A DNA stretch of 64,000 bases. It comes from Marinobacter sp. X15-166B. Lineage in GTDB: Bacteria > Pseudomonadota > Gammaproteobacteria > Pseudomonadales > Oleiphilaceae. Numbering within the stretch: the first letter of the stretch is position 1; the number at the start of each line of letters is the position of its first letter. The notes below the pieces were generated by a model. That model searched no databases. It worked only from the letters and a program-made list of their open reading frames with translations, and was not told the DNA's origin. Shown piece after piece: positions 1-64,000 of the stretch. Location of the stretch: positions 352,087 to 416,086 of the forward strand of contig NZ_MEIY01000001.1 in the NCBI RefSeq assembly GCF_001752365.1. Direction: 5' to 3'. Made by a program: the position numbers and the translations under genes.

Positions 1-682
1 AGCTGAGACCCTTGACCCCGGCGGGCGCGCCCTTGATTCGGGCCAGGACCAGGTGGATGATATTGTCCGTCAACGACTGTTCGCCACCGGAAATGTAAAT
101 CTTCGCCCCCTTGATCAGATAGCTGCCGTCGTCTGCCGGCGTGGCGGAAGTGCGGATATCCGCCAACGAGGAGCCGGCATGGGGTTCGGTCATCGCCATG
201 GTGCCTGCGAAGCGGCCCGACAGCAGGTGGGGCAGATAGACCTCCCGTTGCTGGGCGTTACCAAACGCCCGGATCAGGTTGGCCGCCGCAGCGGTCAGCA
301 GCGGGTAGCCGGCCGTCGCCGGGTTGGCCGCAGTAAACAGTCCGTTACAGGCGGCCATGACGGACTCGGGCAATTGCATCCCGCCCAGCTGATAATCGAA
401 ACCGCCCGCCAGAAAGCCCGCCTGTGCGTAAGCATCTACCGCTTCCTTCACCTCGGGCAGCAGGCTGATCTCGTTGTCAATGAGTGTGGGTTCGTCTCTG
501 TCGGCCGCGCGGTTGTGATTGGCGAACTTGTCCCGCGCGAGACACTCTGCCGTGTCAAGAACCCCATCGTAGCTCTCACGACTGTGTTCCTTGAACCGCT
601 CCCGGGTGACCAGGCTTGCGGTGTCGAGCACCTCGTAGAGCTGAAAGGCCAGATCCTGACGATCTATCAGTGTGTCCGTCAT
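1..682 (-). CDS. Acyl-CoA dehydrogenase, long (DmdC-like) form, 3' part outside window
   Basis: N-terminal ~227 codons of an acyl-CoA dehydrogenase that runs off the left edge. The ATG at 682-680 follows a GGAGA Shine-Dalgarno. The product begins MTDTLIDRQDLAF and reaches the middle beta domain, with the FAD/substrate motif MAMTEPHAGSSLADIR and the block GAKIYISGGEQSLTDNI. The ISGGE-type block and the long helical N-terminus are typical of the ~590-residue acyl-CoA dehydrogenases often annotated as 3-methylmercaptopropionyl-CoA dehydrogenase (DmdC). Most members probably act in general fatty acyl-CoA oxidation, so no substrate is assigned. FAD-dependent alpha,beta-oxidation of an acyl-CoA thioester in the cytoplasm is the expected reaction. 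Confidence 0.85.
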   Translation of the reverse strand, partial: MTDTLIDRQDLAFQLYEVLDTASLVTRERFKEHSRESYDGVLDTAECLARDKFANHNRAADRDEPTLIDNEISLLPEVKEAVDAYAQAGFLAGGFDYQLGGMQLPESVMAACNGLFTAANPATAGYPLLTAAAANLIRAFGNAQQREVYLPHLLSGRFAGTMAMTEPHAGSSLADIRTSATPADDGSYLIKGAKIYISGGEQSLTDNIIHLVLARIKGAPAGVKGLS

Positions 683-820
683 AACTTCTCCTGCTGGTAA
701 CCGGGCGCGGCCGTATGCCCCCGCCATGGCGCGGCTTATGCATCTATTTGAGTGACAGGCCGGTTGGCCGCCAAGAACGTAAATAATTTCGACAGGTGTA
801 ACGCGTGGGGAGGTATTACC

Positions 821-985
821 ATGAACACACCCATCAATGCCAGCACGCATGACCGCCTGACCCGGCTGTATGCCCTGAAGCAAAAACAGTTGCGTCAGGC
901 CAGTCAGCACACCGACAGCCTGCAGTATCGTGTGCTCGTGGCCGAAGCCCGGGCCATCAGTGACGCGTTGAAAGCGTCACCCTGA
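821..985 (+). CDS. Small hypothetical protein, 54 aa
   Basis: Short frame starting at ATG 821 behind a strong GGGGAGG Shine-Dalgarno (806-812). A longer reading from 752 is possible but has no ribosome site. The product is hydrophilic and probably helical (LTRLYALKQKQLRQASQH), without signal peptide or membrane segment. It resembles small acidic/basic helical proteins seen next to metabolic genes, but I do not recognise a family. It is transcribed away from the acyl-CoA dehydrogenase and converges on the EF-hand gene. Confidence 0.5.
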   Translation: MNTPINASTHDRLTRLYALKQKQLRQASQHTDSLQYRVLVAEARAISDALKASP

Positions 986-1004
986 TCGCGCGCCGGGCAG
1001 ATAC

Positions 1005-1032
1005 AAAAAACCCCAGGTCTTGCGGCCTGGGG
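1005..1032 (-). terminator. Intrinsic terminator of the EF-hand gene
   Basis: On the minus strand CCCCAGG (from 1032) pairs with CCTGGGG across a short loop and is followed by six T (1010-1005). It lies 26 bases past the EF-hand stop codon and is a textbook Rho-independent terminator for that gene. Confidence 0.8.
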
Positions 1033-1057
1033 CACGTATCAAGCGGGGAGTAACAAG

Positions 1058-1417
1058 TTACTCCATGTTCATTTGGTACTCTTCGTACTCCTCACGGCCG
1101 ACTGCACCGTCGCCATCTTTGTCCAGTTCGTCCATGCGCAAATTCCGGCGTTCCGCATTGCTTTCACCTGCCTGACCGGCGGCGGTACTGCCGTGCACGT
1201 TCAACTCTTCTTCACTGAGCATGCCGTCGCCGTCGGTGTCGAGTTCGTCAAATCGGGCTGCGCCCATGTGACTGGCGGTGGAATCCATCATTTTGCCATG
1301 GTCTTTGCCGGAATCCATCGCATCAGACGCGTGATCGCCGTGGCTGGCCGCCATCGTCAGCGGCGACATCATGGCCAGAGAAACGGCGGTAACAAGGGTC
1401 ATCATTTTGATCTTCAT
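1058..1417 (-). CDS. Secreted EF-hand calcium-binding protein, 119 aa
   Basis: Starts at ATG 1417 behind AGGAGA; an upstream in-frame ATG at 1501 would add 28 unlikely residues. A Sec signal peptide (MKIKMMTLVTAVSLAMMSPLTMAA) is followed by a His/Asp-rich linker and two EF-hand loops, DTDGDGMLSEEE and DKDGDGAVGREE, with the expected Asp at loop positions 1, 3 and 5, Gly at 6 and Glu at 12. It should be a small periplasmic calcium-binding protein. The role (buffer or sensor) is unknown. It is monocistronic, with its own terminator. Confidence 0.8.
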   Translation of the reverse strand: MKIKMMTLVTAVSLAMMSPLTMAASHGDHASDAMDSGKDHGKMMDSTASHMGAARFDELDTDGDGMLSEEELNVHGSTAAGQAGESNAERRNLRMDELDKDGDGAVGREEYEEYQMNME

Positions 1418-1911
1418 AAGGTGTCTCCTGTATAGGTGCCCTTTTGGATCTGTCGTTGACCATCGGGTTGCCGACACGTTTCGTGGGGCCACCCGACCCA
1501 TTCAGTTAGAACCCAAAGCCGCCGTATTTCCAGTGAAACTTCCTTAATCCCGGCGCTCAGGCGCCTGGTTGGGGGCCCCGATTATGTCGCTATGCTATCT
1601 GAATCAGGGTGATTTGCTTGACCTGCCGCACTTGGCACGTATTATCTGCCTTCAAGATTTAACTGCGGAGTATTCATGGCTGTTCAGCCTTCATCCAGTA
1701 ACGACCAAAGAGATCTCCTCTCTCGCATGCGCCGGGGAAGACTTCCTTACCTGCCCGATCCGCCCTGCCACTGCTGATTGCAATAGCGGGTCAGGCGTCC
1801 AATCCGTGCAGATGCCTGTACCGGCGTCTAGACTTTGCTAACTTCTTCGAAATCCACTTTGTCAATACAATGACCCGGATGCCCTAGTCCGGATTCAATT
1901 ATGAGGTTGGC
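1418..1911. other. 494-bp intergenic stretch, possible 33-aa leader ORF
   Basis: Divergent region between the EF-hand gene and mrp. It must hold promoters for both. The only coding candidate is 1676-1777 (+): ATG after GCGGAG, product MAVQPSSSNDQRDLLSRMRR and 13 further residues ending CHC. This looks like the beginning of a lost gene or a chance frame. CCGGA/TCCGG arms flank a short spacer near 1873-1890, just upstream of the mrp start. Nothing else is recognisable. Confidence 0.3.
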
Positions 1912-4725
1912 ATGACCCTATCGCTGGTCGTATTACTGCCTTTTCTGGGCGCCATTGCCGCACCACTGTTTGCTCAAGCCGGACGCACGGCCATCGCCAT
2001 TGCATCGTCGGTTCCGGCGGTGGTGGCCCTGAGCATCCTGTTTCCTCACTGGAAAACCCTGGCCTCAGGCAACGTGTTTCTGGAAACCTACCAGTGGTTG
2101 CCATCGCTGGGTGTCTCGCTCAGCTTCCGCCTGGACGGGCTGTCGATGCTGTTCGCCCTGCTGATCCTGGTGATTGGTCTGCTGGTGATTGTTTACGCCC
2201 GCTACTATTTGAAACCACAGGAGAACATTGGCAAGTTTTACGCGCTTCTGCTGTGCTTCATGGGTGCCATGCTGGGCATTGTCTTGTCCAGCAACCTGTT
2301 GCTGATGCTGATTTTCTGGGAATTGACCAGCGTGGTGTCGTTCCTGCTGATCGGTTACTGGAGTCACAAAAAAGACGCCCGCCGGGGCGCCCGCATGGCA
2401 CTGGCGATCACCGGTGGCGGCGGTCTGGCGTTGCTCGCCGGCATTCTGCTGCTGGGCCACATCGTGGGCAGCTTCGAGCTGGATCAGGTACTGGCCGCCG
2501 GAGCGCTGATCAAGGCCCACCCGCTGTACCCGTTTGCACTGGCGCTGGTGTTACTCGGCGCGTTTACCAAATCCGCCCAGTTCCCGTTTCATTTCTGGCT
2601 GCCCCACGCCATGCAGGCGCCCACGCCAGTGTCCGCTTACCTGCATTCGGCCACCATGGTCAAAGCGGGCGTGTTCCTGCTGGCACGTTTGTACCCGGCG
2701 CTGGCGGGCACCGAGCAGTGGTTCTTCATGGTCAGTTTTACCGGCATGCTCACCCTGCTGATCGGCGCCTATGTGGCGTTATTCAAGCATGACCTCAAAG
2801 GCTTGCTGGCGTATTCCACCGTCAGCCATCTGGGTCTGATCACCCTGCTGTTTGGCATGGGGACGCCGCTGGCAGCCGTCGCGGGACTGTTCCATGTGGT
2901 CAACCACGCCACCTTCAAGGCGTCGCTGTTTATGGCCGCCGGCATTATCGACCATGAGACCGGCACCCGCGACATGCGCCACATCAACGGGCTGTGGCGG
3001 TTCATGCCCCACACCGCCACGCTGGCGATGGTCTCCGCCGCGTCCATGGCCGGGGTGCCCCTGCTGAACGGGTTCATCAGCAAAGAGATGTTTTTTGCCG
3101 AGGCACTGCAGATCAACCTTCCCGGCATCTGGGTGTATCTGCCGCCGGTCATTGCCACTCTGGCGGGTATCTTCGGGGTGGCCTACTCGGCACGGTTTAT
3201 TCACGATGTCTTTTTCAACGGCAAACCGCTGAATCTGCCCATTTACCCGCCCCAGGAACCCCCGCGATACATGAAGATCCCGGTGGAAATTCTGGTGTTT
3301 GCTTGCATCATGGTGGGCATGTTTCCGGCCATTTCGGTCGGCCCGCTGCTGTATGCGGCGGCCGCGGCCACCCTTGGCGGCCCGGTGCCCGACTACGAAC
3401 TGGCGGTGCTGCACGGATTCAACCTGCCGTTATTAATGAGCTTTCTGGCTTTCTTCGGCGGTTTGCTGCTGTACACCCAGCGCCAGCGCCTGTTCGATTT
3501 CCACGCCCGTTTCAAGGAAATCGATGAAAAGGCCGTGTTCGAAGCGCTGGTCGCACGTCTGGTGGATCGCGCCCATCAATTTACGGCGCGCATTGAGAAT
3601 GGCTCGCTGCAACGCTATGCCACGCTCTTGGTGGTCAGCGCCATTGTGGTCGCCGTCATGCCCCTGAGCGAGCTGGGCATTTCCATTGGTGCCAATGGCC
3701 TGACCCCGCTGGACTGGCCGACAGCCCTGGGCGCACTGATTCTGGTGGTGTGCGCGTTTGGCACCGTGTACATGCACCGCAGCCGCTTTTTCGCGCTGAT
3801 CCTGCTCAGTGTCGTGGGCTTGATGGTGTCCCTCGGATTCGTACGGTTCTCATCGCCCGACCTGGCCATGACCCAGCTCTCTGTGGAGGTGGTCACGATT
3901 GTGCTGCTCATGCTGGCCCTGTATTACATGCCCTCCTGGACGCCCGTGGAAACGCCTCTGTCGCGCCGGCTTCGCGATGGGGCGCTGGCCCTCACCGCCG
4001 GTGCCGGCATGACCCTGGTCACCCTGGCCATGCTGACCCAGCCGTTTGACTCCATCTCCAGTTTCTTCCTGGCCAACAGCAAGGTCGGCGGCGGTGGCAC
4101 CAACGTGGTCAATGTCATCCTGGTGGATTTCCGCGGCTTCGATACCCTGGGCGAAATCACCGTACTGGCGATCGCGGCTCTGGGGATCTACGCCGTGCTG
4201 AAAGGCACGACCCTGCCGGTCCCCCCCGGGGACGGCTTCGGACACCCTTGGGCCCGCGACAACCATCCGGTGATGTTGCGCCAGATCGCCCGGCCCATGC
4301 TGCCCCTGGCTCTGATGATCTCCGCTTACGTGTTCCTGCGCGGTCACAACATGCCCGGAGGCGGTTTTGTGGCGGGGCTGATCACCTCGGTGGCGTTGAT
4401 TCTGCAATACGTCGCCAGTGGCATCGTCTGGACCCAGGAGCGCATACCATTCCGCTACCACAATGTGATCGCCCTCGGTCTGCTGTTCGCGACCGTGGCC
4501 GGCGCGGGCAGTTACGCCTACGGCTACCCGTTCCTCACCTCCGCCTTTGGCTATATCACCTGGCCGGTGGTGGGCAAGTTTGAAGTGGCCTCCGCGCTCG
4601 TGTTCGATCTGGGGGTGTACCTGGCGGTCGTCGGGGCGACCTTGCTGGCATTGGTCAGCATCGGACGCCTGTCACCTCACTCCGCAACCAAAAGTCTGAA
4701 AACAAGGGGTTCACGATGGAACTGA
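1912..4725 (+). CDS. mrpA: Na+/H+ antiporter subunit A fused to subunit B
   Basis: 937-residue polytopic protein. Residues ~1-500 are the MrpA/NuoL-like proton-translocating core, with the conserved TM Glu (E137 in LMLIFWELTSVV) and Lys (K220 in AFTKSAQFPFHFWLP). The C-terminal ~160 residues, from about residue 775 (GDGFGHPWARDNHPVMLRQ, then RGHNMPGGGF), are a complete MrpB domain, a fusion found in Pha/Mrp systems of several proteobacteria. It forms the heart of the inner-membrane hetero-oligomer that exports Na+ in exchange for protons. First gene of the operon; its last 10 bases overlap mrpC. Confidence 0.95.
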   Translation: MTLSLVVLLPFLGAIAAPLFAQAGRTAIAIASSVPAVVALSILFPHWKTLASGNVFLETYQWLPSLGVSLSFRLDGLSMLFALLILVIGLLVIVYARYYLKPQENIGKFYALLLCFMGAMLGIVLSSNLLLMLIFWELTSVVSFLLIGYWSHKKDARRGARMALAITGGGGLALLAGILLLGHIVGSFELDQVLAAGALIKAHPLYPFALALVLLGAFTKSAQFPFHFWLPHAMQAPTPVSAYLHSATMVKAGVFLLARLYPALAGTEQWFFMVSFTGMLTLLIGAYVALFKHDLKGLLAYSTVSHLGLITLLFGMGTPLAAVAGLFHVVNHATFKASLFMAAGIIDHETGTRDMRHINGLWRFMPHTATLAMVSAASMAGVPLLNGFISKEMFFAEALQINLPGIWVYLPPVIATLAGIFGVAYSARFIHDVFFNGKPLNLPIYPPQEPPRYMKIPVEILVFACIMVGMFPAISVGPLLYAAAAATLGGPVPDYELAVLHGFNLPLLMSFLAFFGGLLLYTQRQRLFDFHARFKEIDEKAVFEALVARLVDRAHQFTARIENGSLQRYATLLVVSAIVVAVMPLSELGISIGANGLTPLDWPTALGALILVVCAFGTVYMHRSRFFALILLSVVGLMVSLGFVRFSSPDLAMTQLSVEVVTIVLLMLALYYMPSWTPVETPLSRRLRDGALALTAGAGMTLVTLAMLTQPFDSISSFFLANSKVGGGGTNVVNVILVDFRGFDTLGEITVLAIAALGIYAVLKGTTLPVPPGDGFGHPWARDNHPVMLRQIARPMLPLALMISAYVFLRGHNMPGGGFVAGLITSVALILQYVASGIVWTQERIPFRYHNVIALGLLFATVAGAGSYAYGYPFLTSAFGYITWPVVGKFEVASALVFDLGVYLAVVGATLLALVSIGRLSPHSATKSLKTRGSRWN

Positions 4726-5081
4726 CCGTTGCTCTGGTTATCGGCGCACTGACGGCGTCCGGTGTGTATCTGCTGCTGCGTGCCCGCACCTTCCCGGTGG
4801 TGCTCGGTCTGACCCTGTTGTCCTATGGCGTCAATCTGTTCCTGTTTGCCACCGGTCGCCTGATGACCGGTGGGCAACCGATTCTGGGCAGCACCGAGAC
4901 CTACTCGGACCCACTGCCACAAGCGCTGGTGCTCACCGCCATCGTCATCGGCTTTGCCATGACCGCCTTTGTGGTGGTGCTGGCGTTGCGCAGCCAGGCC
5001 GATCACCAGGACGACCATGTCGACGGTGCCAACCATAACGGCCACCAGAATTCGACGGTAAGCCAGGAGCAGAGCCGATGA
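4716..5081 (+). CDS. mrpC: Na+/H+ antiporter subunit C
   Basis: 121-residue NuoK-like subunit with three membrane segments and the family motif TFPVVLGLTLLSYGVNLFL, followed by the loop with GGQPILG and DPLPQALVLTAIVI. The polar, His/Asp-rich tail (DHQDDHVDGANHNGH) faces the cytoplasm or a subunit interface. It overlaps mrpA by 10 bases and mrpD by four (ATGA), so translation is probably coupled. Part of the single-function Mrp antiporter complex. Confidence 0.93.
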   Translation: MELTVALVIGALTASGVYLLLRARTFPVVLGLTLLSYGVNLFLFATGRLMTGGQPILGSTETYSDPLPQALVLTAIVIGFAMTAFVVVLALRSQADHQDDHVDGANHNGHQNSTVSQEQSR

Positions 5082-6598
5082 ATCATTGGTTGACCGCTCC
5101 CATCCTGATTCCGTTGCTGGGTGGTATCCTGCAGGTGTTTGTCGGCTACGCGCCGCTCCCCTTGCGGCGCACCCTGGCGCTGGCCACTACGGCCATTCTG
5201 CTGGCCTCCGCCATAGCGCTGCTGGCCCTGGCCAACGACGGCAGTTACCGCGCCTATACGCTGGGCAACTGGGCACCGCCGTTTGGCATCGTCCTGGTGC
5301 TCGACCGGCTGGCGGCACTGATGCTGGTGATGACCGCAGTGCTCGCGTTCTGTTCACATTTGTATGCGATCAACCGGGTGGATGAAACCAGCCGCCAGTT
5401 TCACTCCTTGTATCTGTTTTTGCTGATGGGACTGAACATCGCGTTTCTGACCGGGGATCTGTTCAATCTGTTCGTGGCGTTTGAAGTCCTGCTGATCGCT
5501 TCCTACGGCCTGCTCATGCACGGCAAAGGCACACAGCGGACTGTGCCCGGATTGCATTACGTGGTCCTGAATCTGGCCGGTTCGGCGCTGTTTCTGATCA
5601 GCGTCGGCATGATCTACAGCGTCACCGGCACCCTCAACATGGCTGACCTTGCCATCAAGGTGGCCCGGGTCAACCCGGCCGACGTCCCCATTCTGCAGGC
5701 CGGGGGCATGTTGCTGCTGGTGGTATTCGCCTTGAAATCCGCCATCTTGCCGCTGTGTTTCTGGCTGCCAAAGGCCTACGCCAGTGCCACGGCCCCCGTC
5801 TCCGCCATTTTCGTGGTGATGACCAAGGTGGGTGTCTATGCCATCCTGCGGGTTTATATCCTGATCTTCGGCGCCGAGGCCGGCGCCCTCGCCAACCTGG
5901 GACTGGACTGGCTGTTCCCGCTGGCGCTGGCCACGCTGGTGATGGGGGTGATCGGCGCCCTCGGAGCCAACAACCTCAAGACCCTGGTCACCTGGCAGGT
6001 GCTGATTTCGGTGGGCACCCTGTTTGCGGCTATTGGTCTGGGGAACGTTGCAGGGGTTTCCGGTGCCTTGTTCTATATGGTCAACACCACCTGGGTAACC
6101 GCCGGCCTGTTTCTGGTGTGCGATCTGGTTGCCGGGCAACGCGGTTGCGTGGGTGACAAGATTGTCACCGCCCCGCGGATGCACAACCGAACCCTGCTCA
6201 GCGTCCTGTTTCTGCTGGGTGCGGTCGCTGCGGTCGGGCTGCCGCCTCTCAGCGGTTTTTTCGGCAAGCTGCTGATTTTGAAAGCAGCCACGCCCGGCCC
6301 GCAGATGGTCTGGCTGTGGGCCGTACTGTTGATCGGTGGATTCTTTACACTGATCGCCTACAGTCGCGCCGGCTCCATCGTGTTCTGGCGTAACAGTGAA
6401 GGCCATGTGGCCCAAATCGAGCGCCTCACGGTTCCGGTCACCGTCAGCACCGGGGTGCTGATTGCCATGAGTGCCGCCATCGTCGTGCTGGCGGGCCCGT
6501 TCAGTGCCTACGCCGAAGCCACCGCCCGGCAACTGTTTGACACCGGCCAGTACCTTGAGATTCTGCACACACCGACCATCGGGAGTGACACACCATGA
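5078..6598 (+). CDS. mrpD: Na+/H+ antiporter subunit D
   Basis: 506-residue NuoM/N-like subunit with about 14 membrane helices. The conserved Glu (E136 in LFVAFEVLLIASYG) and Lys (K220 in FALKSAILPLCFWLPKAYA) required for ion translocation in homologues are both present, and further antiporter motifs follow (TAPVSAIFVVMTKVGVYAI, GLPPLSGFFGKLL). Overlaps mrpC and mrpE by four bases each. With MrpA it supplies the proton channels of the complex. Confidence 0.95.
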   Translation: MNHWLTAPILIPLLGGILQVFVGYAPLPLRRTLALATTAILLASAIALLALANDGSYRAYTLGNWAPPFGIVLVLDRLAALMLVMTAVLAFCSHLYAINRVDETSRQFHSLYLFLLMGLNIAFLTGDLFNLFVAFEVLLIASYGLLMHGKGTQRTVPGLHYVVLNLAGSALFLISVGMIYSVTGTLNMADLAIKVARVNPADVPILQAGGMLLLVVFALKSAILPLCFWLPKAYASATAPVSAIFVVMTKVGVYAILRVYILIFGAEAGALANLGLDWLFPLALATLVMGVIGALGANNLKTLVTWQVLISVGTLFAAIGLGNVAGVSGALFYMVNTTWVTAGLFLVCDLVAGQRGCVGDKIVTAPRMHNRTLLSVLFLLGAVAAVGLPPLSGFFGKLLILKAATPGPQMVWLWAVLLIGGFFTLIAYSRAGSIVFWRNSEGHVAQIERLTVPVTVSTGVLIAMSAAIVVLAGPFSAYAEATARQLFDTGQYLEILHTPTIGSDTP

Positions 6599-7083
6599 GT
6601 ACACGTCTGGGTTTTCCGCAACCTTTTCTCAGCGTCATTCTGTTTTGCGTCTGGCAGCTGCTCGGTGACGGCGTGTCGGGCGCCAGCATCATCGTCGGCC
6701 TGGTGCTGGCCTGGCTGTTGCCGCAACTCACCCGCGGCTTCTGGCCGGAGCGGCCGGCAACCAGGAAGCTGTGGCTGATGCCCGTTTACGTGCTGCGGGT
6801 GCTGGTGGACATCGTCATGGCGAGCATCTCGGTAGCCCGCCTGGTGCTCAATCCGCGCCAGCCGGAGCCGGCGTTTATCAACTATCCGGTTACGCTGGAG
6901 AACCCCCTGGCGATCACCATTCTGGCCAGTACGGTATCGCTGACACCGGGAACCGTCAGCGCCGACATCAGCGATGATTATCAGGTCTTGCTGATCCACG
7001 CCCTGGATACCCAGGATCCGGACCAGGTGATTGCGGATATCCGGCGACGCTATGAAGCCCCCCTGCTGGAGATGTTCAAATGA
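6595..7083 (+). CDS. mrpE: Na+/H+ antiporter subunit E
   Basis: 162 residues, two N-terminal membrane helices, then the cytoplasmic domain with the family motifs NPLAITILASTVSLTPGTVS and LLIHALD. MrpE is needed for full antiport activity in characterised complexes, although it has no respiratory-complex homologue. Overlaps mrpD and mrpF by four bases at each end. Confidence 0.93.
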   Translation: MSTRLGFPQPFLSVILFCVWQLLGDGVSGASIIVGLVLAWLLPQLTRGFWPERPATRKLWLMPVYVLRVLVDIVMASISVARLVLNPRQPEPAFINYPVTLENPLAITILASTVSLTPGTVSADISDDYQVLLIHALDTQDPDQVIADIRRRYEAPLLEMFK

Positions 7084-7349
7084 TTACCGCAGCCCTCTAC
7101 ATCACCATCGGCATGGTTACTCTGGCGGTGGCGCTGAACACTTACCGGTTGTTCAGGGGCCCGGACGCGGCTGACCGGGTGCTGGCCCTCGATACCCTGT
7201 ACATCAACGCCATTGCCCTGATTATTCTGTTCGGCATAGCTCTGGGTACGCACCTGTATATGGAGGCCGGTCTGCTCATCGCCGTGATGGGGTTTGTGGG
7301 CACCGTGGCCATGTCGAAGTATCTGAAACGCGGCAGTGTGATTGAATAA
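7080..7349 (+). CDS. mrpF: Na+/H+ antiporter subunit F
   Basis: 89 residues with three membrane segments and the family motif YRLFRGPDAADRVLALDTLY. Small hydrophobic subunit of the Mrp complex, implicated in other species in Na+ and bile-salt efflux. Overlaps mrpE by four bases; mrpG follows after 17 bases. Confidence 0.93.
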   Translation: MITAALYITIGMVTLAVALNTYRLFRGPDAADRVLALDTLYINAIALIILFGIALGTHLYMEAGLLIAVMGFVGTVAMSKYLKRGSVIE

Positions 7350-7366
7350 TCAACGAGGATAGACTG

Positions 7367-7699
7367 ATGAGTGTTGTGACCGAGTACGCCCTCTCTGCCT
7401 TGCTGCTGATTGGCGGTTTCTTCACCCTGGTGGGCGCGATCGGGCTGGTGCGGCTGCCGGATTTTTACACCCGGCTGCACGCGCCTACCAAAGCCACCAC
7501 CCTTGGTGTGGGAGCCATCATGCTGGCGTCCGTAGGCTATTTCAGTTCCACCGGCGCGGGGCCGGGTGCGTCCGAGATACTGATTACCGTATTCCTGTTG
7601 CTGACCGCCCCGGTAAGCGCCAATATTATTGCCAAAGCGGCCATGCACCTGGACGAGAAGCCGGTGGCGGGAACCAAAGGCAACCCCTGGGAGCAATGA
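7367..7699 (+). CDS. mrpG: Na+/H+ antiporter subunit G
   Basis: 110 residues, three membrane helices and the MrpG signature GAIGLVRLPDFYTRLHAPTKATTLG. Last gene of the operon, preceded by GAGGATAG. It ends seven bases from the convergent DUF4112 gene, so transcription must stop in a very short space; only a weak GGGGG/CCCCC pairing is visible there. Confidence 0.93.
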   Translation: MSVVTEYALSALLLIGGFFTLVGAIGLVRLPDFYTRLHAPTKATTLGVGAIMLASVGYFSSTGAGPGASEILITVFLLLTAPVSANIIAKAAMHLDEKPVAGTKGNPWEQ

Positions 7700-7706
7700 C
7701 AGGGGG

Positions 7707-8207
7707 TTAACCTTGCCCCCACAGCGAATAGCCCGCCAGCCCGAGCAACACCACAACCAGCCCCGCCAGCACCACCAGCAAGCCCCGGGTCAGCCAGCGC
7801 CGCCGGGGCGGTGCGGGCGTTAGTTGCTGGTGCAGATAAGTGCGCAGCAGGGCCGCGTTGCGGCTGTTCGCCTTCCAGTAGACATCAAACGCATCTCCGG
7901 CCACCGGGATCAGGCCCACCACACTTTCCAGCAGCACATTCGCCAGCATGCGCATCACCGTGCCCGTCCCGGCGCCGAGGCGAACCGCCTCCACCACCAG
8001 ATGCAGGGACAACAGCAACCCCGCCAGATCGCCGATACCCGGCAGCAGCCCGATCAGCGGATCCAGCCCGAAGCGTATCCGGGTAAAGGGAATGCGGAAC
8101 TGGCTGTCCAAAAGCCGGGCACGCTGCTCCAGCCTCGCCAGAGCCTGCGCGTATCTGGCCTGCTCCCCTGCCCCCGCAGCGACTGAGTTGCGTTTGGTAG
8201 CGGTCAT
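7707..8207 (-). CDS. DUF4112 membrane protein
   Basis: 166 residues from ATG 8207 (GGAGAG upstream; an ORF extension to 8285 has no ribosome site). The core RLLDSQFRIPFTRIRFGLDPLIGLLPGIGD and the second block LLESVVGLIPVAGDAFDVYWKANSRN are the two halves of DUF4112, each centred on a PGxGD/PVAGD turn between hydrophobic helices. A single membrane helix (LLVVLAGLVVVLLGLAGYSLW) closes the protein. Function unknown; often found beside ion-homeostasis and envelope genes. Confidence 0.8.
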   Translation of the reverse strand: MTATKRNSVAAGAGEQARYAQALARLEQRARLLDSQFRIPFTRIRFGLDPLIGLLPGIGDLAGLLLSLHLVVEAVRLGAGTGTVMRMLANVLLESVVGLIPVAGDAFDVYWKANSRNAALLRTYLHQQLTPAPPRRRWLTRGLLVVLAGLVVVLLGLAGYSLWGQG

Positions 8208-8269
8208 AAGGTTGGTGTGCTCTCCAGCGGATTGTTCGCCATAGTATGCGCCCTTGCGGGGTGTGCAAC

Positions 8270-8281
8270 ACCCTGCAGGGT
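8270..8281. repeat. 12-bp perfect palindrome ACCCTGCAGGGT
   Basis: Perfect palindrome in the 288-bp divergent space between DUF4112 and the acyl-CoA ligase. It sits ~60 bases upstream of the DUF4112 start and ~215 upstream of the ligase start. It could be an operator for either gene, or chance (it contains a PstI site). Confidence 0.25.
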
Positions 8282-8495
8282 ACATTAACTAACAGGGTGA
8301 AGACCGGGCAAGCCTCCGTCAACCAGGGCACAAGACGTGACCAAACTCACAAATAACTCAAGAAATCAGCTTGTTAGCCACTGAATGCGGGACTCGTTTT
8401 CATCCTTTCGAACGCTTCCGGTTTGCGCCCAACTGTGTCAGATTAGCTGCACATCTCGTTACAACATCAACAACCGAGAGCCAAGGAGCCCACTC

Positions 8496-10139
8496 ATGGT
8501 GGCCACAAAGATTCTTCCCGCGGCTGACAATGCCCATCAATACCCGCTACTTATCAAACAATTGCTGCTTTCTGCCGACCGTTACTCTCCGCATCAGGAA
8601 ATTGTATACGCCAACCGCAGCAGCTACACCTACAGGGATCTGATTGCACGCATCCACCGTCTCGCCAATGCGTTGACCGACGCCGGGGTCAAACCCGGGG
8701 ATACGGTGGCCGTCCTCGACTGGGACACGCCCCGCTACCTGGAGTGCTTCTTCGCCATTCCAATGATCGGCGCCGTGCTGCATACGGTCAATGTGCGCTT
8801 GTCTCCGGAACAGATCGTCTACACCATGAACCACGCCGAAGACGATCTGGTGTTGGTGCACGACGATTTCCTCCCGATTCTGGAGGGGCTGCGGGACGAT
8901 ATCCACACAGTGAAAGGCTACATTCAACTCAGTGACAATGAGCAGCCGCAACCCACCTCACTGGAAACCATCGGCGAGTATGAAGCCCTGCTGGCGGCGG
9001 CCGAGGAACAATTTGAGTTCCCGGACTTCGACGAAAACAGCGTCGCCACCATGTTTTACACCACCGGCACCACCGGTAACCCCAAAGGGGTGTTCTTCAG
9101 CCACCGGCAACTGGTGTTGCACACCCTGGGCATGGTCGGTTCCCTGTCGGCTTACGATGAACTGCCCCTGTTGCGCTCGTCATCGGTGTACATGCCGATC
9201 ACCCCCATGTTTCACGTTCACGCCTGGGGGGTGCCCTACGCTGCCACCATGATGGGCATCAAACAGGTATACCCGGGACGCTACGAACCGGAGCTACTGG
9301 TCGACTTGCTCAAAAAGCACCAGGTGACCTTTTCCCACTGCGTTCCCACCATCATGCAAATGATGCTGGCCACCGAGTCCATCAAGACCGCCGACCTCAG
9401 CCACTGGCACGTACTCATCGGTGGCAGTGCCATGACCGAAGGCCTGTGCCAGGCCGCCTCCAGGCTGGGAGTCCGTATGTATACCGGTTACGGCATGTCG
9501 GAAACCTGTCCGTTATTGACCGCCACCCACCTGACCCCGGAGGACCTGGAGTTGCCCCTGGAGCAGCAGGTTGGCAAACGCATCAAAACCGGTATTGCCG
9601 TGCCCCTGGTGGAGGTGCGCATTGTTGACACCGAGGGCAATCCCCTGCCCCACGACGGCGTCACCCAGGGCGAAGTGGTTACCCGGGCCCCCTGGCTCAC
9701 CCAGGACTACTTCAAAGAGCCCGACAAAGGTCGTGAGCTGTGGCAACATGGCTGGCTGCATACCGGCGATGTGGGCTGCCTTGAGCCCGATCACACCCTG
9801 GTCATCAAAGACCGTATCAAAGACGTCATTAAAACCGGGGGGGAGTGGTTATCGTCACTCGCGCTCGAAAATCTGATCAGTCAGCACCCCGCGGTGGCGG
9901 CGACCGCCGTTGTGGGGGTGCCCGATGACGAGTGGGGCGAGCGCCCCCATGCCCTGGTGGTGCTGGCCGCCGGTCAGGCGCTGGACAAAGCCGGTTTGCA
10001 GCACCACCTGCAACAATTTGTTGAGGCCGGCGAAATCAATCAATGGGCCATCCCCGAACGCATTGATTTCGTGGACGATATTCCGAAAACCAGTGTGGGC
10101 AAAATCAACAAGAAGCTGATCCGCGATCAACTCGTGTAA
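8496..10139 (+). CDS. AlkK-type medium/long-chain fatty acyl-CoA ligase
   Basis: 547 residues from ATG 8496, preceded by AAGGAG; an in-frame ATG at 8385 lacks a ribosome site. The adenylate-forming motifs are complete: P-loop FYTTGTTGNPKGVFFSHR, A5 motif YGMSETCPLL, A8 GWLHTGDVGCLEPD followed by KDRIKDVIKTGGEW, and the C-terminal catalytic Lys in KTSVGKINKK. Length and start match AlkK of Pseudomonas (about 546 aa). The enzyme activates fatty acids with ATP and CoA for beta-oxidation. A thioesterase-fold gene follows. Confidence 0.9.
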   Translation: MVATKILPAADNAHQYPLLIKQLLLSADRYSPHQEIVYANRSSYTYRDLIARIHRLANALTDAGVKPGDTVAVLDWDTPRYLECFFAIPMIGAVLHTVNVRLSPEQIVYTMNHAEDDLVLVHDDFLPILEGLRDDIHTVKGYIQLSDNEQPQPTSLETIGEYEALLAAAEEQFEFPDFDENSVATMFYTTGTTGNPKGVFFSHRQLVLHTLGMVGSLSAYDELPLLRSSSVYMPITPMFHVHAWGVPYAATMMGIKQVYPGRYEPELLVDLLKKHQVTFSHCVPTIMQMMLATESIKTADLSHWHVLIGGSAMTEGLCQAASRLGVRMYTGYGMSETCPLLTATHLTPEDLELPLEQQVGKRIKTGIAVPLVEVRIVDTEGNPLPHDGVTQGEVVTRAPWLTQDYFKEPDKGRELWQHGWLHTGDVGCLEPDHTLVIKDRIKDVIKTGGEWLSSLALENLISQHPAVAATAVVGVPDDEWGERPHALVVLAAGQALDKAGLQHHLQQFVEAGEINQWAIPERIDFVDDIPKTSVGKINKKLIRDQLV

Positions 10140-10161
10140 GCCAACCCAGCCATTACTCCGT

Positions 10162-10188
10162 TAACCCGCCGGTTGGGCCTGCGGGTTA
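10162..10188. repeat. Inverted repeat between the ligase and DUF4442 genes
   Basis: TAACCCGC (10162-10169) and GCGGGTTA (10181-10188) form a perfect 8-bp stem with an 11-base loop, 23 bases after the ligase stop and 17 before the next start. No T-run follows, so it is more likely an mRNA processing/stability element or weak attenuator than a full terminator. Confidence 0.45.
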
Positions 10189-10205
10189 GCGGTGGAGCCT
10201 TTGCC

Positions 10206-10685
10206 ATGATGTCCAAATTCCGGAGCTGGATCAGCAGCCCGAGCGGTGTACGCAAAATAATCAACATTTACGGACCTTATGTGGGCGCGGGCGTCAAAGT
10301 GACCCACATTGCCCCTGACTACAGCGCGGCGACGGTGGAGATGAATCTGCGCTGGTACAACACCAATTACGTGGGTACCCACTTTGGAGGTTCGCTATAC
10401 AGCATGGTCGACCCCATGTACATGTTGTTGCTGATGAATCGGCTGGGCAAGGAATACATCGTGTGGGACAAATCCGCCTGCATCGATTTTATCCGCCCCG
10501 GCACCGGTCGGGTGTCGGCCCATTTCGAACTGACCGATAACAAACTTGACGAAATCCGCACCGCCACCGCCAACGGCGACAAAATGCTGCCCCAGTGGGA
10601 TGTGGATATCGTTGACCAACAAGACGAGCTGGTGGCGCGGGTCAATAAGGTACTGTACGTCAGGAAAAAGCCTGAATACCGGTAA
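10206..10685 (+). CDS. DUF4442 hotdog-fold protein (possible thioesterase)
   Basis: 159 residues from ATG 10206 (GGTGGAG upstream). The order PDYSAATVEMNLRWYNTNYVGTHFGGSLYSMVDPMYMLLLM matches DUF4442, a branch of the thioesterase hotdog superfamily; HFGG plus an acidic residue occupies the usual active-site position. Its place after a fatty acyl-CoA ligase fits acyl-CoA hydrolysis or chain editing, but the family has no settled activity. Its last 26 bases overlap the 3' end of the convergent dadA gene. Confidence 0.8.
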   Translation: MMSKFRSWISSPSGVRKIINIYGPYVGAGVKVTHIAPDYSAATVEMNLRWYNTNYVGTHFGGSLYSMVDPMYMLLLMNRLGKEYIVWDKSACIDFIRPGTGRVSAHFELTDNKLDEIRTATANGDKMLPQWDVDIVDQQDELVARVNKVLYVRKKPEYR

Positions 10686-11925
10686 ATGCGAAATCGACCG
10701 CCGGCTGCCGGCCGTCAATAATATCCGCCAAGGCCGTGGCCGAGCCGCAGCTATGGGTCCACCCCAGGGTGCCGTGGCCGGTGTTGAGGTACAGATTACG
10801 GAAGTGGCTCCGGCCGATGTAGGGTACATTGGACGGCGTCGACGGGCGCAGACCGGTCCAGAACTCTGCCTGCTCCCAGCGGCCGGCCTCCGGCATCACC
10901 GCCGCCGCCCGACGCACGATGGCCCGGCAGCGCCGGCGATTGAGAACCCGGTTGCGGCCGTTGATTTCGGCGGTACCGGCAACGCGCAGCCGGCTCCCCA
11001 GGCGGGAATACACCAGCTTGTACTCATCATCCGTCAGACTCACATGGTAGGCTGCGGCTTCCCTGTTGACCGGCACCGTGATCGAGTAACCTTTCGCCGG
11101 GTATATATTCAGCCGCAGGCCCAGTTGCCGCGCCAGCACCGCACTTTCGCAGCCGAGACTCAATACATACGCGTCCGCCCGCAGGGTGCGATGCCGCCCC
11201 TCCGCCAGGGTATGGACGCCCAGTATCTGCTCACGGCTGTATTCCAGTCCGAGGATCTCGGTGTTGTAAAGAAACTCGACCCCCGCGGCGGCCGCGTGCG
11301 CCGCGAGCTGCTGGGTGAACTTGCGGGCGTCACCGGATTCGTCTTCGGCGGTGTAGGTGGCGCCCGCAATACGACTGCGGGCCGGGGCCAGGGCCGGTTC
11401 CAATTCCACCGCCCGATCGGCGCTGATGACCTGCCGGTCGCAGCCCAACTCGCGCATCAACCGGGCCGGTGTGCGGGCCGCCTCAAACTCCCGGGGGTTG
11501 GTGTAAAAGTGCAGGATGCCTTTGGTCTCCTGGTCGTACTCCAACTCCAGCTCTTGTCGCAGGGTTTGCAGGGCCTGACGGCTGTAGGTGCCCAGATTTA
11601 CAATCTGGCGAATGTTGTGGGCGGCCCGGGCCGGCCCGCACTCGCGCAAAAAACCCAAGGCCCAGCGCCACTGCGCCGGGTCCAGACGCGGCCGGAACAA
11701 TAGGGGCGCGTCGGCCTGCAACAGCCACTTGAGCACCTTCCAGGGGGCAGTGGGGTTAGCCCAGGGCTGGGCGTGGGAGACCGAGATCTGACCGCCGTTG
11801 GCAAAACTGGTTTCCAGCGCCGCCTGACTCTGACGCTCGATGACCCTTACCTCATGGCCTGCCTGGCGCAGAAACCACGCTGTGGTGACTCCGACAACCC
11901 CGGCCCCCATTACCGTAATGTGCAT
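10660..11925 (-). CDS. dadA: D-amino acid dehydrogenase small subunit
   Basis: 421-residue FAD enzyme with the N-terminal dinucleotide fold MGAGVVGVTTAWFLRQAGHE, the DadA block SFANGGQISVSHAQPWANP and the C-terminal FAD-contacting block LNTGHGTLGWTHSCGS. It oxidises D-amino acids (classically D-alanine from the alanine racemase pathway) to 2-oxo acids and feeds electrons to the respiratory chain at the inner membrane. The partner racemase dadX is not in the window. Its 3' end overlaps DUF4442, with a small hairpin TCAGG/CCTGA at 10660-10675. Confidence 0.93.
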   Translation of the reverse strand: MHITVMGAGVVGVTTAWFLRQAGHEVRVIERQSQAALETSFANGGQISVSHAQPWANPTAPWKVLKWLLQADAPLLFRPRLDPAQWRWALGFLRECGPARAAHNIRQIVNLGTYSRQALQTLRQELELEYDQETKGILHFYTNPREFEAARTPARLMRELGCDRQVISADRAVELEPALAPARSRIAGATYTAEDESGDARKFTQQLAAHAAAAGVEFLYNTEILGLEYSREQILGVHTLAEGRHRTLRADAYVLSLGCESAVLARQLGLRLNIYPAKGYSITVPVNREAAAYHVSLTDDEYKLVYSRLGSRLRVAGTAEINGRNRVLNRRRCRAIVRRAAAVMPEAGRWEQAEFWTGLRPSTPSNVPYIGRSHFRNLYLNTGHGTLGWTHSCGSATALADIIDGRQPAVDFAFTGIQAFS

Positions 11926-12000
11926 TCACCCGCTCCGTACCGTGTGGATTCGCTGTCTGGCTATTGTAACGCCCGAACGCACGATTTGCGGGTTAGACCA

Positions 12001-12357
12001 TCAGCCACCGGCGCGCTTGACGGTCCAGCCTTTTGCTTGCAGCAGGGGCATGAGCAGATCGCGCTGGTCACCCTGGATTTCAATCACCCCGTCCCTGACC
12101 GTGCCGCCGGTACCACACCGCGCTTTCAGCGTTTTGGCCAGTGCCGCCAGCTCTTTGTCGTCCAGCGGCACGCCGGTAATCAGGGTGACGCCCCGGCCCT
12201 TGCGCCCCTTGGTTTCGCGCCTCAAGCGAACCACCCCGTCGCCGGCAGACCGGGCGACTGCGGCACAGCGGCACTCACTGACCGGCTCGCGACAGCCCGG
12301 GCACATGCGCCCCTGTTCCGTAGAAAACACCAGTCCGCCTGTTCGGTTCTTGCTCAT
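12001..12357 (-). CDS. yciH: SUI1/YciH translation initiation factor-like protein
   Basis: 118 residues from ATG 12357 behind AAGGAG. The N-terminal CPGCREPVSECRC segment looks like a small zinc knuckle. The SUI1 core RRETKGRKGRGVTLITGVPL is followed by the conserved CGTGGTVRDGVIEIQGDQRD. YciH is the bacterial relative of eIF1, proposed to influence start-codon choice or stress translation. Probably co-transcribed with the upstream DUF4136 gene. Confidence 0.92.
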   Translation of the reverse strand: MSKNRTGGLVFSTEQGRMCPGCREPVSECRCAAVARSAGDGVVRLRRETKGRKGRGVTLITGVPLDDKELAALAKTLKARCGTGGTVRDGVIEIQGDQRDLLMPLLQAKGWTVKRAGG

Positions 12358-12402
12358 TACTACTCCTTGCACACCCGCGGCTGACGGCAGTAGCAACTGC
12401 TG

Positions 12403-12927
12403 TCAACGCGCGGGTGGGTACTGTTTAAACATTTCGGTGACCACTTCGTCGATCAGTTTTTCCCGGGTGGCCGGCGACTGGCTTTCGTTCAGGTAGCGGC
12501 GACTGGCCGCCCGCCAGACCACCCGTTTGGTGTCGGTATCAACGAATTCGAGCACCAGTTTGCCTTCTTTCACTTGCTGCACCGGGGGTACGGTGGCAAG
12601 CCCAAAACCAAAGCGATTGTGCCCCAGACCCAGGCCGTAACTGAACCCCCTGCTGTCCAGCCGCTCCTCTTCCGCCACTCGCCAGGTCACCAGCAAATCG
12701 GCTTCGGTGTCAGCGGTTTGCTGCAACCCCTCCTGTCTCATTTCGCGTTCCACGGCTGCCTGAACCCGGGCGCCGTCGAGCGACAGAAAGTCCGGATTGG
12801 CGTTCTCCGGGGCAAATGCCCAGCTGGTGTAGCGGGTGAATTCGATGGTCGAGTCGTAGTCCGTCACTACCTTGCCGGCACAGCCCGTCAAACTCAAGGC
12901 AACCAAAACCGCCATTAGGATACGCAT
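12403..12927 (-). CDS. DUF4136 outer-membrane lipoprotein
   Basis: 174 residues with a lipoprotein signal peptide (MRILMAVLVALSLTGC, lipobox LTGC with Cys 16). The mature part has the DUF4136 pattern: DYDSTIEFTRYTSWAF, VQAAVEREMRQEGLQ, ADLLVTWRV and a C-terminal helix. Ser/Gly-rich FSYGLGLGHNRFGFG is typical. Residue 17 is Ala, not Asp, so Lol sorting to the outer membrane is expected. Function unknown. Confidence 0.85.
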   Translation of the reverse strand: MRILMAVLVALSLTGCAGKVVTDYDSTIEFTRYTSWAFAPENANPDFLSLDGARVQAAVEREMRQEGLQQTADTEADLLVTWRVAEEERLDSRGFSYGLGLGHNRFGFGLATVPPVQQVKEGKLVLEFVDTDTKRVVWRAASRRYLNESQSPATREKLIDEVVTEMFKQYPPAR

Positions 12928-12989
12928 AGCTGATGTACTCCCCGTGCAGTATTTCCTTCAGTATACGATTGAAACCCGCAACCAGGCAC

Positions 12990-13610
12990 TCAGCTGTCCG
13001 TTCGGCAATCAATTTTCTCGGCCGCACAAAAACCGAGGAAGTCCGCCAGCCGGGTGTCACTCACCTGCACCGCCATGGTCAGACCCGCGCCGTCCAGACC
13101 GGCGCCGTAATGGACCGCGCCAATCTCCGCGCCGTTGTGTTCGCACCAGTGACGCACCGGCTGCTCGCTGGCAAAGGGCAATTCAATATCCACCCGGGTC
13201 ATGACCGGCTGCACCACTCGCTCCACCTGCGACAACACGCTTTCGGCCGCACTGGCATAAGCCCTCACCAGGCCACCGGCACCCAGCTTGATGCCGCCAA
13301 AATAGCGGATTACCACCACCAGCACATCCCCCATGTCTTTGTGCTGGATCACATTGAGAATGGGTTTGCCGGCGGTGCCCGACGGCTCGCCATCATCGTT
13401 CATGGCGGCTTCCGCCGCCGCACCCGGACGACCGATCTGGTAAGCCCAGCAGACATGGCGGGCGTCGGGGTGGTCCCGGTGGGCCTGCTCCACCACCGCC
13501 CGCACGTCTTCCCGTGAGGCCACCGGGGCCACCCGGGCAATAAAGCGGCTCTTTTTGATTTCGGTCTCGCATTCGAGCGAACCTGCAGGTACGGGGTAGT
13601 CTTTGCTCAT
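12990..13610 (-). CDS. yigZ: YigZ/IMPACT family protein
   Basis: 206 residues. N-terminal UPF0029 domain with KKSRFIARVAPV, AHRDHPDARHVCWAYQIG and DDGEPSGTAGKPIL, then the small C-terminal DUF1949 domain. The IMPACT family links to translation and stress control, and some members are called proline peptidases without firm support. The ATG overlaps the histidine kinase stop by four bases, so it belongs to the same transcript. Confidence 0.92.
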   Translation of the reverse strand: MSKDYPVPAGSLECETEIKKSRFIARVAPVASREDVRAVVEQAHRDHPDARHVCWAYQIGRPGAAAEAAMNDDGEPSGTAGKPILNVIQHKDMGDVLVVVIRYFGGIKLGAGGLVRAYASAAESVLSQVERVVQPVMTRVDIELPFASEQPVRHWCEHNGAEIGAVHYGAGLDGAGLTMAVQVSDTRLADFLGFCAAEKIDCRTDS

Positions 13611-14947
13611 GATGGTTCCACACTGGTAAACACAGGCAGTATCAACGCCACCACCAGACCACCGCCCGCGCCATTGCGGGCGGTGATGTCCCCGTCGTGC
13701 AACCGGGCAATGTCTTTGGCGATGGCGAGTCCTAACCCCCAGCCCTTCCCGGACCGGGACTGATCACCGCGATAAAAGGGTTCAAACACCTGCTCAAGGG
13801 CGGTCTCGGGAAGCCCGGGCCCATGGTCGCGGATTTCACAATACAGCTGCTGCTCCCGGTCGGTCACGGTTACTTCCACGTCCTGACCTGGCGGCGTGTA
13901 ATCGATCGCATTCTGCAGGACGTTTTCAAACGCCCGCTGCAACAAGCCGTCGTTCCCCAGCACCGTCATTCCGTGGCTGGCCGGACTGAAGGTCAGCCGA
14001 CAGGCCACATTCTGATGGGCGGCATAACCGGCTGCATCCTCCAGCACCCGCTGCAATACGTCAACCGGCCGCACCGGTTCCCGGGGCAGGCTCTGGCCCT
14101 GCTCGGTGACCCGGTAGAGGGTCAGGATCTGCGCGGTCATCGTCTCCAGTCGCTCATTCTGGCGCAGGACGCTGTCGGTCAACTCCGCATCACTGCCGGA
14201 CTCGCTCAGCAATTCAATGGCGATCCGCTGGCGCGTGAGGGGGGTGCGCAGATCGTGGGAAATATCCCGCAACAGGTGTTTTTGCCGCGCCAGCAACTGG
14301 CACAGCTGATCGGTCATATCATTAAACGCACGGGCCAGCGCACCAATTTCATCCCGGCGCGCTGCAATCCGGGGACTCACCCGCAACGAGGTAGTCCCGT
14401 CGGCGATGGCCCGGGCGGTGTGTTCGACATGTTGCAACGGACGGGACAGCCAGCGGGCGATCCACCAGCAGGCCAGGCTGATCAGCACAAACCCCACCAG
14501 CATTTCCAGCCACCGGGTCACCCGGAAATCCAGCCACCCCGCGCCGTTTGCCTGCGGCCACGCCACCAGTGAGTAATCAGGAGTCAACGCAATAACGGCC
14601 GGACGGTGGCGGTACCAGCCTGCCCCCAAACGTTCCCTCACGGATCGCGGCAGGTGGCTGTCACTGCCTGCCTCGCGCTGCCGGGCATCCAGCAGCACCA
14701 GCCGCAACTCCAGCTCGCGCCCCTGCTGCTTAAGATAACGCCAGGCCACCGCTCGCCCTTGCTGTTGCTGAATACGTATGGCGTCCATACCTATATTCCG
14801 CAGACCTATCTGACGTTCAATACCGGTGCGTTCCCGCTCCTGCAGTTGACGGGTGGCAGCATTGCTGATGATCACGGTGGCCGCCATCGCGAGCCAGATC
14901 AGCACAAAAATGCGCCAGAACAGAGGTACCGCAAAACGCTGGTTCAT
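13607..14947 (-). CDS. Sensor histidine kinase, CpxA-like
   Basis: 446 residues: N-terminal helix (~10-30), periplasmic loop (~31-145) rich in charged residues, second helix (~148-165), HAMP (~167-220), then the dimerisation helix with the phospho-acceptor His 231 in LRDISHDLRTPLTR. The ATPase domain follows with an N-box (NAIDYTPP) and G boxes (DHGPGLP, GKGWGLGLAI). It should respond to an envelope signal and phosphorylate the overlapping response regulator. Its context beside a Spy/CpxP-like gene suggests periplasmic misfolding or metal stress. Confidence 0.9.
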   Translation of the reverse strand: MNQRFAVPLFWRIFVLIWLAMAATVIISNAATRQLQERERTGIERQIGLRNIGMDAIRIQQQQGRAVAWRYLKQQGRELELRLVLLDARQREAGSDSHLPRSVRERLGAGWYRHRPAVIALTPDYSLVAWPQANGAGWLDFRVTRWLEMLVGFVLISLACWWIARWLSRPLQHVEHTARAIADGTTSLRVSPRIAARRDEIGALARAFNDMTDQLCQLLARQKHLLRDISHDLRTPLTRQRIAIELLSESGSDAELTDSVLRQNERLETMTAQILTLYRVTEQGQSLPREPVRPVDVLQRVLEDAAGYAAHQNVACRLTFSPASHGMTVLGNDGLLQRAFENVLQNAIDYTPPGQDVEVTVTDREQQLYCEIRDHGPGLPETALEQVFEPFYRGDQSRSGKGWGLGLAIAKDIARLHDGDITARNGAGGGLVVALILPVFTSVEPS

Positions 14948-15630
14948 GGTGTTACCCGATAGCTGTAGCCCAGGCCGCGTACGGTTTCGATGCGGTACGT
15001 TGCTTCGCCCCCCAGTTTGCGGCGGAGGTTGCTGATGTGCATGTCCAGAGTGCGGTCATAGACGGCGAGGCGGCGGCCCAGCGCCCACATCATCAGATCG
15101 GTTTTGCGCACCACACTGCCCGCATGGGCAAGCAACACCTGCAGGACCTCGTACTCGGTCGCGGTCAGATCTAACGGTGTGCCATCTTGCAGAATACGCC
15201 GCTGGGCCGGCTCCAGGGTCAGGTCGCCAACGATACGCGCGTCCCCGGTTTCGGCCTGCTGATCCCAGGCAATACGGCGCAACAACGCCTGCAAGCGTGC
15301 CACCAGCTCCCGTGGGTTACAGGGTTTGGGAATATAGTCGTCGGCACCCACTTCGAAGCCGACAATGCGGTCGGTTTCGTCACCCCGGGCGGTGAGCAGC
15401 ATAACCGGCAAATGGGTTCGCGCACGGATTTTACGCAACACTTCAAGGCCATTGATATCCGGCAGCATGAGATCCAGGACCACAATGTCACAATGATGCT
15501 CCACCGCCAGGGCGAGGCCATCGGTGCCATTGGCAGCTTCCCGGATAACAAACCCCTGCCCGGTCAGATAGCGGGCCAGCAGGCTGCGCAATTCATCATC
15601 GTCCTCAATCAACAATACCCGCTCTGACAT
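14944..15630 (-). CDS. OmpR-family response regulator, CpxR-like
   Basis: 228 residues. Receiver domain with acidic pair (IEDDDE), phospho-acceptor Asp 53 (VVLDLMLP), Thr (LLTARG) and Lys (YIPKPCNPRELVARL). The C-terminal winged helix ends LRRKLGGEATYRIETVRGLGYSYRV. First gene of the leftward operon, overlapping the kinase by four bases. A direct repeat at 15700-15717 in its own promoter region suggests autoregulation. Confidence 0.92.
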   Translation of the reverse strand: MSERVLLIEDDDELRSLLARYLTGQGFVIREAANGTDGLALAVEHHCDIVVLDLMLPDINGLEVLRKIRARTHLPVMLLTARGDETDRIVGFEVGADDYIPKPCNPRELVARLQALLRRIAWDQQAETGDARIVGDLTLEPAQRRILQDGTPLDLTATEYEVLQVLLAHAGSVVRKTDLMMWALGRRLAVYDRTLDMHISNLRRKLGGEATYRIETVRGLGYSYRVTP

Positions 15631-15699
15631 CAGCCACCTCTGTCTGGTTATGGAGCTATGTTAACATGCGGTGGTAACACACTTTCTCCACTTCAGCGG

Positions 15700-15717
15700 T
15701 TTACACAACCTTTACAC
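15700..15717. promoter_or_regulatory. Candidate CpxR-type direct-repeat operator
   Basis: TTTACAC at 15700-15706 is repeated exactly at 15711-15717, an 11-base period. On the other strand the core reads GTAAA-N6-GTAAA, close to the CpxR box GTAAA-N5-GTAAA. It lies between the divergent response regulator (start 15630) and the Spy/CpxP-like gene (start 15793), where a dimeric OmpR-type regulator controlling both would bind. Confidence 0.6.
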
Positions 15718-15792
15718 CCCACTGACGATGGCTGACAGTTCCCGGGGTATTCTGGTTGCCGTGCATGACTCACACCCAACAGGAGAATCAAC

Positions 15793-16140
15793 ATGACGAC
15801 ATCAACCCTGTCTCGCTGGCTGTTACCTTCTTTAGTGACTGCGGCCTTGCTCTCCAGCTCTCTCGCTCTGGCGGATCATCATGGTGGCTACAAAGGCAAA
15901 CGCCACCACGGTGACGTCTGTGCACACATGAAAGAGGGTAAAGGCAAGTTTGATCGCGATGCAATGCGTGCAAAAATGGAAGCCCGCCACAATGAAATAG
16001 CCGAGCGCCTCAGCCTGACCAGCGAGCAACGTAACATCTGGGACGAGATCCATCAGGAACGCCAGGCCGCATGGGAAAAGCGCATGCAGCAAATGCAGGA
16101 AAGGATGGAAAAACGTTGCAACGGTAAAATGGACGAGTGA
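15793..16140 (+). CDS. Spy/CpxP-like periplasmic protein
   Basis: 115 residues, AGGAGA ribosome site, Sec signal peptide ending SLALA before DHHGG. The mature protein is all-helical and highly charged, with a single LTxxQ-type motif (LSLTSEQRNIWDEI) and His/Met-rich flanks (DHHGGYKGKRHHGD, MQQMQERMEKR). This fits the Spy/CpxP/CnrX group of ATP-independent chaperones or metal-stress sensors. Divergent from the two-component operon, it is the likely main target and possible feedback inhibitor of the kinase. Confidence 0.8.
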   Translation: MTTSTLSRWLLPSLVTAALLSSSLALADHHGGYKGKRHHGDVCAHMKEGKGKFDRDAMRAKMEARHNEIAERLSLTSEQRNIWDEIHQERQAAWEKRMQQMQERMEKRCNGKMDE

Positions 16141-16214
16141 TTCTGACCGGGGTTCTGGCGTATGGTGGCAGGTATGACGACGCCCTCTATCACGTTGAGC
16201 CATAGCAGAACCCC

Positions 16215-17363
16215 ATGACCGACATTGAAATTCGCACCCTGAGGTCCATCCACGACATCGATGCGGATAGCTGGGACCGTTTCAGCGGTTCCGGCAACCC
16301 GTTTCTGTGTCACCGCTTTTTGGCCGCCCTGGAAACCACCGGTTGCACCACCCGCGCCACCGGCTGGCAACCCAGCCACCTGCTGTTTTACCGCCGCAAC
16401 CGGCTGGTCGGCGTCGCCCCGGCGTATTTGAAATCCCACTCCATGGGCGAGTATGTGTTTGACTGGGCCTGGGCCGATGCCTATCGGCGCCATGATCTTG
16501 CGTATTATCCCAAGCTGTTGATCGCCGTGCCATTTACGCCGTCCGTAGGTGGCCGCCTGTTGCTCGCTCCGGAGCTTCGTGCGCAGCTTGGCGCCGACAC
16601 CGTCCACCGGGCACTGGATCGGTGCACCACCCGTCTGGGGGCGCACTCGTGGCACCTGCTGTTCCCCAACCGGGATGACCAGCGCCTGCTGCACCACCCG
16701 GATCGCCTGCACCGGATCGGCTGTCAGTTTCACTGGCACAATCGGGGCTACGCCAGCTTTGAGGATTTCCTCGCGACCCTCACCTCCCGCAGGCGCAAAT
16801 CCATTCGCCGGGAGCGCCGTCAGGTGAGCGAACAGGGCATTGGTTTCACCCATTACCGGGGGGCCCAGACCCCCGATGCCGTACTGGCGGCGTTTTACAC
16901 CTTTTATCAGGCCACTTACCTGAAGCGCGGGCAACGCCCTTACCTGAACCTGGAGTTTTTCCGGGAGCTGCGTACCCGGCAACCGGAGCATCTGCATCTG
17001 GTGATGGCCGAAAAGGCGGGTGAGCTGATTGCCGGTGCCCTGTTTTTGCTCGGCGACGACACCCTGTACGGTCGCTACTGGGGTTGCCTGGCCGAATACG
17101 ACCATCTGCACTTTGAAACCTGCTATTACCAGGGCATTGAGCTGGCCATTGCCCGCAAACTGAACCGCTTCGATGCCGGTGCCCAGGGCGAGCACAAACT
17201 GATTCGCGGCTTTGAACCGGTGCTCACCCATTCCTGGCACTGGGTTGCGCACCCGGGGTTTCACCACGCCCTGACCCACTACACCGCCGATGAAGCCGAG
17301 CAGGTACGCGCGTATCAAGCGGATGCGCTCACGGTGCTGCCCTACCGGCAGGACACGGCGTAA
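16215..17363 (+). CDS. FemAB-like/GNAT-fold acyltransferase
   Basis: 382 residues matching the FemAB_like family (PF04339, 'peptidogalycan biosynthesis'): DADSWDRFSGSGNPFLCHRFLAALE near the N-terminus, GEYVFDWAWADAY, then NRGYASFEDFLATLTSRRRKSIRRERR and a C-terminal GAQGEHKLIRGFEPV. The family has a double GNAT fold, and no reaction is firmly established for it. No strong ribosome site before ATG 16215. It stands alone between the Spy-like gene and the regulator. Confidence 0.85.
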   Translation: MTDIEIRTLRSIHDIDADSWDRFSGSGNPFLCHRFLAALETTGCTTRATGWQPSHLLFYRRNRLVGVAPAYLKSHSMGEYVFDWAWADAYRRHDLAYYPKLLIAVPFTPSVGGRLLLAPELRAQLGADTVHRALDRCTTRLGAHSWHLLFPNRDDQRLLHHPDRLHRIGCQFHWHNRGYASFEDFLATLTSRRRKSIRRERRQVSEQGIGFTHYRGAQTPDAVLAAFYTFYQATYLKRGQRPYLNLEFFRELRTRQPEHLHLVMAEKAGELIAGALFLLGDDTLYGRYWGCLAEYDHLHFETCYYQGIELAIARKLNRFDAGAQGEHKLIRGFEPVLTHSWHWVAHPGFHHALTHYTADEAEQVRAYQADALTVLPYRQDTA

Positions 17364-17460
17364 GACCATGGTCAGATCTGAGTTTATCCATGCAATGGCG
17401 TAAACTGGGGGCACGTCACCACACCACTCCAGCAACGACATGGGGCAGGCCGACAGCGTC

Positions 17461-18441
17461 ATGATCAAAAACTACGGCATTCTGTTGTTACCGGAATTCA
17501 GCAACCTGTGCTTTTCCAACCTGATCGAGCCATTGCGGGCGGCCAACGACTTGTCCGATCAACCGGTCGCCAAGTGGCATCTGTTTTCGGTCGATGGCAA
17601 AAGTGTGTCCAGCACCAGCGGGCTGACCTTTCCGGTGCACAAGAGCGTGGCCGACATTCCCGATACCGCGCCGCTGGATATTCTCTTTGTGATGGCCAGT
17701 TACAATTACGAGTCGTACATCACCCCACCGCTGGTTCAGCAGCTGCGCAGACTGAAACCCTATGCCAAACAGATTGCCGGTCTGGATGCCGGCCCGTTTG
17801 CGCTGGCCAGAGCCGGTCTGCTGAGTGGCTACCGTGCCACCATTCACTGGGCCGAGCTGGACGTGTTCCAGGAAACCTTCCCCGACATCAAGGTGTGTGC
17901 CGACCGCTACGTGATCGACCGGGACCGGATCACCACCGGGGGGGCCAGCACCTCCATGGATCTGATTCTGGAGGTGATTCGCCAGCACCATGGCGAGCAA
18001 CTGGCAATCGCGGTGGCCGAATTTCTGATATTCGATATCGAGCGCCCCGGCAGCAGCCAGCAACGGGAATTCGCTTCCGCCCGCCTCAGCGTGCGCGCCC
18101 CGCGTCTGGCGAAAGCCGTCAAGCTCATGGAAGCCAACATCGAAACGCCCCTGGCCATCTCGGATCTGGCGCAACAGGTCGGAACCTCCCAGCGACAGCT
18201 GGAGCGGGAGTTTCGCGAGGTGCTGGACGCCACTCCGGGACGCTACTACGTCTTGCTGAGGGTCGCCGCCGCCCGCCGCCTGATCCGGGAAACCAATTTC
18301 AGCATTACCCAGGTGGCGGTACGCAGCGGCTTCAATTCGTCGGCTGCGCTGATCCGCAATTACCGGGCCACGTATCACTGCACACCATCGGCCGATCGCA
18401 AGCTGCACAGATTGCGCAGATCCCCCGTCGAAGATCCATAA
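17461..18441 (+). CDS. GlxA/CdhR-type AraC-family transcriptional regulator
   Basis: 326 residues from ATG 17461 (GGGGCAGG ~12 bases upstream); ATG 17440 would add seven residues. N-terminal class-I glutamine-amidotransferase-like domain (ILLLPEFSNLCFSNLIEPLRAAND) without a catalytic Cys in a clear nucleophile elbow, then a C-terminal AraC HTH pair (LAISDLAQQVGTSQRQLER; FSITQVAVRSGFNSSAALIR). Relatives include GbdR, CdhR and ArgR, which respond to betaine, carnitine or amino acids. It converges on the BCCT/CoA-ligase operon and is the obvious candidate regulator for it. Confidence 0.88.
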   Translation: MIKNYGILLLPEFSNLCFSNLIEPLRAANDLSDQPVAKWHLFSVDGKSVSSTSGLTFPVHKSVADIPDTAPLDILFVMASYNYESYITPPLVQQLRRLKPYAKQIAGLDAGPFALARAGLLSGYRATIHWAELDVFQETFPDIKVCADRYVIDRDRITTGGASTSMDLILEVIRQHHGEQLAIAVAEFLIFDIERPGSSQQREFASARLSVRAPRLAKAVKLMEANIETPLAISDLAQQVGTSQRQLEREFREVLDATPGRYYVLLRVAAARRLIRETNFSITQVAVRSGFNSSAALIRNYRATYHCTPSADRKLHRLRRSPVEDP

Positions 18442-18462
18442 AAAAAGGCCCCCGAAGGGGCC
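18440..18462 (-). terminator. Intrinsic terminator of the BCCT/CoA-ligase operon
   Basis: On the minus strand GGCCCC-TTCG-GGGGCC (18462-18447) is followed by seven T (18446-18440). It is 40 bases past the end of the leftward operon and overlaps the stop codon of the convergent regulator gene. Confidence 0.85.
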
Positions 18463-18501
18463 AGGATCATGGCACAACAACCCAACAACGCTTACCCGGG
18501 G

Positions 18502-19479
18502 TCAGGCAACCGTCAACCCGGCCAGGCGGCCACGCACAATCTCAGTGGCTTCGGTGACAATCCGTTGCACCAGTGCGTCCACAGTGGGAATGTCGTGGAT
18601 CAGCCCCTGGGACATGCCCGCCCACCAGATCCCATGCTCCAGATCGCCGGTTTCCAGCACCGTCGCCCCGCGCTTGCCGGACACCAGCTCCGCCACATCG
18701 GCGAACTCGCTGCCTTCCCGTTGTTCGATACTGGCCACTTCTTTGGCCACCGAGTTGCGGTGTACCCGCGCAGTATTACGGAACTTGCGGAAGATCAGCT
18801 GGGTATCCAGCTCGCTGCTGGCTACCAGCTGGTTCTTCAGGTTCTGATGCACCGGGGCTTCCACCGTGCACAGGAAACGGGTACCCATGCTCATGCCCTC
18901 GGCGCCCATACTCAGGGCCGCGACCAGACCACGGGCGTCGCTGAAACCGCCACAGGCGACCACCGGGATGTCCAGTGCATCCACCGCCCTGGGCACCAGC
19001 ACCAGCGACGGGATGTCATCTTCCCCGGGATGACCCGCGGCTTCAAACCCGTCGATGATCACCGCATCGCACCCCACCGCTTGCGCCTTCAGGGCGTGGC
19101 GCACCGAGGTGCACTTGTGCACCACTTTGATGCCGGCGGCCTTGAACGCCGCCATAAACGGCTCGGGGCTGCGCCCGGCGGTTTCGACGAATTTGACCCC
19201 CGAATCGATGATCACCTGGGCGTATTCCGCATAGGGAGGCGGGGTCAGCGTGGGCAAGATCGTCAGGTTGACGCCGAAGGGCTTGTCCGTCATGCCCTGG
19301 GTCCGGGCAATCTCCCGCGCCAGCGCGTCGGGGGTCGGCTGGGTCAGCGCGGTCAGAAACCCCATGGCCCCCGCATTGGCCACGGCCGAGACCAACTCTG
19401 CGGTGGACACCCGCTGCATGCCGCCTTGCAACACCGGGTGCTCCACTCCGAACAATTCGGTAATCCGCGTGTTAAACAT
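18502..19479 (-). CDS. Nitronate monooxygenase-like FMN enzyme
   Basis: 325 residues, TIM-barrel of the NMO/2-nitropropane dioxygenase family: RITELFGVEHPVLQGGMQRV at the N-terminus, VHKCTSVRHALKAQAVGCDAVIIDGFEAAGH (FMN phosphate region) and ALSMGAEGMSMGTRFLCT. The 5' end overlaps the BCCT stop by eight bases, with an AAGGA ribosome site inside that gene, so it is the last cistron of the operon. In this context it may oxidise a side product or an unsaturated/nitro intermediate. Substrate unknown. Confidence 0.88.
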   Translation of the reverse strand: MFNTRITELFGVEHPVLQGGMQRVSTAELVSAVANAGAMGFLTALTQPTPDALAREIARTQGMTDKPFGVNLTILPTLTPPPYAEYAQVIIDSGVKFVETAGRSPEPFMAAFKAAGIKVVHKCTSVRHALKAQAVGCDAVIIDGFEAAGHPGEDDIPSLVLVPRAVDALDIPVVACGGFSDARGLVAALSMGAEGMSMGTRFLCTVEAPVHQNLKNQLVASSELDTQLIFRKFRNTARVHRNSVAKEVASIEQREGSEFADVAELVSGKRGATVLETGDLEHGIWWAGMSQGLIHDIPTVDALVQRIVTEATEIVRGRLAGLTVA

Positions 19480-21106
19480 ATCCTTGCACTCCTGTTATAG
19501 ATTCGTTCGTACTGGGTGTTGCTGATGCGGTTGCTTCTGCCGTGCCGACGTCAGCCGACGACCGTTGCCGCTCCGGAAAATCTGCTCGCAACCACCGCAG
19601 CAACGAGAAAAACGATAGACACATCACCACCAATAAGGGGACGCCAACCACCAGACTGGCGGTTTTCAGCGGTTCCAGTCCACCGGCGTTCATCAGCACC
19701 AGCCCCGCAGCGCCCAGCGCCACAGCCCAAAAAAACCGGTTGGCAACGTGGGGTTCAACACCCTCCCCAAGATTGCGCGACGTCACCGATGCCAATACGT
19801 ACGCGGACGAATCCACGGTTGTACCGGAGTAGACAAAGCCCACCACGATAAACAGCACCAGAATTACGCTGTAGAGGGGTAACTGCTCCAGAGTGCCCAG
19901 AATGGCAGCCGACGGGCTCTCGTTGGCCATGGTCTCCAGCACCGGGAAAGTGCCACTCAGCTCAGCATGCATGGAGGTGCTGCCAAACAGGATGAAGAAC
20001 AGAATGCAACCCGCGCTGCCCGCGCCCAGCACCGTCAACCCCATGTCGCGAAAGGTGCGGCCACGGGAAATGCGGGCAATGAAAATACCCATATAGGGTC
20101 CCATAGCCACCCACCAGGCCCAGTAAAAAATCGTCCACCACTGTGGGAACATGCTGTTGGCCACCGGGTCGGTGTAGAAGGCCATGTGGGCAAACTCGGT
20201 GATCATCAGACCCATGCTGTTGGTAAAGCTGTTCAGCATGAAAAAGGTAGGTCCACCGATGAAAATGATGACGCAGAGCACACTCAGTGCGTAGAGATTG
20301 AACTGGCTCAGGCGCTGAATGCCGCGCTTCAAGCCCAGCACGACCGAGGTGACAAAAATGACACTCCAGATCAACACCACCACAATATCAACGTTGAAGG
20401 TGTGCTCTATGCCCAACAGCCGGCTGATGGCTTCGGCCAGCATCGGTGTCCCGGAAGCCAGAGCGGTACCCACCCCGCCCACCAGGCCGAACACCATCAA
20501 CACATCAATCACCTTGCCGATATGGCCATTGGCGTGCTTTTCACCGATCAACCCCGCGCAGGCAATGCTCAACCGCAACTGCTTTTGCTTGCGATTATAA
20601 AAGGCATAGCCGATGGGAAATGCCGTCAGGCAATAAAATGCCCAGGCTAATGGCCCCCAGTGGAACATCCCATACATCGCTGCGTAGTCGGCCGCCCGGT
20701 CACTTTTCGGTTCCAGGCCAAACGGTGGCGCAGTGAAATAGTAGGTCCACTCGATGGACGACCAGAATATCAGCGACGTACCAATGCCGGAGCAAAAGAA
20801 CATCGTAACCCAGCTAAGTCTGGAGAATTCCGGCCGGGCGTCCGGCCCTCCGAGCCGGACCTGACTGTAACGACCCAGAGACAGCCACAGTACTGCGCCG
20901 AAAAAAAATGCACCTGCCCATATGTAGGCAAAACCGAGCTGGTTGGTAACAAACTCAAACGCAACCTTGATAGCCGCGAGAGTCTGACTTTCGAACACTA
21001 TCATGACGATAATGACGGCGGTCACGATGATGCAAGCCGGCCAGAAGATGTGCTTGTCTACCTGGGCTTCCGGCTTGTTCACGCCCGTTGTTATTGTTTG
21101 TCTCAT
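19472..21106 (-). CDS. BCCT-family betaine/carnitine transporter
   Basis: 544 residues, 12 membrane helices, AGGAA ribosome site. The substrate-binding tryptophan box is at 324-332 (WTIFYWAWW), followed by GPYMGIFIARISRGRT. Asn 270 in LSQFNLYALS occupies the region that carries an Arg in CaiT. Met 339, seven residues after the second box Trp, matches the position I recall for CaiT Met331. It should import a quaternary-ammonium or sulfonium compound. Its place inside a catabolic operon argues for a nutrient rather than an osmolyte role. Confidence 0.93.
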   Translation of the reverse strand: MRQTITTGVNKPEAQVDKHIFWPACIIVTAVIIVMIVFESQTLAAIKVAFEFVTNQLGFAYIWAGAFFFGAVLWLSLGRYSQVRLGGPDARPEFSRLSWVTMFFCSGIGTSLIFWSSIEWTYYFTAPPFGLEPKSDRAADYAAMYGMFHWGPLAWAFYCLTAFPIGYAFYNRKQKQLRLSIACAGLIGEKHANGHIGKVIDVLMVFGLVGGVGTALASGTPMLAEAISRLLGIEHTFNVDIVVVLIWSVIFVTSVVLGLKRGIQRLSQFNLYALSVLCVIIFIGGPTFFMLNSFTNSMGLMITEFAHMAFYTDPVANSMFPQWWTIFYWAWWVAMGPYMGIFIARISRGRTFRDMGLTVLGAGSAGCILFFILFGSTSMHAELSGTFPVLETMANESPSAAILGTLEQLPLYSVILVLFIVVGFVYSGTTVDSSAYVLASVTSRNLGEGVEPHVANRFFWAVALGAAGLVLMNAGGLEPLKTASLVVGVPLLVVMCLSFFSLLRWLRADFPERQRSSADVGTAEATASATPSTNESITGVQGYV

Positions 21107-21175
21107 GTCCCGATTCCTGCATACGATCTAGTTGTTATTGGACGATCCAGAACCTTAGTGGGGTAACGCCTGCGG

Positions 21176-22333
21176 CTACCCCTGAGCCCGCAACAATTCC
21201 TTGGAGATAATGTGGCGCTGGATTTCCGAGGTGCCTTCCCAGATCCGCTCGATGCGCGCATTCCGCCACAGGCGCTCAACCACCGTTTCGTTCATCAACC
21301 CCATCCCGCCAAAGATCTGCACCGCCTCGTCGGTCACCCGTCCCAGCACTTCGCTGGCAAACAGTTTGGCCATACCCGCGTCGCCGTCGGTCATGGTGCC
21401 CTGGTCCATTTTCCAGGCGGCGTGCAGGGTCATCAGTTCGGCCGCGTGAATTTCGGTGACCATGTCCGCCAGTTTGAAGGACACCCCCTGATTGGCGCCG
21501 ATGGGTTTGCCAAACTGCTTTCGTTCGGCGGCCCACTGGGTGGCCAGTGCCTGCGCACGCTGTGCCTGCCCTACGCAGTGAGCCGCCACCATCACCCGGC
21601 CCGCGGTTAACCAGGCGTTGGCCACATCCCAGCCCTTGCCCACTTCCCCCAACACCTTGGACGCGTGCACCCGGCAGTCGTCAAAGAACATTTCATACTG
21701 GTGGTAACCGCGGTTACTGACGCAGATGGGCCCCCGGCGCACGGTAAAGCCCGGGGTACCCTTGTCCACCAGAAACGCGGTCACCTGATTGCGGGGACGT
21801 CCGGAGGACTCGTCGACGCCGGTCACCGCAAACACTATCGCAAAATCGGCCTCACCGGCGTGACTGATAAAGTGCTTTCCGCCGTTGATCACAAAGCTGT
21901 CGCCGTCCTGGCGCGCCCGGGTGGTGATGCCCGAGGCATCGGACCCGGCGCCGGGCTCGGTCAGGGCAAAGCAGTCGGTCTTTTCGCCCCGCACACACGG
22001 CAGCAGATAGTCATTGATCTGATCGTCCCGGCAGGCCATCAGGATATTACTGGGGCGCGCCACAAACACCTGCAACGCCCAGGACACTTTGGCCAGTTCC
22101 CGCTCAATCAGCGCCTGGGAGACGTGGTCAATCCCCAACCCGCCCACCGACTCAGGCATATTGAAGGCGTACAGACCGGCGTCCAGCGCCTTCTGTCTGA
22201 TGGTGTCAGCCAGCTCCGGGCTGACCTCGCCGCTGGCCTCGACGGCGTCTTCATGGGGCAGCAGCTCCTTTTCGACAAAGGCAGCAGCGGTACGCACCAG
22301 CATGTTTTGTTCTTCGCTCAACTGAAAATCCAT
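21176..22333 (-). CDS. Acyl-CoA dehydrogenase (CaiA-like role)
   Basis: 385 residues of ordinary acyl-CoA dehydrogenase length. Motifs: CFALTEPGAGSDASGI (FAD), FVINGGKHFISHAGEADFAIV, ERKQFGKPIGANQGVSFKLADM, and the C-terminal QIFGGMGLMNETVVERLWRNARIERIWEGTSEIQ with the catalytic Glu in WEGTSE. GGGAGA precedes ATG 22333. In the operon it stands between the CaiD-like hydratases and the BCCT carrier, as CaiA accompanies CaiT in Enterobacteria. Likely substrate: gamma-butyrobetainyl-CoA or a related betaine acyl-CoA (inference). Confidence 0.9.
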   Translation of the reverse strand: MDFQLSEEQNMLVRTAAAFVEKELLPHEDAVEASGEVSPELADTIRQKALDAGLYAFNMPESVGGLGIDHVSQALIERELAKVSWALQVFVARPSNILMACRDDQINDYLLPCVRGEKTDCFALTEPGAGSDASGITTRARQDGDSFVINGGKHFISHAGEADFAIVFAVTGVDESSGRPRNQVTAFLVDKGTPGFTVRRGPICVSNRGYHQYEMFFDDCRVHASKVLGEVGKGWDVANAWLTAGRVMVAAHCVGQAQRAQALATQWAAERKQFGKPIGANQGVSFKLADMVTEIHAAELMTLHAAWKMDQGTMTDGDAGMAKLFASEVLGRVTDEAVQIFGGMGLMNETVVERLWRNARIERIWEGTSEIQRHIISKELLRAQG

Positions 22334-22357
22334 GGTGTTCTCCCAATCAGAATGTTG

Positions 22358-23140
22358 TTATTGTCCGGTCCACTCAGGCAGACGGCCTTCGAGAAAAGCT
22401 TTGGCACCTTCTTGAGCGTCGCTGCTTTCAAGCATGGCCATGAAGGCAGGCCATTCTTTTGAGCGCAGCGCTGCGTAGCTTTCTGCGAAGGTCAGCCCTT
22501 CGGTAAGCTCCGCCGCCTCTTTGATGGCGGCCAGCGACAGCGGGGCTGCCTTGATCAGTTCTTGCGCCAGATCCCTGGCGGCGGCCATGGCCTGGCCCTC
22601 GCCGACCACGGCGTTCACCAGCCCGAAATCCATCAGCTCCTGTCCCGTCAAGCGGCGCCCGGTCATCAGAATCTCAAACGCTATTTGCCGCGGTAACAGT
22701 TTGGGCAGCAGGAAAGTGGCCACATCCGGAGCCACCCCCAGTTGCGCCTCGGGCAGCCAGAACTGGGCGTTTTCAGCGGCAATGACAAAATCGGCGCGCA
22801 GCAGCATTTCGAAGCCTGCGCCTATGGCATAACCATTAACCGCGCAGATCACCGGTTTGTACAGATCCGGTAATTCGATAAAGCCCCCGAAACCACCTTC
22901 ACCGAAATCACCGGTGAACTCCTCCCCGTCGGCCACCGCATTGAGGTCCCAGCCGCCGCAAAAAAACTTCTCCCCGGCGCCGGTCAGGATGGCCACCCGC
23001 AACGATGAGTCGTCACGGAACTCCGCAAACAGCTTGCCCATTTCACGGCTCAGGGCGGCACTGACGGCATTGCCTTTGGGTTTATCCAGGGTGATTTCGA
23101 AGATATCACCGTTACGAACTGCGTGCAGATACTCGGACAT
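22358..23140 (-). CDS. CaiD-like enoyl-CoA hydratase/isomerase, copy 1
   Basis: 260 residues, crotonase fold, AAGGAA ribosome site. N-terminal FEITLDKPKGNAVSAALSRE, oxyanion-hole loop LTGAGEKFFCGGWDLNAVADG, and the two candidate catalytic acids Glu 111 (GAGFEMLLRADF) and Glu 131 (WLPEAQLG), at the positions remembered for CaiD Glu111/Glu131. The GGWDLNA and DFGEGGFGGF segments are also CaiD-like. Expected to hydrate or dehydrate a betaine acyl-CoA such as crotonobetainyl-CoA/carnitinyl-CoA. Colinear with the next gene without gaps. Confidence 0.88.
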   Translation of the reverse strand: MSEYLHAVRNGDIFEITLDKPKGNAVSAALSREMGKLFAEFRDDSSLRVAILTGAGEKFFCGGWDLNAVADGEEFTGDFGEGGFGGFIELPDLYKPVICAVNGYAIGAGFEMLLRADFVIAAENAQFWLPEAQLGVAPDVATFLLPKLLPRQIAFEILMTGRRLTGQELMDFGLVNAVVGEGQAMAAARDLAQELIKAAPLSLAAIKEAAELTEGLTFAESYAALRSKEWPAFMAMLESSDAQEGAKAFLEGRLPEWTGQ

Positions 23141-23179
23141 TGAAATATTCCTTTTTGTTGTGTCTTGAAAAAACGTGAA

Positions 23180-23962
23180 TTATGTACCGACCCACTGGGG
23201 GGCACGTCCTTCACCAAATGCTTTCGCCCCTTCCATCGAATCGTCGCTCTCCAGCATGGTTTTGAACGCCGGCCAGGTGTCGGTGCGCAGACGCTCATAG
23301 CATTCCGCGAAGGTGCTGGTTTCGGTGGCGTTGACCGCTTCCTTGATCGCGGCCAGTGACAGGGGGGCGGCCTTGAGCAGCGTGTCGGCCAGTGCCCGGG
23401 CCGTGGCCATCAATTCGGTTTGCGGCACAACCTGATTCACCAGTCCCCAATCCGCCATGCGCTGCGCCGAGAACCGGCGACCGGTCATGAGCACCTCCAT
23501 TGCCCGCTGACGCGTCAGCAGCCTGGGCAACATGAAGGTGCCAATGTCCGGGGCAATGCCGATGCGCACTTCCGGCAGCAAAAACTCGGCGTGTTCAGAG
23601 GCGACGACGAAGTCGGCGCGCATCAACATTTCGAATCCGGCGCCGACGGCCATGCCATTCACTGCGCAAATCACGGGCTTGTTGAGGTCTTGCAACTCGG
23701 GGAAGCCGGCGAAACCACCTTCGCCAAATTCTCCAATGTATTCTTCGCCGTCGGCCACCGCGTTCAGATCCCAGCCGGCAGAATAAAACCGATCGCCGGC
23801 GCCGGTCATAATGGCGACCCGCAATTCCGGGTCGTCACGGAATTGGACAAACACCCGCCCCAGTTCCCGGCTCAGGGGAATATCAATGGTGTTGGCCTTA
23901 GGGCGGTCGAGGGTTATTTCCAGTACCGCCCCACGGCGTTCTATCAACAGAAACTCGCTCAT
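23180..23962 (-). CDS. CaiD-like enoyl-CoA hydratase/isomerase, copy 2
   Basis: 260 residues, a paralogue of the preceding crotonase: same length, same reading without gaps, but clearly diverged. It is closer to CaiD at the N-terminus (VLEITLDRPKANTID; RFYSAGWDLNAVADGEE; GEGGFAGFPELQDLNKPVI). Glu 111 and Glu 131 are kept (GAGFEMLMRAD; LLPEVRIG). Its start overlaps the CoA-ligase stop by one base (TAATG), with AGGAG inside the ligase gene, so translation is coupled. The duplicate may have split hydratase and isomerase or racemase functions. Confidence 0.88.
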   Translation of the reverse strand: MSEFLLIERRGAVLEITLDRPKANTIDIPLSRELGRVFVQFRDDPELRVAIMTGAGDRFYSAGWDLNAVADGEEYIGEFGEGGFAGFPELQDLNKPVICAVNGMAVGAGFEMLMRADFVVASEHAEFLLPEVRIGIAPDIGTFMLPRLLTRQRAMEVLMTGRRFSAQRMADWGLVNQVVPQTELMATARALADTLLKAAPLSLAAIKEAVNATETSTFAECYERLRTDTWPAFKTMLESDDSMEGAKAFGEGRAPQWVGT

Positions 23963-26061
23963 TACGCCGGCTCCTGCTCAGTCGCCAGACTGTCGGACCG
24001 AGTGGTCCCGTGGTGCCCGGGGGCGAACCGGATCAGCGCGTCTGCAGCCACCACCCCCTGCCCTTCCGGCAACACCAGCAAGGGGTTCACGTCAAGTTCA
24101 ATCAACGAGTCCTGATGGCGTTCGGCGTAGTCTGCGATGGCCATCACCGCATCGATTACCGCCTCCAGATCCGCCTCCGGGCGCCCCCGGAAACCGAACA
24201 GCAGACTGGCGGTCTGCAATGAGCGCAGCGCCTGTTCCACCTCGGTGCGGTTGGTTGGTAACAGTAACGGCCGGCTGTCCTTGAGCAGCTCCACCAGGAT
24301 GCCGCCCGCGCCCACCACCAGATGCAGGCCAAACTGCTCGTCCCGACTGACCCCGACAATCAATTCGGCGACACTGCCGGCCACCATAGTCTCGATCAGC
24401 ACGTCGCGGCCCAGGGTCAGCATATGCGCCACCGCCGCTTCGACGTCGGCGGGTCGCGTCAGATTCAGGCGGACGCCACCCACATCGGTTTTATGGGCCA
24501 CCCCCAGGGCTTTCACCACCACCGGGTAGCCCAACTCTTCGGCTGCAGCCACCCCGGCGGCGGCAGACGCCACCACCCGCGAGCGGGGCACACTCAAACC
24601 GAAGGCCGCCAGGGCTTTTTTGGCACTGGCTTCGTCAATGATGTGCTCACCGACCATGTCGACCCGGGGACCGGACAGAATCGGCTGGCTGGGCCCCGGT
24701 CGTGCCCACAGCTGGCCGATGCGGGCCGCCGCCTCGACCGCGGGAACCGCTGCCTGCACGCCACTCAGTGGCGCTATACCGCGCTCCAGCAGCCTTAGCG
24801 CCAATGCTTCCGGCAGATTGTCCGACAGGGTGGACATCACCGCGGTCGGGTAATTGAGAGTTTCGGAGGCGTCCACCAGGGCCTGCTCGGCGCTGTCCCA
24901 ATCGGCACTGTCACAGCGATCTTCCCGGGGCAAATCCAGCATGCTGATGGTCAGATCGAAACCCTCGTTCATGTAGGTTTCGTAGGTGCGCCTCAAGCCC
25001 TCCCGGCTGCCCCAATCGAACAACTGGTAATCCAGCGGGTTGGCGACCACCATGCGTTCATGCACCACCCGTTTCAGTGCCATCACCCCGCTGTCCGACA
25101 GGGGGGGCAGCATCAGTGACGTTTCGCTGATGGCGTCGGCCAGCACGGACATGTCGCCGCCGGAGGTGCTCATGGCGCCGACTCGAACGCCGCCGAGGGG
25201 GCCGTGTACATGCAGCAGCTTCAGGGCTTCAATCAGGGTTTCCAGGGAGTTCACCCGGGCCACCCCGGAGCGCTCGAACAAAGCGTCGATGAGGCTGTCG
25301 GAGCCACTCAAGGCTGCGGTGTGGGACATCACCACCTGACTGGCAATTTCGGAATGACCGGACTTGAGCGCCACAATCGGCTTGCCATACTGGCGGGCGA
25401 TCTCGGCGGCCTGCTGAAACGCCCGCGGATCGGTAATGCCCTCGACGTAGAGTCCGATCGCCGACACTTCATCCTGTTGCGCAAAGGTGGCGATGGCATC
25501 GTGAAGATCAAACTTGAGGCGGTTCCCCAGAGACACCACATAGGATACGGGCAGACCGCGGCGCTGCATGGTGAGGTTGAAGGCGATGTTGCTGGACATG
25601 GTCACCAACGCCACCCCCCGCTCTACCCGCCGGCCGCCTTGCTGGTCGGGCCACATCATCGCGCCCTGGATGTAGTTCAGAAAACCGTAACAATTGGGCC
25701 CCAACACCGACATATCGCCGGCGGCCCGCAACAAGGCCTGTTCGAGGGCCTTCCCTTCCTCACCCGCTTCCGAAAACCCGGTGGCGTAACACACCGCCCC
25801 ACCTGCGTCCCGGGCCGCCAGCTCCGCAACAATCTGAATGCTCAGATCACGGTTCACAGCAATGTAAGCGGCATCCGGGCTGCCCGGCAGCTCAGCCACC
25901 GACCGATAGGCTTGGCGACCGGCAATCCGGGCGTGCCTGGGATGAACCGGCCAGATTTCACCGGTAAAGCCGACGGCTTCACATTGCTCAATTACCTTTC
26001 TGGCTTCGCGCCCGCCAAAGACAGCAATCGACTTGGGGTGCAGGAATCGTGCAGATAACAT
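23962..26061 (-). CDS. ADP-forming acyl-CoA synthetase (ACD superfamily)
   Basis: 699 residues from ATG 26061 (CGGAG 11 bases upstream; a GTG four codons earlier lies on that site). Domains: CoA-binding (~1-130, SARFLHPKSIAVFGG), succinyl-CoA-ligase-like (~150-460) with the phospho-histidine motif MSHTAALSGSDS (His 247), and a C-terminal ATP-grasp part (~480-690, KKALAAFGLSVPRSRV, PVVVKALGVAHKTDVGGVRL). It makes acyl-CoA with ATP, releasing ADP and Pi. First gene of the operon. It replaces the AMP-forming CaiC of classical carnitine operons. The DMSP enzyme DddX is in the same superfamily, so that alternative stays open. Confidence 0.9.
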   Translation of the reverse strand: MLSARFLHPKSIAVFGGREARKVIEQCEAVGFTGEIWPVHPRHARIAGRQAYRSVAELPGSPDAAYIAVNRDLSIQIVAELAARDAGGAVCYATGFSEAGEEGKALEQALLRAAGDMSVLGPNCYGFLNYIQGAMMWPDQQGGRRVERGVALVTMSSNIAFNLTMQRRGLPVSYVVSLGNRLKFDLHDAIATFAQQDEVSAIGLYVEGITDPRAFQQAAEIARQYGKPIVALKSGHSEIASQVVMSHTAALSGSDSLIDALFERSGVARVNSLETLIEALKLLHVHGPLGGVRVGAMSTSGGDMSVLADAISETSLMLPPLSDSGVMALKRVVHERMVVANPLDYQLFDWGSREGLRRTYETYMNEGFDLTISMLDLPREDRCDSADWDSAEQALVDASETLNYPTAVMSTLSDNLPEALALRLLERGIAPLSGVQAAVPAVEAAARIGQLWARPGPSQPILSGPRVDMVGEHIIDEASAKKALAAFGLSVPRSRVVASAAAGVAAAEELGYPVVVKALGVAHKTDVGGVRLNLTRPADVEAAVAHMLTLGRDVLIETMVAGSVAELIVGVSRDEQFGLHLVVGAGGILVELLKDSRPLLLPTNRTEVEQALRSLQTASLLFGFRGRPEADLEAVIDAVMAIADYAERHQDSLIELDVNPLLVLPEGQGVVAADALIRFAPGHHGTTRSDSLATEQEPA

Positions 26062-26374
26062 GGATAAGGTCACTCCGGCTTTGGACTATTGTTTTTTTCT
26101 CTGTTTCGCCTGGCTGCCGTTTGCCTCCTGTGAAGAGCGTCTCCTTCCTGACAGGCTGATCCGGCATGGGACTTAGTGTCGCCCACAATCCAGCCCGCCC
26201 AATTCCCAAAAACCGACAGGATATGGCGACAATACGCCATGTTGACCGTTCCTTGGGGGGGATTCGCCATGCGCGGCCATGGAGGACCACTGACGATCGG
26301 GTAATTGGTGGGGAATGCCTGCGCAGGTAGGCTACACTGCATACACAGAGTCATGGACGTTTCCGGAACCGCTG
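26062..26374. promoter_or_regulatory. Divergent control region with inverted TGTCGCC sites
   Basis: 313 bp between the CoA ligase and a rightward membrane-protein gene. TGTCGCC at 26177-26183 and its complement GGCGACA at 26225-26231 form a 7-bp inverted pair ~48 bases apart. ATGGCG/CGCCAT arms (26224-26229 and 26236-26241) overlap the second site, and CGCCATG recurs at ~26265. TGTCGC half-sites are characteristic of AraC-type ArgR operators in Pseudomonas, so these may bind the nearby GlxA/AraC regulator. Exact promoters are not clear. Confidence 0.4.
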
Positions 26375-27040
26375 ATGCCTACCGACACACTCCTCAAGCT
26401 TGTCTCCGTTCCCTTTCTACCGGTGCTGCTGGGTGGGGTTATTTTGCTGCTGGTGCTCGTGCTGGCGCTTGCCCAACGTAAGCACTGGCAGCACAACCAA
26501 TCGGCCCACGCAGCCTTACAGGCACGGGTCGAGGTGTTGAGGAAGGAAATGGACGAACACCTGGTGGAGCAGTTTAACGACGCGGCACCGGGCGGCGGGA
26601 TTGAAAGCAAGCTGGTTGCTGCTCAACAGGCGACCGAAAAGACAGCCTATGAGGCCTTGTGGCCGCAGGTCTGGAGTCTGCATGAAAAGCTGGGCAGTTT
26701 TTTACGAGCGGTGGAATCGGGGGACACTGCCGCCGAGAGTCGCGTGGCTGCACGCAATGCGGCGCTGGATGCCCGCCATACCCTGAACCGGGTACGCCCG
26801 TTCTGCCATTCCCGGGTAGACGCCCTGGCCACGCAGTTGATTGACACCGACATCAAGGCGCACCTGACGGGGTGCCAGTACCTGGATCTGGCCAAGGAGG
26901 GCTCAAGTTCGGGCAACCTCGACGAGCCCGATCAACTGCGGCAGAAATTCCGCATGCTCTACGATGTGGACGCCAGAGAGTTGCTGAACCAGTTGGTGGA
27001 TACCATACGCCGGCGGATGGTGCGTCACCCGCTGGACTGA
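26375..27040 (+). CDS. Single-pass membrane protein, unknown
   Basis: 221 residues if the ATG at 26375 is used; an in-frame ATG at 26315 would add 20 residues without a better ribosome site. One membrane helix near the N-terminus (VPFLPVLLGGVILLLVLVLALAQ) and a soluble, mostly helical domain rich in Glu, Gln and Arg, likely partly coiled coil (ALQARVEVLRKEMDEH). Ends with DARELLNQLVDTIRRRMV. No family recognised. Divergent from the CoA-ligase operon and convergent with dodecin. Confidence 0.65.
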   Translation: MPTDTLLKLVSVPFLPVLLGGVILLLVLVLALAQRKHWQHNQSAHAALQARVEVLRKEMDEHLVEQFNDAAPGGGIESKLVAAQQATEKTAYEALWPQVWSLHEKLGSFLRAVESGDTAAESRVAARNAALDARHTLNRVRPFCHSRVDALATQLIDTDIKAHLTGCQYLDLAKEGSSSGNLDEPDQLRQKFRMLYDVDARELLNQLVDTIRRRMVRHPLD

Positions 27041-27053
27041 TTCGACCGGTTGG

Positions 27054-27269
27054 TCAGCTGTTTTCAATCCGAAAACCCAGCGCCAGCACCACCTGATAAT
27101 GGCCCACCTTGCCATCCACCACGTGGCCGCGGGTTTCCTTGACCTCAAACCATTCAATATTGCGCAGGGTTTTGCTGCATTCGTCCAACGCGACTTCAAT
27201 CGCATCTTCGATACTGGTCTTTGACGACCCAACCACCTCAACTTTTTTGTAGACGTGATGATCAGACAC
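27054..27269 (-). CDS. Dodecin
   Basis: 71 residues with the full dodecin pattern: VYKKVEVVGSSKTSIEDAIEVALDECSKTL, then RNIEWFEVKETRGHVVDGKVGHYQV, including the Trp that stacks on the flavin and the conserved G-x-V-x-H-Y-Q. Dodecins form 12-subunit shells that store or quench FMN, riboflavin or CoA. Its neighbours include many flavin enzymes, which may be coincidence. GGAGGTTCC-like ribosome site just upstream. Confidence 0.95.
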   Translation of the reverse strand: MSDHHVYKKVEVVGSSKTSIEDAIEVALDECSKTLRNIEWFEVKETRGHVVDGKVGHYQVVLALGFRIENS

Positions 27270-27333
27270 TGGAACCTCCGTTTACCAATAGGTATTGGAT
27301 TTACTTGAGCCTAGACTCGGTTCCGGAAAACTG

Positions 27334-27642
27334 TCAAAGAATATAGCGTATCAGCGCAGTAACCAGCACGCCGGAGGCAATGGCCGGCAATGGTTTTTGG
27401 GTGGTCAGCATGACTCCGGCGGTGACCAGCAGCGCCATGCGGGCGGCCAGGTCGCCGTCGAAGGCCAAAGGCACGACGATGGCGATCAGTACCGTACTGG
27501 CCATCGCATTGATGAACCCTTCCACCCTGGGACTGATGCGTACGAAGGACATCAGGAACACCCCGCCAAACCGGGTTGCCAGAGTGACCAGAGCCATAAT
27601 CGCAATGAGAGCCGCAATGCCCCCCGCCGTGGTGTCGATCAT
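27334..27642 (-). CDS. azlD: AzlD branched-chain amino acid exporter, small subunit
   Basis: 102 residues with four hydrophobic segments and the AzlD hallmarks LATRFGGVFLM, SPRVEGFINAMASTVLIAIVVPLAF and the C-terminal LLVTAGVMLTTQKPLPAIASGVLVTALIRY. The ATG at 27642 overlaps the azlC stop (ATGA). Together with AzlC it exports branched-chain amino acids across the inner membrane. The long frame reading through azlC sequence upstream is an artefact. Confidence 0.9.
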   Translation of the reverse strand: MIDTTAGGIAALIAIMALVTLATRFGGVFLMSFVRISPRVEGFINAMASTVLIAIVVPLAFDGDLAARMALLVTAGVMLTTQKPLPAIASGVLVTALIRYIL

Positions 27643-28352
27643 GATGAAGCCGGCTTTTCCAGCCAACAATAACCCACACAGCCCCCCGCCAACGCACCGA
27701 CCACCACGTGGGAATGGGGCGGCAGCCACCAATAGGCCATCATCGCGGCACTCCCGCCGACGACCCAGGCCACCAGGGTGCGCGGAGTCTTCTTGCCGCC
27801 CAGTGCCATGGCGAACAAAAAACAACCCAGCACCATATCCATACCCAGATGTTTCGGATCCGCTATCAACCCACCGAAATAGGCGCCCAGCAAGGTGCCG
27901 ATGATCCACGCCAGCCACAACACCAGACCACCACCGAGAATGACCTCCAGATTATGACGGCCGTTCTGGTAATCCTGGGCGGCCACCGCCCAGTTGGCGT
28001 CGGTGAGCACAAGCAAAACCCCGTACCTCTGTTTCGCGGGCAGACGATTGAACAGGGGGTACAGCGAGGCCCCCATCAACAGATGCCGTGCATTTATGGC
28101 AAACACCACCAGCATCATGGGGAGCACCGCCACCTCCGGCCCCCACATATCAATGGCGGCAAACTGGGATGCTCCGGCAAAGACCGCGGCGCTCATCAAG
28201 GCCGCTTCAAAGGGCGTCAACCCGGCCTGCACCGCCGCCAGACCGAAGGCAGCACCGAAGGCCACAACGAACAGGGAAATGGGCAACAGGTGGAAAACTT
28301 CCGCACGAATCTTTGCCGGCTGGAGTTGATAGGGGGTGTCGGGGGTGGTCAT
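27639..28352 (-). CDS. azlC: AzlC branched-chain amino acid exporter, large subunit
   Basis: 237 residues, multiple membrane helices, AzlC motifs VVAFGAAFGLAAVQAGLTPFEAALMSAAVFAGASQ and NARHLLMGASLYPLF (the conserved ARH) and LTDANWAVAA. It is the transmembrane export partner of AzlD, with which it overlaps by four bases. A leucine dehydrogenase lies 2.3 kb further on, so branched-chain amino acid turnover may be a local theme. Confidence 0.92.
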   Translation of the reverse strand: MTTPDTPYQLQPAKIRAEVFHLLPISLFVVAFGAAFGLAAVQAGLTPFEAALMSAAVFAGASQFAAIDMWGPEVAVLPMMLVVFAINARHLLMGASLYPLFNRLPAKQRYGVLLVLTDANWAVAAQDYQNGRHNLEVILGGGLVLWLAWIIGTLLGAYFGGLIADPKHLGMDMVLGCFLFAMALGGKKTPRTLVAWVVGGSAAMMAYWWLPPHSHVVVGALAGGCVGYCWLEKPASS

Positions 28353-28428
28353 CAGCGCAAGCTACGTATTTCTTGCCAGCCTGCGTATAGGTAGATACCA
28401 CAAGCCTTACCCGCCCTGGCGCAACGCC

Positions 28429-29178
28429 TCAATGCACCAGCATGTGCCCCACCAGCCCCAGCAGGAATCCCAGTACGGCCCCCAGGGTCGGCACCCAGTG
28501 TTTGTCCAGCCGGGCCTGGGGCGCAATATCCTGAAACACAAGGTAAAGGATGCCGCCGGCCGCAAACAGCATGATGCCCGCCAACACCGCCGGCACGTCG
28601 GCCAGCCAGAGGTGCCCGACGACTCCCGCCAGTGGTCCCAGAGGCACCAACAAGGCAAACAAGACCAGCACTCGGGCGCCGGGCAAACCCTGAGCGGAGC
28701 GCCGCCGGTGTTCATGCCTGGGCTGATCCACCCCGGTCATTTCCCGATAGGCGTTGAATCCTTCCGGCAGATTCTGCAGGGCGATCAGCAGCGCCAATAG
28801 CACCGCGCCACTGGCCCCTGCGGCAAACATCGCCCCCAACGCCAGTGCCTCGGGCACAAAGTCCGCCAGCATCGCAACCAACTGGGACACGGCCCCCTTG
28901 GTGCGTGCCAGGAGCGCATCGAGAATGCAGAAGAACACCCCGCCGCCCAGCATGGTGGCAACCGTCAGGGGGATCGACAGGCCTTTGCTGCCTTCCGGGA
29001 CCAGCACCAACGCCACCGCCGCCAGCAAGGCCCCGCCCCCAAATGCAATCACACTGTGGCGAAACTCGGTTTGTAACCATTGCGGCCCCAGCAGGGGCAC
29101 CCGCGCCAACAGCGCCCCCGCAGGTATGGCCAGTCCCGCCAGTGACGCCAGCACCAGCATGGTCATCAACTCACCCAT
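28429..29178 (-). CDS. ZIP-family metal permease
   Basis: 249 residues, about eight helices. Membrane segment IV carries MLADFVPEALALGAMFA and segment V IALQNLPEGFNAYREM, where the conserved N-LPEG replaces the usual HNxPEG and supplies metal ligands. A short basic/His stretch (QPRHEHRRRSAQG) follows. ZIP proteins import divalent cations such as Zn2+ or Fe2+; the altered first ligand (Gln-Asn rather than His-Asn) leaves specificity open. Confidence 0.82.
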   Translation of the reverse strand: MGELMTMLVLASLAGLAIPAGALLARVPLLGPQWLQTEFRHSVIAFGGGALLAAVALVLVPEGSKGLSIPLTVATMLGGGVFFCILDALLARTKGAVSQLVAMLADFVPEALALGAMFAAGASGAVLLALLIALQNLPEGFNAYREMTGVDQPRHEHRRRSAQGLPGARVLVLFALLVPLGPLAGVVGHLWLADVPAVLAGIMLFAAGGILYLVFQDIAPQARLDKHWVPTLGAVLGFLLGLVGHMLVH

Positions 29179-29202
29179 GTCGCCCGCTCCCTTGGTCCGT
29201 AA

Positions 29203-29978
29203 CTAACTGGCAATTCCCTTCCACAACCCCACGCAACTGACCACCAACAGGATCCAGCCGAGCAAACGGAAAAACACCGACCCTTCCGTTTTGAGCATCC
29301 GGTCGTGAAACCATAGACCGATAACATGCCCAATGGCGGCGCTGGGAAGCAACCAGAGGTGATGAATCAGCTGCAGATCCACCCCGGCATAGATAAACGC
29401 TCCCAGTTTGATGGTCACCAGAATGAACCAGAGCGCAAACAGGGTGTCCCGCAGCCGCTCTTTCGGCAAATGCTGCGCCACCACGGCAATGACCAGGGGT
29501 GCACCGATCAACGAGGTGCCACTGATGTAGGCGCCCAGCATCAGAAATATGGCATCAACAATTTTGCTGTTACTGCGGAACGGCCGATCGAGAATGTAGG
29601 ACACCGAATAGAGCGCCACAATGGTGAAAATGATGACGCTCATGACCTGGGGCGGCAGAGTCAGCAGACCAAACACCCCAATCAGTTTGGGGATGATCAT
29701 AATGGCCAGAATGCGGCGCAGGTACACCCAGTCGACGGTACCGCCTTCCGGCTTGTTCGCAGCCTGACTCCGACGGTTGTTCAGCGCAATGGTCAGTGAC
29801 GAAAAAACAGCAGGTGGATGGAAATGATCGGCAAAAACACCAGCGGGTCTTCGTGGATCAGCAGCAGAAACGGTAACGACAGGACCGCGCCGCCAAAGCC
29901 GAGCCCCGAGCGCACAAACCCGCTCCAGACAAACACGAGGCCAATAAGGGCGTACTGATACAGCGGAAGATCGGTCAT
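29203..29978 (-). pseudogene. TauE/SafE family permease, frameshifted
   Basis: Two frames together make one TauE/SafE-like permease. The N-terminal ~60 residues (from ATG 29978: MTDLPLYQYALIGLVFVWSG, SGLGFGGAVLSLPFLLLI) stop at a TGA shortly after a run of six T (plus-strand A at 29802-29807). The remaining ~190 residues continue in the -1 frame (LTIALNN, GAYISGTSLIGAPLVIAVVA). Seven T would restore the frame. It may be a genuine homopolymer mutation, phase variation, ribosomal slippage or a sequencing error. The family moves sulfite, taurine-derived or other organic anions across the inner membrane. Confidence 0.82.
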
Positions 29979-30666
29979 GGCGTTCCATTCAACTCGGCAA
30001 GGCAATTCACAGGATAAAACTGTGCTTTGAGTGTAACGGCGTAAGCCTCCGTTTCATAACCGTATTTCAGTGATGCTGCGAAAAAATCAGCGCGGCAGCC
30101 CAATAATAACCGTTGACGAAGTGCGCCGAACCCATTAGCTTGTTTTCCAGTTCTGCCCCCACAAGGGTGCGAACGCCTGAAATCGATCGACTGGCCATAA
30201 GCCAGAGTTACAACAACAAAACAACCACTGCTGCCGCGATCCGGCCAGATGGAAGAGGATTTCAACATGTTATTTGCCATAGCGCCCCTGACAGGGCCGT
30301 TATCCCGCATGAGCACCCCTTGCAATACCCGCCCCCTGTTTCCCCTTTGCAAACCTGCATGCTGTTCCGCCCCTGAGGAATTCGCGGACACCAGCCCGCA
30401 CCTTGTCCGGAGATGCACTCCCCTGGGTCGAGCCGGTCGTTAATTCCGCGCCCTGAGCCGGTGCTGATTGTCAGCCAGGCTTTCTTCGGGACACTGCGCG
30501 ATTGATTTGGTTACACTTGCACCTTCTGACCACTCCGGATGCGGCGCCGAGCCAGCACGGAGGCAACGCAAAGCCAACCAATCGCCCCTGCCCCGGTCTA
30601 ACGATTAAACAGAACTCCATGTTCCGGCAAGGAACGTGGCGGCAAGTATGATACAGGTGAAAGAAC
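29979..30666. other. 688-bp stretch without a convincing gene
   Basis: Upstream region of leucine dehydrogenase and of the TauE gene. A minus-strand frame (29975-30418) ends YAVTLKAQFYPVNCLAELNG, and its TGA overlaps the TauE ATG (ATGA), but it lacks a clear ribosome site or domain. The first ~200 bases upstream of 30667 should contain the leucine dehydrogenase promoter; no strong -10/-35 pair stood out. Base composition is lower in GC than its surroundings, as in a decayed stretch. Confidence 0.3.
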
Positions 30667-31767
30667 ATGAACGTTTTCAGCCATCCCGAATTTGACAATC
30701 ACGAACAGGTGTCGTTCGTCAGTGACCCCGAAACCGGACTTCGTGCCATCATTGCCATTCACAACACCTCCCGCGGGCCTGCCCTGGGCGGCTGCCGCAT
30801 GTTTCCCTACGCCAGCGATGAGGAAGCCCTGCGCGATGTGCTGCGCCTGTCACGGGGCATGACCTACAAATCCGCCCTCGCCAATCTGGACCTGGGTGGT
30901 GGCAAGTCGGTCATCATCGGCGACCCGCGCCAGCACAAAACCGAAGCCATGCTGGAAGCCATGGGCCGCTGCCTGGAAAAGCTGGGCGGCCATTACATTG
31001 CCGCCGAAGACTCCGGCACCAGCGTCGCCGACCTGCAAGTCATGGCACGGCACACCCGCCACGTCGCCGGGATCACCAGCCGGCCGGGCTTCGATGGCGC
31101 CCCCAGCGACGGCGACCCCTCACCGGTTACCGCATACGGCGTCTTTGTGGGCCTGAAGGCAGCGGTTCAGCATGGGTTGGGGCGCACCGATCTCACCGGT
31201 CTGAAAGTGGCCATTCAGGGCATTGGCAACGTGGGTTACCGCCTCGCCCGCCATCTGAAAGACGCCGGTGCAGAATTGTGGGTGTACGATATTCATCAGG
31301 AGCAGATGGACCGGGCAGTGGCCGAACTCGGCGCCACCCCGGCTACCGCAGAAGAAATTTTGCTGCTGCCGGTCGACGTGGTCGCTCCCTGCGCCATGGG
31401 GGCGATTCTCAACGATGAATCCATCCCCAAACTGCAGGCCCGGGTGATTGCCGGCGCCGCCAACAACCAGCTGGCTGAAGCCCGCCACGACCGTGCCCTG
31501 CAACAACGGGGCATTCTGTACGCCCCGGATTTTGTCCTCAACGCCGGCGGCATCATCGATGTTGCCCACGAACGCACCGATCAGGACCCAACCAAGGTGC
31601 GTGCCCATGTCGACGCCATTGCCGACACTCTGGGCGAAATATTCACCCGCTCCCAGCGGGACCAGCGGCCAACCGGCGAAATTGCCGACGAGCTGGCGGA
31701 AGAACGGTTCCGCCGCGCTCCCCGCCGGAGCACTGCCACGGCCAACAAAGTCGCAAGCGTCGGCTGA
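30667..31767 (+). CDS. Leucine/phenylalanine/valine dehydrogenase
   Basis: 366 residues of the Glu/Leu/Phe/Val dehydrogenase family. Substrate domain with [19 protein letters not shown] and the catalytic-Lys segment [20 protein letters not shown], then Asp in AAEDSGTS, and a Rossmann NAD domain [20 protein letters not shown]. The C-terminal [13 protein letters not shown] and [15 protein letters not shown] are typical. It reversibly deaminates branched-chain amino acids to 2-oxo acids with NAD+. GGTGAAAG ribosome site. Followed by an amino-acid-type NSS transporter, probably co-transcribed. Confidence 0.92.
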
Positions 31768-31788
31768 GCGGCGGCTTGGATGATCCAG

Positions 31789-31810
31789 GAGGTCAGGTGC
31801 CACTGACCTC
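31789..31810 (+). terminator. Hairpin between leucine dehydrogenase and NSS transporter
   Basis: GAGGTCAG (31789-31796) and CTGACCTC (31803-31810) form a perfect 8-bp stem with loop GTGCCA, 22 bases after the dehydrogenase stop. The following TGTTCCTC is only weakly T-rich, so this is either a partial terminator/attenuator or an mRNA processing site that lowers expression of the transporter. Confidence 0.45.
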
Positions 31811-31848
31811 TGTTCCTCGACAACAACAACAGTAAGCAGGAGACAGTT

Positions 31849-33255
31849 ATGTCTGCAAGTTCACCCACCACCGCGACGGGCGCGCTGGACGGCGCCAACG
31901 AGAAGCGTGGTCTCTGGTCCTCGCGCATGGCCTTTATTCTGGCCGCCACCGGTTCCGCCGTTGGCCTGGGCAACGTCTGGAAATTCCCCTACATCACCGG
32001 CGAAAATGGCGGTGGTGCCTTTGTTCTGGTGTATATGCTGTGTATCGCCGCCGTCGGCCTGCCGATCATGATGGCAGAGGTGGTGATCGGCCGGCGCGGT
32101 GGTCGCAGTCCGGTCAACAGCATACGGCATATCACCCAGCGGGACGTTTTATCCTCCCGCTGGAGCATTGTCGGCATCATCGGGGTGCTGGCGGCGTTTC
32201 TGATTCTGTCCTTCTACTCCGTGATCGGGGGCTGGGCCGTATCCTATGTGGGCACCACCGCCAGCGGCCAGCTCACCGGGCAATCCGCGGAAGCCATTGG
32301 CGCCCTGTTCTCCAACCTGCTTGCGGATCCGGGCACCTTGCTGTTATGGCACACGGTCTTCATGGCGCTGGTCATGGCGGTGGTGGTCAAGGGCGTGCGC
32401 GCCGGACTGGAGCGGGCGGTCAGCATTCTGATGCCCGCCCTGTTCGTGCTGTTGCTGACCGTCGTCGGCTACGCCATGACCACCGGACACTTTGGCGCGG
32501 GGGTCAGCTTCCTGTTCAAGCCCGACTTCTCCCAGTTGTCCACCTCGGGCGTGCTGGTGGCGCTCGGGCACGCGTTCTTCACGCTGAGTCTGGGCATGGC
32601 CATCATGATGGCCTACGGTTCCTACCTGCCCAAAGACATATCCATCGCCAAAACCTCCATCACGGTTTCGTTGATGGACACGGTGGTTGCGCTGCTGGCC
32701 GGTCTGGCCATCTTCCCGATCGTGTTTGCCAACGGTCTCGAAGCCGGCGCCGGACCTGGCCTGATCTTCCAGACGCTGCCCCTCGCCTTTGGTCACATGC
32801 CCATGGGCAGTCTGTTTGGCAGCCTGTTTTTCATCCTGCTGATCTTTGCCGCCTGGACTTCAGGAATCTCCCTGCTGGAGCCATTGGTTGAGTGGCTGGA
32901 AGAGCAAAAAGGCATGAACCGGGTGCGCAGCACCCTGGGTGCCGGTATCGCCTGCTGGTTGCTGGGCATTGCCTCTATACTGTCACTGAATCTGTGGTCG
33001 GACGTGGCACCGCTGGGCATGTTCGCCATGTTCGAAGGCAAAACCGTGTTTGACCTGCTCGACTACCTGACCTCCAACATTCTGTTGCCCCTGGGAGGCT
33101 TGCTGGTTGCGGTGTTCACCGGCTGGTTTATGGCCAAGGATGCCCTGCAGAGCGAACTGTCGATGTCCGCAACGGGCTTCAACATCTGGTACGCCACGCT
33201 GCGCTACCTGGCTCCGGTTGCGGTAATGATTGTGTTTGTCTACAACCTGATCTGA
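31849..33255 (+). CDS. Sodium-dependent amino acid transporter (NSS/SNF family)
   Basis: 468 residues, 11-12 helices, LeuT-like. Helix 1 carries the Na+ and substrate-binding stretch ATGSAVGLGNVWKFPYITGENGGGAF, helix 6 the unwound segment HAFFTLSLGMAIMMAYGSY. GGAGACAG ribosome site. Na+-driven import of an amino acid; the leucine dehydrogenase upstream suggests a branched-chain or aromatic substrate. It fits the sodium economy implied by the Mrp antiporter. Confidence 0.92.
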   Translation: MSASSPTTATGALDGANEKRGLWSSRMAFILAATGSAVGLGNVWKFPYITGENGGGAFVLVYMLCIAAVGLPIMMAEVVIGRRGGRSPVNSIRHITQRDVLSSRWSIVGIIGVLAAFLILSFYSVIGGWAVSYVGTTASGQLTGQSAEAIGALFSNLLADPGTLLLWHTVFMALVMAVVVKGVRAGLERAVSILMPALFVLLLTVVGYAMTTGHFGAGVSFLFKPDFSQLSTSGVLVALGHAFFTLSLGMAIMMAYGSYLPKDISIAKTSITVSLMDTVVALLAGLAIFPIVFANGLEAGAGPGLIFQTLPLAFGHMPMGSLFGSLFFILLIFAAWTSGISLLEPLVEWLEEQKGMNRVRSTLGAGIACWLLGIASILSLNLWSDVAPLGMFAMFEGKTVFDLLDYLTSNILLPLGGLLVAVFTGWFMAKDALQSELSMSATGFNIWYATLRYLAPVAVMIVFVYNLI

Positions 33256-33263
33256 CCCTGCCT

Positions 33264-33992
33264 TCAGATTCGCTCGTTGCCGGCTTGCACCTTGGAGCCG
33301 GCAACCTGCGAAACCTCACAATTCAGATAGCTGGACGATCCCAGCCAGTCCCGGTCGGGGTAATAGCTGAATACAAACTGACCGCCTTTCAGATTATCGA
33401 CGACCTCGGTGATCACTTGCTGGCTGACCGCCGGACACCCCAAACTGCGCCCGATGCGACCGTAGGTTGCAACCCAGGAGGGATCCACATAATCCGCCCC
33501 GTGAATCACGATGGCGCGCTCCCGGGCCCGGTCGTTGATACCCGGTTCCAGTCCATCGAGCCGCAATGAATATCCGTGCTTGCCGTGGTAGGTTTCATTG
33601 GCCTGAAACAGACCGATACTGGATTGATGGCTGCCGTTACGGTTGGAAAAAGCCGTGGCGTTATCGGCACCGGACTTTTTGCCATGGGCGACCAGATCAT
33701 TGAGGAGGAGTTCACCGCTGTTGAGGTCAAAGATCCACAATCGTTTGGCACTCGACGGCAGTGAAAAATCGATGACTGCCAACCGCTCCGGCCGGTTCAG
33801 ACCATTGCGGATGGCACACCGGGAGGCGTCGAGCGCACTGATTAATACCTCCGCATCGAGTCCCGGGGCGGACTGGAACAACTTTTGCTGCAACCCCCTG
33901 TCAAAGCCAGCAGCACTGGCAACGGACAAAGGAGTACACACAAGCACGCTCAGCAATACTGCCCGCGCTCGCCGGTGATACCACTGAATCAT
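33264..33992 (-). CDS. L,D-transpeptidase-like protein (YkuD_2 family)
   Basis: 242 residues with a signal peptide (LLSVLVCTPLSVASA). The catalytic domain shows AIVIHGADYVDPSWVATYGRIGRSLGCPAVSQ, placing His and the nucleophile Cys in the YkuD_2 arrangement HG...SxGCPAV. Conserved SSIGLFQANETYHGKHGYSLRLDGLEPG precedes it. Expected periplasmic, modifying peptidoglycan cross-links or lipoprotein attachment. A perfect hairpin sits in its last codons (33276-33305). Divergent from the second L,D-transpeptidase. Confidence 0.9.
   Translation of the reverse strand: MIQWYHRRARAVLLSVLVCTPLSVASAAGFDRGLQQKLFQSAPGLDAEVLISALDASRCAIRNGLNRPERLAVIDFSLPSSAKRLWIFDLNSGELLLNDLVAHGKKSGADNATAFSNRNGSHQSSIGLFQANETYHGKHGYSLRLDGLEPGINDRARERAIVIHGADYVDPSWVATYGRIGRSLGCPAVSQQVITEVVDNLKGGQFVFSYYPDRDWLGSSSYLNCEVSQVAGSKVQAGNERI
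33276..33305. repeat. 10-bp perfect stem within the 3' end of the YkuD_2 gene
   Basis: GTTGCCGGCT (33276-33285) and AGCCGGCAAC (33296-33305) with a 10-base loop. It lies inside the coding end of the YkuD_2 gene, just past the convergent NSS transporter stop (33255). It could terminate or protect both transcripts; no T-run is present on either side. Confidence 0.5.
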
Positions 33993-34069
33993 GGTAAGGC
34001 CTCGAGTTCATAAGCTAATCTGAAAAAGTGGGCGGCATTTTAGCAGGCTTCTCGACGAAAGGCGGCGAA

Positions 34070-35653
34070 ATGTACAAAATTCACACAAAATTAACTGTTG
34101 CCTGGCAGTCCCCGTTACTGAGCGGGCTGATTCTGCTGACGGCCGCCATAAGCCCGGCCGCCCTCGCCCACTGTCCCCCGCTTGCCAATGTTTCCAGTCT
34201 CCACACCCAGGCCCGGCAGGCGTTTACCGAAACCTACGGCCGGTCGTACTGGCTGCAAGCCGGCCGTCTCGGCACCTTGGCGGCGGAACTGCAAGCCCTG
34301 CAGTTTGACGGCCTGAACCCGGCTGACTACCACCTTGATTCCATAAAACAAAGTGCGAAGTACCTCGCGACCTGGGGCATCATTCTCGACTGTGATGCTC
34401 AGATTGCCAGCCACGCCTACCTGCTGGCACTCGCCGATTTACGATTCGGCCGCGCGCGCACGCTGGGGGTCGACCCGGTGTGGTACGCCGCCCGTCTGCG
34501 CCCCCAGGCGGAACCTGCTGAACTGCTCAAACTGGCCGCCGTCGGCGAGACCGGTATTGCCGACGCGTTTGCACAGGCGCGCCCCGAACTGATGCACTAT
34601 CGCAAGCTGCGTCTTGCCTACCAGAAAGCCTTGCACACCCTGCCCGCGACCTGGCCCTACATGCCGGCGGGCCCCACTTTGTCCCAAGGGGACCGGGACG
34701 CCCGAGTCGCCATCCTCAAGCTGCGACTGGCGAGCGAGGGCTATTATTCCGGCACCGGGCCGGAAGACTTGAGTGATCCTGGGTTTAATGAACAGCTGAC
34801 CGTTGCGCTCAAGCACTTTCAGCGCCGCCACGGTCTGCAGATTGACGGCAGGGCCGGGCCCGCCACCCTGCACGAGCTCAATGTAACGCCCGCGGAACGG
34901 CTGGCCCAGATCCGCAGCAACCTGGAGCGCCTGCGCTGGCTCCCTGCCGACACTCACCAGCACCTCCTGCTGGTCAACATCGCCGCTGCGACCATCGCCT
35001 ATTACACCAACGGTGAGCGGGTCTGGTCCGGCCGCGCCCAGGTGGGCCAGCCCGAGCGGGCGACCCCGCAACTGAAATCCATCATCACCCACGTCACCGT
35101 CAATCCGTCCTGGACCGTCCCCACGTCCATCTTTATTAAAGACCAACTGCCCCACATCTTGAAAAACCCTGCCTACCTGCAACAGCACAACATCCGGGTG
35201 TTCGACCGGCAGGGACAGGAACAGAACACCGCCGACGTGGACTGGAGCCAGCCGTGGCGGGTCTCACTGAAACAGGATCCCGGGCCGGGCAACGCGCTGG
35301 GTAAGGTGGTCCTGCGGTTTGCCAACCCGTTCGCGGTCTACCTGCACGACACGCCGAGCGCATCGCTGTTCAACACCCCGAGTCGTTTTTACAGCTCCGG
35401 CTGCGTGCGGGTCGAAGACGCCCTGACGCTGACCCGCATCCTGTTGGAGACCAACGCGCCCCGCCGCCAGCAGATCTTCGAACAGGCACTGGCGTCGGGG
35501 GAATCGCTGAATGTCCATCTGGCCCGGGGCGTCCCCCTGGTAATGTCCTACTGGACGGCGGATGCGGACAGCGACGGGACGGTCTATTATCATCCTGATA
35601 CCTATCAGGATGATAAGCGCGTATTGGGCTTGTTGAGTCATTTCGCCCCCTAA
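34070..35653 (+). CDS. L,D-transpeptidase, YcbB/LdtD-like
   Basis: 527 residues from ATG 34070 (AAAGGCGG upstream). Signal peptide to ~ALA, then a scaffold domain, a peptidoglycan-binding motif (LKHFQRRHGLQIDGRAGPATLHELN, ~260-285), and a YkuD domain with LHDTPSASLFNTPSRFYSSGCVRVED, giving catalytic His/Cys (SGCVR). Length and domain order match E. coli YcbB. It makes 3-3 cross-links in peptidoglycan or acts on the outer leaflet of the sacculus. Phospholipase D-type gene follows after 16 bases. Confidence 0.92.
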   Translation: MYKIHTKLTVAWQSPLLSGLILLTAAISPAALAHCPPLANVSSLHTQARQAFTETYGRSYWLQAGRLGTLAAELQALQFDGLNPADYHLDSIKQSAKYLATWGIILDCDAQIASHAYLLALADLRFGRARTLGVDPVWYAARLRPQAEPAELLKLAAVGETGIADAFAQARPELMHYRKLRLAYQKALHTLPATWPYMPAGPTLSQGDRDARVAILKLRLASEGYYSGTGPEDLSDPGFNEQLTVALKHFQRRHGLQIDGRAGPATLHELNVTPAERLAQIRSNLERLRWLPADTHQHLLLVNIAAATIAYYTNGERVWSGRAQVGQPERATPQLKSIITHVTVNPSWTVPTSIFIKDQLPHILKNPAYLQQHNIRVFDRQGQEQNTADVDWSQPWRVSLKQDPGPGNALGKVVLRFANPFAVYLHDTPSASLFNTPSRFYSSGCVRVEDALTLTRILLETNAPRRQQIFEQALASGESLNVHLARGVPLVMSYWTADADSDGTVYYHPDTYQDDKRVLGLLSHFAP

Positions 35654-35669
35654 GAGCAGAATCAGGGAT

Positions 35670-37256
35670 ATGGGATACCTGTCCGTTGTTGTCGTCGTAT
35701 TCGCACTGATCTCCGGCACGCTCTCGGGCTGTGCCAGCTTCTCTGCGGTGCAATCGGAGCCCAGTTACGCCATCGCCGATACCCGGGACACCCGGCTGGG
35801 ACGGGGAATTACCGCCGAAACCCACAAACACGACGCACCCTCGGGGTTTCGGTTACTGGGGAACGGGCTCGACGCCTTCGCCACCCGTCTGCTGCTGATG
35901 GAGGCCGCCGAGGTTTCGCTGGACGTCCAGTATTACCTCTACCACGATGACACCACCGCCCGCCTGTTTACCCATTATTTGCTGCGTGCGGCAGATCGGG
36001 GGGTGCGGGTACGGCTGCTGCTGGACGACTTCGGTCACGGCGGGCAGGAGGCGATGCTCAGTGCCCTCGCTGAGCATCCGAACATCGCCGTCAGGTTGTT
36101 CAACCCCTTCTCGAACCGGGTGCTGCCGTATCTCGACTTTGTGACCCGGTTTTCGGTGGCCCACCGACGCATGCACAACAAATCCTTCATTGCTGACAAT
36201 CAGGCAGCCATCATCGGTGGGCGCAACATCGGTGACACCTACTTTTCCGCCGATATTTACACCAATTTCTCCGATCTTGATGTGCTGGGCATCGGTGGCT
36301 TTGCGAGCGAGGTCTCCGAGGCCTTCGATTTATACTGGAATCACCGCTTGGCGGTACCGATCCGCTACCTGGCCCCCGAGGCGGATGCGGATGGCCTCAC
36401 CGCGGTGCGCACCCAACTGGACGCCGCGCGCACCGGCGAACGCAGTCGCAATTATCTGGCACGGCTGCAATCTTTGGGGTTGCTGGAAGAATTGCTGGAA
36501 GGCCAGCTGGAGTTCTCCTGGGCCGAGTCCGTGCTGATTTATGACCAGCCCGACAAGATCATCAACGCGGTGGCCGATAACAGCGGTCACCTGGAACCTG
36601 CTCTCAAGGCGCTGCTGGCCGCCCGGCACAGCGAAGCGCTGATCATCTCTCCATATTTCATTCCGGGCAATACCGGGGTCATCACCTTTTCAGACTGGGT
36701 AAATGCGGGCGCCCGCGTCGTGGTGCTGACCAATTCATTGGCGGCAAACGATGTCCCCATGGTGCACGCAGGTTACGCAGCCTATCGCAAGCCACTGATC
36801 CGGGCCGGGGTCCAGCTGTGGGAACTCCGCCCCCAGCCCGACCCCTCGATCCGCCGGGCCGGCGGTCGCAAGCGGCCCAGTGACCTGGCGGGCTCTTCCC
36901 GTGCCAGTCTGCACGCCAAAACCATGGTGTTTGACCGGTCCGTGCTTTTCGTCGGTTCCATGAATCTGGACCCCCGATCGATTAATCTCAATACTGAAAT
37001 CGGTGTACTTATATTCCATGAAGGCCTGGCCACCCATGCCAGTGACGTGTTCATGGCGGAGTTGCCGCGCCACGCCTGGCGTCTGGACATCGAAACCTCG
37101 CACCGCTGGTGGGGCCAGGCAGACGCCCTGGTCTGGCTTGACGAGTCGACCTGGCCAGCCACCCCGGTCAGCAAGGATTCGGAGCCGGAAGCCAGTGCCT
37201 GGAGCCGTTTCCAGATGTGGCTGTTTGGCCTTCTGCCGATCGAAGGGTTGCTCTGA
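35670..37256 (+). CDS. Phospholipase D-family lipoprotein (cardiolipin synthase-like)
   Basis: 528 residues with a lipoprotein signal (VVFALISGTLSGC, Cys 21). Two HKD motifs: HNKSFIADNQAAIIGGRN (first) and HAKTMVFDRSVLFVGSMNLD (second), both with the downstream Gly-Gly/Gly-Ser and Asn. These put it in the periplasmic PLD/ClsC-like group rather than the soluble ClsA group. Likely phosphatidyl transfer at the outer surface of the inner membrane or inner surface of the outer membrane. Probably in the same transcript as the YcbB-like gene. Confidence 0.88.
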   Translation: MGYLSVVVVVFALISGTLSGCASFSAVQSEPSYAIADTRDTRLGRGITAETHKHDAPSGFRLLGNGLDAFATRLLLMEAAEVSLDVQYYLYHDDTTARLFTHYLLRAADRGVRVRLLLDDFGHGGQEAMLSALAEHPNIAVRLFNPFSNRVLPYLDFVTRFSVAHRRMHNKSFIADNQAAIIGGRNIGDTYFSADIYTNFSDLDVLGIGGFASEVSEAFDLYWNHRLAVPIRYLAPEADADGLTAVRTQLDAARTGERSRNYLARLQSLGLLEELLEGQLEFSWAESVLIYDQPDKIINAVADNSGHLEPALKALLAARHSEALIISPYFIPGNTGVITFSDWVNAGARVVVLTNSLAANDVPMVHAGYAAYRKPLIRAGVQLWELRPQPDPSIRRAGGRKRPSDLAGSSRASLHAKTMVFDRSVLFVGSMNLDPRSINLNTEIGVLIFHEGLATHASDVFMAELPRHAWRLDIETSHRWWGQADALVWLDESTWPATPVSKDSEPEASAWSRFQMWLFGLLPIEGLL

Positions 37257-37299
37257 CCCCCTGCAATCGAGGTGGGCTCGACGGATTTGCGCCATTGAT

Positions 37300-37328
37300 C
37301 GTTAACAAAACGTAGCGGGATGTTAACG
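37300..37328. promoter_or_regulatory. Paired CGTTAAC/GTTAACG sites
   Basis: CGTTAAC at 37300-37306 and GTTAACG at 37322-37328 are inverted copies with a centre spacing of about 22 bp, i.e. two helical turns. They lie ~100 bp upstream of the outer-membrane barrel gene, in a 169-bp gap. This geometry suits a dimeric regulator, but no protein is assigned. Confidence 0.4.
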
Positions 37329-37370
37329 CGGAAAGGCGTTTCCGCTGGTGTATGGTTGGCAACGTGACGA

Positions 37371-37388
37371 TTGAGCCCATGGGCTCAA
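37371..37388. promoter_or_regulatory. 18-bp perfect palindrome before the outer-membrane gene
   Basis: TTGAGCCCATGGGCTCAA is perfectly self-complementary, 38 bases upstream of the barrel gene start and 30 ahead of its AGGAGG. It could be an operator or a loop-less RNA hairpin in the 5' leader. No T-run follows, so it is not a terminator for the upstream gene. Confidence 0.5.
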
Positions 37389-37425
37389 CGAAACCTTACG
37401 CCTAACACAGTCAGGAGGTTTAAGA

Positions 37426-38001
37426 ATGAATCTCAGAACCAGTTTGATCTGTGCAACGCTATTTTCCGCTACTACAGTTGTGGCCCCCGCCGCCACGGCC
37501 CAGGACGCCCGCGACAGTGCGGGCGTCTACATCGGGGCAAGCTACGGTGGTTTCAAGGCTCACGGTGGTGAGTTCGATGACGACAACGATCTGCTGGCGG
37601 CACGTCTGGGCTAGCAGTTCAACGACTTCTTTGCGTTGGAATCCGAATACCTGGATTTCGACAAGTTCGGCAAGGATGACAACGTAAGCAGTGAGCTGAA
37701 AGCCTTTTCACTGGCGGCCCGGGGGCGACTTCCCGTCACCGGAAGCTTCGGCGTTTACGGCAAAGCAGGCGCTTTTGTGTACTCCTTCGATGTCGATGCG
37801 TTCGACGAAAGCGAAACTTACGACAAGGTCAGCCCGTTTGTCGGGGCCGGGGTCGATTTTCGGGTCACCGAGAGTCTGACCGCTTTTGCCGAATACAACC
37901 GGTTCAACGTCGACATTGATGAGCGCGACTTCAACAACCAGATCACCAACGACGGGCCCGACTTCGATACCGCACGGGTAGGCTTGAGTTACCTGTTCTG
38001 A
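37426..38001 (+). pseudogene. Outer-membrane beta-barrel protein interrupted by an amber codon
   Basis: 191-codon frame with AGGAGG ribosome site, signal peptide ending ATAQD, barrel strands (GVYIGASYGGFKAH, AEYNRFNVDIDE) and a C-terminal GLSYLF ending in Phe, typical of OmpA/OprF-type barrels. The frame is intact except for one TAG at 37612-37614, after residue 62 (AARLG-stop-QFNDFF). In relatives LGYQFNDFFALE is the usual reading, so TAG probably replaces a Tyr codon by a single base change. Otherwise fully preserved downstream, with no other lesion. Recent pseudogene, readthrough gene or sequencing error. Confidence 0.85.
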
Positions 38002-38200
38002 ACCAGGCGGTGATCCGACCCGCAGGAGCGGCAGCGTCCACTGCCGCTCCCTCTGCATTATCCTCGCCGTTTGACGCTAGCCACCGATTGGAGTTTAAAA
38101 AGCGATCAACTTCACAGCCCTGAGAGCTGTGCTACATTGAAGTGGTCCGAGTCGAAATCTTCGGCCGTCCACACGGGAGTTTTTCTGCAACAGGAGGCTC

Positions 38201-38530
38201 ATGATGGAAGCAAAAACAACGCAAGACGATTACCGCCGGGTAAAAGAAGATCTGCAACTGCTGAAGGAGGATTTGAGCGCGCTGACCAAAACGGTTGCCG
38301 AGGGCCACAAAAACAACATCAGCAGTATTCGTGAAGAAATCCGCAGGGAAACTCAGGAGGCGCTGACCAAGGCCCGCAAGCGCGGTGAAGAAGCCCTTCA
38401 TAAAGCCAAAGACAAGGGGGACAAGGCCATTCACGATATGGAGGATACCATTGGAGAGCGGCCCTTCCTGAGCATTCTCATTATGTTCCTGGCAGGTGTA
38501 ATCGTGGGCAAATTGCTTGACCGGCAATAA
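38201..38530 (+). CDS. DUF883/ElaB-YqjD family protein
   Basis: 109 residues (ATG 38201 or 38204; AGGAGG suits the second better). An amphipathic helical N-terminal region (VKEDLQLLKEDLSALTKTVA; REETQEALTKARKRGEEALHKAK) leads into a C-terminal membrane helix, ERPFLSILIMFLAGVIVGKLLDR. YqjD-type proteins bind ribosomes and sit on the inner membrane in stationary phase. The next gene (YqjE-like) starts at its stop codon. Confidence 0.88.
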   Translation: MMEAKTTQDDYRRVKEDLQLLKEDLSALTKTVAEGHKNNISSIREEIRRETQEALTKARKRGEEALHKAKDKGDKAIHDMEDTIGERPFLSILIMFLAGVIVGKLLDRQ

Positions 38531-39027
38531 TGATTGATTCTTCCGTTATCAAGGGTGTCCTCCGCAAGGTGGCAGCCGCCATCATTGGGCTGATGCTGGC
38601 GCTGGTACTGCTGACCGCCCTGCTGATTGCCGGTTTTGTTTTGCTGGTGCAAGCGGCCACCCTGGCGCTGTCGCCCTGGGTAGGCGAAGCCGGTGCATTG
38701 GGTATTACCGGCCTCGGCTGCTTTGTGCTGCTGGCGCTGTTTTTCTACCGCCTGACCCGTCCGGCAACAGCACCCGGCAACACCGACGCCGGCGATGGGG
38801 AGGGTGAGCACAACTCCCCGGTGGCGAGGTTGCGACGACTCATCCGGACACACCCCTGGGAGGCGGTACTGGCCGCTTTTGCCATAGGTTTTGTCGAACA
38901 TGGCGACACCCGGTTGCGGTCGCTGTTATTACAAGGCGGCATGGTACTGATGCGGCAGTCCGACGGTGCCGCCGGCGAGCACGCCAGCGAGCCGGCCAGC
39001 AGCACCCCGCCAGGCGCTGACGGCTAA
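38530..39027 (+). CDS. YqjE/phage-holin-superfamily membrane protein
   Basis: 165 residues, two membrane helices (AAIIGLMLALVLLTALLIAGFVLLVQ; GALGITGLGCFVLLALFFYRL), followed by a soluble tail. The tail helix RLRRLIRTHPWEAVLAAFAIGFVEHGD is shared by YqjE-like relatives. It overlaps the YqjD-like gene by one base, as yqjD-yqjE do in Enterobacteria. Function unknown, envelope-related. The 3' end overlaps the convergent TRIC gene by four bases. Confidence 0.75.
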   Translation: MIDSSVIKGVLRKVAAAIIGLMLALVLLTALLIAGFVLLVQAATLALSPWVGEAGALGITGLGCFVLLALFFYRLTRPATAPGNTDAGDGEGEHNSPVARLRRLIRTHPWEAVLAAFAIGFVEHGDTRLRSLLLQGGMVLMRQSDGAAGEHASEPASSTPPGADG

Positions 39028-39644
39028 TCGTCCCAACTCCCCAGCGCATAAGTAAAGACGGGCAGTGACAGGTGCCAGCGAATCGCGACCATACGCAGCC
39101 CCACCCCCACGCTGAATGACGCCAGCAAATTGATATCGTGGTCGACGCCACGCTCCAGCAAGCACAAATACAGCAGCGCTACCAACAAGGAAATACTGGC
39201 ATAAAGTTCGTGGCGCAGCACCTGCGGGGTGCGGTTGCACATAAGATCCCGCAATATCCCCCCAAAGATTCCAGTGGTAATGCCCGCCATGACCACCACC
39301 GGCGTGTCGTAATCGAGGTTCAGGGCCACATTACAGCCAATGATGGTAAACGCGATCAATCCCATGCCGTCAACGATCAGAAACAACTGGTGCAGATGTT
39401 TCATGAACCGCGCCACCAGCATGGTCGCCAATCCGGCGCCAATGGTAAGGTAGATATACGAGGGGTGTTGGGTCCAGGTCACGGGGAAGTTGCCGAGCAC
39501 AACGTCCCGCACCGTGCCACCACCCAACGCGGTGATAAATGCGATCAGAGCCACCCCGAACATGTCCATATTGCGCCGTCCGGCGGCCAGTGCGCCCGAC
39601 ATCGCTTCGGCAGTGATGGCAATCATGAAGATATAGGTGAGCAA
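39024..39644 (-). CDS. TRIC-type cation channel (UPF0126/YicG family)
   Basis: 206 residues, seven helices with the two glycine-rich repeats GGGTVRDVVLGNFPVTW and GGILRDLMCNRTPQVL. Start at TTG 39644 (AAGGGG six bases upstream); ATG 39626 has no ribosome site. Bacterial homologues of animal TRIC channels. A tandem glycine riboswitch lies directly upstream, so glycine controls expression. A role in glycine or counter-ion flux is inferred from the riboswitch. Confidence 0.9.
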   Translation of the reverse strand: MLTYIFMIAITAEAMSGALAAGRRNMDMFGVALIAFITALGGGTVRDVVLGNFPVTWTQHPSYIYLTIGAGLATMLVARFMKHLHQLFLIVDGMGLIAFTIIGCNVALNLDYDTPVVVMAGITTGIFGGILRDLMCNRTPQVLRHELYASISLLVALLYLCLLERGVDHDINLLASFSVGVGLRMVAIRWHLSLPVFTYALGSWDD

Positions 39645-39662
39645 GCAGAACCCCTTTTGGTA

Positions 39663-39852
39663 GTGCCTCTCCCCCTGTCCTGCTTACCTGAGAGTTTATG
39701 CAGCCGGGCTGCTTGCTCCTTCGGTGGGCTGCTCCGGGCAACCTCTCTCCAGTTGGCTGAAAATACTTCCGCAGTACATGAACCTGAGCGTTTATGGGAG
39801 GTTGCGCCTTCGGTGGGAAGTTTTCGGAAAACTTCCACTCTCCTGCAGGAGG
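39663..39852 (-). ncRNA. Tandem glycine riboswitch upstream of the TRIC gene
   Basis: Read on the minus strand, two glycine aptamers are visible. Aptamer 1 (39852-39775): GGAGAG at the start, CACCGAAGG (39815-39807), then ATAAACGCTCAGGT (39795-39782). Aptamer 2 (39760-39663): GGAGAGAGG, CACCGAAGG (39726-39718), ATAAACTCTCAGGT (39699-39686), GGACAGGGGGAGAG. A perfect promoter lies at 39858-39885 and the gene starts 19 bases after the second aptamer. No T-rich terminator was found, so control may be at translation start (the AAGGGG site follows directly). Confidence 0.93.
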
Positions 39853-39857
39853 GGCGC

Positions 39858-39885
39858 ATTATACGAATTTTTCTGCGGTTGTAAA
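39858..39885 (-). promoter_or_regulatory. Sigma70 promoter of the glycine-riboswitch transcript
   Basis: On the minus strand TTTACA (39885-39880) and TATAAT (39863-39858) are spaced by 16 bp. The transcript should start near 39851, at the first base of aptamer 1. This is the strongest consensus promoter in the window. Confidence 0.75.
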
Positions 39886-40172
39886 AAACCCGTGAATGAA
39901 GCGCGCACCGACACCCGGAATATTTAAAGTTTTGCTCATGTACAAAAAGATGTTTCCTTTCAGAGCAATAGAGAAAAAAACAGCCCCGTCACATGGTCGA
40001 TGCCCGCCCCTCACTTGTTGTTCCCCAAACCTTGTGCCACTTTAAAAACACACGGGAAGCGATTTATGGGAACACTAACCTCATGGATTAGCGGTTTTTT
40101 CCGGTCACGGGCCGGTGTTCGTTGGTCAGCCCGTCGAACACCGCCTTCAACGTGTTTACGGAGGACGAACTT
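39886..40172. other. AT-rich gap upstream of the YtjA-like gene
   Basis: About 290 bases. A small frame at 40066 ([12 protein letters not shown]...) overlaps the next gene's leader, with a weak GGAAG site; I do not regard it as real. Otherwise only the promoter for the small membrane protein at 40173 is expected here. Confidence 0.3.
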
Positions 40173-40349
40173 ATGCTTTATTGGGCTCTAGTCTGTCTCG
40201 TTATCGCTATAGTCGCGGGTGTGCTGGGATTCGGTGGCATTGCTGGAACCGCCGCCGGCTTTGCCAAGGTGCTGTTTTTCATCTTTCTGATCTTGTTGGT
40301 TATTTCCCTTGTCGTTAATTTTATGAAAGGCCGTGGTCCCAAAATTTAG
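40173..40349 (+). CDS. UPF0391/YtjA small membrane protein
   Basis: 58 residues from ATG 40173, GGAGG eight bases upstream. Two short membrane helices, [22 protein letters not shown] and [20 protein letters not shown], match DUF1328 (YtjA). Function unknown; widespread and stress-associated. It converges on DUF1415. Confidence 0.88.
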
Positions 40350-40353
40350 CCGG

Positions 40354-40899
40354 TCACTTAACGATGCAAGCCTGCAACAAGGCTTGCATCGTTACCGTCC
40401 CCATTTGCTCCATTCGCGCGATGTTGCGCTCCGGGATACGCTCCACGTCCGGGTAGTCGGCAATCGCTTTGTCCAGACTGTGTTCCCGCAACAGGTGCAA
40501 CAGTGGGTAGGGCGAGCGATTGGTCATGTTTTCCACATCCCCGGCCCTGGTTCCGGCAAACTGATACTCAGGGTGGAAGCTGGCAATCTGGTAAACACCG
40601 TCTAAATCAAAATGCTCGATCAACCCATCCGCCTCCGCCAGAAACTCGACGTAGGCCCCGAACTTCTGCAACACCCTCGGGTGGATCAGCAGCGTCGTCT
40701 CGATACCCGCATCCGCATTCAGACGTTCCAGCTCTTCATGCAGGTCCGCCAATAAGCCTGCTTCGGTGGTGGCCGTGGACACCACAAACCGAATCCGGTC
40801 TTTCACCAGTTCCCGTTTGGCAAACGGACACAAATTCAGTCCGACCACCACCGTTTCCAGCCAGTTTTTTACCGCTTGCACAATTGTCGCCTGATTCAA
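40354..40899 (-). CDS. DUF1415 family protein
   Basis: 181 residues if started at TTG 40899, which has GGAG six bases upstream; the alternative GTG 40911 has no ribosome site. Family blocks: VKNWLETVVVGLNLCPFAK at the N-terminus, VYQIASFHPEYQFAGT in the middle, NRSPYPLLHLLREHSLD later. DUF1415 proteins have a conserved CPFAK motif and unknown function. The gene follows mtgA by ~28 bases in the same direction. A 13-bp hairpin occupies its last codons. Confidence 0.8.
   Translation of the reverse strand: MNQATIVQAVKNWLETVVVGLNLCPFAKRELVKDRIRFVVSTATTEAGLLADLHEELERLNADAGIETTLLIHPRVLQKFGAYVEFLAEADGLIEHFDLDGVYQIASFHPEYQFAGTRAGDVENMTNRSPYPLLHLLREHSLDKAIADYPDVERIPERNIARMEQMGTVTMQALLQACIVK
40360..40393. 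repeat. 13-bp perfect hairpin in the 3' end of the DUF1415 gene
   Basis: AACGATGCAAGCC (40360-40372) and GGCTTGCATCGTT (40381-40393) pair fully across an 8-base loop. The hairpin lies within the last DUF1415 codons and 11 bases past the convergent YtjA-like stop (40349). It probably ends or protects both transcripts; no T-run is seen. Confidence 0.6.
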
Positions 40900-40927
40900 T
40901 AGCTGCTCCACATGGATGGGGTCGCGG

Positions 40928-41635
40928 TCAGCGCGACTCGATAAGAGGGCGGATGTGGGCCCGGCCACCCAGCTGGACCATCTGGTTGCGTATCCAGTCA
41001 ACCCGTTGCCAGAGGTAGTCGGAGGGGTGCCGGACGCTGAAGCGTTTGGGACTGGGCAACACCGCTGCCAGCCGTGCCGCCTGGGTGGCGGTGAGCTCCC
41101 GGGCGGAACGATTAAAAAAATGGCGGCTGGCCATTTCCACGCCGAAAATGCCTTCACCGAACTCGGTCACGTTGAGGTACACCTCCATGATCCGGCGCTT
41201 GGGCCAGAGTGCTTCCAGGCCCAGGGCCAAACCGGCCTCCAGAGCTTTGCGGGTGAAGTGACGGCCGCTCCACAAGAACAGGTTCTTGGCGGTTTGCTGG
41301 GTAATGGTGCTGGCCCCCCGCAGCCCGTATCCCTGCCGGTACCGGGCGATCGCCTCGGCCATGGCATCGGTATCCACACCCCGGTGGGTCATGAAACGCT
41401 GCTCTTCACTGGCGATCACCGCCAATGGCATCCAGGGCGATATCTGCTCGAAATCCACCCATTGGTGCAGGATCTCACGATCCGGGTTTTGCCAATGATC
41501 CCGCACCATGAACGCGGACGTTGGCGGGTCAACAAACCGCAGCAGTCCAATGACGAGCACCACGCCCAACGTCAGACTGCCCAGCAGCCAGAGCGCGCCG
41601 CGCCGCAGGCGCGCCAAAAGAATTTTCTTAGTCAC
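40928..41635 (-). CDS. mtgA: Monofunctional peptidoglycan glycosyltransferase
   Basis: 235 residues starting at GTG 41635. N-terminal membrane anchor (RRGALWLLGSLTLGVVLVIGLLRF), then the GT51 domain with the catalytic Glu in VIASEEQRFMTHRGVD and the motifs RGASTITQQTAKNLFLW, RKALEAGLALGLEALWPKRRIMEVYLN. Polymerises lipid II into glycan strands on the outer face of the inner membrane. It matches MtgA in length and lacks a transpeptidase domain. Confidence 0.95.
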   Translation of the reverse strand: MTKKILLARLRRGALWLLGSLTLGVVLVIGLLRFVDPPTSAFMVRDHWQNPDREILHQWVDFEQISPWMPLAVIASEEQRFMTHRGVDTDAMAEAIARYRQGYGLRGASTITQQTAKNLFLWSGRHFTRKALEAGLALGLEALWPKRRIMEVYLNVTEFGEGIFGVEMASRHFFNRSARELTATQAARLAAVLPSPKRFSVRHPSDYLWQRVDWIRNQMVQLGGRAHIRPLIESR

Positions 41636-41742
41636 CGATTACACTGCTGCCCTTGTTGCTCACGCCGTTGCTTGCTATTTCCCAACGCACGGTAGCAAAA
41701 AACCCGCCGGCTGCCTTCTTATTTTTATGTCACCTGGCCCAC

Positions 41743-42882
41743 TTACATACCGCTGGCACGGGGGCTGTCGACACCGGTGGGTGGCATCCGGTTGAGCCAG
41801 GACAAGGTACGCGGAGAATCCTCGTCACCGAGGAAAAAGTGCCCTACATCCGGGACGGCGTAGCAGACATCGCCGCGCTGGGGTTGCCAGGCGTTGAACT
41901 CGCCGTGACTGATGCCCACCTCCCAGACTTCATCCGCCAGCCAGCCTTGCGGCTTGAGCTCGATGCGCACCTCGGCACCGATCACGCTGATGGACTCAAT
42001 ACACACCGGCAGGTGGGCGTCGGCGGTGGGTGCCTGAGCCAGACGTACCTCATGGGGTCGCAAGTAAATCTGCCCGTTACCGTTGGCCACCGCCTCCGGC
42101 AAGGTCAGGTGGGCCTTACCCTGGCGCAGCCGGTTATTGCTGATGGTGCCACTGAGCACATTCACCTGACCGAGGAAATCAAACACAAATCGACTGTCCG
42201 GGCTGGCGTACAGATCCAGCGGCGAGTTGACCTGTTCCACCCGGCCATGACTCATTACCACCACCTGGTCGGACAGTTCCAGCGCTTCTTCCTGATCGTG
42301 GGTCACAAACACGCTGGTGAAGTTCAGTTCGTCGTGCAAATTGCGCAACCAGCGACGCAGGTCTTTGCGTACCTGGGCATCCAGCGCACCAAAAGGTTCA
42401 TCCAGCAACAGGATTTCCGGTTCCATGGCCATGGCCCGCGCCAACGCAATGCGCTGTTTCTGGCCACCGGACAACTGGGACGGATAACGGTCGGCCAGAT
42501 GACTCAACTGCACCATTTCCAGCAGATTCCCCACCCGTTGTTTGATCTCGGCCTTGCCGGGCCGCTGCTTGCGCGGCAGCACCTCCAACCCGAATGCAAT
42601 GTTGCGGGCCACGGTCATGTGGCGGAACAGTGCATAATGCTGGAACACAAAACCCACCCGCCGATCGCGCACGTGCAACCGGGTGACGTCGCGGCCCTGA
42701 AACCAGATGCTGCCCTGCTCCGCTGTCTCCAGCCCGGCGATGATGCGCAACAGGGTGGTTTTCCCCGACCCGGAAGGCCCCAGCAGGCCGGTAATCTGCC
42801 CGTCGGGCAGCGACAGGTTGATGTCGTGCAGAGCCTGGAAGGACCCGAAAAATTTGTTGATGCCGTTAATATCTATGCCCAT
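41743..42882 (-). CDS. cysA: Sulfate/thiosulfate ABC transporter, ATPase
   Basis: 379 residues from ATG 42882 behind AGGAGG. Walker [10 protein letters not shown], signature [15 protein letters not shown], Walker [13 protein letters not shown] and switch His in [10 protein letters not shown]. The C-terminal TOBE-type domain ([12 protein letters not shown]) is CysA-like. It powers sulfate import through CysT-CysW. Last gene of the sbp-cysT-cysW-cysA operon, in the usual order. Confidence 0.93.
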
Positions 42883-42911
42883 AACAGGCGCCTCCTGACA
42901 GGCCCGAACGA

Positions 42912-43748
42912 TCAGTCCTTGGACTGTCGCCATTCCACAAATGATTTCGCGATCAGCGTCAGCAATGCCAGCGCCGCCAATAAAGACGCTGCCGCAAATG
43001 CGCCGACCACGTTGTAATCCTGGTACAACAACTCCACATGCAGGGACAGGGTGTTGGTCTCGCCGCGGATGTTGCCCGACACGACCGAAACCGCGCCGAA
43101 TTCACCGACGGCCCGGGCATTGGTCAGAATAATGCCGTAAATCAATGCCCAACGAATGTTCGGCAAGGTCACCCGGCGGAACAACTGCCAGCCGGAAGCC
43201 CCCAGCACCACCGCCGCCTCTTCTTCCTCGCGGCCTTGTTGCTGCATCAGCGGAATCAGTTCCCGCGCCACAAACGGACAGGTCACAAACAGGGTGACCA
43301 TGACAATGCCGGGCCAGGAGAACATCAATTGCACGTCGTATTCACCCAGCCACTGTCCCACCCAGCCGTTGTTGCCGTACAGCAGCAGATACAACAGACC
43401 GGCCACCACCGGGGACACCGCAAAGGGAATGTCAATCAGGGTGGTCAGTAACTTGCGTCCCGGAAACGTAAACCGGGTAACCGCCCAGGCAAAGAACACC
43501 CCGAACACCAGATTCAGGGGCACGGTTAACACGGCCACCAGCAGGGTCAGACCGATGGCGGACAGGGTAAACTCATCCAGCACATTGGCCACATAGGTGC
43601 TCCAGCCCTGGCTGAACGCCTGCACAAAGATCATCAGCAACGGCATGGCCAGCAGCGCCACGGTGAGCACCACGGCGGTGCCAATCAGCCAGCGGCGCAC
43701 CAGCGCGGTATCCCCCACCCGACGGTAATGGGCTGCATTCATGGTCAA
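42912..43748 (-). CDS. cysW: Sulfate ABC transporter permease
   Basis: 278 residues, six helices, with the inner-membrane EAA loop ([24 protein letters not shown]) that contacts Cys[18 protein letters not shown] and the [25 protein letters not shown] segment distinguish CysW. Its ATG overlaps the cysT stop by four bases. Confidence 0.93.
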
Positions 43749-44620
43749 GCTCCCCCGTGCAGGCGTTTCAGATAGCGGCCCTGCCAGACGTTGATCAGCA
43801 ACAACAACAACAGCGACACCGCCATCACCACGGCCGCGATGGCACTGGCCGCCGGGAAGTCGTACTCCTGCAGGCGGATGAAGATCATCAGGCTGGTCAC
43901 CTCACTGACATAAGGCATGTTACCGGCGATGAAGATTATGGCGCCGAACTCGCCCAGGCTGCGGGTAAACGACAAGGCGCCACCGGTCACGATGGCGGGC
44001 CAGAGCGCCGGAAACAAAATACGGCGAAACACCGTGAAATCCGAAGCCCCCATACTCACGGCGGCCTCTTCGTCTTCCGGTGACAGCTCTTCCAGTACCG
44101 GCTGCACCGTGCGCACCACAAAGGGCACACTGGTGAACGCCATGGCGACTACGATACCAAGGGGGGTATAGGCCACCTTGACGCCGATGGCGGTCAGCAT
44201 CTGTCCGTACAAGCCATTGTCGGCAAACAGGGTCGCCAAAGTGATGCCCGCCACCGCCGTGGGCAAGGCAAAAGGCAAGTCCATTATGGCGTCGAGCAAA
44301 CGCTTGCCGACAAAGTCGTAGCGCACCAGTACCCACGCCAGCAACAAACCGAAAAAGCAATTGAAGACCGACGCCGCCAGCGCGGTCCACAGGGTTACTT
44401 TATAAGAAGCAACAACACGGGGGTCGGTCACCACAAACCAGAAGTTGTCCCACCCCATACCGGCGGTGTGCATCACCAGTCCGGTCATCGGCAGCAACAA
44501 CACCAGGCTGATGAAAAACAGGGAAATACCGAGGCTCAGTCCGAACCCCGGTAAAACACGTGCAGTGACCGATCTCACTTTTTTACGCGGCAGTGAGCCG
44601 GCCGCGAGGGTTTGCGTCAT
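43745..44620 (-). CDS. cysT: Sulfate ABC transporter permease
   Basis: 291 residues, six helices, partner of CysW. CysT hallmarks: PFALPTAVAGITLATLFADNG and the EAA loop SPEDEEAAVSMGASDFTVFRRILFPALWPAI, then SLGEFGAIIFIAGNMPYVSEV. It ends 16 bases downstream of... its start lies 15 bases after sbp, so one transcript is expected. Confidence 0.93.
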   Translation of the reverse strand: MTQTLAAGSLPRKKVRSVTARVLPGFGLSLGISLFFISLVLLLPMTGLVMHTAGMGWDNFWFVVTDPRVVASYKVTLWTALAASVFNCFFGLLLAWVLVRYDFVGKRLLDAIMDLPFALPTAVAGITLATLFADNGLYGQMLTAIGVKVAYTPLGIVVAMAFTSVPFVVRTVQPVLEELSPEDEEAAVSMGASDFTVFRRILFPALWPAIVTGGALSFTRSLGEFGAIIFIAGNMPYVSEVTSLMIFIRLQEYDFPAASAIAAVVMAVSLLLLLLINVWQGRYLKRLHGGA

Positions 44621-44635
44621 AGGTTGACCCGTAGC

Positions 44636-45667
44636 TTACCGGCGCTGCAGCTGATCAAGCTTGGCGCCACTGGCGAAATGTTCTTTGTTAGCGGTCTCCC
44701 AGTCGCCCACGATGTCTTCGATCGGCAGCAGTTTCAGCTCGGGAAAACGCTCACTGGTCTCGGCCTTGACCACCTCGTTGTGCACCCGGTAGTTGAAACT
44801 GGCCAGCAAGCGTTGGCCCTCTTCCGAATACAGGTGCTCGAGATAGGCTTTGGCCAACTCTTCGGTGCCGTTGCGTTTCACGTTGGCGTCAATCCAGGTG
44901 ACCGGAAACTCCGCCAGAAAGCTGACTTTGGGTACCACCACCTGCAGGCCTTTGTCCGGGTTCAGCTCGGGGATGTTATTGACTTCCGACTCAAAGGTCA
45001 GCAGCACATCACCCAGGCCGCGCTCAACGAATGTGGTGGTCGCCCCGCGGCCGCCGGTATCGAACACTTTCACCCGCCCCAGGAATTTCTTCATGAAGGC
45101 GTCGATCTGTTGCTGATCGTCGCCGTAGGTTTGCTGGGCGTACCCGAGTGCGGCCAGATAGGTATAACGGCCGTTACCGGAAGTTTTCGGATTCGGCATG
45201 ATCAACTCAACGTCCTCGCGGATCAGGTCGTCCCAGTTCTGAATGTTTTTGGGATTACCCTCGCGCACCAGATACGCCATGGTGGAGTAGTAGGGGGAGC
45301 TGTTGTTCGGCAGACGACTGGCCCAGTCGGCGGGAATCAGATTGCCACGCTGGTGCAGAATGTCGACATCCGTGACCTGGTTGTAGGTCACCACATCCGC
45401 GCGCAATCCCTGCATGATCGCCTGAGCCTGTCTGGACGACCCCCCGTGTGACTGGCGAATCGAGACCTGTTCAGCGGTTTGCTCACTCCAGTGAGCCTGA
45501 AACAATTCGTTGTAGGCGGAAAACAGCTCCCGGGCAATGTCATAGGAAGAGTTCAACAGTTCTTTTTCCGCGGCCTGCACTGGAGACATGGCAACCGCCA
45601 GCCCGAATACCATGGCGCCAACGGTCGACGTCAACCTTGGGAAACGGCGCTTGTTTGGGTTACTCAT
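44636..45667 (-). CDS. sbp: Periplasmic sulfate-binding protein
   Basis: 343 residues from ATG 45667 (GGAG upstream). Signal peptide to SPVQA-AEKELLNSSYDIARELFSAYN, the Sbp/CysP mature N-terminus; then SHGGSSRQAQAIMQGLRADVVTYNQVTD, the sulfate-binding part. High-affinity scavenging of sulfate for cysteine synthesis. First gene of the operon. A CysB-type activator would be expected, but no site is obvious in the 210-bp upstream gap. Confidence 0.93.
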   Translation of the reverse strand: MSNPNKRRFPRLTSTVGAMVFGLAVAMSPVQAAEKELLNSSYDIARELFSAYNELFQAHWSEQTAEQVSIRQSHGGSSRQAQAIMQGLRADVVTYNQVTDVDILHQRGNLIPADWASRLPNNSSPYYSTMAYLVREGNPKNIQNWDDLIREDVELIMPNPKTSGNGRYTYLAALGYAQQTYGDDQQQIDAFMKKFLGRVKVFDTGGRGATTTFVERGLGDVLLTFESEVNNIPELNPDKGLQVVVPKVSFLAEFPVTWIDANVKRNGTEELAKAYLEHLYSEEGQRLLASFNYRVHNEVVKAETSERFPELKLLPIEDIVGDWETANKEHFASGAKLDQLQRR

Positions 45668-45877
45668 ATTCAATCTCCATTCTGTATATATCAAAACGCT
45701 ATAAGGGGGCGTCCAGCTTAGAACGGAAGACTAAGGTTTTACGGCAGGAAGAACAATAACCAGACTAGACCGATTACGCATGTGCTTGTACCCAAACGGA
45801 ATAACCAGAACCGACCTGGGTGCAACAATCTCCGGACTGGGGTGTCTTATACCATATACCCTCAAGAGGAGCTCCCC

Positions 45878-46324
45878 ATGACTCGCCTGTCGCTCACTCT
45901 CGCTACGCTGACCCTGTCGGCCTCCGCTGCCCTGGCTGCGGAGGCGCCAGTATACACGGGTCTGTTTTCCAATACTGCTGCCGGCGGCTACGACGTGGTT
46001 GCTTATTTTAACAGAGCTCAGCCCGTGGAAGGCAGTGATGCCATCCGTTATAGCTATCAGGGGGCCGACTGGCTGTTCACGTCAGTGGAAAACCTTGAAG
46101 CGTTCAGAAACAACCCCGAAAAATACGCACCCGCTTATGGCGGTTACTGCGCCTGGGCGGTGAGTCAGGGCAACCTGGTCAAGGGCGACCCTCAGCACTG
46201 GACCATCAAGGACGGTCGCCTGTACCTGAATTACAGCAAGTCGGTGCAAGAGGCCTGGTTGGCGGATACGGAGAGGTTCATTCAGCAAGCCGACCAGCAA
46301 TGGCCACAGATTCTGGAAAACTGA
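45878..46324 (+). CDS. Secreted YHS-domain protein
   Basis: 148 residues from ATG 45878 (AGAGGAG). Signal peptide to ASAALAAEA. The YHS-type fold is seen in GGYDVVAYFNRAQPVEGSDAIRYSYQGADWLFTSVENLEAFRNNPEKYAPAYGGYCAWAVSQG, where Tyr/Phe pairs around the short loop and the Cys in GGYCAWAV suggest heme, copper or other metal binding. Widely found as a periplasmic 'YHS domain' protein. Standing alone between sbp and the symporter operon. Confidence 0.85.
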   Translation: MTRLSLTLATLTLSASAALAAEAPVYTGLFSNTAAGGYDVVAYFNRAQPVEGSDAIRYSYQGADWLFTSVENLEAFRNNPEKYAPAYGGYCAWAVSQGNLVKGDPQHWTIKDGRLYLNYSKSVQEAWLADTERFIQQADQQWPQILEN

Positions 46325-46326
46325 GG

Positions 46327-46355
46327 CAAACAAAAGCGGGGCCCGAGGGCCCCGC
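46327..46355 (-). terminator. Intrinsic terminator of the SSS transporter operon
   Basis: On the minus strand CGGGGCCC-TC-GGGCCCCG (46354-46337) is followed by CTTTTGTTT. It lies about 20 bases past the stop of the 43-aa gene; the plus-strand side lacks T residues. Confidence 0.75.
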
Positions 46356-46373
46356 GCGGGTTCTGCACCCGGA

Positions 46374-46505
46374 TCAAATCACGTCGCGCTTGCTCTTGCG
46401 GGCGTCACGGACGTCTTTCACCACCGCACCGCAGATCAGCACCAGCACTGCCAGGGTGATCGCGGGCCATACCAGAATATAAGTTCCGTAAACAAATGCG
46501 TTCAT
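46374..46505 (-). CDS. Micro-subunit of the sodium:solute symporter
   Basis: 43 residues from ATG 46505 with AAGGAGAAG upstream. One hydrophobic helix (YILVWPAITLAVLVLICGAVV) and a basic C-terminal tail (KDVRDARKSKRDVI). It follows the SSS symporter by ten bases in the same transcript. This matches the family annotated as 'putative transporter small subunit'. It probably stabilises or regulates the large protein in the inner membrane. Confidence 0.75.
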   Translation of the reverse strand: MNAFVYGTYILVWPAITLAVLVLICGAVVKDVRDARKSKRDVI

Positions 46506-46515
46506 ATCCTTCTCC

Positions 46516-48213
46516 TTATTTACCGGTAGCCATGCTCGCGTGGGCCGGGATTGCGCCACCGTCCACGCCTGACCCTATTTCATCGTAACTGCCGACACGT
46601 TCGGCGATCAGGTCGAAATCGAAACGCGTGTTGCTCAGCAGGCTCATCCCCGTGCACACCAGCGTACTTACCCCGTAAGCGGTCAGGGACGCCACCAGTA
46701 CCATATAATCCCTGAGGAAGCCGGATCCGAACCAGATCATGGCCACAAACGCGATCGCTGCGGCCACCATGCCAGCCCGGCGTCCCAGGAATCCGAACAC
46801 CATCAACCCGATCACAACGGCCCCGCCAACGGACGCCAGCCACTCAAACAGCAGCGCGGTAGCGCCGGTCATTTCGACCAATTCGAACCGGGCAATGCAG
46901 AACATCACCAGGGCGGCAATCACCGACCAGGTAAACGCGGCGTTGGTAATCCGGTCCCAGTAACAGCTGGCGATCACCGGGAACACAATCGCGCCCCACA
47001 GAGCACCTACGAAGACCAGCATCACCAGAATATCCAGCGAGAAGCTCGCAAATACAATGCCCGTCACTGTGGCCACGATCATGGTACCGCGTCCGATGAG
47101 CATCATCATTTTCGGGTTTACCCGTCCTTTGGACAGGTTTTTGCCATACACGTCCGCCATCATGATGGCGGACAGGGCCGACAGGTCGGAGTCCGCGGTA
47201 GACGACAGGGAACCGATCACCAGAATGAAGAACAGCACCACAAACACCGGTGACAGGTAGAGCGTGACCATCTGCGGAATCAGATTGTTCATGTTGCCGT
47301 CCAGCGGCTCAATGCCCAGGGTCAGCGCCATCAGACCGATCATACCCAACCCGATAACAATGGCTCCGTAGCCCACGGTCGCGGTCAGAAAGGTGGGTTT
47401 GATGTGGGACTCCTGAATGGCAAACAGGCGCTGCGAAATGGTCTGGTTACCGATCGCGTACGCCAGCACCGCCACAAAGAAAGGCGCGCCCTGATTCAAA
47501 ATCGCATCCGTGGAGAAAAAGCTGGCCTGCTCGCTGGTCAGATTGCTCAGCCCGTCAACCATGACCTGCGGCCCGCCCATGGCAAACAGCACGGCGGGGA
47601 TGATCACCACCGCAATGGCCATCAGCGCCACCAGCTGGGCGAAATCGGTGAACACCGACGCACGGAACCCGGAGGTGATGGTGTAACTCAACACGCCCAC
47701 ACCAGCAATGATGACCCCGGCTTCAAACGACAGTGGCGACAGCACCGACACCAGTGCTCCGGCCGCAGTAAAGTTCACCATCAGACTGATCAGACTGCCC
47801 AGCACATTGGAAAACGCCAGGATCATCTGACTGGACGCGCCGTGGCGGGCGTGCACCATTTCCCCGAGCGTATGGCCATTGGGAGCCAGCTGCCGGAAGC
47901 GGCGGCCGAACGGATAGATAAACAAAATCATCAGGGCGCCCCAGAGGCCGTAATGCAATGGCCCCGAAACCCCGTAGGTGTACCCGGATGTGGCCGCGGC
48001 GTAGAAGGAAGCTGCCCAGATCCAGGTCGCCGTCATACTGGCGGCACCCATCCCGAAACCGACGCCATGCCCTGCCACCATGTAGCCGGAAGTGTCTTCT
48101 TTCTCTTTACGAATCAACAAGGACAGCAGGTAAGTGCCGCCGTAAAAAGCGACCAACAGTATCAATACCGTCGTCGTTGAGAATTGAAAAATATCAGCCT
48201 CGTTCAAGTTCAT
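46516..48213 (-). CDS. Sodium:solute symporter family protein
   Basis: 565 residues from ATG 48213 (GAGG upstream); the longer reading from 48318 has no ribosome site. Thirteen-odd helices with SSS features: AGHGVGFGMGAASMTATWIWAASFYAAATSGYTYG, GQTISQRLFAIQES-like (NQTISQRLFAIQESH), and the sodium motif GSLSSTADSDLSALSAIMMADVY. Substrate unknown: acetate, proline, urea or an organic acid are all possible. Co-transcribed with the 43-aa subunit. Confidence 0.88.
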   Translation of the reverse strand: MNLNEADIFQFSTTTVLILLVAFYGGTYLLSLLIRKEKEDTSGYMVAGHGVGFGMGAASMTATWIWAASFYAAATSGYTYGVSGPLHYGLWGALMILFIYPFGRRFRQLAPNGHTLGEMVHARHGASSQMILAFSNVLGSLISLMVNFTAAGALVSVLSPLSFEAGVIIAGVGVLSYTITSGFRASVFTDFAQLVALMAIAVVIIPAVLFAMGGPQVMVDGLSNLTSEQASFFSTDAILNQGAPFFVAVLAYAIGNQTISQRLFAIQESHIKPTFLTATVGYGAIVIGLGMIGLMALTLGIEPLDGNMNNLIPQMVTLYLSPVFVVLFFILVIGSLSSTADSDLSALSAIMMADVYGKNLSKGRVNPKMMMLIGRGTMIVATVTGIVFASFSLDILVMLVFVGALWGAIVFPVIASCYWDRITNAAFTWSVIAALVMFCIARFELVEMTGATALLFEWLASVGGAVVIGLMVFGFLGRRAGMVAAAIAFVAMIWFGSGFLRDYMVLVASLTAYGVSTLVCTGMSLLSNTRFDFDLIAERVGSYDEIGSGVDGGAIPAHASMATGK

Positions 48214-48846
48214 ACCTCGTATAACAACAACCAATCGGGTCCATTGCTCGGGCACAGACGTGCACGGGTCGCAAACACAGACCAAAGCAATGGCGTGGGC
48301 AGGCGGGCCGGACGACAAGCAAAAAAATAGCAGGCGAAATCAGAGTACTTCAGCGGCTAAGCAAGCCGGGGCATTCTCTGGAAGATGCTGGTCGGAACCC
48401 GCACAGACTCCCTGGCCTCGCGCCAGAGGGAGAGTTTAGCTATGGAAAGCAGTTTTGAAGCAGCAGTGCCTGCTGGTGTAAAGACTGGATCACGACTTTT
48501 TTCTCCGGTGAAAGCGTTCCAACTGCAACTAAGCGATCACGCTGGTGATAATTCATCGATAACCGAGCACAACATACACTTAGCGGTGTAAGTATTATCC
48601 CTGCTGACGCGAACAAAGCAGCGGACAGTATGCTGGCACACTTAGTAGAAGCACGGGGATCTTACCGGAAAGTAACCTTTTCGTCCAATCGCCAAGCCTC
48701 CCCGGGTGTAGTAATCACCCGATAAAATGCAAGGCTCTGGTTACCAGACAACTCAGCGGTGCGAAATATTCGCCCACAAACTACTTGCCAGATGCAACGC
48801 TGGCGGGCAGCATTCGCTTCCCACATATCAACCAAAGGAAATCATC
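48214..48846. other. 633-bp gap with no convincing gene
   Basis: Divergent space between the SSS operon and ppiC. A 68-codon frame at 48385 has no domain and odd composition. An ACTTA/TAAGT inverted repeat spans the ACTTACACCGCTAAGT region near 48570. I see no tRNA, repeat or mobile-element feature. The promoters of the two flanking genes should be here. Confidence 0.3.
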
Positions 48847-49125
48847 ATGGCACAGGCAACTGCACGTCACATTCTGGTCGACAGCGAAGCAAAGTGTGAA
48901 GAACTGAAAAAAGAAATTGAGGGCGGTAAAGATTTTGGTGAAGTCGCCAAGCTGCACTCCAGCTGCCCTTCCGGCCGCAATGGCGGTGATCTGGGTTCTT
49001 TTGGCCCCGGCCAGATGGTGCCTGAGTTCGACAAGGTCGTGTTCAGCGGCGAATTGAACAAGGTGCTCGGTCCGGTCAAAACCCAGTTCGGTTACCACCT
49101 GCTGGAAATCACCAGCCGCAGCTGA
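48847..49125 (+). CDS. ppiC: Parvulin-type peptidyl-prolyl isomerase
   Basis: 92 residues from ATG 48847 (AAGGAAA). The whole protein is a parvulin domain: ARHILVDSEAKCEELKKEIEGG, then SSCPSGRNGGDLGSFGPGQMVPEFDKVVF, GPVKTQFGYHLLEI, with the active-site His, Cys and Phe. No signal peptide, so it acts on cytoplasmic proline peptide bonds. Length matches E. coli PpiC (93 aa). Confidence 0.95.
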   Translation: MAQATARHILVDSEAKCEELKKEIEGGKDFGEVAKLHSSCPSGRNGGDLGSFGPGQMVPEFDKVVFSGELNKVLGPVKTQFGYHLLEITSRS

Positions 49126-49145
49126 TCATTGCGATTGACACGACC

Positions 49146-49180
49146 AGCCGGGGGCATGGTGTCATGCCCCGGCTTGTTTA
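49146..49180 (+). terminator. Intrinsic terminator after ppiC
   Basis: AGCCGGGGGCAT pairs with ATGCCCCGGCT (one bulged G) around a short GGTGTC loop, followed by TGTTTA. It is 21 bases past the ppiC stop and touches the stop of the convergent flavin enzyme. Confidence 0.7.
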
Positions 49181-50233
49181 CGGCTCCTGCATTTCACCCA
49201 CCAGCACCCGCACCAAGTCTCCAGCGGGCATTTCCCGTGCCAGCGGCACACCTTGCCCCGCCCAGTGCGCGTTAAACTGCTGATTACCCTGTTTTCGGGC
49301 CGCAGCCCGGAGGGCCTTGCCTGCGTGATACACCATCGGGTAACCGGGCAGCTCCGGGGCGTCGGCGCCATCGATGTCCAGCCACCAGCGATCCACAAGA
49401 CCCCGTGCCGGCCGGCCAGAGATCACCGACGTAATACGCGTCCGGTCGGCGGTGGCCCCCTTGAGAGCCTCTCGATAGCTTGCGTCCGCCGCCGACTCGG
49501 GGCACAACACAAACGCGGTCCCCATTTGCACGCCGCAAGCCCCCGACGCCAGCGCAGCCCGGATACCCCGGCCGTCCATAATGCCACCGGCGGCAATTAC
49601 CGGGAGGTCACAGCGACTGGCCAACACGCGCACCAAGGCCAACACTCCGTAATCCGGTTTGCCGGCTTCCGGCGAGAACACACCGCTGTGGCCGCCGGCT
49701 TCAATGCCCTGCGCCACTATGCCGTGCAGCCCCGCCGCGGTGATGGCTTCGGCTTCGGCCAGGCTGGTGGCGGTTGCCAGCAGACGAATTCCCGCCGTTT
49801 TCAGGGCGCGAATCCAGCCCGGGTCGGGCAACCCAAAGTGAAAACTGACCACTGCGGGTTTTTCTGCCAGCAGCATGGCCAGCATCGGCTCGTTGTCGAC
49901 AAAACTCGGATAGGCCGCTTCCAGACGCGACGGAGCTGTGGCGCCGAACTCGGCAAAATATGGTGCCAGATGAGCCAGCCAGCCGGCCTCGACTTGCGCA
50001 TTCGCAACGGCGGGGCGGTGGCAAAACAGATTGACATTAAAGGGCTGCGACGTGAGCCGACGGGTGTGTTCGATCCACGCCTGTGCCTGGGCCACACTGC
50101 TCCCGCCCAGACCAATCGAACCCAGGGCGCCGGCATTGGACACCGCAGCGGCCAGTTCCGGGGTGGACGTGCCGGCCATTGGCGCCTGAATAATGGGGTG
50201 TGAAACCTTGATGATGCTGTCAAAGCCCGCCAT
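49178..50233 (-). CDS. Nitronate monooxygenase-like FMN enzyme, second paralogue
   Basis: 351 residues from ATG 50233 (AAGGAGCGG). NMO-family TIM barrel: HPIIQAPMAGTSTPELAAAVSNAGALGSIG, GLHGIVAQGIEAGGHSG (FMN phosphate), then LPVIAAGGIMDGRGIRAALASGACGVQMGTAF. It is longer than the paralogue at 18502-19479 and belongs to a different subgroup (class I-like with a C-terminal extension). Oxidises nitroalkanes such as propionate-3-nitronate to protect metabolism. Confidence 0.9.
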   Translation of the reverse strand: MAGFDSIIKVSHPIIQAPMAGTSTPELAAAVSNAGALGSIGLGGSSVAQAQAWIEHTRRLTSQPFNVNLFCHRPAVANAQVEAGWLAHLAPYFAEFGATAPSRLEAAYPSFVDNEPMLAMLLAEKPAVVSFHFGLPDPGWIRALKTAGIRLLATATSLAEAEAITAAGLHGIVAQGIEAGGHSGVFSPEAGKPDYGVLALVRVLASRCDLPVIAAGGIMDGRGIRAALASGACGVQMGTAFVLCPESAADASYREALKGATADRTRITSVISGRPARGLVDRWWLDIDGADAPELPGYPMVYHAGKALRAAARKQGNQQFNAHWAGQGVPLAREMPAGDLVRVLVGEMQEP

Positions 50234-50339
50234 GTTACCGCTCCTTGCATTACACGCTGAAGCTGCAACATACCACCCGGAGGCACCCGGCGAAATCACC
50301 CAGATCAATACGTCCGTTTTAGTGTGACGGGAACCCGCA

Positions 50340-50657
50340 TCATACCAGCAGCACAAGCAACGCCAGAGTTACCAGCACCACCAGCAAAAAACCCAGCGCG
50401 TAATCATCAATCCGGGGGTCACCGGAGGCCCGCCCCGGAGCGGTGCGGGGTTCGCCTTCGTACTCATCGATCAGTGCCCGCGCCTGCTTCAAATCGACGT
50501 CGTCCACCATCACGTTGGTGAATTCCCCGGCGCCGATTTCCCCCAGCGCCCCCTGCAGGTAATGCCCGCTGACATGGGCTGCAATGCCTTTGGTGCGCAG
50601 CATCCCGGCCACGATGTGGGCCTCGGTCAAATCCTGTGCCCGGTAAGCAATCTGCAT
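50340..50657 (-). CDS. DUF2007-like signal-transducing protein
   Basis: 105 residues from ATG 50657 (GTGGAGAG). The N-terminal domain MQIAYRAQDLTEAHIVAGML and the later EIGAGEFTNVMVDDVDLKQARALIDEY match the DUF2007/GlnB-fold-like family. The C-terminal helix (ALGFLLVVLVTLALLVLLV) anchors it to the membrane. Function unknown. Confidence 0.8.
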   Translation of the reverse strand: MQIAYRAQDLTEAHIVAGMLRTKGIAAHVSGHYLQGALGEIGAGEFTNVMVDDVDLKQARALIDEYEGEPRTAPGRASGDPRIDDYALGFLLVVLVTLALLVLLV

Positions 50658-50813
50658 CGGCTCTCCACTGGCAGCAGCGGCGCTTTGGCGCCACCGGTCG
50701 GACAGGTTCAGGGTGCGGGTCTGCAAGACCGCGGTCATTGATACGAAGGTCGTGTACTAGGGAAAGTATTGTCCGGCGACACGGTTTTTGCCACCGGACG
50801 GACCGCATTGATG

Positions 50814-52403
50814 CTAGGCGACGTCAGCCTGGCTGCGCAGGTAGTCGTCGTAACTGCCACTGAAGTCGGTGATACCATCGGCGCTCAGTTCAACGATCCG
50901 CGTCGCCAGTGAGGACACAAATTCGCGGTCATGGCTGACGAAAATCAGCGTACCGGGGTAATTTTCCAGCGCCAGGTTCAGGGCTTCGATGGATTCCATA
51001 TCCAGGTGGTTGGTGGGCTCGTCCATCATCATCACGTTGGGTTTTTGCAGAATCAGTTTGCCGAACAGCATCCGTCCCTGCTCCCCGCCGGATATAACCC
51101 GCACTGATTTGCCGATATCGTCACTGGAAAACAACATGCGCCCCAGGGTGCCGCGTACCAGTTGTTCGCCGCCGGTGGTCCACTGGGCCATCCACTCAGT
51201 CAACAGCAGGTCGTCGGCGAAATCGGCGGTGTGATCCTGCGCGAAATAACCCACCTCGGCACTGTCGGTCCATTTGATCTCGCCGTCGTCCGGCGCCAGG
51301 TTGCCCGCCAGACACTGCAGCAGGGTGGTTTTACCAATCCCGTTGGGGCCGATGATGGCGACCCGCTCCCCGGCTTCAATCTGCAAATTCAGGTTGCTGA
51401 ACAATGGCACCCCATCAAAGCCTTTGGTCAGGTTTTTGAGGGTCACCGCCTGGCGGTGCAGCTTTTTTTCCTGTTCGAAACGGATGAACGGACTCACCCG
51501 GCTGGACGGTTTGATGTCTTCCAGCTGAATTTTGTCGATCTGCCGGGCCCGGGAAGTGGCCTGTTTGGCTTTCGACGCGTTCGCCGAGAAGCGGCTGACA
51601 AACGACTGCAACTCGGCAATCTGGGCTTTCTTCTTGGCGTTATCCGCCATCATGCGCTCACGGGCCTGGGTGGCCGCGGTCATGTATTCATCGTAGTTGC
51701 CCGGGAACAGACGCAACTCACCGTAGTCCATATCGGCCATGTGGGTGCACACACTGTTCAGAAAGTGGCGGTCGTGGGAGATGATGATCATGGTGCTGTG
51801 CCGTTCCACCAGGATCCCCTCCAGCCAACGAATGGTGTTGATGTCCAGATGGTTGGTCGGCTCGTCCAGCAACAGCACGTCGGGATCGGAAAACAGCGCC
51901 TGGGCGAGCAACACCCGCAGCTTCCACCCCGGTGCCAGGGCGCTCATCGGGCCGGTGTGCTGGTCCAGCGGTATGTCCAGCCCCAGCAACAATTCGCCGG
52001 CACGGGATTCGGCAGTATACCCGTCCATTTCGGCAAACTGCACTTCCAGGTCCGCCACCGCCATGCCGTCTTCTTCGCTCATTTCCGGCAAGGAATAAAT
52101 CCGGTCGCGCTCCTCTTTGACCCGCCACAGTTCCTCGTGCCCCATGATGACCGTATCGATGACGGTGCAGTCTTCATAGGCGAATTGATCCTGACGCAGC
52201 TTACCCAGACGCACGTTGGGTTCGAGCATTACCTGCCCGACGGACGGCTCCAGATCGCCCCCCAGGATTTTCATGAAGGTGGACTTGCCGCAGCCATTGG
52301 CACCGATCAATCCGTAGCGATTACCGTTGCCGAATTTGACAGAAACGTTTTCAAACAGAGGCTTGGCCCCGAATTGCATGGCGAGATTAGCAGTGGAAAT
52401 CAA
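50814..52403 (-). CDS. ybiT: ABC-F family ribosome-associated ATPase YbiT
   Basis: 529 residues, the usual YbiT length. Two ATPase cassettes: Walker [10 protein letters not shown] and GPNGIGKTT, Walker [13 protein letters not shown] and [13 protein letters not shown], signature [17 protein letters not shown] (degenerate, as in YbiT) and [13 protein letters not shown]. The inter-domain linker ([34 protein letters not shown]) is YbiT-like. ABC-F proteins bind the ribosomal E site and resolve stalled translation. Confidence 0.95.
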
Positions 52404-52535
52404 GAGAGGAACCCATTCACAGTGAGGCGCAGCCGGGCGGCCGGCACAGAAAGACGGCGATTGTACAGGTTTGCAACCCCGTCTGTCAGGCAGGAAAAAC
52501 CCCGATACTCTGCCGGATCGTTACCGATCGGAGTA

Positions 52536-53387
52536 CTAGCCCGGACTGAACAGTTTCATTAACTGGCCGCTCAGAGTCTCGATGGGCTGGAGCACGGCAC
52601 TCTGGATGCTGCCGGTCACAACACGGCTGAAATCGGCGCCGTAGGCGGACTCCAGAAACTCGATGTACTGTTCCAGTTCAGCCGTGCTTAACGCCTCATA
52701 GGTGTACAGGTATGCGCCATAAACCTGCTCCTGCACCAGCGTGCGAATGGCGGAGCGCTGGTGTTCCACCTGCTGCCGAAGCTGCTCGAACCCGGCCCCG
52801 GTGCCGCCGTTCAGAGCGGCCAGCGCCGACGCCATGCCCAGCTGCACGGCAATGGCGGTATCCACCGTACTTTCAGTGGCTCGGGAGGCCGTATTGAAAC
52901 GCTCGAACAGCTGCGCCCGCCGGCTCCCCTGATACTGCTTTTTCAAGGCCCCTGCTGCCGTCTCGATACGCTGCCAGGCCACCGGACTGGAGGCGTCCAC
53001 TTCTGCCTGCACCACTTTTTGGCCCAGCGGGGTCGTGTACCATTTCTGCACGTTTTCCAGCTGCTGGTCGCTCAGGCCGGCATCCAGATCGCGCACAATC
53101 TGCGCACGAATACGGGCGCCATTGATGGTGCTGCCGACTATATTGGCCACGGTGTCCGCAATAAACGGATCCACTTTTCCCAGCTGTTTCAGACCATCCC
53201 GAATGCCTTTACTCATCATGGCCGGATACTGCTGCACCACCTGATCCAACGGCGAGGCCTTGACCACTGCCTCACTCAAGGGACTGGCACGCAGGGTGGT
53301 GGCGACCACCATCAGGGACATCAGCCACGCCACCGCGACCGGGACTCGGGCGGCACAGCTCACTGTTCGGGATAACACGTCTTGCAT
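52536..53387 (-). CDS. DUF2059 secreted protein
   Basis: 283 residues. Cleavable signal peptide (VPVAVAWLMSLMVVATTLRASP). All-helical mature part. DUF2059 pattern LSDQQLENVQKWYTTPLGQKVVQAEVDASS appears in the first half, and a second related helical block LSTAELEQYIEFLESAYGADFSRVV near the C-terminus. Periplasmic; function unknown. Confidence 0.8.
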   Translation of the reverse strand: MQDVLSRTVSCAARVPVAVAWLMSLMVVATTLRASPLSEAVVKASPLDQVVQQYPAMMSKGIRDGLKQLGKVDPFIADTVANIVGSTINGARIRAQIVRDLDAGLSDQQLENVQKWYTTPLGQKVVQAEVDASSPVAWQRIETAAGALKKQYQGSRRAQLFERFNTASRATESTVDTAIAVQLGMASALAALNGGTGAGFEQLRQQVEHQRSAIRTLVQEQVYGAYLYTYEALSTAELEQYIEFLESAYGADFSRVVTGSIQSAVLQPIETLSGQLMKLFSPG

Positions 53388-53514
53388 GGCACTCTCACTT
53401 TTGCACGATTGGAGTGCTGTTTATGACACGGACCGTCACAAAAGTAACGGCGGATCAGATGACAGTTTGGTAAGCGTTCGCCCCGAATCAGCCGGTTACC
53501 ACAGCAAGTACATG

Positions 53515-53868
53515 TTACAATTCAACAATGGGTTCGAAGCCGCCATAGATCAAACGTTTGCCATCAAAGGGCATCGGATTGTTCTCGGGCTGCAGCCGTG
53601 GATCTTGCATGACGCTGGCCATCCCCGCGTCCCGTACCGCCTTGGACGGCCAGGTAATCCACGAGAACACCACGGTTTCATCGGCCTTGCATTGCACTGC
53701 CAGAGGCAAGGACGTCAGGGTGCCTTCCGGCACGTCATCGCCCCAGCACTCGACAAAGTTCACCGCGCCGTGCTCCTTGAACACCGCGCCGGCATCGGCA
53801 GCGTACTGCCGATACACCTCTTTATTCGCCGTGGGCACGGCGGCCACAAATCCGTCGACGTAAGACAT
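53515..53868 (-). CDS. DUF1428/YbaA family protein
   Basis: 117 residues from ATG 53868 (GGGAGGA). Dimeric alpha-beta barrel pattern MSYVDGFVAAVPTANKEVYRQYA, NFVECWGDDVPEG, VVFSWITWPSKAVRDAGMASVM, then MPFDGKRLIYGGFEPIVE. YbaA-type protein, often called 'RNA signal recognition particle 4.5S RNA' in error. Function unknown. Confidence 0.92.
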   Translation of the reverse strand: MSYVDGFVAAVPTANKEVYRQYAADAGAVFKEHGAVNFVECWGDDVPEGTLTSLPLAVQCKADETVVFSWITWPSKAVRDAGMASVMQDPRLQPENNPMPFDGKRLIYGGFEPIVEL

Positions 53869-54005
53869 AGGCTTATCCTCCCGTTGGTCCGGACGCGCTA
53901 TAGTGTGCGCGTCGATGCCATCATCGCTCAGTTTCCCCATGGCCGGGAAGTCCTTTTATGATGGCGTCACACTTCGATTAACGGCCACCGACGCCAAGGG
54001 GCTTC

Positions 54006-54695
54006 ATGAACAGGTCTGCCCGTAAACGCCGCAACACCCTGCACCCTGCGCTCTACTGGTACGGATTGCCGGTTGCCGGCTTGCTGGTGGCGGTGTGGGC
54101 CACCCTGAGTCTCAGCCTGCTCGCTCCGGCTCCGCCCCGGAATCAAGACGATCTGTGCGAAATTTTTCGGGAGCAGCCCGGTTGGTACGACTACGCAGCG
54201 GCATCTGAAACACGCTGGGGCACCCCCATTGCGACCCAGATGGCATTTGTCTATTACGAATCGTCGTTTCGCAGCCATGCCCAACCACCCAGAACCAAAC
54301 TGTGGGGCGTGATTCCCTGGGTACGCTCTTCCTCAGCCTACGGTTACGCCCAGGCACTGGACCCCACCTGGGGGGATTACCTGAATGCCAATGGCAAGGG
54401 GCTGTTCGTGGTACGCACCCACATCAAACACGCCCTGGACTTCATTGGTTGGTACAACCATCTGACCCACCGGCATCTGGATATCCCCCTCACCGATGCC
54501 CAGCACCTGTATCTGGCTTACCACGAAGGCCGCACCGGCTATCGGCGTGGCACCTACAACGCCAAACCCGCCGTGGCCCGACTCGCCCGGCGGGTGGCCT
54601 CGCGCGCGCGTCAATACAACGCACAACTGGGAACCTGTGAGCAGGAATTTCAATGTTGGCGGTTTTATCAGTTCTGGCCATTTTGCGGGGATTAG
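54006..54695 (+). CDS. Lytic transglycosylase-like (SLT fold) membrane protein
   Basis: 229 residues. One N-terminal membrane helix (LPVAGLLVAVWATLSLSLLAP) and a periplasmic SLT-like domain: catalytic Glu in MAFVYYESSFRSHAQPP, then SSAYGYAQALDPTWGDY, LYLAYHEGRTGYRRGTY. No lipobox, so it stays anchored in the inner membrane. Cleaves glycan strands non-hydrolytically to anhydro-muropeptides. Likely a monocistron. Confidence 0.88.
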   Translation: MNRSARKRRNTLHPALYWYGLPVAGLLVAVWATLSLSLLAPAPPRNQDDLCEIFREQPGWYDYAAASETRWGTPIATQMAFVYYESSFRSHAQPPRTKLWGVIPWVRSSSAYGYAQALDPTWGDYLNANGKGLFVVRTHIKHALDFIGWYNHLTHRHLDIPLTDAQHLYLAYHEGRTGYRRGTYNAKPAVARLARRVASRARQYNAQLGTCEQEFQCWRFYQFWPFCGD

Positions 54696-54768
54696 CCTTG
54701 AAGGTTTACGGGAGCTGCGGCTTCTCTTATATTCTGTCCCACCTTTGCATCTTTAGTAGGGTCCATTT

Positions 54769-55656
54769 ATGTCCCGTAAAACCAGACAGTTACAAAAGCT
54801 TTTGTTGTTTCGACTGGCGGATCAGCGCCTGTTCGGCCTGGGCACACTGAAAATCCGCGAAATACTGCCCACCATGCGGCTCACCAAGCTCCCCCACAGC
54901 CACCCCGCGGTTATCGGTTCGGCGACCTTTCGCGACTCGGTGGTGCCGGTGATTGATATGGCCGCGGCCGTAGGCTACCCACCACTGACTCCGGAGGAAC
55001 GGGCCGGCGCGTCCATCATCGTCACTGACGTGCAACGCCGGGAAATCGGGTTTATGGTGCGCGGCGTGCAGCAAATCGTCGACACCGACTGGCAGGCGGT
55101 CACCCCTCCGCCCAAATCCCTCGGCAGCAAAGCCTTCATCAGCGGCTTGCTGGATCTGGAGGGCGACATCATCCAGCTCCTCGACGTGGAACTGCTGCTG
55201 GCCAAGGTCTATCCGGAATCCCTGCACAACCAACAGGTTTCCCTGACCGATGCCCAGATCGACTCGCTCCGGGCCCTGCATATTCTGTTGGTGGATGACT
55301 CGCTGGTGGCCCGCAAACAACTCTGTGATGCTCTGGACAGCAAAGACATCGGCTACCAGGTGACCACCAATGGCGACGACGCCCTGAATTACCTGCTCGA
55401 AGTTGCGTCCAGCGACAAGCCGGTGGACATACTGGTCAGTGATATTGAAATGCCCGGACTTGACGGGTACGAACTCACCTTCAATGTGCGGGATAACACC
55501 TCCCTGCACCAACCCTACGTTATCCTGCACACCTCTCTGAACAGCGAGATGAGTTTGAGCTACGCTAACCAGGTAGGGGCCAACGAAGCGCTGACCAAAT
55601 TTGACGCACAAGAACTGTTGCACGCCATGCTCCGGGGGGCCCCGCCCTCGCACTGA
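54769..55656 (+). CDS. cheV: Chemotaxis coupling protein CheV
   Basis: 295 residues. N-terminal CheW-like domain (~1-155: LLLFRLADQRLFGLGTLKIRE, NLDLEGDIIQLLDVELLL-type end) and C-terminal receiver (~170-295) with VDDS, phospho-acceptor Asp 225 (DILVSDIEMPGLDG) and HTSL as the Thr/Ser step, plus a Lys in ALTKFDAQ. It couples receptors to CheA and can adapt the response by its own phosphorylation. No other chemotaxis genes are in the window. Confidence 0.94.
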   Translation: MSRKTRQLQKLLLFRLADQRLFGLGTLKIREILPTMRLTKLPHSHPAVIGSATFRDSVVPVIDMAAAVGYPPLTPEERAGASIIVTDVQRREIGFMVRGVQQIVDTDWQAVTPPPKSLGSKAFISGLLDLEGDIIQLLDVELLLAKVYPESLHNQQVSLTDAQIDSLRALHILLVDDSLVARKQLCDALDSKDIGYQVTTNGDDALNYLLEVASSDKPVDILVSDIEMPGLDGYELTFNVRDNTSLHQPYVILHTSLNSEMSLSYANQVGANEALTKFDAQELLHAMLRGAPPSH

Positions 55657-55660
55657 AAAC

Positions 55661-55684
55661 AGCCACCGTCAGGTGGCTTGTTGT
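55661..55684 (+). terminator. Probable terminator after cheV
   Basis: AGCCACC-GTCA-GGTGGCT (55661-55678) followed by TGTTGT, starting five bases after the cheV stop codon. The T-run is short, so termination may be partial; the esterase gene follows in the same direction. Confidence 0.55.
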
Positions 55685-55707
55685 CCGTCTCTGCTGGAGA
55701 GCCATTA

Positions 55708-56817
55708 GTGATCGCAATCTGGGTAACCCTGACGCTCGCTGTCTTGTTGGTTGTCACCACCGGCTTTTTTCTCGCCAGCTTTTTGTTCTTGCGGAGCCAT
55801 GATCATTCGTATCTGGATGCCGGGCCATCGCGCCCCCGGTCCGCGCCCCCGCAAACCGGCCCAACACCCAGCCCGGCCCATGAGGACGTACTCGCCACCG
55901 TCGCCAGACTGATAGATTCCAGCCGGGGGCTGAGGGGCAAGGCGCGGCTGCAGGCCATGCGCTCGGCGTTGGAGAGCCTGAGTGACGGTAAATCCTTCAC
56001 CAGCCGCCGGCGTCCGGTGAATGAACAGGGGATCAGGGGAGAATGGGTGGTCGCGCCGGAGAGTCGCCCGGATCACCGGATTCTGTACATCCACGGCGGT
56101 GCCTGGGTGGCCGGCAGCCCTAAAAGCCACCGCGCTATCACCGACAAGCTGGCGCGCATATCCGGTGCGTCGGTGTTCGTACTGGATTACCGGCTGATGC
56201 CCGAGCACCGGTTTATGCAGGGCATCGAGGATTGTCGCAACGCCTACCGCTGGATTCTCGAGCAGGGTCCCGATGGTCCGACAGCGGTCACTTTCCTGGC
56301 CGTGGCGGGCGACTCGGCGGGAGGCAGCAATGCCCTCGGACTGCTGGCATGGGCCAGAGATCAACGCTTGCGCCAGGCCGACGCCGGCATCGCCCTCTGC
56401 CCCTCCACCGACCTGACACTCACCGCCCCCAGCCTGCGCACCAATCTGCGCACCGATCCCATGCTCGGGCCCGCCCTGGGCGCCCTTGCCTACATCCCCA
56501 AACCGGTGTTGTGGTGGGCCACAATGCTGGGCACCCGCACCGCCCCGACCAACCCCGTCGCCTCACCGCTCTACGGTGATCTCGCGGGCCTGCCGCCGAT
56601 TCTGGTGCACGCCAGCGAGGCTGAGATGCTGCTGGATGGTGCGCGCCGTTATGTGGCCAAGGCGCAGGCCGCCGGATCGCCCGTGGAGTTGCAGACCTGG
56701 CCCCACATGGTCCATGTGTGGCACTTTTTTACTCCGGAATTGCCCGAAGCGGAAGATGCCTACGAAAAAATCGCAGCGTTTCTGCACACCCATCGCAAGC
56801 ACGCCGACGCAGGCTGA
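55708..56817 (+). CDS. HSL/fold-3 alpha/beta-hydrolase (esterase)
   Basis: 369 residues from GTG 55708 (GGAGAG); an upstream TTG reading is less likely. N-terminal membrane anchor (VTLTLAVLLVVTTGFFLASFLFL). Esterase motifs: oxyanion HGGAWVAGSPKSHR, nucleophile GDSAGGSNALG, acid/His in the C-terminal LPPILVHASEAEMLLDGAR and WPHMVHVWHFF. A hormone-sensitive-lipase-type carboxylesterase held to the inner membrane; natural substrate unknown. Confidence 0.9.
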   Translation: MIAIWVTLTLAVLLVVTTGFFLASFLFLRSHDHSYLDAGPSRPRSAPPQTGPTPSPAHEDVLATVARLIDSSRGLRGKARLQAMRSALESLSDGKSFTSRRRPVNEQGIRGEWVVAPESRPDHRILYIHGGAWVAGSPKSHRAITDKLARISGASVFVLDYRLMPEHRFMQGIEDCRNAYRWILEQGPDGPTAVTFLAVAGDSAGGSNALGLLAWARDQRLRQADAGIALCPSTDLTLTAPSLRTNLRTDPMLGPALGALAYIPKPVLWWATMLGTRTAPTNPVASPLYGDLAGLPPILVHASEAEMLLDGARRYVAKAQAAGSPVELQTWPHMVHVWHFFTPELPEAEDAYEKIAAFLHTHRKHADAG

Positions 56818-56847
56818 ACCCCGCTGCACCGGCCCGGGCACACTCGG

Positions 56848-57363
56848 TTACCGATTCGCGTGCAGCTCTGCCAGCACTTCCTTACACACCTGGTCCTGGG
56901 TTTTGTTCGCGCCGCGAATCACCAGGTCCGCATACCGGGCATACAGCACCCGGCGCTCTGCGAACAGCTCTTCGAGACTCTGCTCGGGGCGCTTGGAAAT
57001 GCCCCGCAGACTGAAGTCGCCAATGCGTTCGCGCACCGTCGCCAGCGGTATATCCAGATAGACCACCACGCTTCTGGTTTTCAGGTGTGCCATGGCTTTG
57101 CTGCTGTAGACCGCACTGCCACCGGTGGCGATCACGTGGCCGCGCACATTCAGCCCACACAACACCTGCTCTTCAACCTGGCGCAGCGCCTCGTAGCCTT
57201 CCTGGTCGACGATCTCCTGCAGGGCGCGACCGGTGTGCGTCTGGATCAACACATCGGTGTCCACAAAATCCAGCGCGGCTGCCTTGGCCAATACCACGCC
57301 GACCGTGCTCTTGCCTGAGCCGGGCATACCTATCAATACTATATTTCTGAGTGGCGACGGCAT
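56848..57363 (-). CDS. aroK: Shikimate kinase
   Basis: 171 residues: Walker A GMPGSGKSTVG, shikimate site DFVDTDVLIQTHTGRALQEIVDQEG with FR-like LRQVEEQVL, the GGS motif in VIATGGSAVYS, and the LID SLRGISKRPEQSLEELFAERRVLYARYAD. Phosphorylates shikimate in the aromatic pathway. It lies apart from aroB and is closer to stand-alone AroL-like forms. Divergent from the PA2779/PA2778 pair. Confidence 0.9.
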   Translation of the reverse strand: MPSPLRNIVLIGMPGSGKSTVGVVLAKAAALDFVDTDVLIQTHTGRALQEIVDQEGYEALRQVEEQVLCGLNVRGHVIATGGSAVYSSKAMAHLKTRSVVVYLDIPLATVRERIGDFSLRGISKRPEQSLEELFAERRVLYARYADLVIRGANKTQDQVCKEVLAELHANR

Positions 57364-57499
57364 AACTACATTCTTCGTTGGTACAGTGCATTACCAGGTC
57401 TTAATCCGGCATGATCGGAAACCTGCCCACAAGCGTTTACACTAGCGCAATAAGTGGTTCAATAACATAGCTGAACAAAGGAATCCCAGGAGCAGATTC

Positions 57500-57901
57500 A
57501 TGCAAGCAATCAGAGCGTATACGCAATCGATTTCCACCCTCATGGCGCTGGTCATGATGCTGACGTCGGTGTGGGCCCTGCCAGCCTCCGCCAGTCTGGT
57601 CGGCACCGGCGAACTGCTCACCGAACAGCGTGCAAACATCGACCGCCAGGCCCTGATGGACATGCTGGAACGGGGCGACGTGCAAAACACCCTGGCCACT
57701 CTGGGCGTGGGCGAGCAGGAGGTGCGGGACCGGATCCAGAGCCTGACCCCGTCCGAACTGGCGGATTTCAAACAGCAACTGGCGGAAGCACCCGCCGGTG
57801 AAGGCGTTGTCGGTGTGATTGTATTGTTTCTGCTGGTGTTCATCGTCACCGATATGCTGTGCGCAACCGACATCTTCCCGTTCGTCAACTGCATCCGGTA
57901 A
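57500..57901 (+). CDS. PA2779 family protein
   Basis: 133 residues with signal peptide (LMALVMMLTSVWALPASAS). Mature N-terminal LLTEQRANIDRQALMDMLERGDVQNTLATLGV, then RIQSLTPSELADFKQQLAEAPAG, and a C-terminal helix GVVGVIVLFLLVFIVTDMLCATDIFPFV. This is the PA2779 family, always next to a PA2778-type peptidase, which follows. Presumed envelope-bound partner or substrate; role unknown. Confidence 0.88.
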   Translation: MQAIRAYTQSISTLMALVMMLTSVWALPASASLVGTGELLTEQRANIDRQALMDMLERGDVQNTLATLGVGEQEVRDRIQSLTPSELADFKQQLAEAPAGEGVVGVIVLFLLVFIVTDMLCATDIFPFVNCIR

Positions 57902-57912
57902 CCGACCGCCCG

Positions 57913-58869
57913 ATGTATCCGGCCTGTTCCCAACCGGTCCGTTTCCTGCTGGCCGCACTGCTGGGCGTGTTGCTCTCGGGGTGCGCCAGCAGCCCCCCAT
58001 GGCCGCCGGATGCCTCTGCAACAATCCTCACCCACGTCCCCTTTCACCCCCAGGAGCAATATCAGTGCGGGCCTGCTTCCCTGGCAATGATGCTTAATGC
58101 CCAGCAGGTCGATGCCAGCCCGGACGAGCTGATCGAGCGGGTCTACCTGCCCGGCCGCAAAGGCGCCTTGCAGGTGGAAATGGTGGCGGCCGCCCGCCAA
58201 TACGGCATGCTGGTATACCCGCTGGCACCGGACCTTGCCAGTGTGCTGGCGGAAGTGGAGGCCGGGCACCCGGTGCTGGTGCTGCAGAATTTGCGCTTCA
58301 ACTGGTGGCCCCAGTGGCATTTTGCCGTGGTCATCGGGTTCGACGGAGACACGGAAGCCCTGATTCTTCATACCGGCACCCAGGAGCGTTACCGCCAACC
58401 TGCGGCGGCTTTTATGGCCACCTGGAACCGGGCGAACCGTTGGGCCCGGGTAATCCTGCCCCCCGGTCAGCTGCCGGCGACCGCGCAACCGCTTCCCTAT
58501 CTGATGGCCGCCCACGACCTGGAAACCACCCGGCAAACCGGCGCCGCCCAATCGGCCTATAGGGCCGCCCGTCGGGCCTGGCCAGACCAGCCCGCCGCGC
58601 TGCTGGGGCTGGGCAACATCGCCTATGACCAGGGCCGGTGGGCCACAGCGGTGGACTATTACCGCGCCCTGACCGAGCGGTTCCCTGACCTGGGTGCCGG
58701 CTGGAACAATCTGGCCGAGGCGTTACGGAAACAGGGCTGTCCGGTCGCAGCTGCAGCGGCCTCGCGCACCGCGCACCGGTTGGAGCCTGACCGTTTCCCG
58801 CCCACCGCAAACGATCCTCCCGGCACCGATCCAGCGGGGTGCTGCCCCGCGCCGGACCGGCACTGCTGA
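57913..58869 (+). CDS. PA2778 family cysteine peptidase lipoprotein
   Basis: 318 residues from ATG 57913 (an earlier in-frame ATG lies inside the neighbour). Lipobox LLSGC (about Cys 22). C39-like peptidase domain with catalytic Cys in QEQYQCGPASLAMMLN, His in WPQWHFAVVIGFDGD. TPR-like repeats (GAAQSAYRAARRAW, GLGNIAYDQGRWATAVDYYRALTERFP, NNLAEALRKQGCP) form the C-terminus. Gene pair with PA2779. Confidence 0.9.
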   Translation: MYPACSQPVRFLLAALLGVLLSGCASSPPWPPDASATILTHVPFHPQEQYQCGPASLAMMLNAQQVDASPDELIERVYLPGRKGALQVEMVAAARQYGMLVYPLAPDLASVLAEVEAGHPVLVLQNLRFNWWPQWHFAVVIGFDGDTEALILHTGTQERYRQPAAAFMATWNRANRWARVILPPGQLPATAQPLPYLMAAHDLETTRQTGAAQSAYRAARRAWPDQPAALLGLGNIAYDQGRWATAVDYYRALTERFPDLGAGWNNLAEALRKQGCPVAAAAASRTAHRLEPDRFPPTANDPPGTDPAGCCPAPDRHC

Positions 58870-58876
58870 GCGGGCT

Positions 58877-59290
58877 TCAGGGCCCCGGCGCGCCGCCCTC
58901 GCGTTCCAGTTCCGCCTCCGCTACCAGCCAGCTCCGAAAGATTTCGGCGTGGGGATGGATATACTTATGGGCGGGGCGCACCAGATGAAAGGCTTCGGCG
59001 GTCGGTACCTTGTGGGCAAACGGCGCCGTCAGCAACCCTCGGCGGATCATATCGTCAACCAGACAAGTACGGCCGAGGGCAAAGCCATCGCCACACTTGG
59101 CGACTTCGAGCGCCGAGATGAGTGTGTCAAACTGGATTTCCTGGGCAAAACAGAGGTCGGCCAAACCCGCCTGATCGAGCCAGTGCCCCCAGCCTTCCTC
59201 GTACCCGATAACGTGCAGCAGAGTCTGTTCGCGCAATTGTTCGCTGAGCTCCGGGTGCGCTGAATCAGACAGGCCAGCCTGCGGCTGCAC
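58877..59290 (-). pseudogene. LysR-family regulator fragment (DddR-like position)
   Basis: The frame (137 codons from a GTG at 59290) is only the second half of a LysR-type regulator: REQTLLHVIGYEEGWGHWLDQAGLADLCF, FDTLISALEVAKCGDGFALGRTCLVDDMI and the C-terminal effector-domain end (EIFRSWLVAEAELERE). The helix-turn-helix domain and about 170 N-terminal residues are missing. The sequence joins the end of the preceding dehydrogenase remnant with no start site, so it cannot make a working regulator. In ddd clusters dddR sits exactly here. Confidence 0.85.
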
Positions 59291-59294
59291 TCGT

Positions 59295-60313
59295 TTACTT
59301 CATTGTCGGCATCGAGAACTCGACGCCCTCGCGTACACCGGCGGAGGGCCAGCGCTGAGTAATCGCTTTGCGACGGGTGTATAAAGCGCACCCCGTCCGG
59401 CCCGTAGGCGTGCAAGTCGCCAAACAGGGAGCGTTTCCAGCCGCCAAAGCTGTGATAAGCCACCGGCACCGGCAGAGGCACGTTGACACCGACCATGCCC
59501 ACCAGAATGTTATCAGTGAAATAACGGGCGGCTTCGCCATCGCGGGTAATCAACGGTCCAAAATCATTGCCGGGCTCGTCGTAGGCCCCCACTTTGAGGG
59601 TCTTCATCGCCTCGGCCATCTTGGCCACCAGGGCGTCGCCCGCGGCATCCCCCACTGCAACCGCGACCGACAGCGCCATACAGCGTTCGCCCGAGGAGCC
59701 AAAAGCTGCCCCCAGCAGCTGGTTCACCGCGTTATCCATGTCCGCATCGGGCATGATAATGGCGTGGTTTTTGGCTCCGCCCAGAGCCTGGCACCGTTTG
59801 CCGTGCGCGCTGGCGGTGCGGTAGATGTGTTCGGCAATCGGCGTTGAACCCACAAAGCTGACCGCCTGGATGCGGGCATCTGTGAGCAGCACATCCACCG
59901 CTTCCTTGTCGCCATTAACCACGTTCATGACGCCGTCGGGCAAACCGGCTTCCTGCAGCAGCTGGGCGATGAACAGCGCGGAGCTGGGATTGCGTTCCGA
60001 GGGCTTGAGCACAAAACAGTTGCCGCAAACGATGGCCATGGGGTACATCCACAGGGGCACCATGGCCGGGAAGTTAAACGGGGTGATGCCTGCAACCACG
60101 CCCAGCGGTTGCAACTCACTCCAGGTATCAATGCCCGGGCCGACCCTGGGACTGTGCTCGCCTTTCAACAGTTCAGGTGCACCGCAGGCGTACTCAACAT
60201 TCTCGATGCCCCGCTGCAGCTCTCGCAGGGCATCGTGTTGAATCTTGCCGTGCTCCTCACCGATCAGGCGGGCAATCTGTTCCGCATTCTGTTCCAGCAA
60301 TTCCTTGAAGATG
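59295..60313 (-). pseudogene. Methylmalonate-semialdehyde dehydrogenase remnant (DddC-like)
   Basis: Recognisable CoA-acylating aldehyde dehydrogenase: GVVAGITPFNFPAMVPLWMYP, KPSERNPSSALFIAQLL and the Cys motif GAAFGSSGERCMALSVAV (nucleophile). Lesions: 5' end begins at the equivalent of residue ~75 (EIFKELLEQNAEQIARLI); an in-frame loss of ~90-100 residues between DFGPLITR and DGEAARYF (junction 59542-59550); an extra base near 59382 shifts the end, so GVRF is followed out of frame by YTRRKAITQRWPS and GVEFSMPTMK, ending at TAA 59295. The long unbroken frame seen here is therefore misleading. Confidence 0.88.
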
Positions 60314-60343
60314 ATTGTCTAACCGGTTGGCCGGCTGCCGGTG

Positions 60344-61501
60344 TCACCAGAGTTGCTGGTACAGCTCGATAATCTCATCGGCACTGGGTACCCGGGGGTT
60401 ATTACCCGGTGAACCGGACTGCAGGGCCTGCTCCGCCATGGTCGGCATGAGGCGGAAAAATTCGTCCCGGTCGATGCCAAACACCTCGGGTGTAGGCACC
60501 TCCAGTTCGTCATTCAGGGCATACAGCTCGGCCATCAATTTGTTGTTGGCCACATCGTTGCTGTCTTGTTCCGAGGCCACCCCCATAGCGCGGGCACAGT
60601 CCGCATAACGGGCGGCGGCGGCGGGAATGGAAAACTCGGTAACCGCAGGCAGCAACATGGCGTTGGACATGCCATGGGGCACGTGGAACGCGGCACCAAT
60701 CGGGCGGCTCATGCCATGCACCAGCGCGACCGAGGCGTTGGAAAAAGCAATGCCGGCCAGGGTGGAGCCCAGCATGACCTGCTCACGGGCACGCTGGTCG
60801 GTACCGTCATGGAACACCCGGCGCAGGTTGGGGGCAATCAGGCGCATCGCCGCAAGCGCCTGGCTGTCGGTATACAGACTGGCCTTGCGGCTGACGTAAG
60901 CTTCCATCGCGTGCGTCAAGGCATCAATGCCGGTATCCGCGGTGGTGCGCTTGGGCAGGCTCAGGGTCAGACCATAATCCACCAGCGCCGCCACCGGCAT
61001 GAACCCCACCCCCATACACATCATTTTTTCGTCGTTGGACTCATCGGTAATGATGGTAATCCGGGTCACTTCCGAACCGGTCCCGGCGGTAGTGGGTATG
61101 GCAACAATCGGCAACCCTTGTTCGTTAACGATACGCGGAAATTTGTAATCCCGCATGGTACCGCCGTACTTACCCAGGATGCTGATGGCCTTGGCGCTGT
61201 CGATGGGACTGCCGCCGCCCAAGGCAATGATGCTGTCGTAGGCACCGTCGCGCACTTTGGCCACTCCCGCCTGAATGGAACTGACGGTGGGTTCCGGTAC
61301 CGTGTCATCGAAAACGTCCGCCGACAACTCACTGGCAGCGAGGCACTCCTGAATGGCCCGGGTGTAACCCAGTTGTACCATCATCTTGTCGGTGATGATG
61401 AGCGGGCGGCTGCAGCCCAGGCTTGCCAGCACTTGTGGCAATTGCCGGGAGGCACCGTCGCCGATTTGCAGGATGCGCGGTAGAATGACTTGGGTAACCA
61501 T
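60344..61501 (-). CDS. dddB: Iron-containing alcohol dehydrogenase (DddB-like)
   Basis: 385 residues, AGGTGAAG ribosome site, complete. Group-III alcohol dehydrogenase pattern: NAD site SIIALGGGSPIDSAKAISI, TTAGTGSEVTRITI, metal ligands in the segments TGIDALTHAMEAYVS and ALVHGMSRPIGAAFHVPHGMSNAMLL (His residues). Fits DddB, proposed to oxidise 3-hydroxypropionate (or a DMSP product) to malonate semialdehyde. Located between BCCT and DddC remnants, as in dddTBCR operons. It is the only intact member of that set here; whether it is expressed is not visible. Confidence 0.8.
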   Translation of the reverse strand: MVTQVILPRILQIGDGASRQLPQVLASLGCSRPLIITDKMMVQLGYTRAIQECLAASELSADVFDDTVPEPTVSSIQAGVAKVRDGAYDSIIALGGGSPIDSAKAISILGKYGGTMRDYKFPRIVNEQGLPIVAIPTTAGTGSEVTRITIITDESNDEKMMCMGVGFMPVAALVDYGLTLSLPKRTTADTGIDALTHAMEAYVSRKASLYTDSQALAAMRLIAPNLRRVFHDGTDQRAREQVMLGSTLAGIAFSNASVALVHGMSRPIGAAFHVPHGMSNAMLLPAVTEFSIPAAAARYADCARAMGVASEQDSNDVANNKLMAELYALNDELEVPTPEVFGIDRDEFFRLMPTMAEQALQSGSPGNNPRVPSADEIIELYQQLW

Positions 61502-61571
61502 AATTGCTTCACCTGTGTCTGAATCAGAGCCTTCCCAGCGGGGCCGAGGCTCTGGGTATTGTTGTTGAGTC

Positions 61572-61778
61572 TCAGAGAGCGCCTGGAGCAGCGGCCACGT
61601 CCGATTTGCCCACCTGGGGTTGAGCGGGGGCTGACACCCGGACGGGTTGGGGCTGCCTCCCTGTTATAGCCTCATCGCGCAGGGATTTAAACAGCCCGTA
61701 GATTGCCAGGATCAAAATGACTGAAAACGGCAGCGCCGCAACGACGGTGGCGGTCTGCAGTGCACCCGCCACCCAGCC
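61572..61778 (-). pseudogene. C-terminal fragment of a BCCT transporter (DddT-like)
   Basis: The last ~70 codons of a BCCT-type carrier: final helix ALQTATVVAALPFSVILILAIYGLFKSLRDEA, then a polar tail to the stop at 61572-61574. BCCT carriers characteristically end this way (…ALPFS…LRDE). The rest, more than 400 residues, is absent; the junction with foreign sequence is about 61772-61784. In the frame beyond it the product is nonsense. Confidence 0.8.
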
Positions 61779-61781
61779 AGC

Positions 61782-61868
61782 GTCGGCTACAGCGAAACGG
61801 AAATCGACTCGATGATTGAACGCAAGATCGCCGGACTCAACTGGAGCAAGGAATACCTCCCCAGTTAA
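61782..61868 (+). pseudogene. C-terminal tail of a CaiB/BaiF CoA-transferase (DddD-like)
   Basis: On the plus strand the last 28 codons of a class III CoA-transferase: GYSETEIDSMIERKIAGLNW, then SKEYLPS and TAA at 61866-61868. 'LGYSxxEI' is the usual C-terminal motif of CaiB/BaiF enzymes. The fragment abuts the BCCT tail on the other strand. In ddd loci dddD is divergent from dddT, so this orientation is what a deletion from inside dddT through the promoter to near the end of dddD would leave. I infer DddD from position; the tail alone is not proof. Confidence 0.6.
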
Positions 61869-61904
61869 GCAACCCATCACAACACCGGTCACCGCCCACA
61901 ACCC

Positions 61905-61933
61905 GCCAGCCCCACGATGGGGCTGGCTTTCTT
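61905..61933 (+). terminator. Intrinsic terminator, relic of the deleted dddD-like gene
   Basis: GCCAGCCCCA-CGA-TGGGGCTGGC (61905-61927) followed by TTTCTT. Perfect 10-bp stem on the plus strand, 36 bases after the stop codon of the CoA-transferase tail. It has outlived the gene it served. Confidence 0.85.
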
Positions 61934-61964
61934 GTGACAAGCGATTACGCTTTTATCTGCAGCC

Positions 61965-62951
61965 GTGCTAAACGGCCCGCTTGGTTGCATTGCCCCTGAC
62001 CATCACCCGGGAATCATAGCCATAGGTATCCGATCCGCAGTCATACCAGGCAAGCTGGCGCGCGCCCTGCTGGTTCTGGTGCTCCTGCCGTTATTTTTCA
62101 TCGGCGGCCCGGACTGGGCCGACGGCCCCTTCTATAAGGCCCTGTGGAATTTGGGCCACATCCTGTTCTTCGGTTTGCTGACCCTGGTGCTCCAGCCGCA
62201 ACGCTGGCTGGGTGGCTGGCGTTTGGTGACCGTCACTACGGGCGCGGTGCTGGTGGCTGGCGGGCTGATCGAGTGGTTGCAGGGCAGCCTCGACCGGGCG
62301 GCCGACTGGCACGATATGGGGCGCAACCTGATCGGTGCCTGGCTGGTGCTGGCATGGGCGCACAGGCCCCGCAGGTCCGCCACCGGTGTGGGGCTGGCCC
62401 GGCTTCTGGTGACCGCACTGCTGTTGTGGGAACTGGGGCTGGTTGCCGTCATCGGTCTGCGGCAGTGGCAGCTGGCGATTCAGCTGCCACTGCTCTACGA
62501 TTTCGCCCAGCCGGATCCGCAGCGGTTCTGGGACGGCCAGGTGCAGCGATCCACCAGATACAGCGGCCTGAGCGACCGCGAGTTCAGCCTCAGAGTTGAG
62601 CTTGACACCGAGCGATACTCGGGGGCATCCCTCGACAATCTGGCCAGTGACTGGCGGGACTATCGGCACCTGGTGCTGATCCTGTACAACCCGGATCAGG
62701 ACCCACTGGCCATGACCTTGCGCATCAATGACCGCGCCCACGATCGGGGGAATAACGCCTATGAGGATCGTTTCCATACCCGCCTGGTCGTGGCGCCCGG
62801 CCTGAACCGGTTTGCCGTCCCGCTGACCGATGTACAGCAAGCGCCGGCTGGCCGCGCAATGGCCATGGACGCCATTCGCCGGCTGCTGCTGTTCACCTCC
62901 CGCCAACCGGCACCCAGAACGGTGTACCTGCTCGACCTGAGACTGCAGTAA
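61965..62951 (+). CDS. VanZ-like membrane protein
   Basis: Up to 328 residues from GTG 61965; no Shine-Dalgarno is visible and the first ~30 residues may be non-coding, so the true start is uncertain. Four to five N-terminal helices with the VanZ pattern LGHILFFGLLTLVLQP, GGLIEWLQGSLDRAADWHDMGRNLIGAW (Glu-Leu-Gln and Asp-x-x-x-N). The second half is periplasmic, beta-rich (LYDFAQPDPQRFWDG, LRVELDTERYSGASLDNLASDWRDYRHL). Unusual VanZ fusion; function unknown. Confidence 0.72.
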   Translation: MLNGPLGCIAPDHHPGIIAIGIRSAVIPGKLARALLVLVLLPLFFIGGPDWADGPFYKALWNLGHILFFGLLTLVLQPQRWLGGWRLVTVTTGAVLVAGGLIEWLQGSLDRAADWHDMGRNLIGAWLVLAWAHRPRRSATGVGLARLLVTALLLWELGLVAVIGLRQWQLAIQLPLLYDFAQPDPQRFWDGQVQRSTRYSGLSDREFSLRVELDTERYSGASLDNLASDWRDYRHLVLILYNPDQDPLAMTLRINDRAHDRGNNAYEDRFHTRLVVAPGLNRFAVPLTDVQQAPAGRAMAMDAIRRLLLFTSRQPAPRTVYLLDLRLQ

Positions 62952-62958
62952 ACGCCAT

Positions 62959-63933
62959 TCAGTCACGGTCTCTGACGAGGTTTTGCAGGCGCCTGGTCAG
63001 CGCGTCGGCATCCATGGGGTGGGCGCTGATGGCTTCGAGCCGGCTCAGAGCGGTGGCCGTGGTTGCCCGCACGGTGACCGCACCGTCACTGCTGTTGATC
63101 GTGCGCCAGCCAGCGCTGGTGCGCACCACCGCTTTGAACCGTGCGAAACCAGCCTCCCCGACCAGGGTCAGCAAGCCGCGCTCGTCCAGGACAATACTGG
63201 CGGGCAAGCGCCAGCCAACGCTGAAATAGCCCTGCCCCTCGTTGGTCAACACTTGCCATGACGCCTGCGTCACCGGCGCCGCTGTCGCTGGCTGCGGGTG
63301 CAGATGAGATTCCGGGGTGGCAACCCGGTTCAGCGCACTGGCGCCCTCCAGCCACGCAAGATCCAGGCGTCCCTCGCGGGTGTGAAAGACCGCCCGTTTT
63401 GCAGGGCTCACGCGGGCCGCCCAGGCGTCGAAATGCGCCAGCTGGGCGGCGTCACACACATCGGTTTTGTTGGCCACCAGTATATCCGCCGTGGCGACCT
63501 GATCCTGAAACTGCACACTGGCCAGCACCCGGGGCTCTTCGAGCCGCCGTGGATCCACCAGACACAACACCGGACCCAATTCCAGCACGTTGCGGTAATG
63601 CTCCCCCGTCAGCGTGGCGAGGACCTGGGCGGGATGGCCCAATCCGGTCGGTTCGATCAGCAGGCGGTCGGGGCGTGCCTGTCTGATCAGCCGGTTCAGC
63701 CCGACTTGCATCGGCAGGCCCGCCACACAACACATGCACCCGCCCGGGACCTCGTGCACGAACGCTCCCTGTTCCTGCAGCAATGCGCCATCGATACCGA
63801 CTTCACCAAACTCATTGACCAGCACGGCCCACACCTCGTGGGACGGTTTTTGTTTGAGCAGCTCAGCAATGGCGGTGGTTTTACCGACCCCGAGAAAGCC
63901 GAGGACAAGTGTTGTGGGTATGGGGGATTTCAT
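62959..63933 (-). CDS. COG0523 GTPase metallochaperone (CobW/YjiA family)
   Basis: 324 residues. P-loop GFLGVGKTT (12-20), Walker B-like LVNEFGEVGIDGALL, the metal motif GGCMCC (Cys 66, 68, 69), NKTD at ~155 (guanine specificity), and the C-terminal CobW_C domain (WQVLTNEGQGYFSVGWRLPA). It uses GTP hydrolysis to deliver Zn2+ or another metal to a client. No Zur-like box is visible in the ~65 bases to the window edge, so metal regulation is unproven. Confidence 0.92.
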   Translation of the reverse strand: MKSPIPTTLVLGFLGVGKTTAIAELLKQKPSHEVWAVLVNEFGEVGIDGALLQEQGAFVHEVPGGCMCCVAGLPMQVGLNRLIRQARPDRLLIEPTGLGHPAQVLATLTGEHYRNVLELGPVLCLVDPRRLEEPRVLASVQFQDQVATADILVANKTDVCDAAQLAHFDAWAARVSPAKRAVFHTREGRLDLAWLEGASALNRVATPESHLHPQPATAAPVTQASWQVLTNEGQGYFSVGWRLPASIVLDERGLLTLVGEAGFARFKAVVRTSAGWRTINSSDGAVTVRATTATALSRLEAISAHPMDADALTRRLQNLVRDRD

Positions 63934-64000
63934 AGAACGGGGTCACTCAGGTCAGGTTTATCAGCCGGGGGCATGAAAATGCTATGATACCGTCTCTTGC

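Follow-up and report, generated by a model that had tools for sequence, protein, structure and literature searches.

Remnants of a DMSP-cleavage (ddd) operon around a whole dddB gene in Marinobacter sp. X15-166B

DMSP is an abundant algal sulfur compound, and its cleavage is a main source of the gas DMS. In a 64,000-nucleotide stretch of the Marinobacter sp. X15-166B genome (the window; positions 352,087 to 416,086 of contig NZ_MEIY01000001.1), sequences resembling dddD, dddT, dddB, dddC and dddR lie side by side, with dddB alone still whole. Are these the remains of a DMSP-cleavage operon, how was it broken, and why does one gene survive? The features at the locus, in window coordinates, are:

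61905..61927, plus strand: terminator-like hairpin 36 bp past the dddD stop, with a 10-pair stem and a T-rich tail (a consensus match only)
61776..61868, plus strand: dddD remnant, the final 30 codons and the stop codon
61572..61767, minus strand: dddT remnant, the final 63 codons (BCCT C-terminus) and the stop
60344..61501, minus strand: dddB, whole, an iron-containing alcohol dehydrogenase of 385 aa
59545..60309, minus strand: dddC remnant 1, codons 71-325, frame open
59292..59544, minus strand: dddC remnant 2, about codons 417-498, frame shifted by a 1-bp indel
58877..59244, minus strand: dddR remnant, C-terminal part of a LysR regulator, starting at about codon 192

All five remnants were found by tblastn with the ddd proteins of Marinobacter sp. 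ELB17, whose locus (L015) is intact, in the places where an earlier note on this DNA had put them. DddD residues 808-837 match 61776-61865 (+; 73% identity, E 1e-8) and DddT residues 509-571 match 61575-61763 (-; 54%, E 2e-11). DddB matches over all 385 residues, at 60347-61501 (-), with 91% identity and no internal stop, which bears out the note's view that this gene is still whole. DddC residues 71-325 match 59545-60309 (-; 90%), residues 393-470 and 464-498 match 59298-59628 in two different frames, and DddR residues 174-303 match 58910-59299 (-; 67%). At the DNA level, the dddD remnant is 77% identical to ELB17 and 81% to genome G112, and the second dddC remnant is 84% identical to ELB17 with one gap (blastn). 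At the protein level, the first dddC remnant is 93% identical to G112, and the dddR remnant is 75-77% identical to the DddR of ELB17 and G026 across 111 residues.

Pfam profiles support four of the five. dddB is spanned by Fe-ADH and ADH_Fe_C, the open part of dddC matches Aldedh (274.5 bits), the dddR remnant matches positions 99-207 of 209 of LysR_substrate (35.6 bits), and the dddT remnant matches the last 32 positions of BCCT (454-485 of 485) at 24.3 bits, slightly below the cut-off of 27. The dddC pieces score 431.5 bits against the NCBIfam MMSDH model, below its cut-off of 448.5 because the gene is cut short, while the dddD tail, at 30 residues, is too short to match any Pfam or NCBIfam family. 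Among solved structures, the closest to DddD is a formyl-CoA transferase (E 2e-21), and none is close. No Rfam family reached its gathering score in positions 50000-64000.

The ddd scores of the remnants were compared with those of 15 paralogue loci from the same genome (four CaiB, five aldehyde dehydrogenases and six BCCT). The DddD tail matches 62 of 84 records of ddd loci, with a best score of 55 bits, and none of the 20 generic CaiB loci taken from the genus; the 15 own-genome loci gave a single chance match of 18.5 bits. The DddT tail scores 67 bits to ddd proteins, and the genome's best BCCT reaches 35. For the two DddC pieces, the ddd scores of 481 and 102 bits compare with 310 and 76 for the genome's best MMSDH. 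The DddR piece reaches 180 bits, with matches in 61 of the 84 ddd records, vs 40 bits in the own-genome loci, a weak control as these were not chosen as LysR genes. Among the paralogues tested, no tail thus matched a non-ddd family better, in agreement with the earlier assignment of the tails to ddd proteins rather than to unrelated CoA-transferases or transporters. Although the DddD tail spans just 30 residues and the LysR control is weak, the higher ddd scores and the arrangement of all five pieces in ddd order make it barely credible that unrelated CoA-transferase, transporter and regulator genes came to lie here by chance.

Read right to left, the remnants comprise dddD on the plus strand followed by dddT, dddB, dddC and dddR on the minus strand, i.e. 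dddD divergent from dddTBCR. The note had given this order for marine Gammaproteobacteria such as Marinomonas, and relatives with an intact locus share it: of the public DddB loci kept for analysis, 36 of 80 have the layout (among the 63 whose flanks are complete, 31), and so do all eight retrieved Marinobacter loci in which DddD and DddB are both whole, although in one of these (G026) dddT itself is broken. A dddD divergent from dddTBC and a regulator gene is the DMSP-cleavage locus of the Marinomonas sp. MWYL1 type (PMC9327192, PMC10746254). The locus in the window is like that one in the gene set, order and strands of its five remnants and in its whole DddB. Unlike it, the locus in the window has truncated or frameshifted dddD, dddT, dddC and dddR and lacks the region between dddD and dddT.

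How much is missing is best seen against the intact ELB17 locus (L015/G103), which is among the nearest relatives (DddB 91% and the DddC piece 90% identical). At least four stretches are absent from the window (about 4.2, 0.27, 0.27 and 0.7 kb), in addition to the 1-bp indel. The four junctions, none assigned to a strand, are:

61767..61776: D1, between dddD and dddT; about 4.2 kb of ELB17 absent (blastn 7496 to 11694, reversed L130)
60309..60333: D2, after dddB, with about codons 1-70 of dddC; 23 bp stand in place of 274 bp of ELB17 (blastn 13134 to 13409)
59545..59549: D3, within dddC; 273 bp absent, in frame, the two matches overlapping by 5 bp (blastn 14173 to 14442)
59244..59292: D4, end of dddC and N-terminal part of dddR; 47 bp stand in place of 716 bp of ELB17 (blastn 14698 to 15415)

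What remains is 30 of the 837 residues of DddD, with the complete two-CaiB-domain protein absent, 63 of the 571 residues of DddT, a frameshifted dddC that lacks about codons 1-70 and 326-416, and the C-terminal part alone of DddR. The breakpoints agree to a few tens of bases across comparisons with ELB17, G112, G026 and SS21. It is very improbable that the missing stretches are an assembly error (collapsed or chimeric sequence), given that there are four separate junctions, that the assembly has 4 contigs and a completeness of 99.94%, and that the missing DddD and DddT parts are absent from the rest of the genome. A repeat scan found no long direct repeats at the junctions. The ddd locus of G026, in the same DddB clade as the window's dddB, also has a gene broken by internal gaps; there dddT alone is affected (three gaps), while dddD, dddB, dddC and dddR are whole. 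The matches at its dddT junctions overlap by 7, 2 and 5 bp; these overlaps, like the 5 bp at D3, are too short to prove a mechanism.

Can the cell still cleave DMSP? A search of its genome for DddD and for the cupin DMSP lyase family PF16867 found, apart from the tail, no second DddD, only four generic CaiB matches at 31-38%, and no PF16867 match. Among 124 genomes of the genus, a whole DddD is found in nine (with one more at a contig end) and PF16867 above its cut-off in ten, while this genome is alone in having a bare DddD tail in place of the gene (E <= 0.001). We consider it probable that the remnants are those of a dddD-dddTBCR operon, likely broken up where it stood by four or more deletions, that DddD-type DMSP cleavage has likely been lost, and that the whole dddB is likely a stand-alone dehydrogenase. 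The missing stretches would then be deletions from an intact ancestral operon, the first of which (about 4.2 kb, perhaps several events) would have removed most of dddD, dddT and the region between them. dddC and dddR would be inactive, and the cell would likely lack the DddD route of making DMS. In the parts of the literature covered by our search, we found no report of a decayed ddd locus.

The earlier note had proposed looking for a closely related strain with an intact locus flanked by the same PA2778-type and VanZ-like genes; among the 124 genus genomes, no intact ddd locus was found between these neighbours. The VanZ-like gene gives only a weak Pfam VanZ match (17.1 bits vs a cut-off of 30.1). 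The PA2778-type C39 gene occurs in 109 of the 124 genomes (E <= 1e-20), the VanZ-like gene in 65 (E <= 1e-10) and AroK in 106 (E <= 1e-30), and the three were not seen together in the genus genomes examined. In 29 other VanZ loci, the best of the 65, flanks of 1.5 kb or less held no ddd gene and none of the other genes that lie beside the locus in the window. Nine regions around C39 or VanZ were also retrieved. Six of them have C39, with DUF6627 adjoining in all six and VanZ, CobW and AroK in none; in that of G124, a generic BCCT gene (38% to DddT) lies 2 kb away. AroK adjoins a stand-alone dddB in G020, likely by coincidence, since AroK is nearly universal and the G020 DddB is a long branch. 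No DddB closer than 91% was found among the best 8000 candidates by shared words. No ddd locus was found at the same site in relatives, which leaves no sister strain for dating the loss; that it was recent is supported by the well-kept DddC piece and not by such a strain.

An alternative is a locus that was never complete here, having arrived by horizontal transfer as a mosaic or truncated ddd segment. The genes flanking the locus in the window are not common to the ddd loci of relatives (similarity to ELB17 ends at the locus ends, where the flanking genes differ), and DddD is patchy in the genus. However, the internal dddC gap and the dddC-dddR gap require deletions anyway, and one outer end of the locus is exactly the dddD stop codon, with the other near the dddR end. 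We consider such an origin improbable.

Why, then, is dddB whole? The gene falls in a DddB clade with ELB17, G026 and G112 (tree support 100). The NAD and metal motifs typical of lactaldehyde reductase are kept (GGGS, D193, H197, H262 and H276), with the metal-ligand role taken from that enzyme. Its branch has an omega of 0.038 (profile interval about 0.02-0.07) vs a background of 0.047, as in intact loci; omega = 1 is rejected (p 7e-11), and the difference from background has a p of 0.52. On the same branch, the dddC piece has an omega of 0.058 vs a background of 0.030 (p 0.07), and the intervals of the two genes overlap. The dN/dS estimate for the dddR piece was saturated (branch length 12) and was dropped.

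Perhaps the locus is simply eroding, and dddB is useless to the cell, unstruck so far and bound to be lost too. When the five lesions are placed at random, at least one gene escapes damage in 16% of draws (29% with D1 fixed), and dddB itself does so in 0.8% (6.9% with D1 fixed). The dddC piece still looks constrained, which points to little time elapsed; since the omega intervals also overlap, the decay is perhaps too young to tell whether selection acts on dddB. No sigma-70-like promoter was found upstream of dddB (none in 60250-62100, vs 0.6 expected), and the protein has two odd residues (L161M and L278M) among 149 otherwise invariant columns, with fewer changes in 85 of 93 rows. Against this stands that omega is not raised in dddB but tends up in dddC. 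Had dddB been free of constraint for as long as dddC seems to have been (by our estimate about 3% of the branch), its omega should lie near 0.075, a value that the profile disfavours (2dlnL 5.0). Stand-alone dddB genes are also conserved elsewhere in the genus. Weighing these points, we regard mere escape as a serious prospect, a little short of even.

A more tentative proposal, possible but less likely than not, makes dddB a detachable module that has time and again outlived its DMSP operon or left it. In Marinobacter it would be kept by selection after the loss of lyase, transporter and regulator, would act with MMSDH-type enzymes on 3-hydroxypropionate or some other short alcohol not derived from DMSP, and in one lineage would have become the last gene of a cytochrome bd (cydAB-cydDC) cluster. 

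Stand-alone dddB genes, which also speak for the main reading of dddB as a stand-alone dehydrogenase, occur elsewhere in the genus, with no dddD adjoining. That of M. caseinilyticus (L001/G066) differs from the window's in its surroundings, where 7 kb to either side showed no remnants of the other ddd genes. A cyd-linked clade of six rows from five genomes (ELB17, G004, G026, G124 and M. gelidimuriae/G072), a DddB lineage separate from the window's, has dddB about 30 bp after cydC in every row, with an omega of 0.08 and omega = 1 rejected at p 1e-58. On the main reading, DddB of X15-166B is predicted still to be made and to turn 3-hydroxypropionate, or a short alcohol like it, into the semialdehyde. 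This would pass to an MMSDH-type dehydrogenase, of which three intact ones, scoring above the cut-off, are encoded at other places in the genome.

The ddd genes are often taken from genomes as a yes/no trait. With the lyase gone and dddB whole, dddB alone is an unsafe marker; DddD is absent from 9 of the 18 genus genomes carrying DddB at E <= 1e-100. The stand-alone dddB genes, in one lineage behind cydC, raise the question of the dehydrogenase's other roles. If dddB is indeed a detachable module, the window would represent a transition between the intact loci of ELB17 and G112 and clean stand-alone genes such as that of M. caseinilyticus. Together with the broken dddT of G026, the window's locus forms a graded series in the loss of an accessory pathway.

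The locus at 58877-61868 is an eroded ddd operon. On the minus strand between two flanking genes lie, from right to left, a BCCT C-terminus, a whole iron alcohol dehydrogenase, pieces of a methylmalonate-semialdehyde dehydrogenase (MMSDH) and a LysR C-terminus; to the right of these, a 30-residue DddD tail stands on the plus strand. When the window's DddB was compared with species genomes, 513 stretches matched and the best 80 loci were retained. The closest of these 80 belongs to Marinobacter sp. ELB17 (91%), whose locus, dddD<->dddT-dddB-dddC-dddR, is whole in every gene. Its proteins served as queries on the window, giving the pieces below.

Flanking genes, and ddd pieces by residues of the ELB17 proteins
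57859-58869, plus: PA2778-family cysteine peptidase (NCBIfam, 349 bits), one flank
174-303, minus: DddR piece, 67% to ELB17
393-470 and 464-498, minus: DddC piece 2
71-325, minus: DddC piece 1, 90%
1-385, minus: DddB, 91%
509-571, minus: DddT piece, 54%
808-837, plus: DddD piece, 73%
61965-62951, plus: VanZ-like gene (Pfam VanZ, 17.1 bits, under cut-off), other flank

The PA2778-type C39 peptidase is paired with a DUF6627 gene (57500-58869), and the same pair occurs in 6/6 of the relatives' C39 regions fetched.

We compared the pieces with 84 ddd-locus records. The controls were 15 loci of paralogues from the same genome (four CaiB, five aldehyde dehydrogenases, six BCCT) and 20 generic CaiB loci from elsewhere in Marinobacter. 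The DddD tail scored 55.1 bits to ddd loci (62/84 matched) vs 18.5 bits to own paralogues, and had no match among the 20 generic CaiB loci. The DddT tail (67 vs 35 bits) and both DddC pieces (481 vs 310; 102 vs 76) behaved likewise. The DddR piece reached 180 bits (61/84 records) against 40 to own loci, a weak control because these were not deliberately picked as LysR genes. Every piece is closer to ddd proteins than to the paralogues tested.

Among the best 80 of 513 loci, 36 have dddD divergent from dddT-dddB-dddC-dddR (D- T+ B+ C+ R+), as do 31 of the 63 with complete 7-kb flanks; the others are D- B+ C+ R+ (9), B+ C+ only (13), B+ only (10) or other arrangements (12, some interrupted by contig ends). 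In Marinobacter, all eight fetched loci with whole DddD and whole DddB (8/8) share this order, which is also that of the remnants. The earlier note's decayed ddd locus with gene order kept was right both as observation and as reading, as was its whole dddB (385 open codons). A 4.2-kb contig of genome G119, truncated on either side, carries D, T and B in the same order. In G003 (L134:9976-13671), DddD adjoins DddR, and neither DddB nor DddC occurs within these 20 kb. The layout agrees with published accounts of dddD divergent from dddTBC and regulators in Marinomonas MWYL1-like loci (PMC10746254, PMC9327192). The Psychrobacter DddX cluster is outlined as dddT, dddX, dddC, dddB (PMC8163506); the DddD tail speaks against such a cluster as the window's origin.

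Whether the window is aligned to ELB17, G112, G026 or SS21, its gaps fall in the same places, agreeing to a few tens of bases.

Junctions relative to ELB17
D1: dddD (around codon 808) fused to dddT (codon 508), with loss of the region separating these divergent genes; 8 bp in place of 4197 bp
D2: spacer between dddB and dddC lost, together with some 70 dddC codons; 23 bp in place of 274 bp
D3: within dddC, in frame; 273 bp missing, 5 bp common to both sides
D4: up to about dddR codon 192; 716 bp replaced by 47 bp
Frameshift, minus strand, near the dddC end: 1-bp gap

D1-D4 are probably deletions, and D1 may be a single event. Likeness to ELB17 stops with the dddD stop codon on one side and close to where dddR ends on the other, so the flanks differ from ELB17's. 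Decay is also seen in G026 (L129:12569-13366), whose dddT is broken by internal gaps at three places, the matches overlapping there by 7, 2 and 5 bp; unlike in the window, only dddT is hit, beside whole dddD, dddB, dddC and dddR.

The own genome (3.49 Mb, 4 contigs, 99.94% complete) yielded no second DddD, its other four matches being generic CaiB (31-38% over ~200 residues), and no PF16867 (cupin) DMSP lyase; this search covered DddD and PF16867. Across the 124 genus genomes, PF16867 matches 11 at E <= 0.001, 10 above cut-off. Published Marinobacter isolates are described as carrying dddL (PMC9327192). The own genome retains six other BCCT transporters and three intact MMSDH above cut-off. 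A survey of the 124 genomes with the last 71 DddD residues, blind to more diverged remnants, found nine whole genes, a bare tail only in the own genome, a partial match in one duplicated ELB17 fragment and two weak matches (31%) within generic CaiB frames. The ELB17 fragment (L142:7460-7830), which lies ~45 kb from the ddd locus and its intact gene, was copied recently from the 3' region of dddD, matching it at 99.6-100% identity and carrying one internal gap.

Is dddB still under selection? DddB retains residues matching lactaldehyde reductase at the NAD site and at the positions that bind metal in that enzyme. In codon models (12 taxa for dddB, 11 for the dddC piece), omega on the window branch is 0.038 for dddB vs a background of 0.047 (p 0.52), with omega = 1 rejected (p 7e-11), and 0.058 vs 0.030 (p 0.07) for the dddC piece; the profile intervals of the two overlap (about 0.02-0.07 for dddB, 0.03-0.11 for the dddC piece). 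By these values the decay is recent compared with the length of the branch; dddB shows no sign of release from constraint. Of the 149 DddB columns that are otherwise invariant, two differ here, each by a Leu-to-Met substitution; 85/93 rows have fewer such changes. Randomly placed lesions left dddB whole in 0.8% of draws (6.9% given D1) and some gene whole in 16% (29% given D1); since some gene is so often spared, survival alone is no proof that dddB is being kept. No promoter-like site was found at 60250-62100.

DddB occurs (E <= 1e-100) in 18/124 genus genomes, nine with DddD (one at a contig end) and nine without, including our own; PF16867 is absent from eight of the latter and below cut-off in G027. 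Gene dddC adjoins dddB in G022 and G027 (87% complete). No other ddd gene lies near dddB in G004, G020 or G066 (15-20 kb inspected); in G072, G106 and G124, 1.5 kb per side was inspected. The G072 stretch is identical letter for letter to part of a 15-kb M. gelidimuriae locus with no other ddd gene. In M. caseinilyticus (G066; L001:7001-8155), dddB, 85% to its ELB17 counterpart, stands alone: the genome lacks DddD, and the 7 kb on either side showed no further ddd gene; omega on the M. caseinilyticus branch is 0.029 (p 0.09 vs background). In a quick tree without bootstrap, the window's DddB groups with ELB17, G026 and G112 (100), M. caseinilyticus being next (85). The G020 dddB (L139:7407-9455) lies beside an aroK resembling that 3 kb from the window's dddB, a proximity that is likely coincidental.

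A second, stand-alone DddB lineage has dddB ~30 bp downstream of a CydC gene in all six rows, from five genomes: ELB17 and G026, which also hold a ddd locus, and G004, G124 and G072 (with M. gelidimuriae), without DddD. The arrangement is seen in G004 (L138:4151-11183), likewise in L064, L066 and L141 and partly in L152 and L153, with cydA-, cydB- and CydD-type genes preceding wherever the stretch is long enough; in G004, CydB, CydD and CydC are above NCBIfam cut-offs and the cydA-type gene below. Omega in this clade is 0.08, with omega = 1 rejected at p 1e-58.

A DddB relative in Amphritea atlantica (P0010) is recorded as plasmid-borne, hinting how ddd loci may move. For an accessory pathway, such erosion is nothing unusual; the interest here comes from the clear fossil order and the question of the stand-alone dddB.
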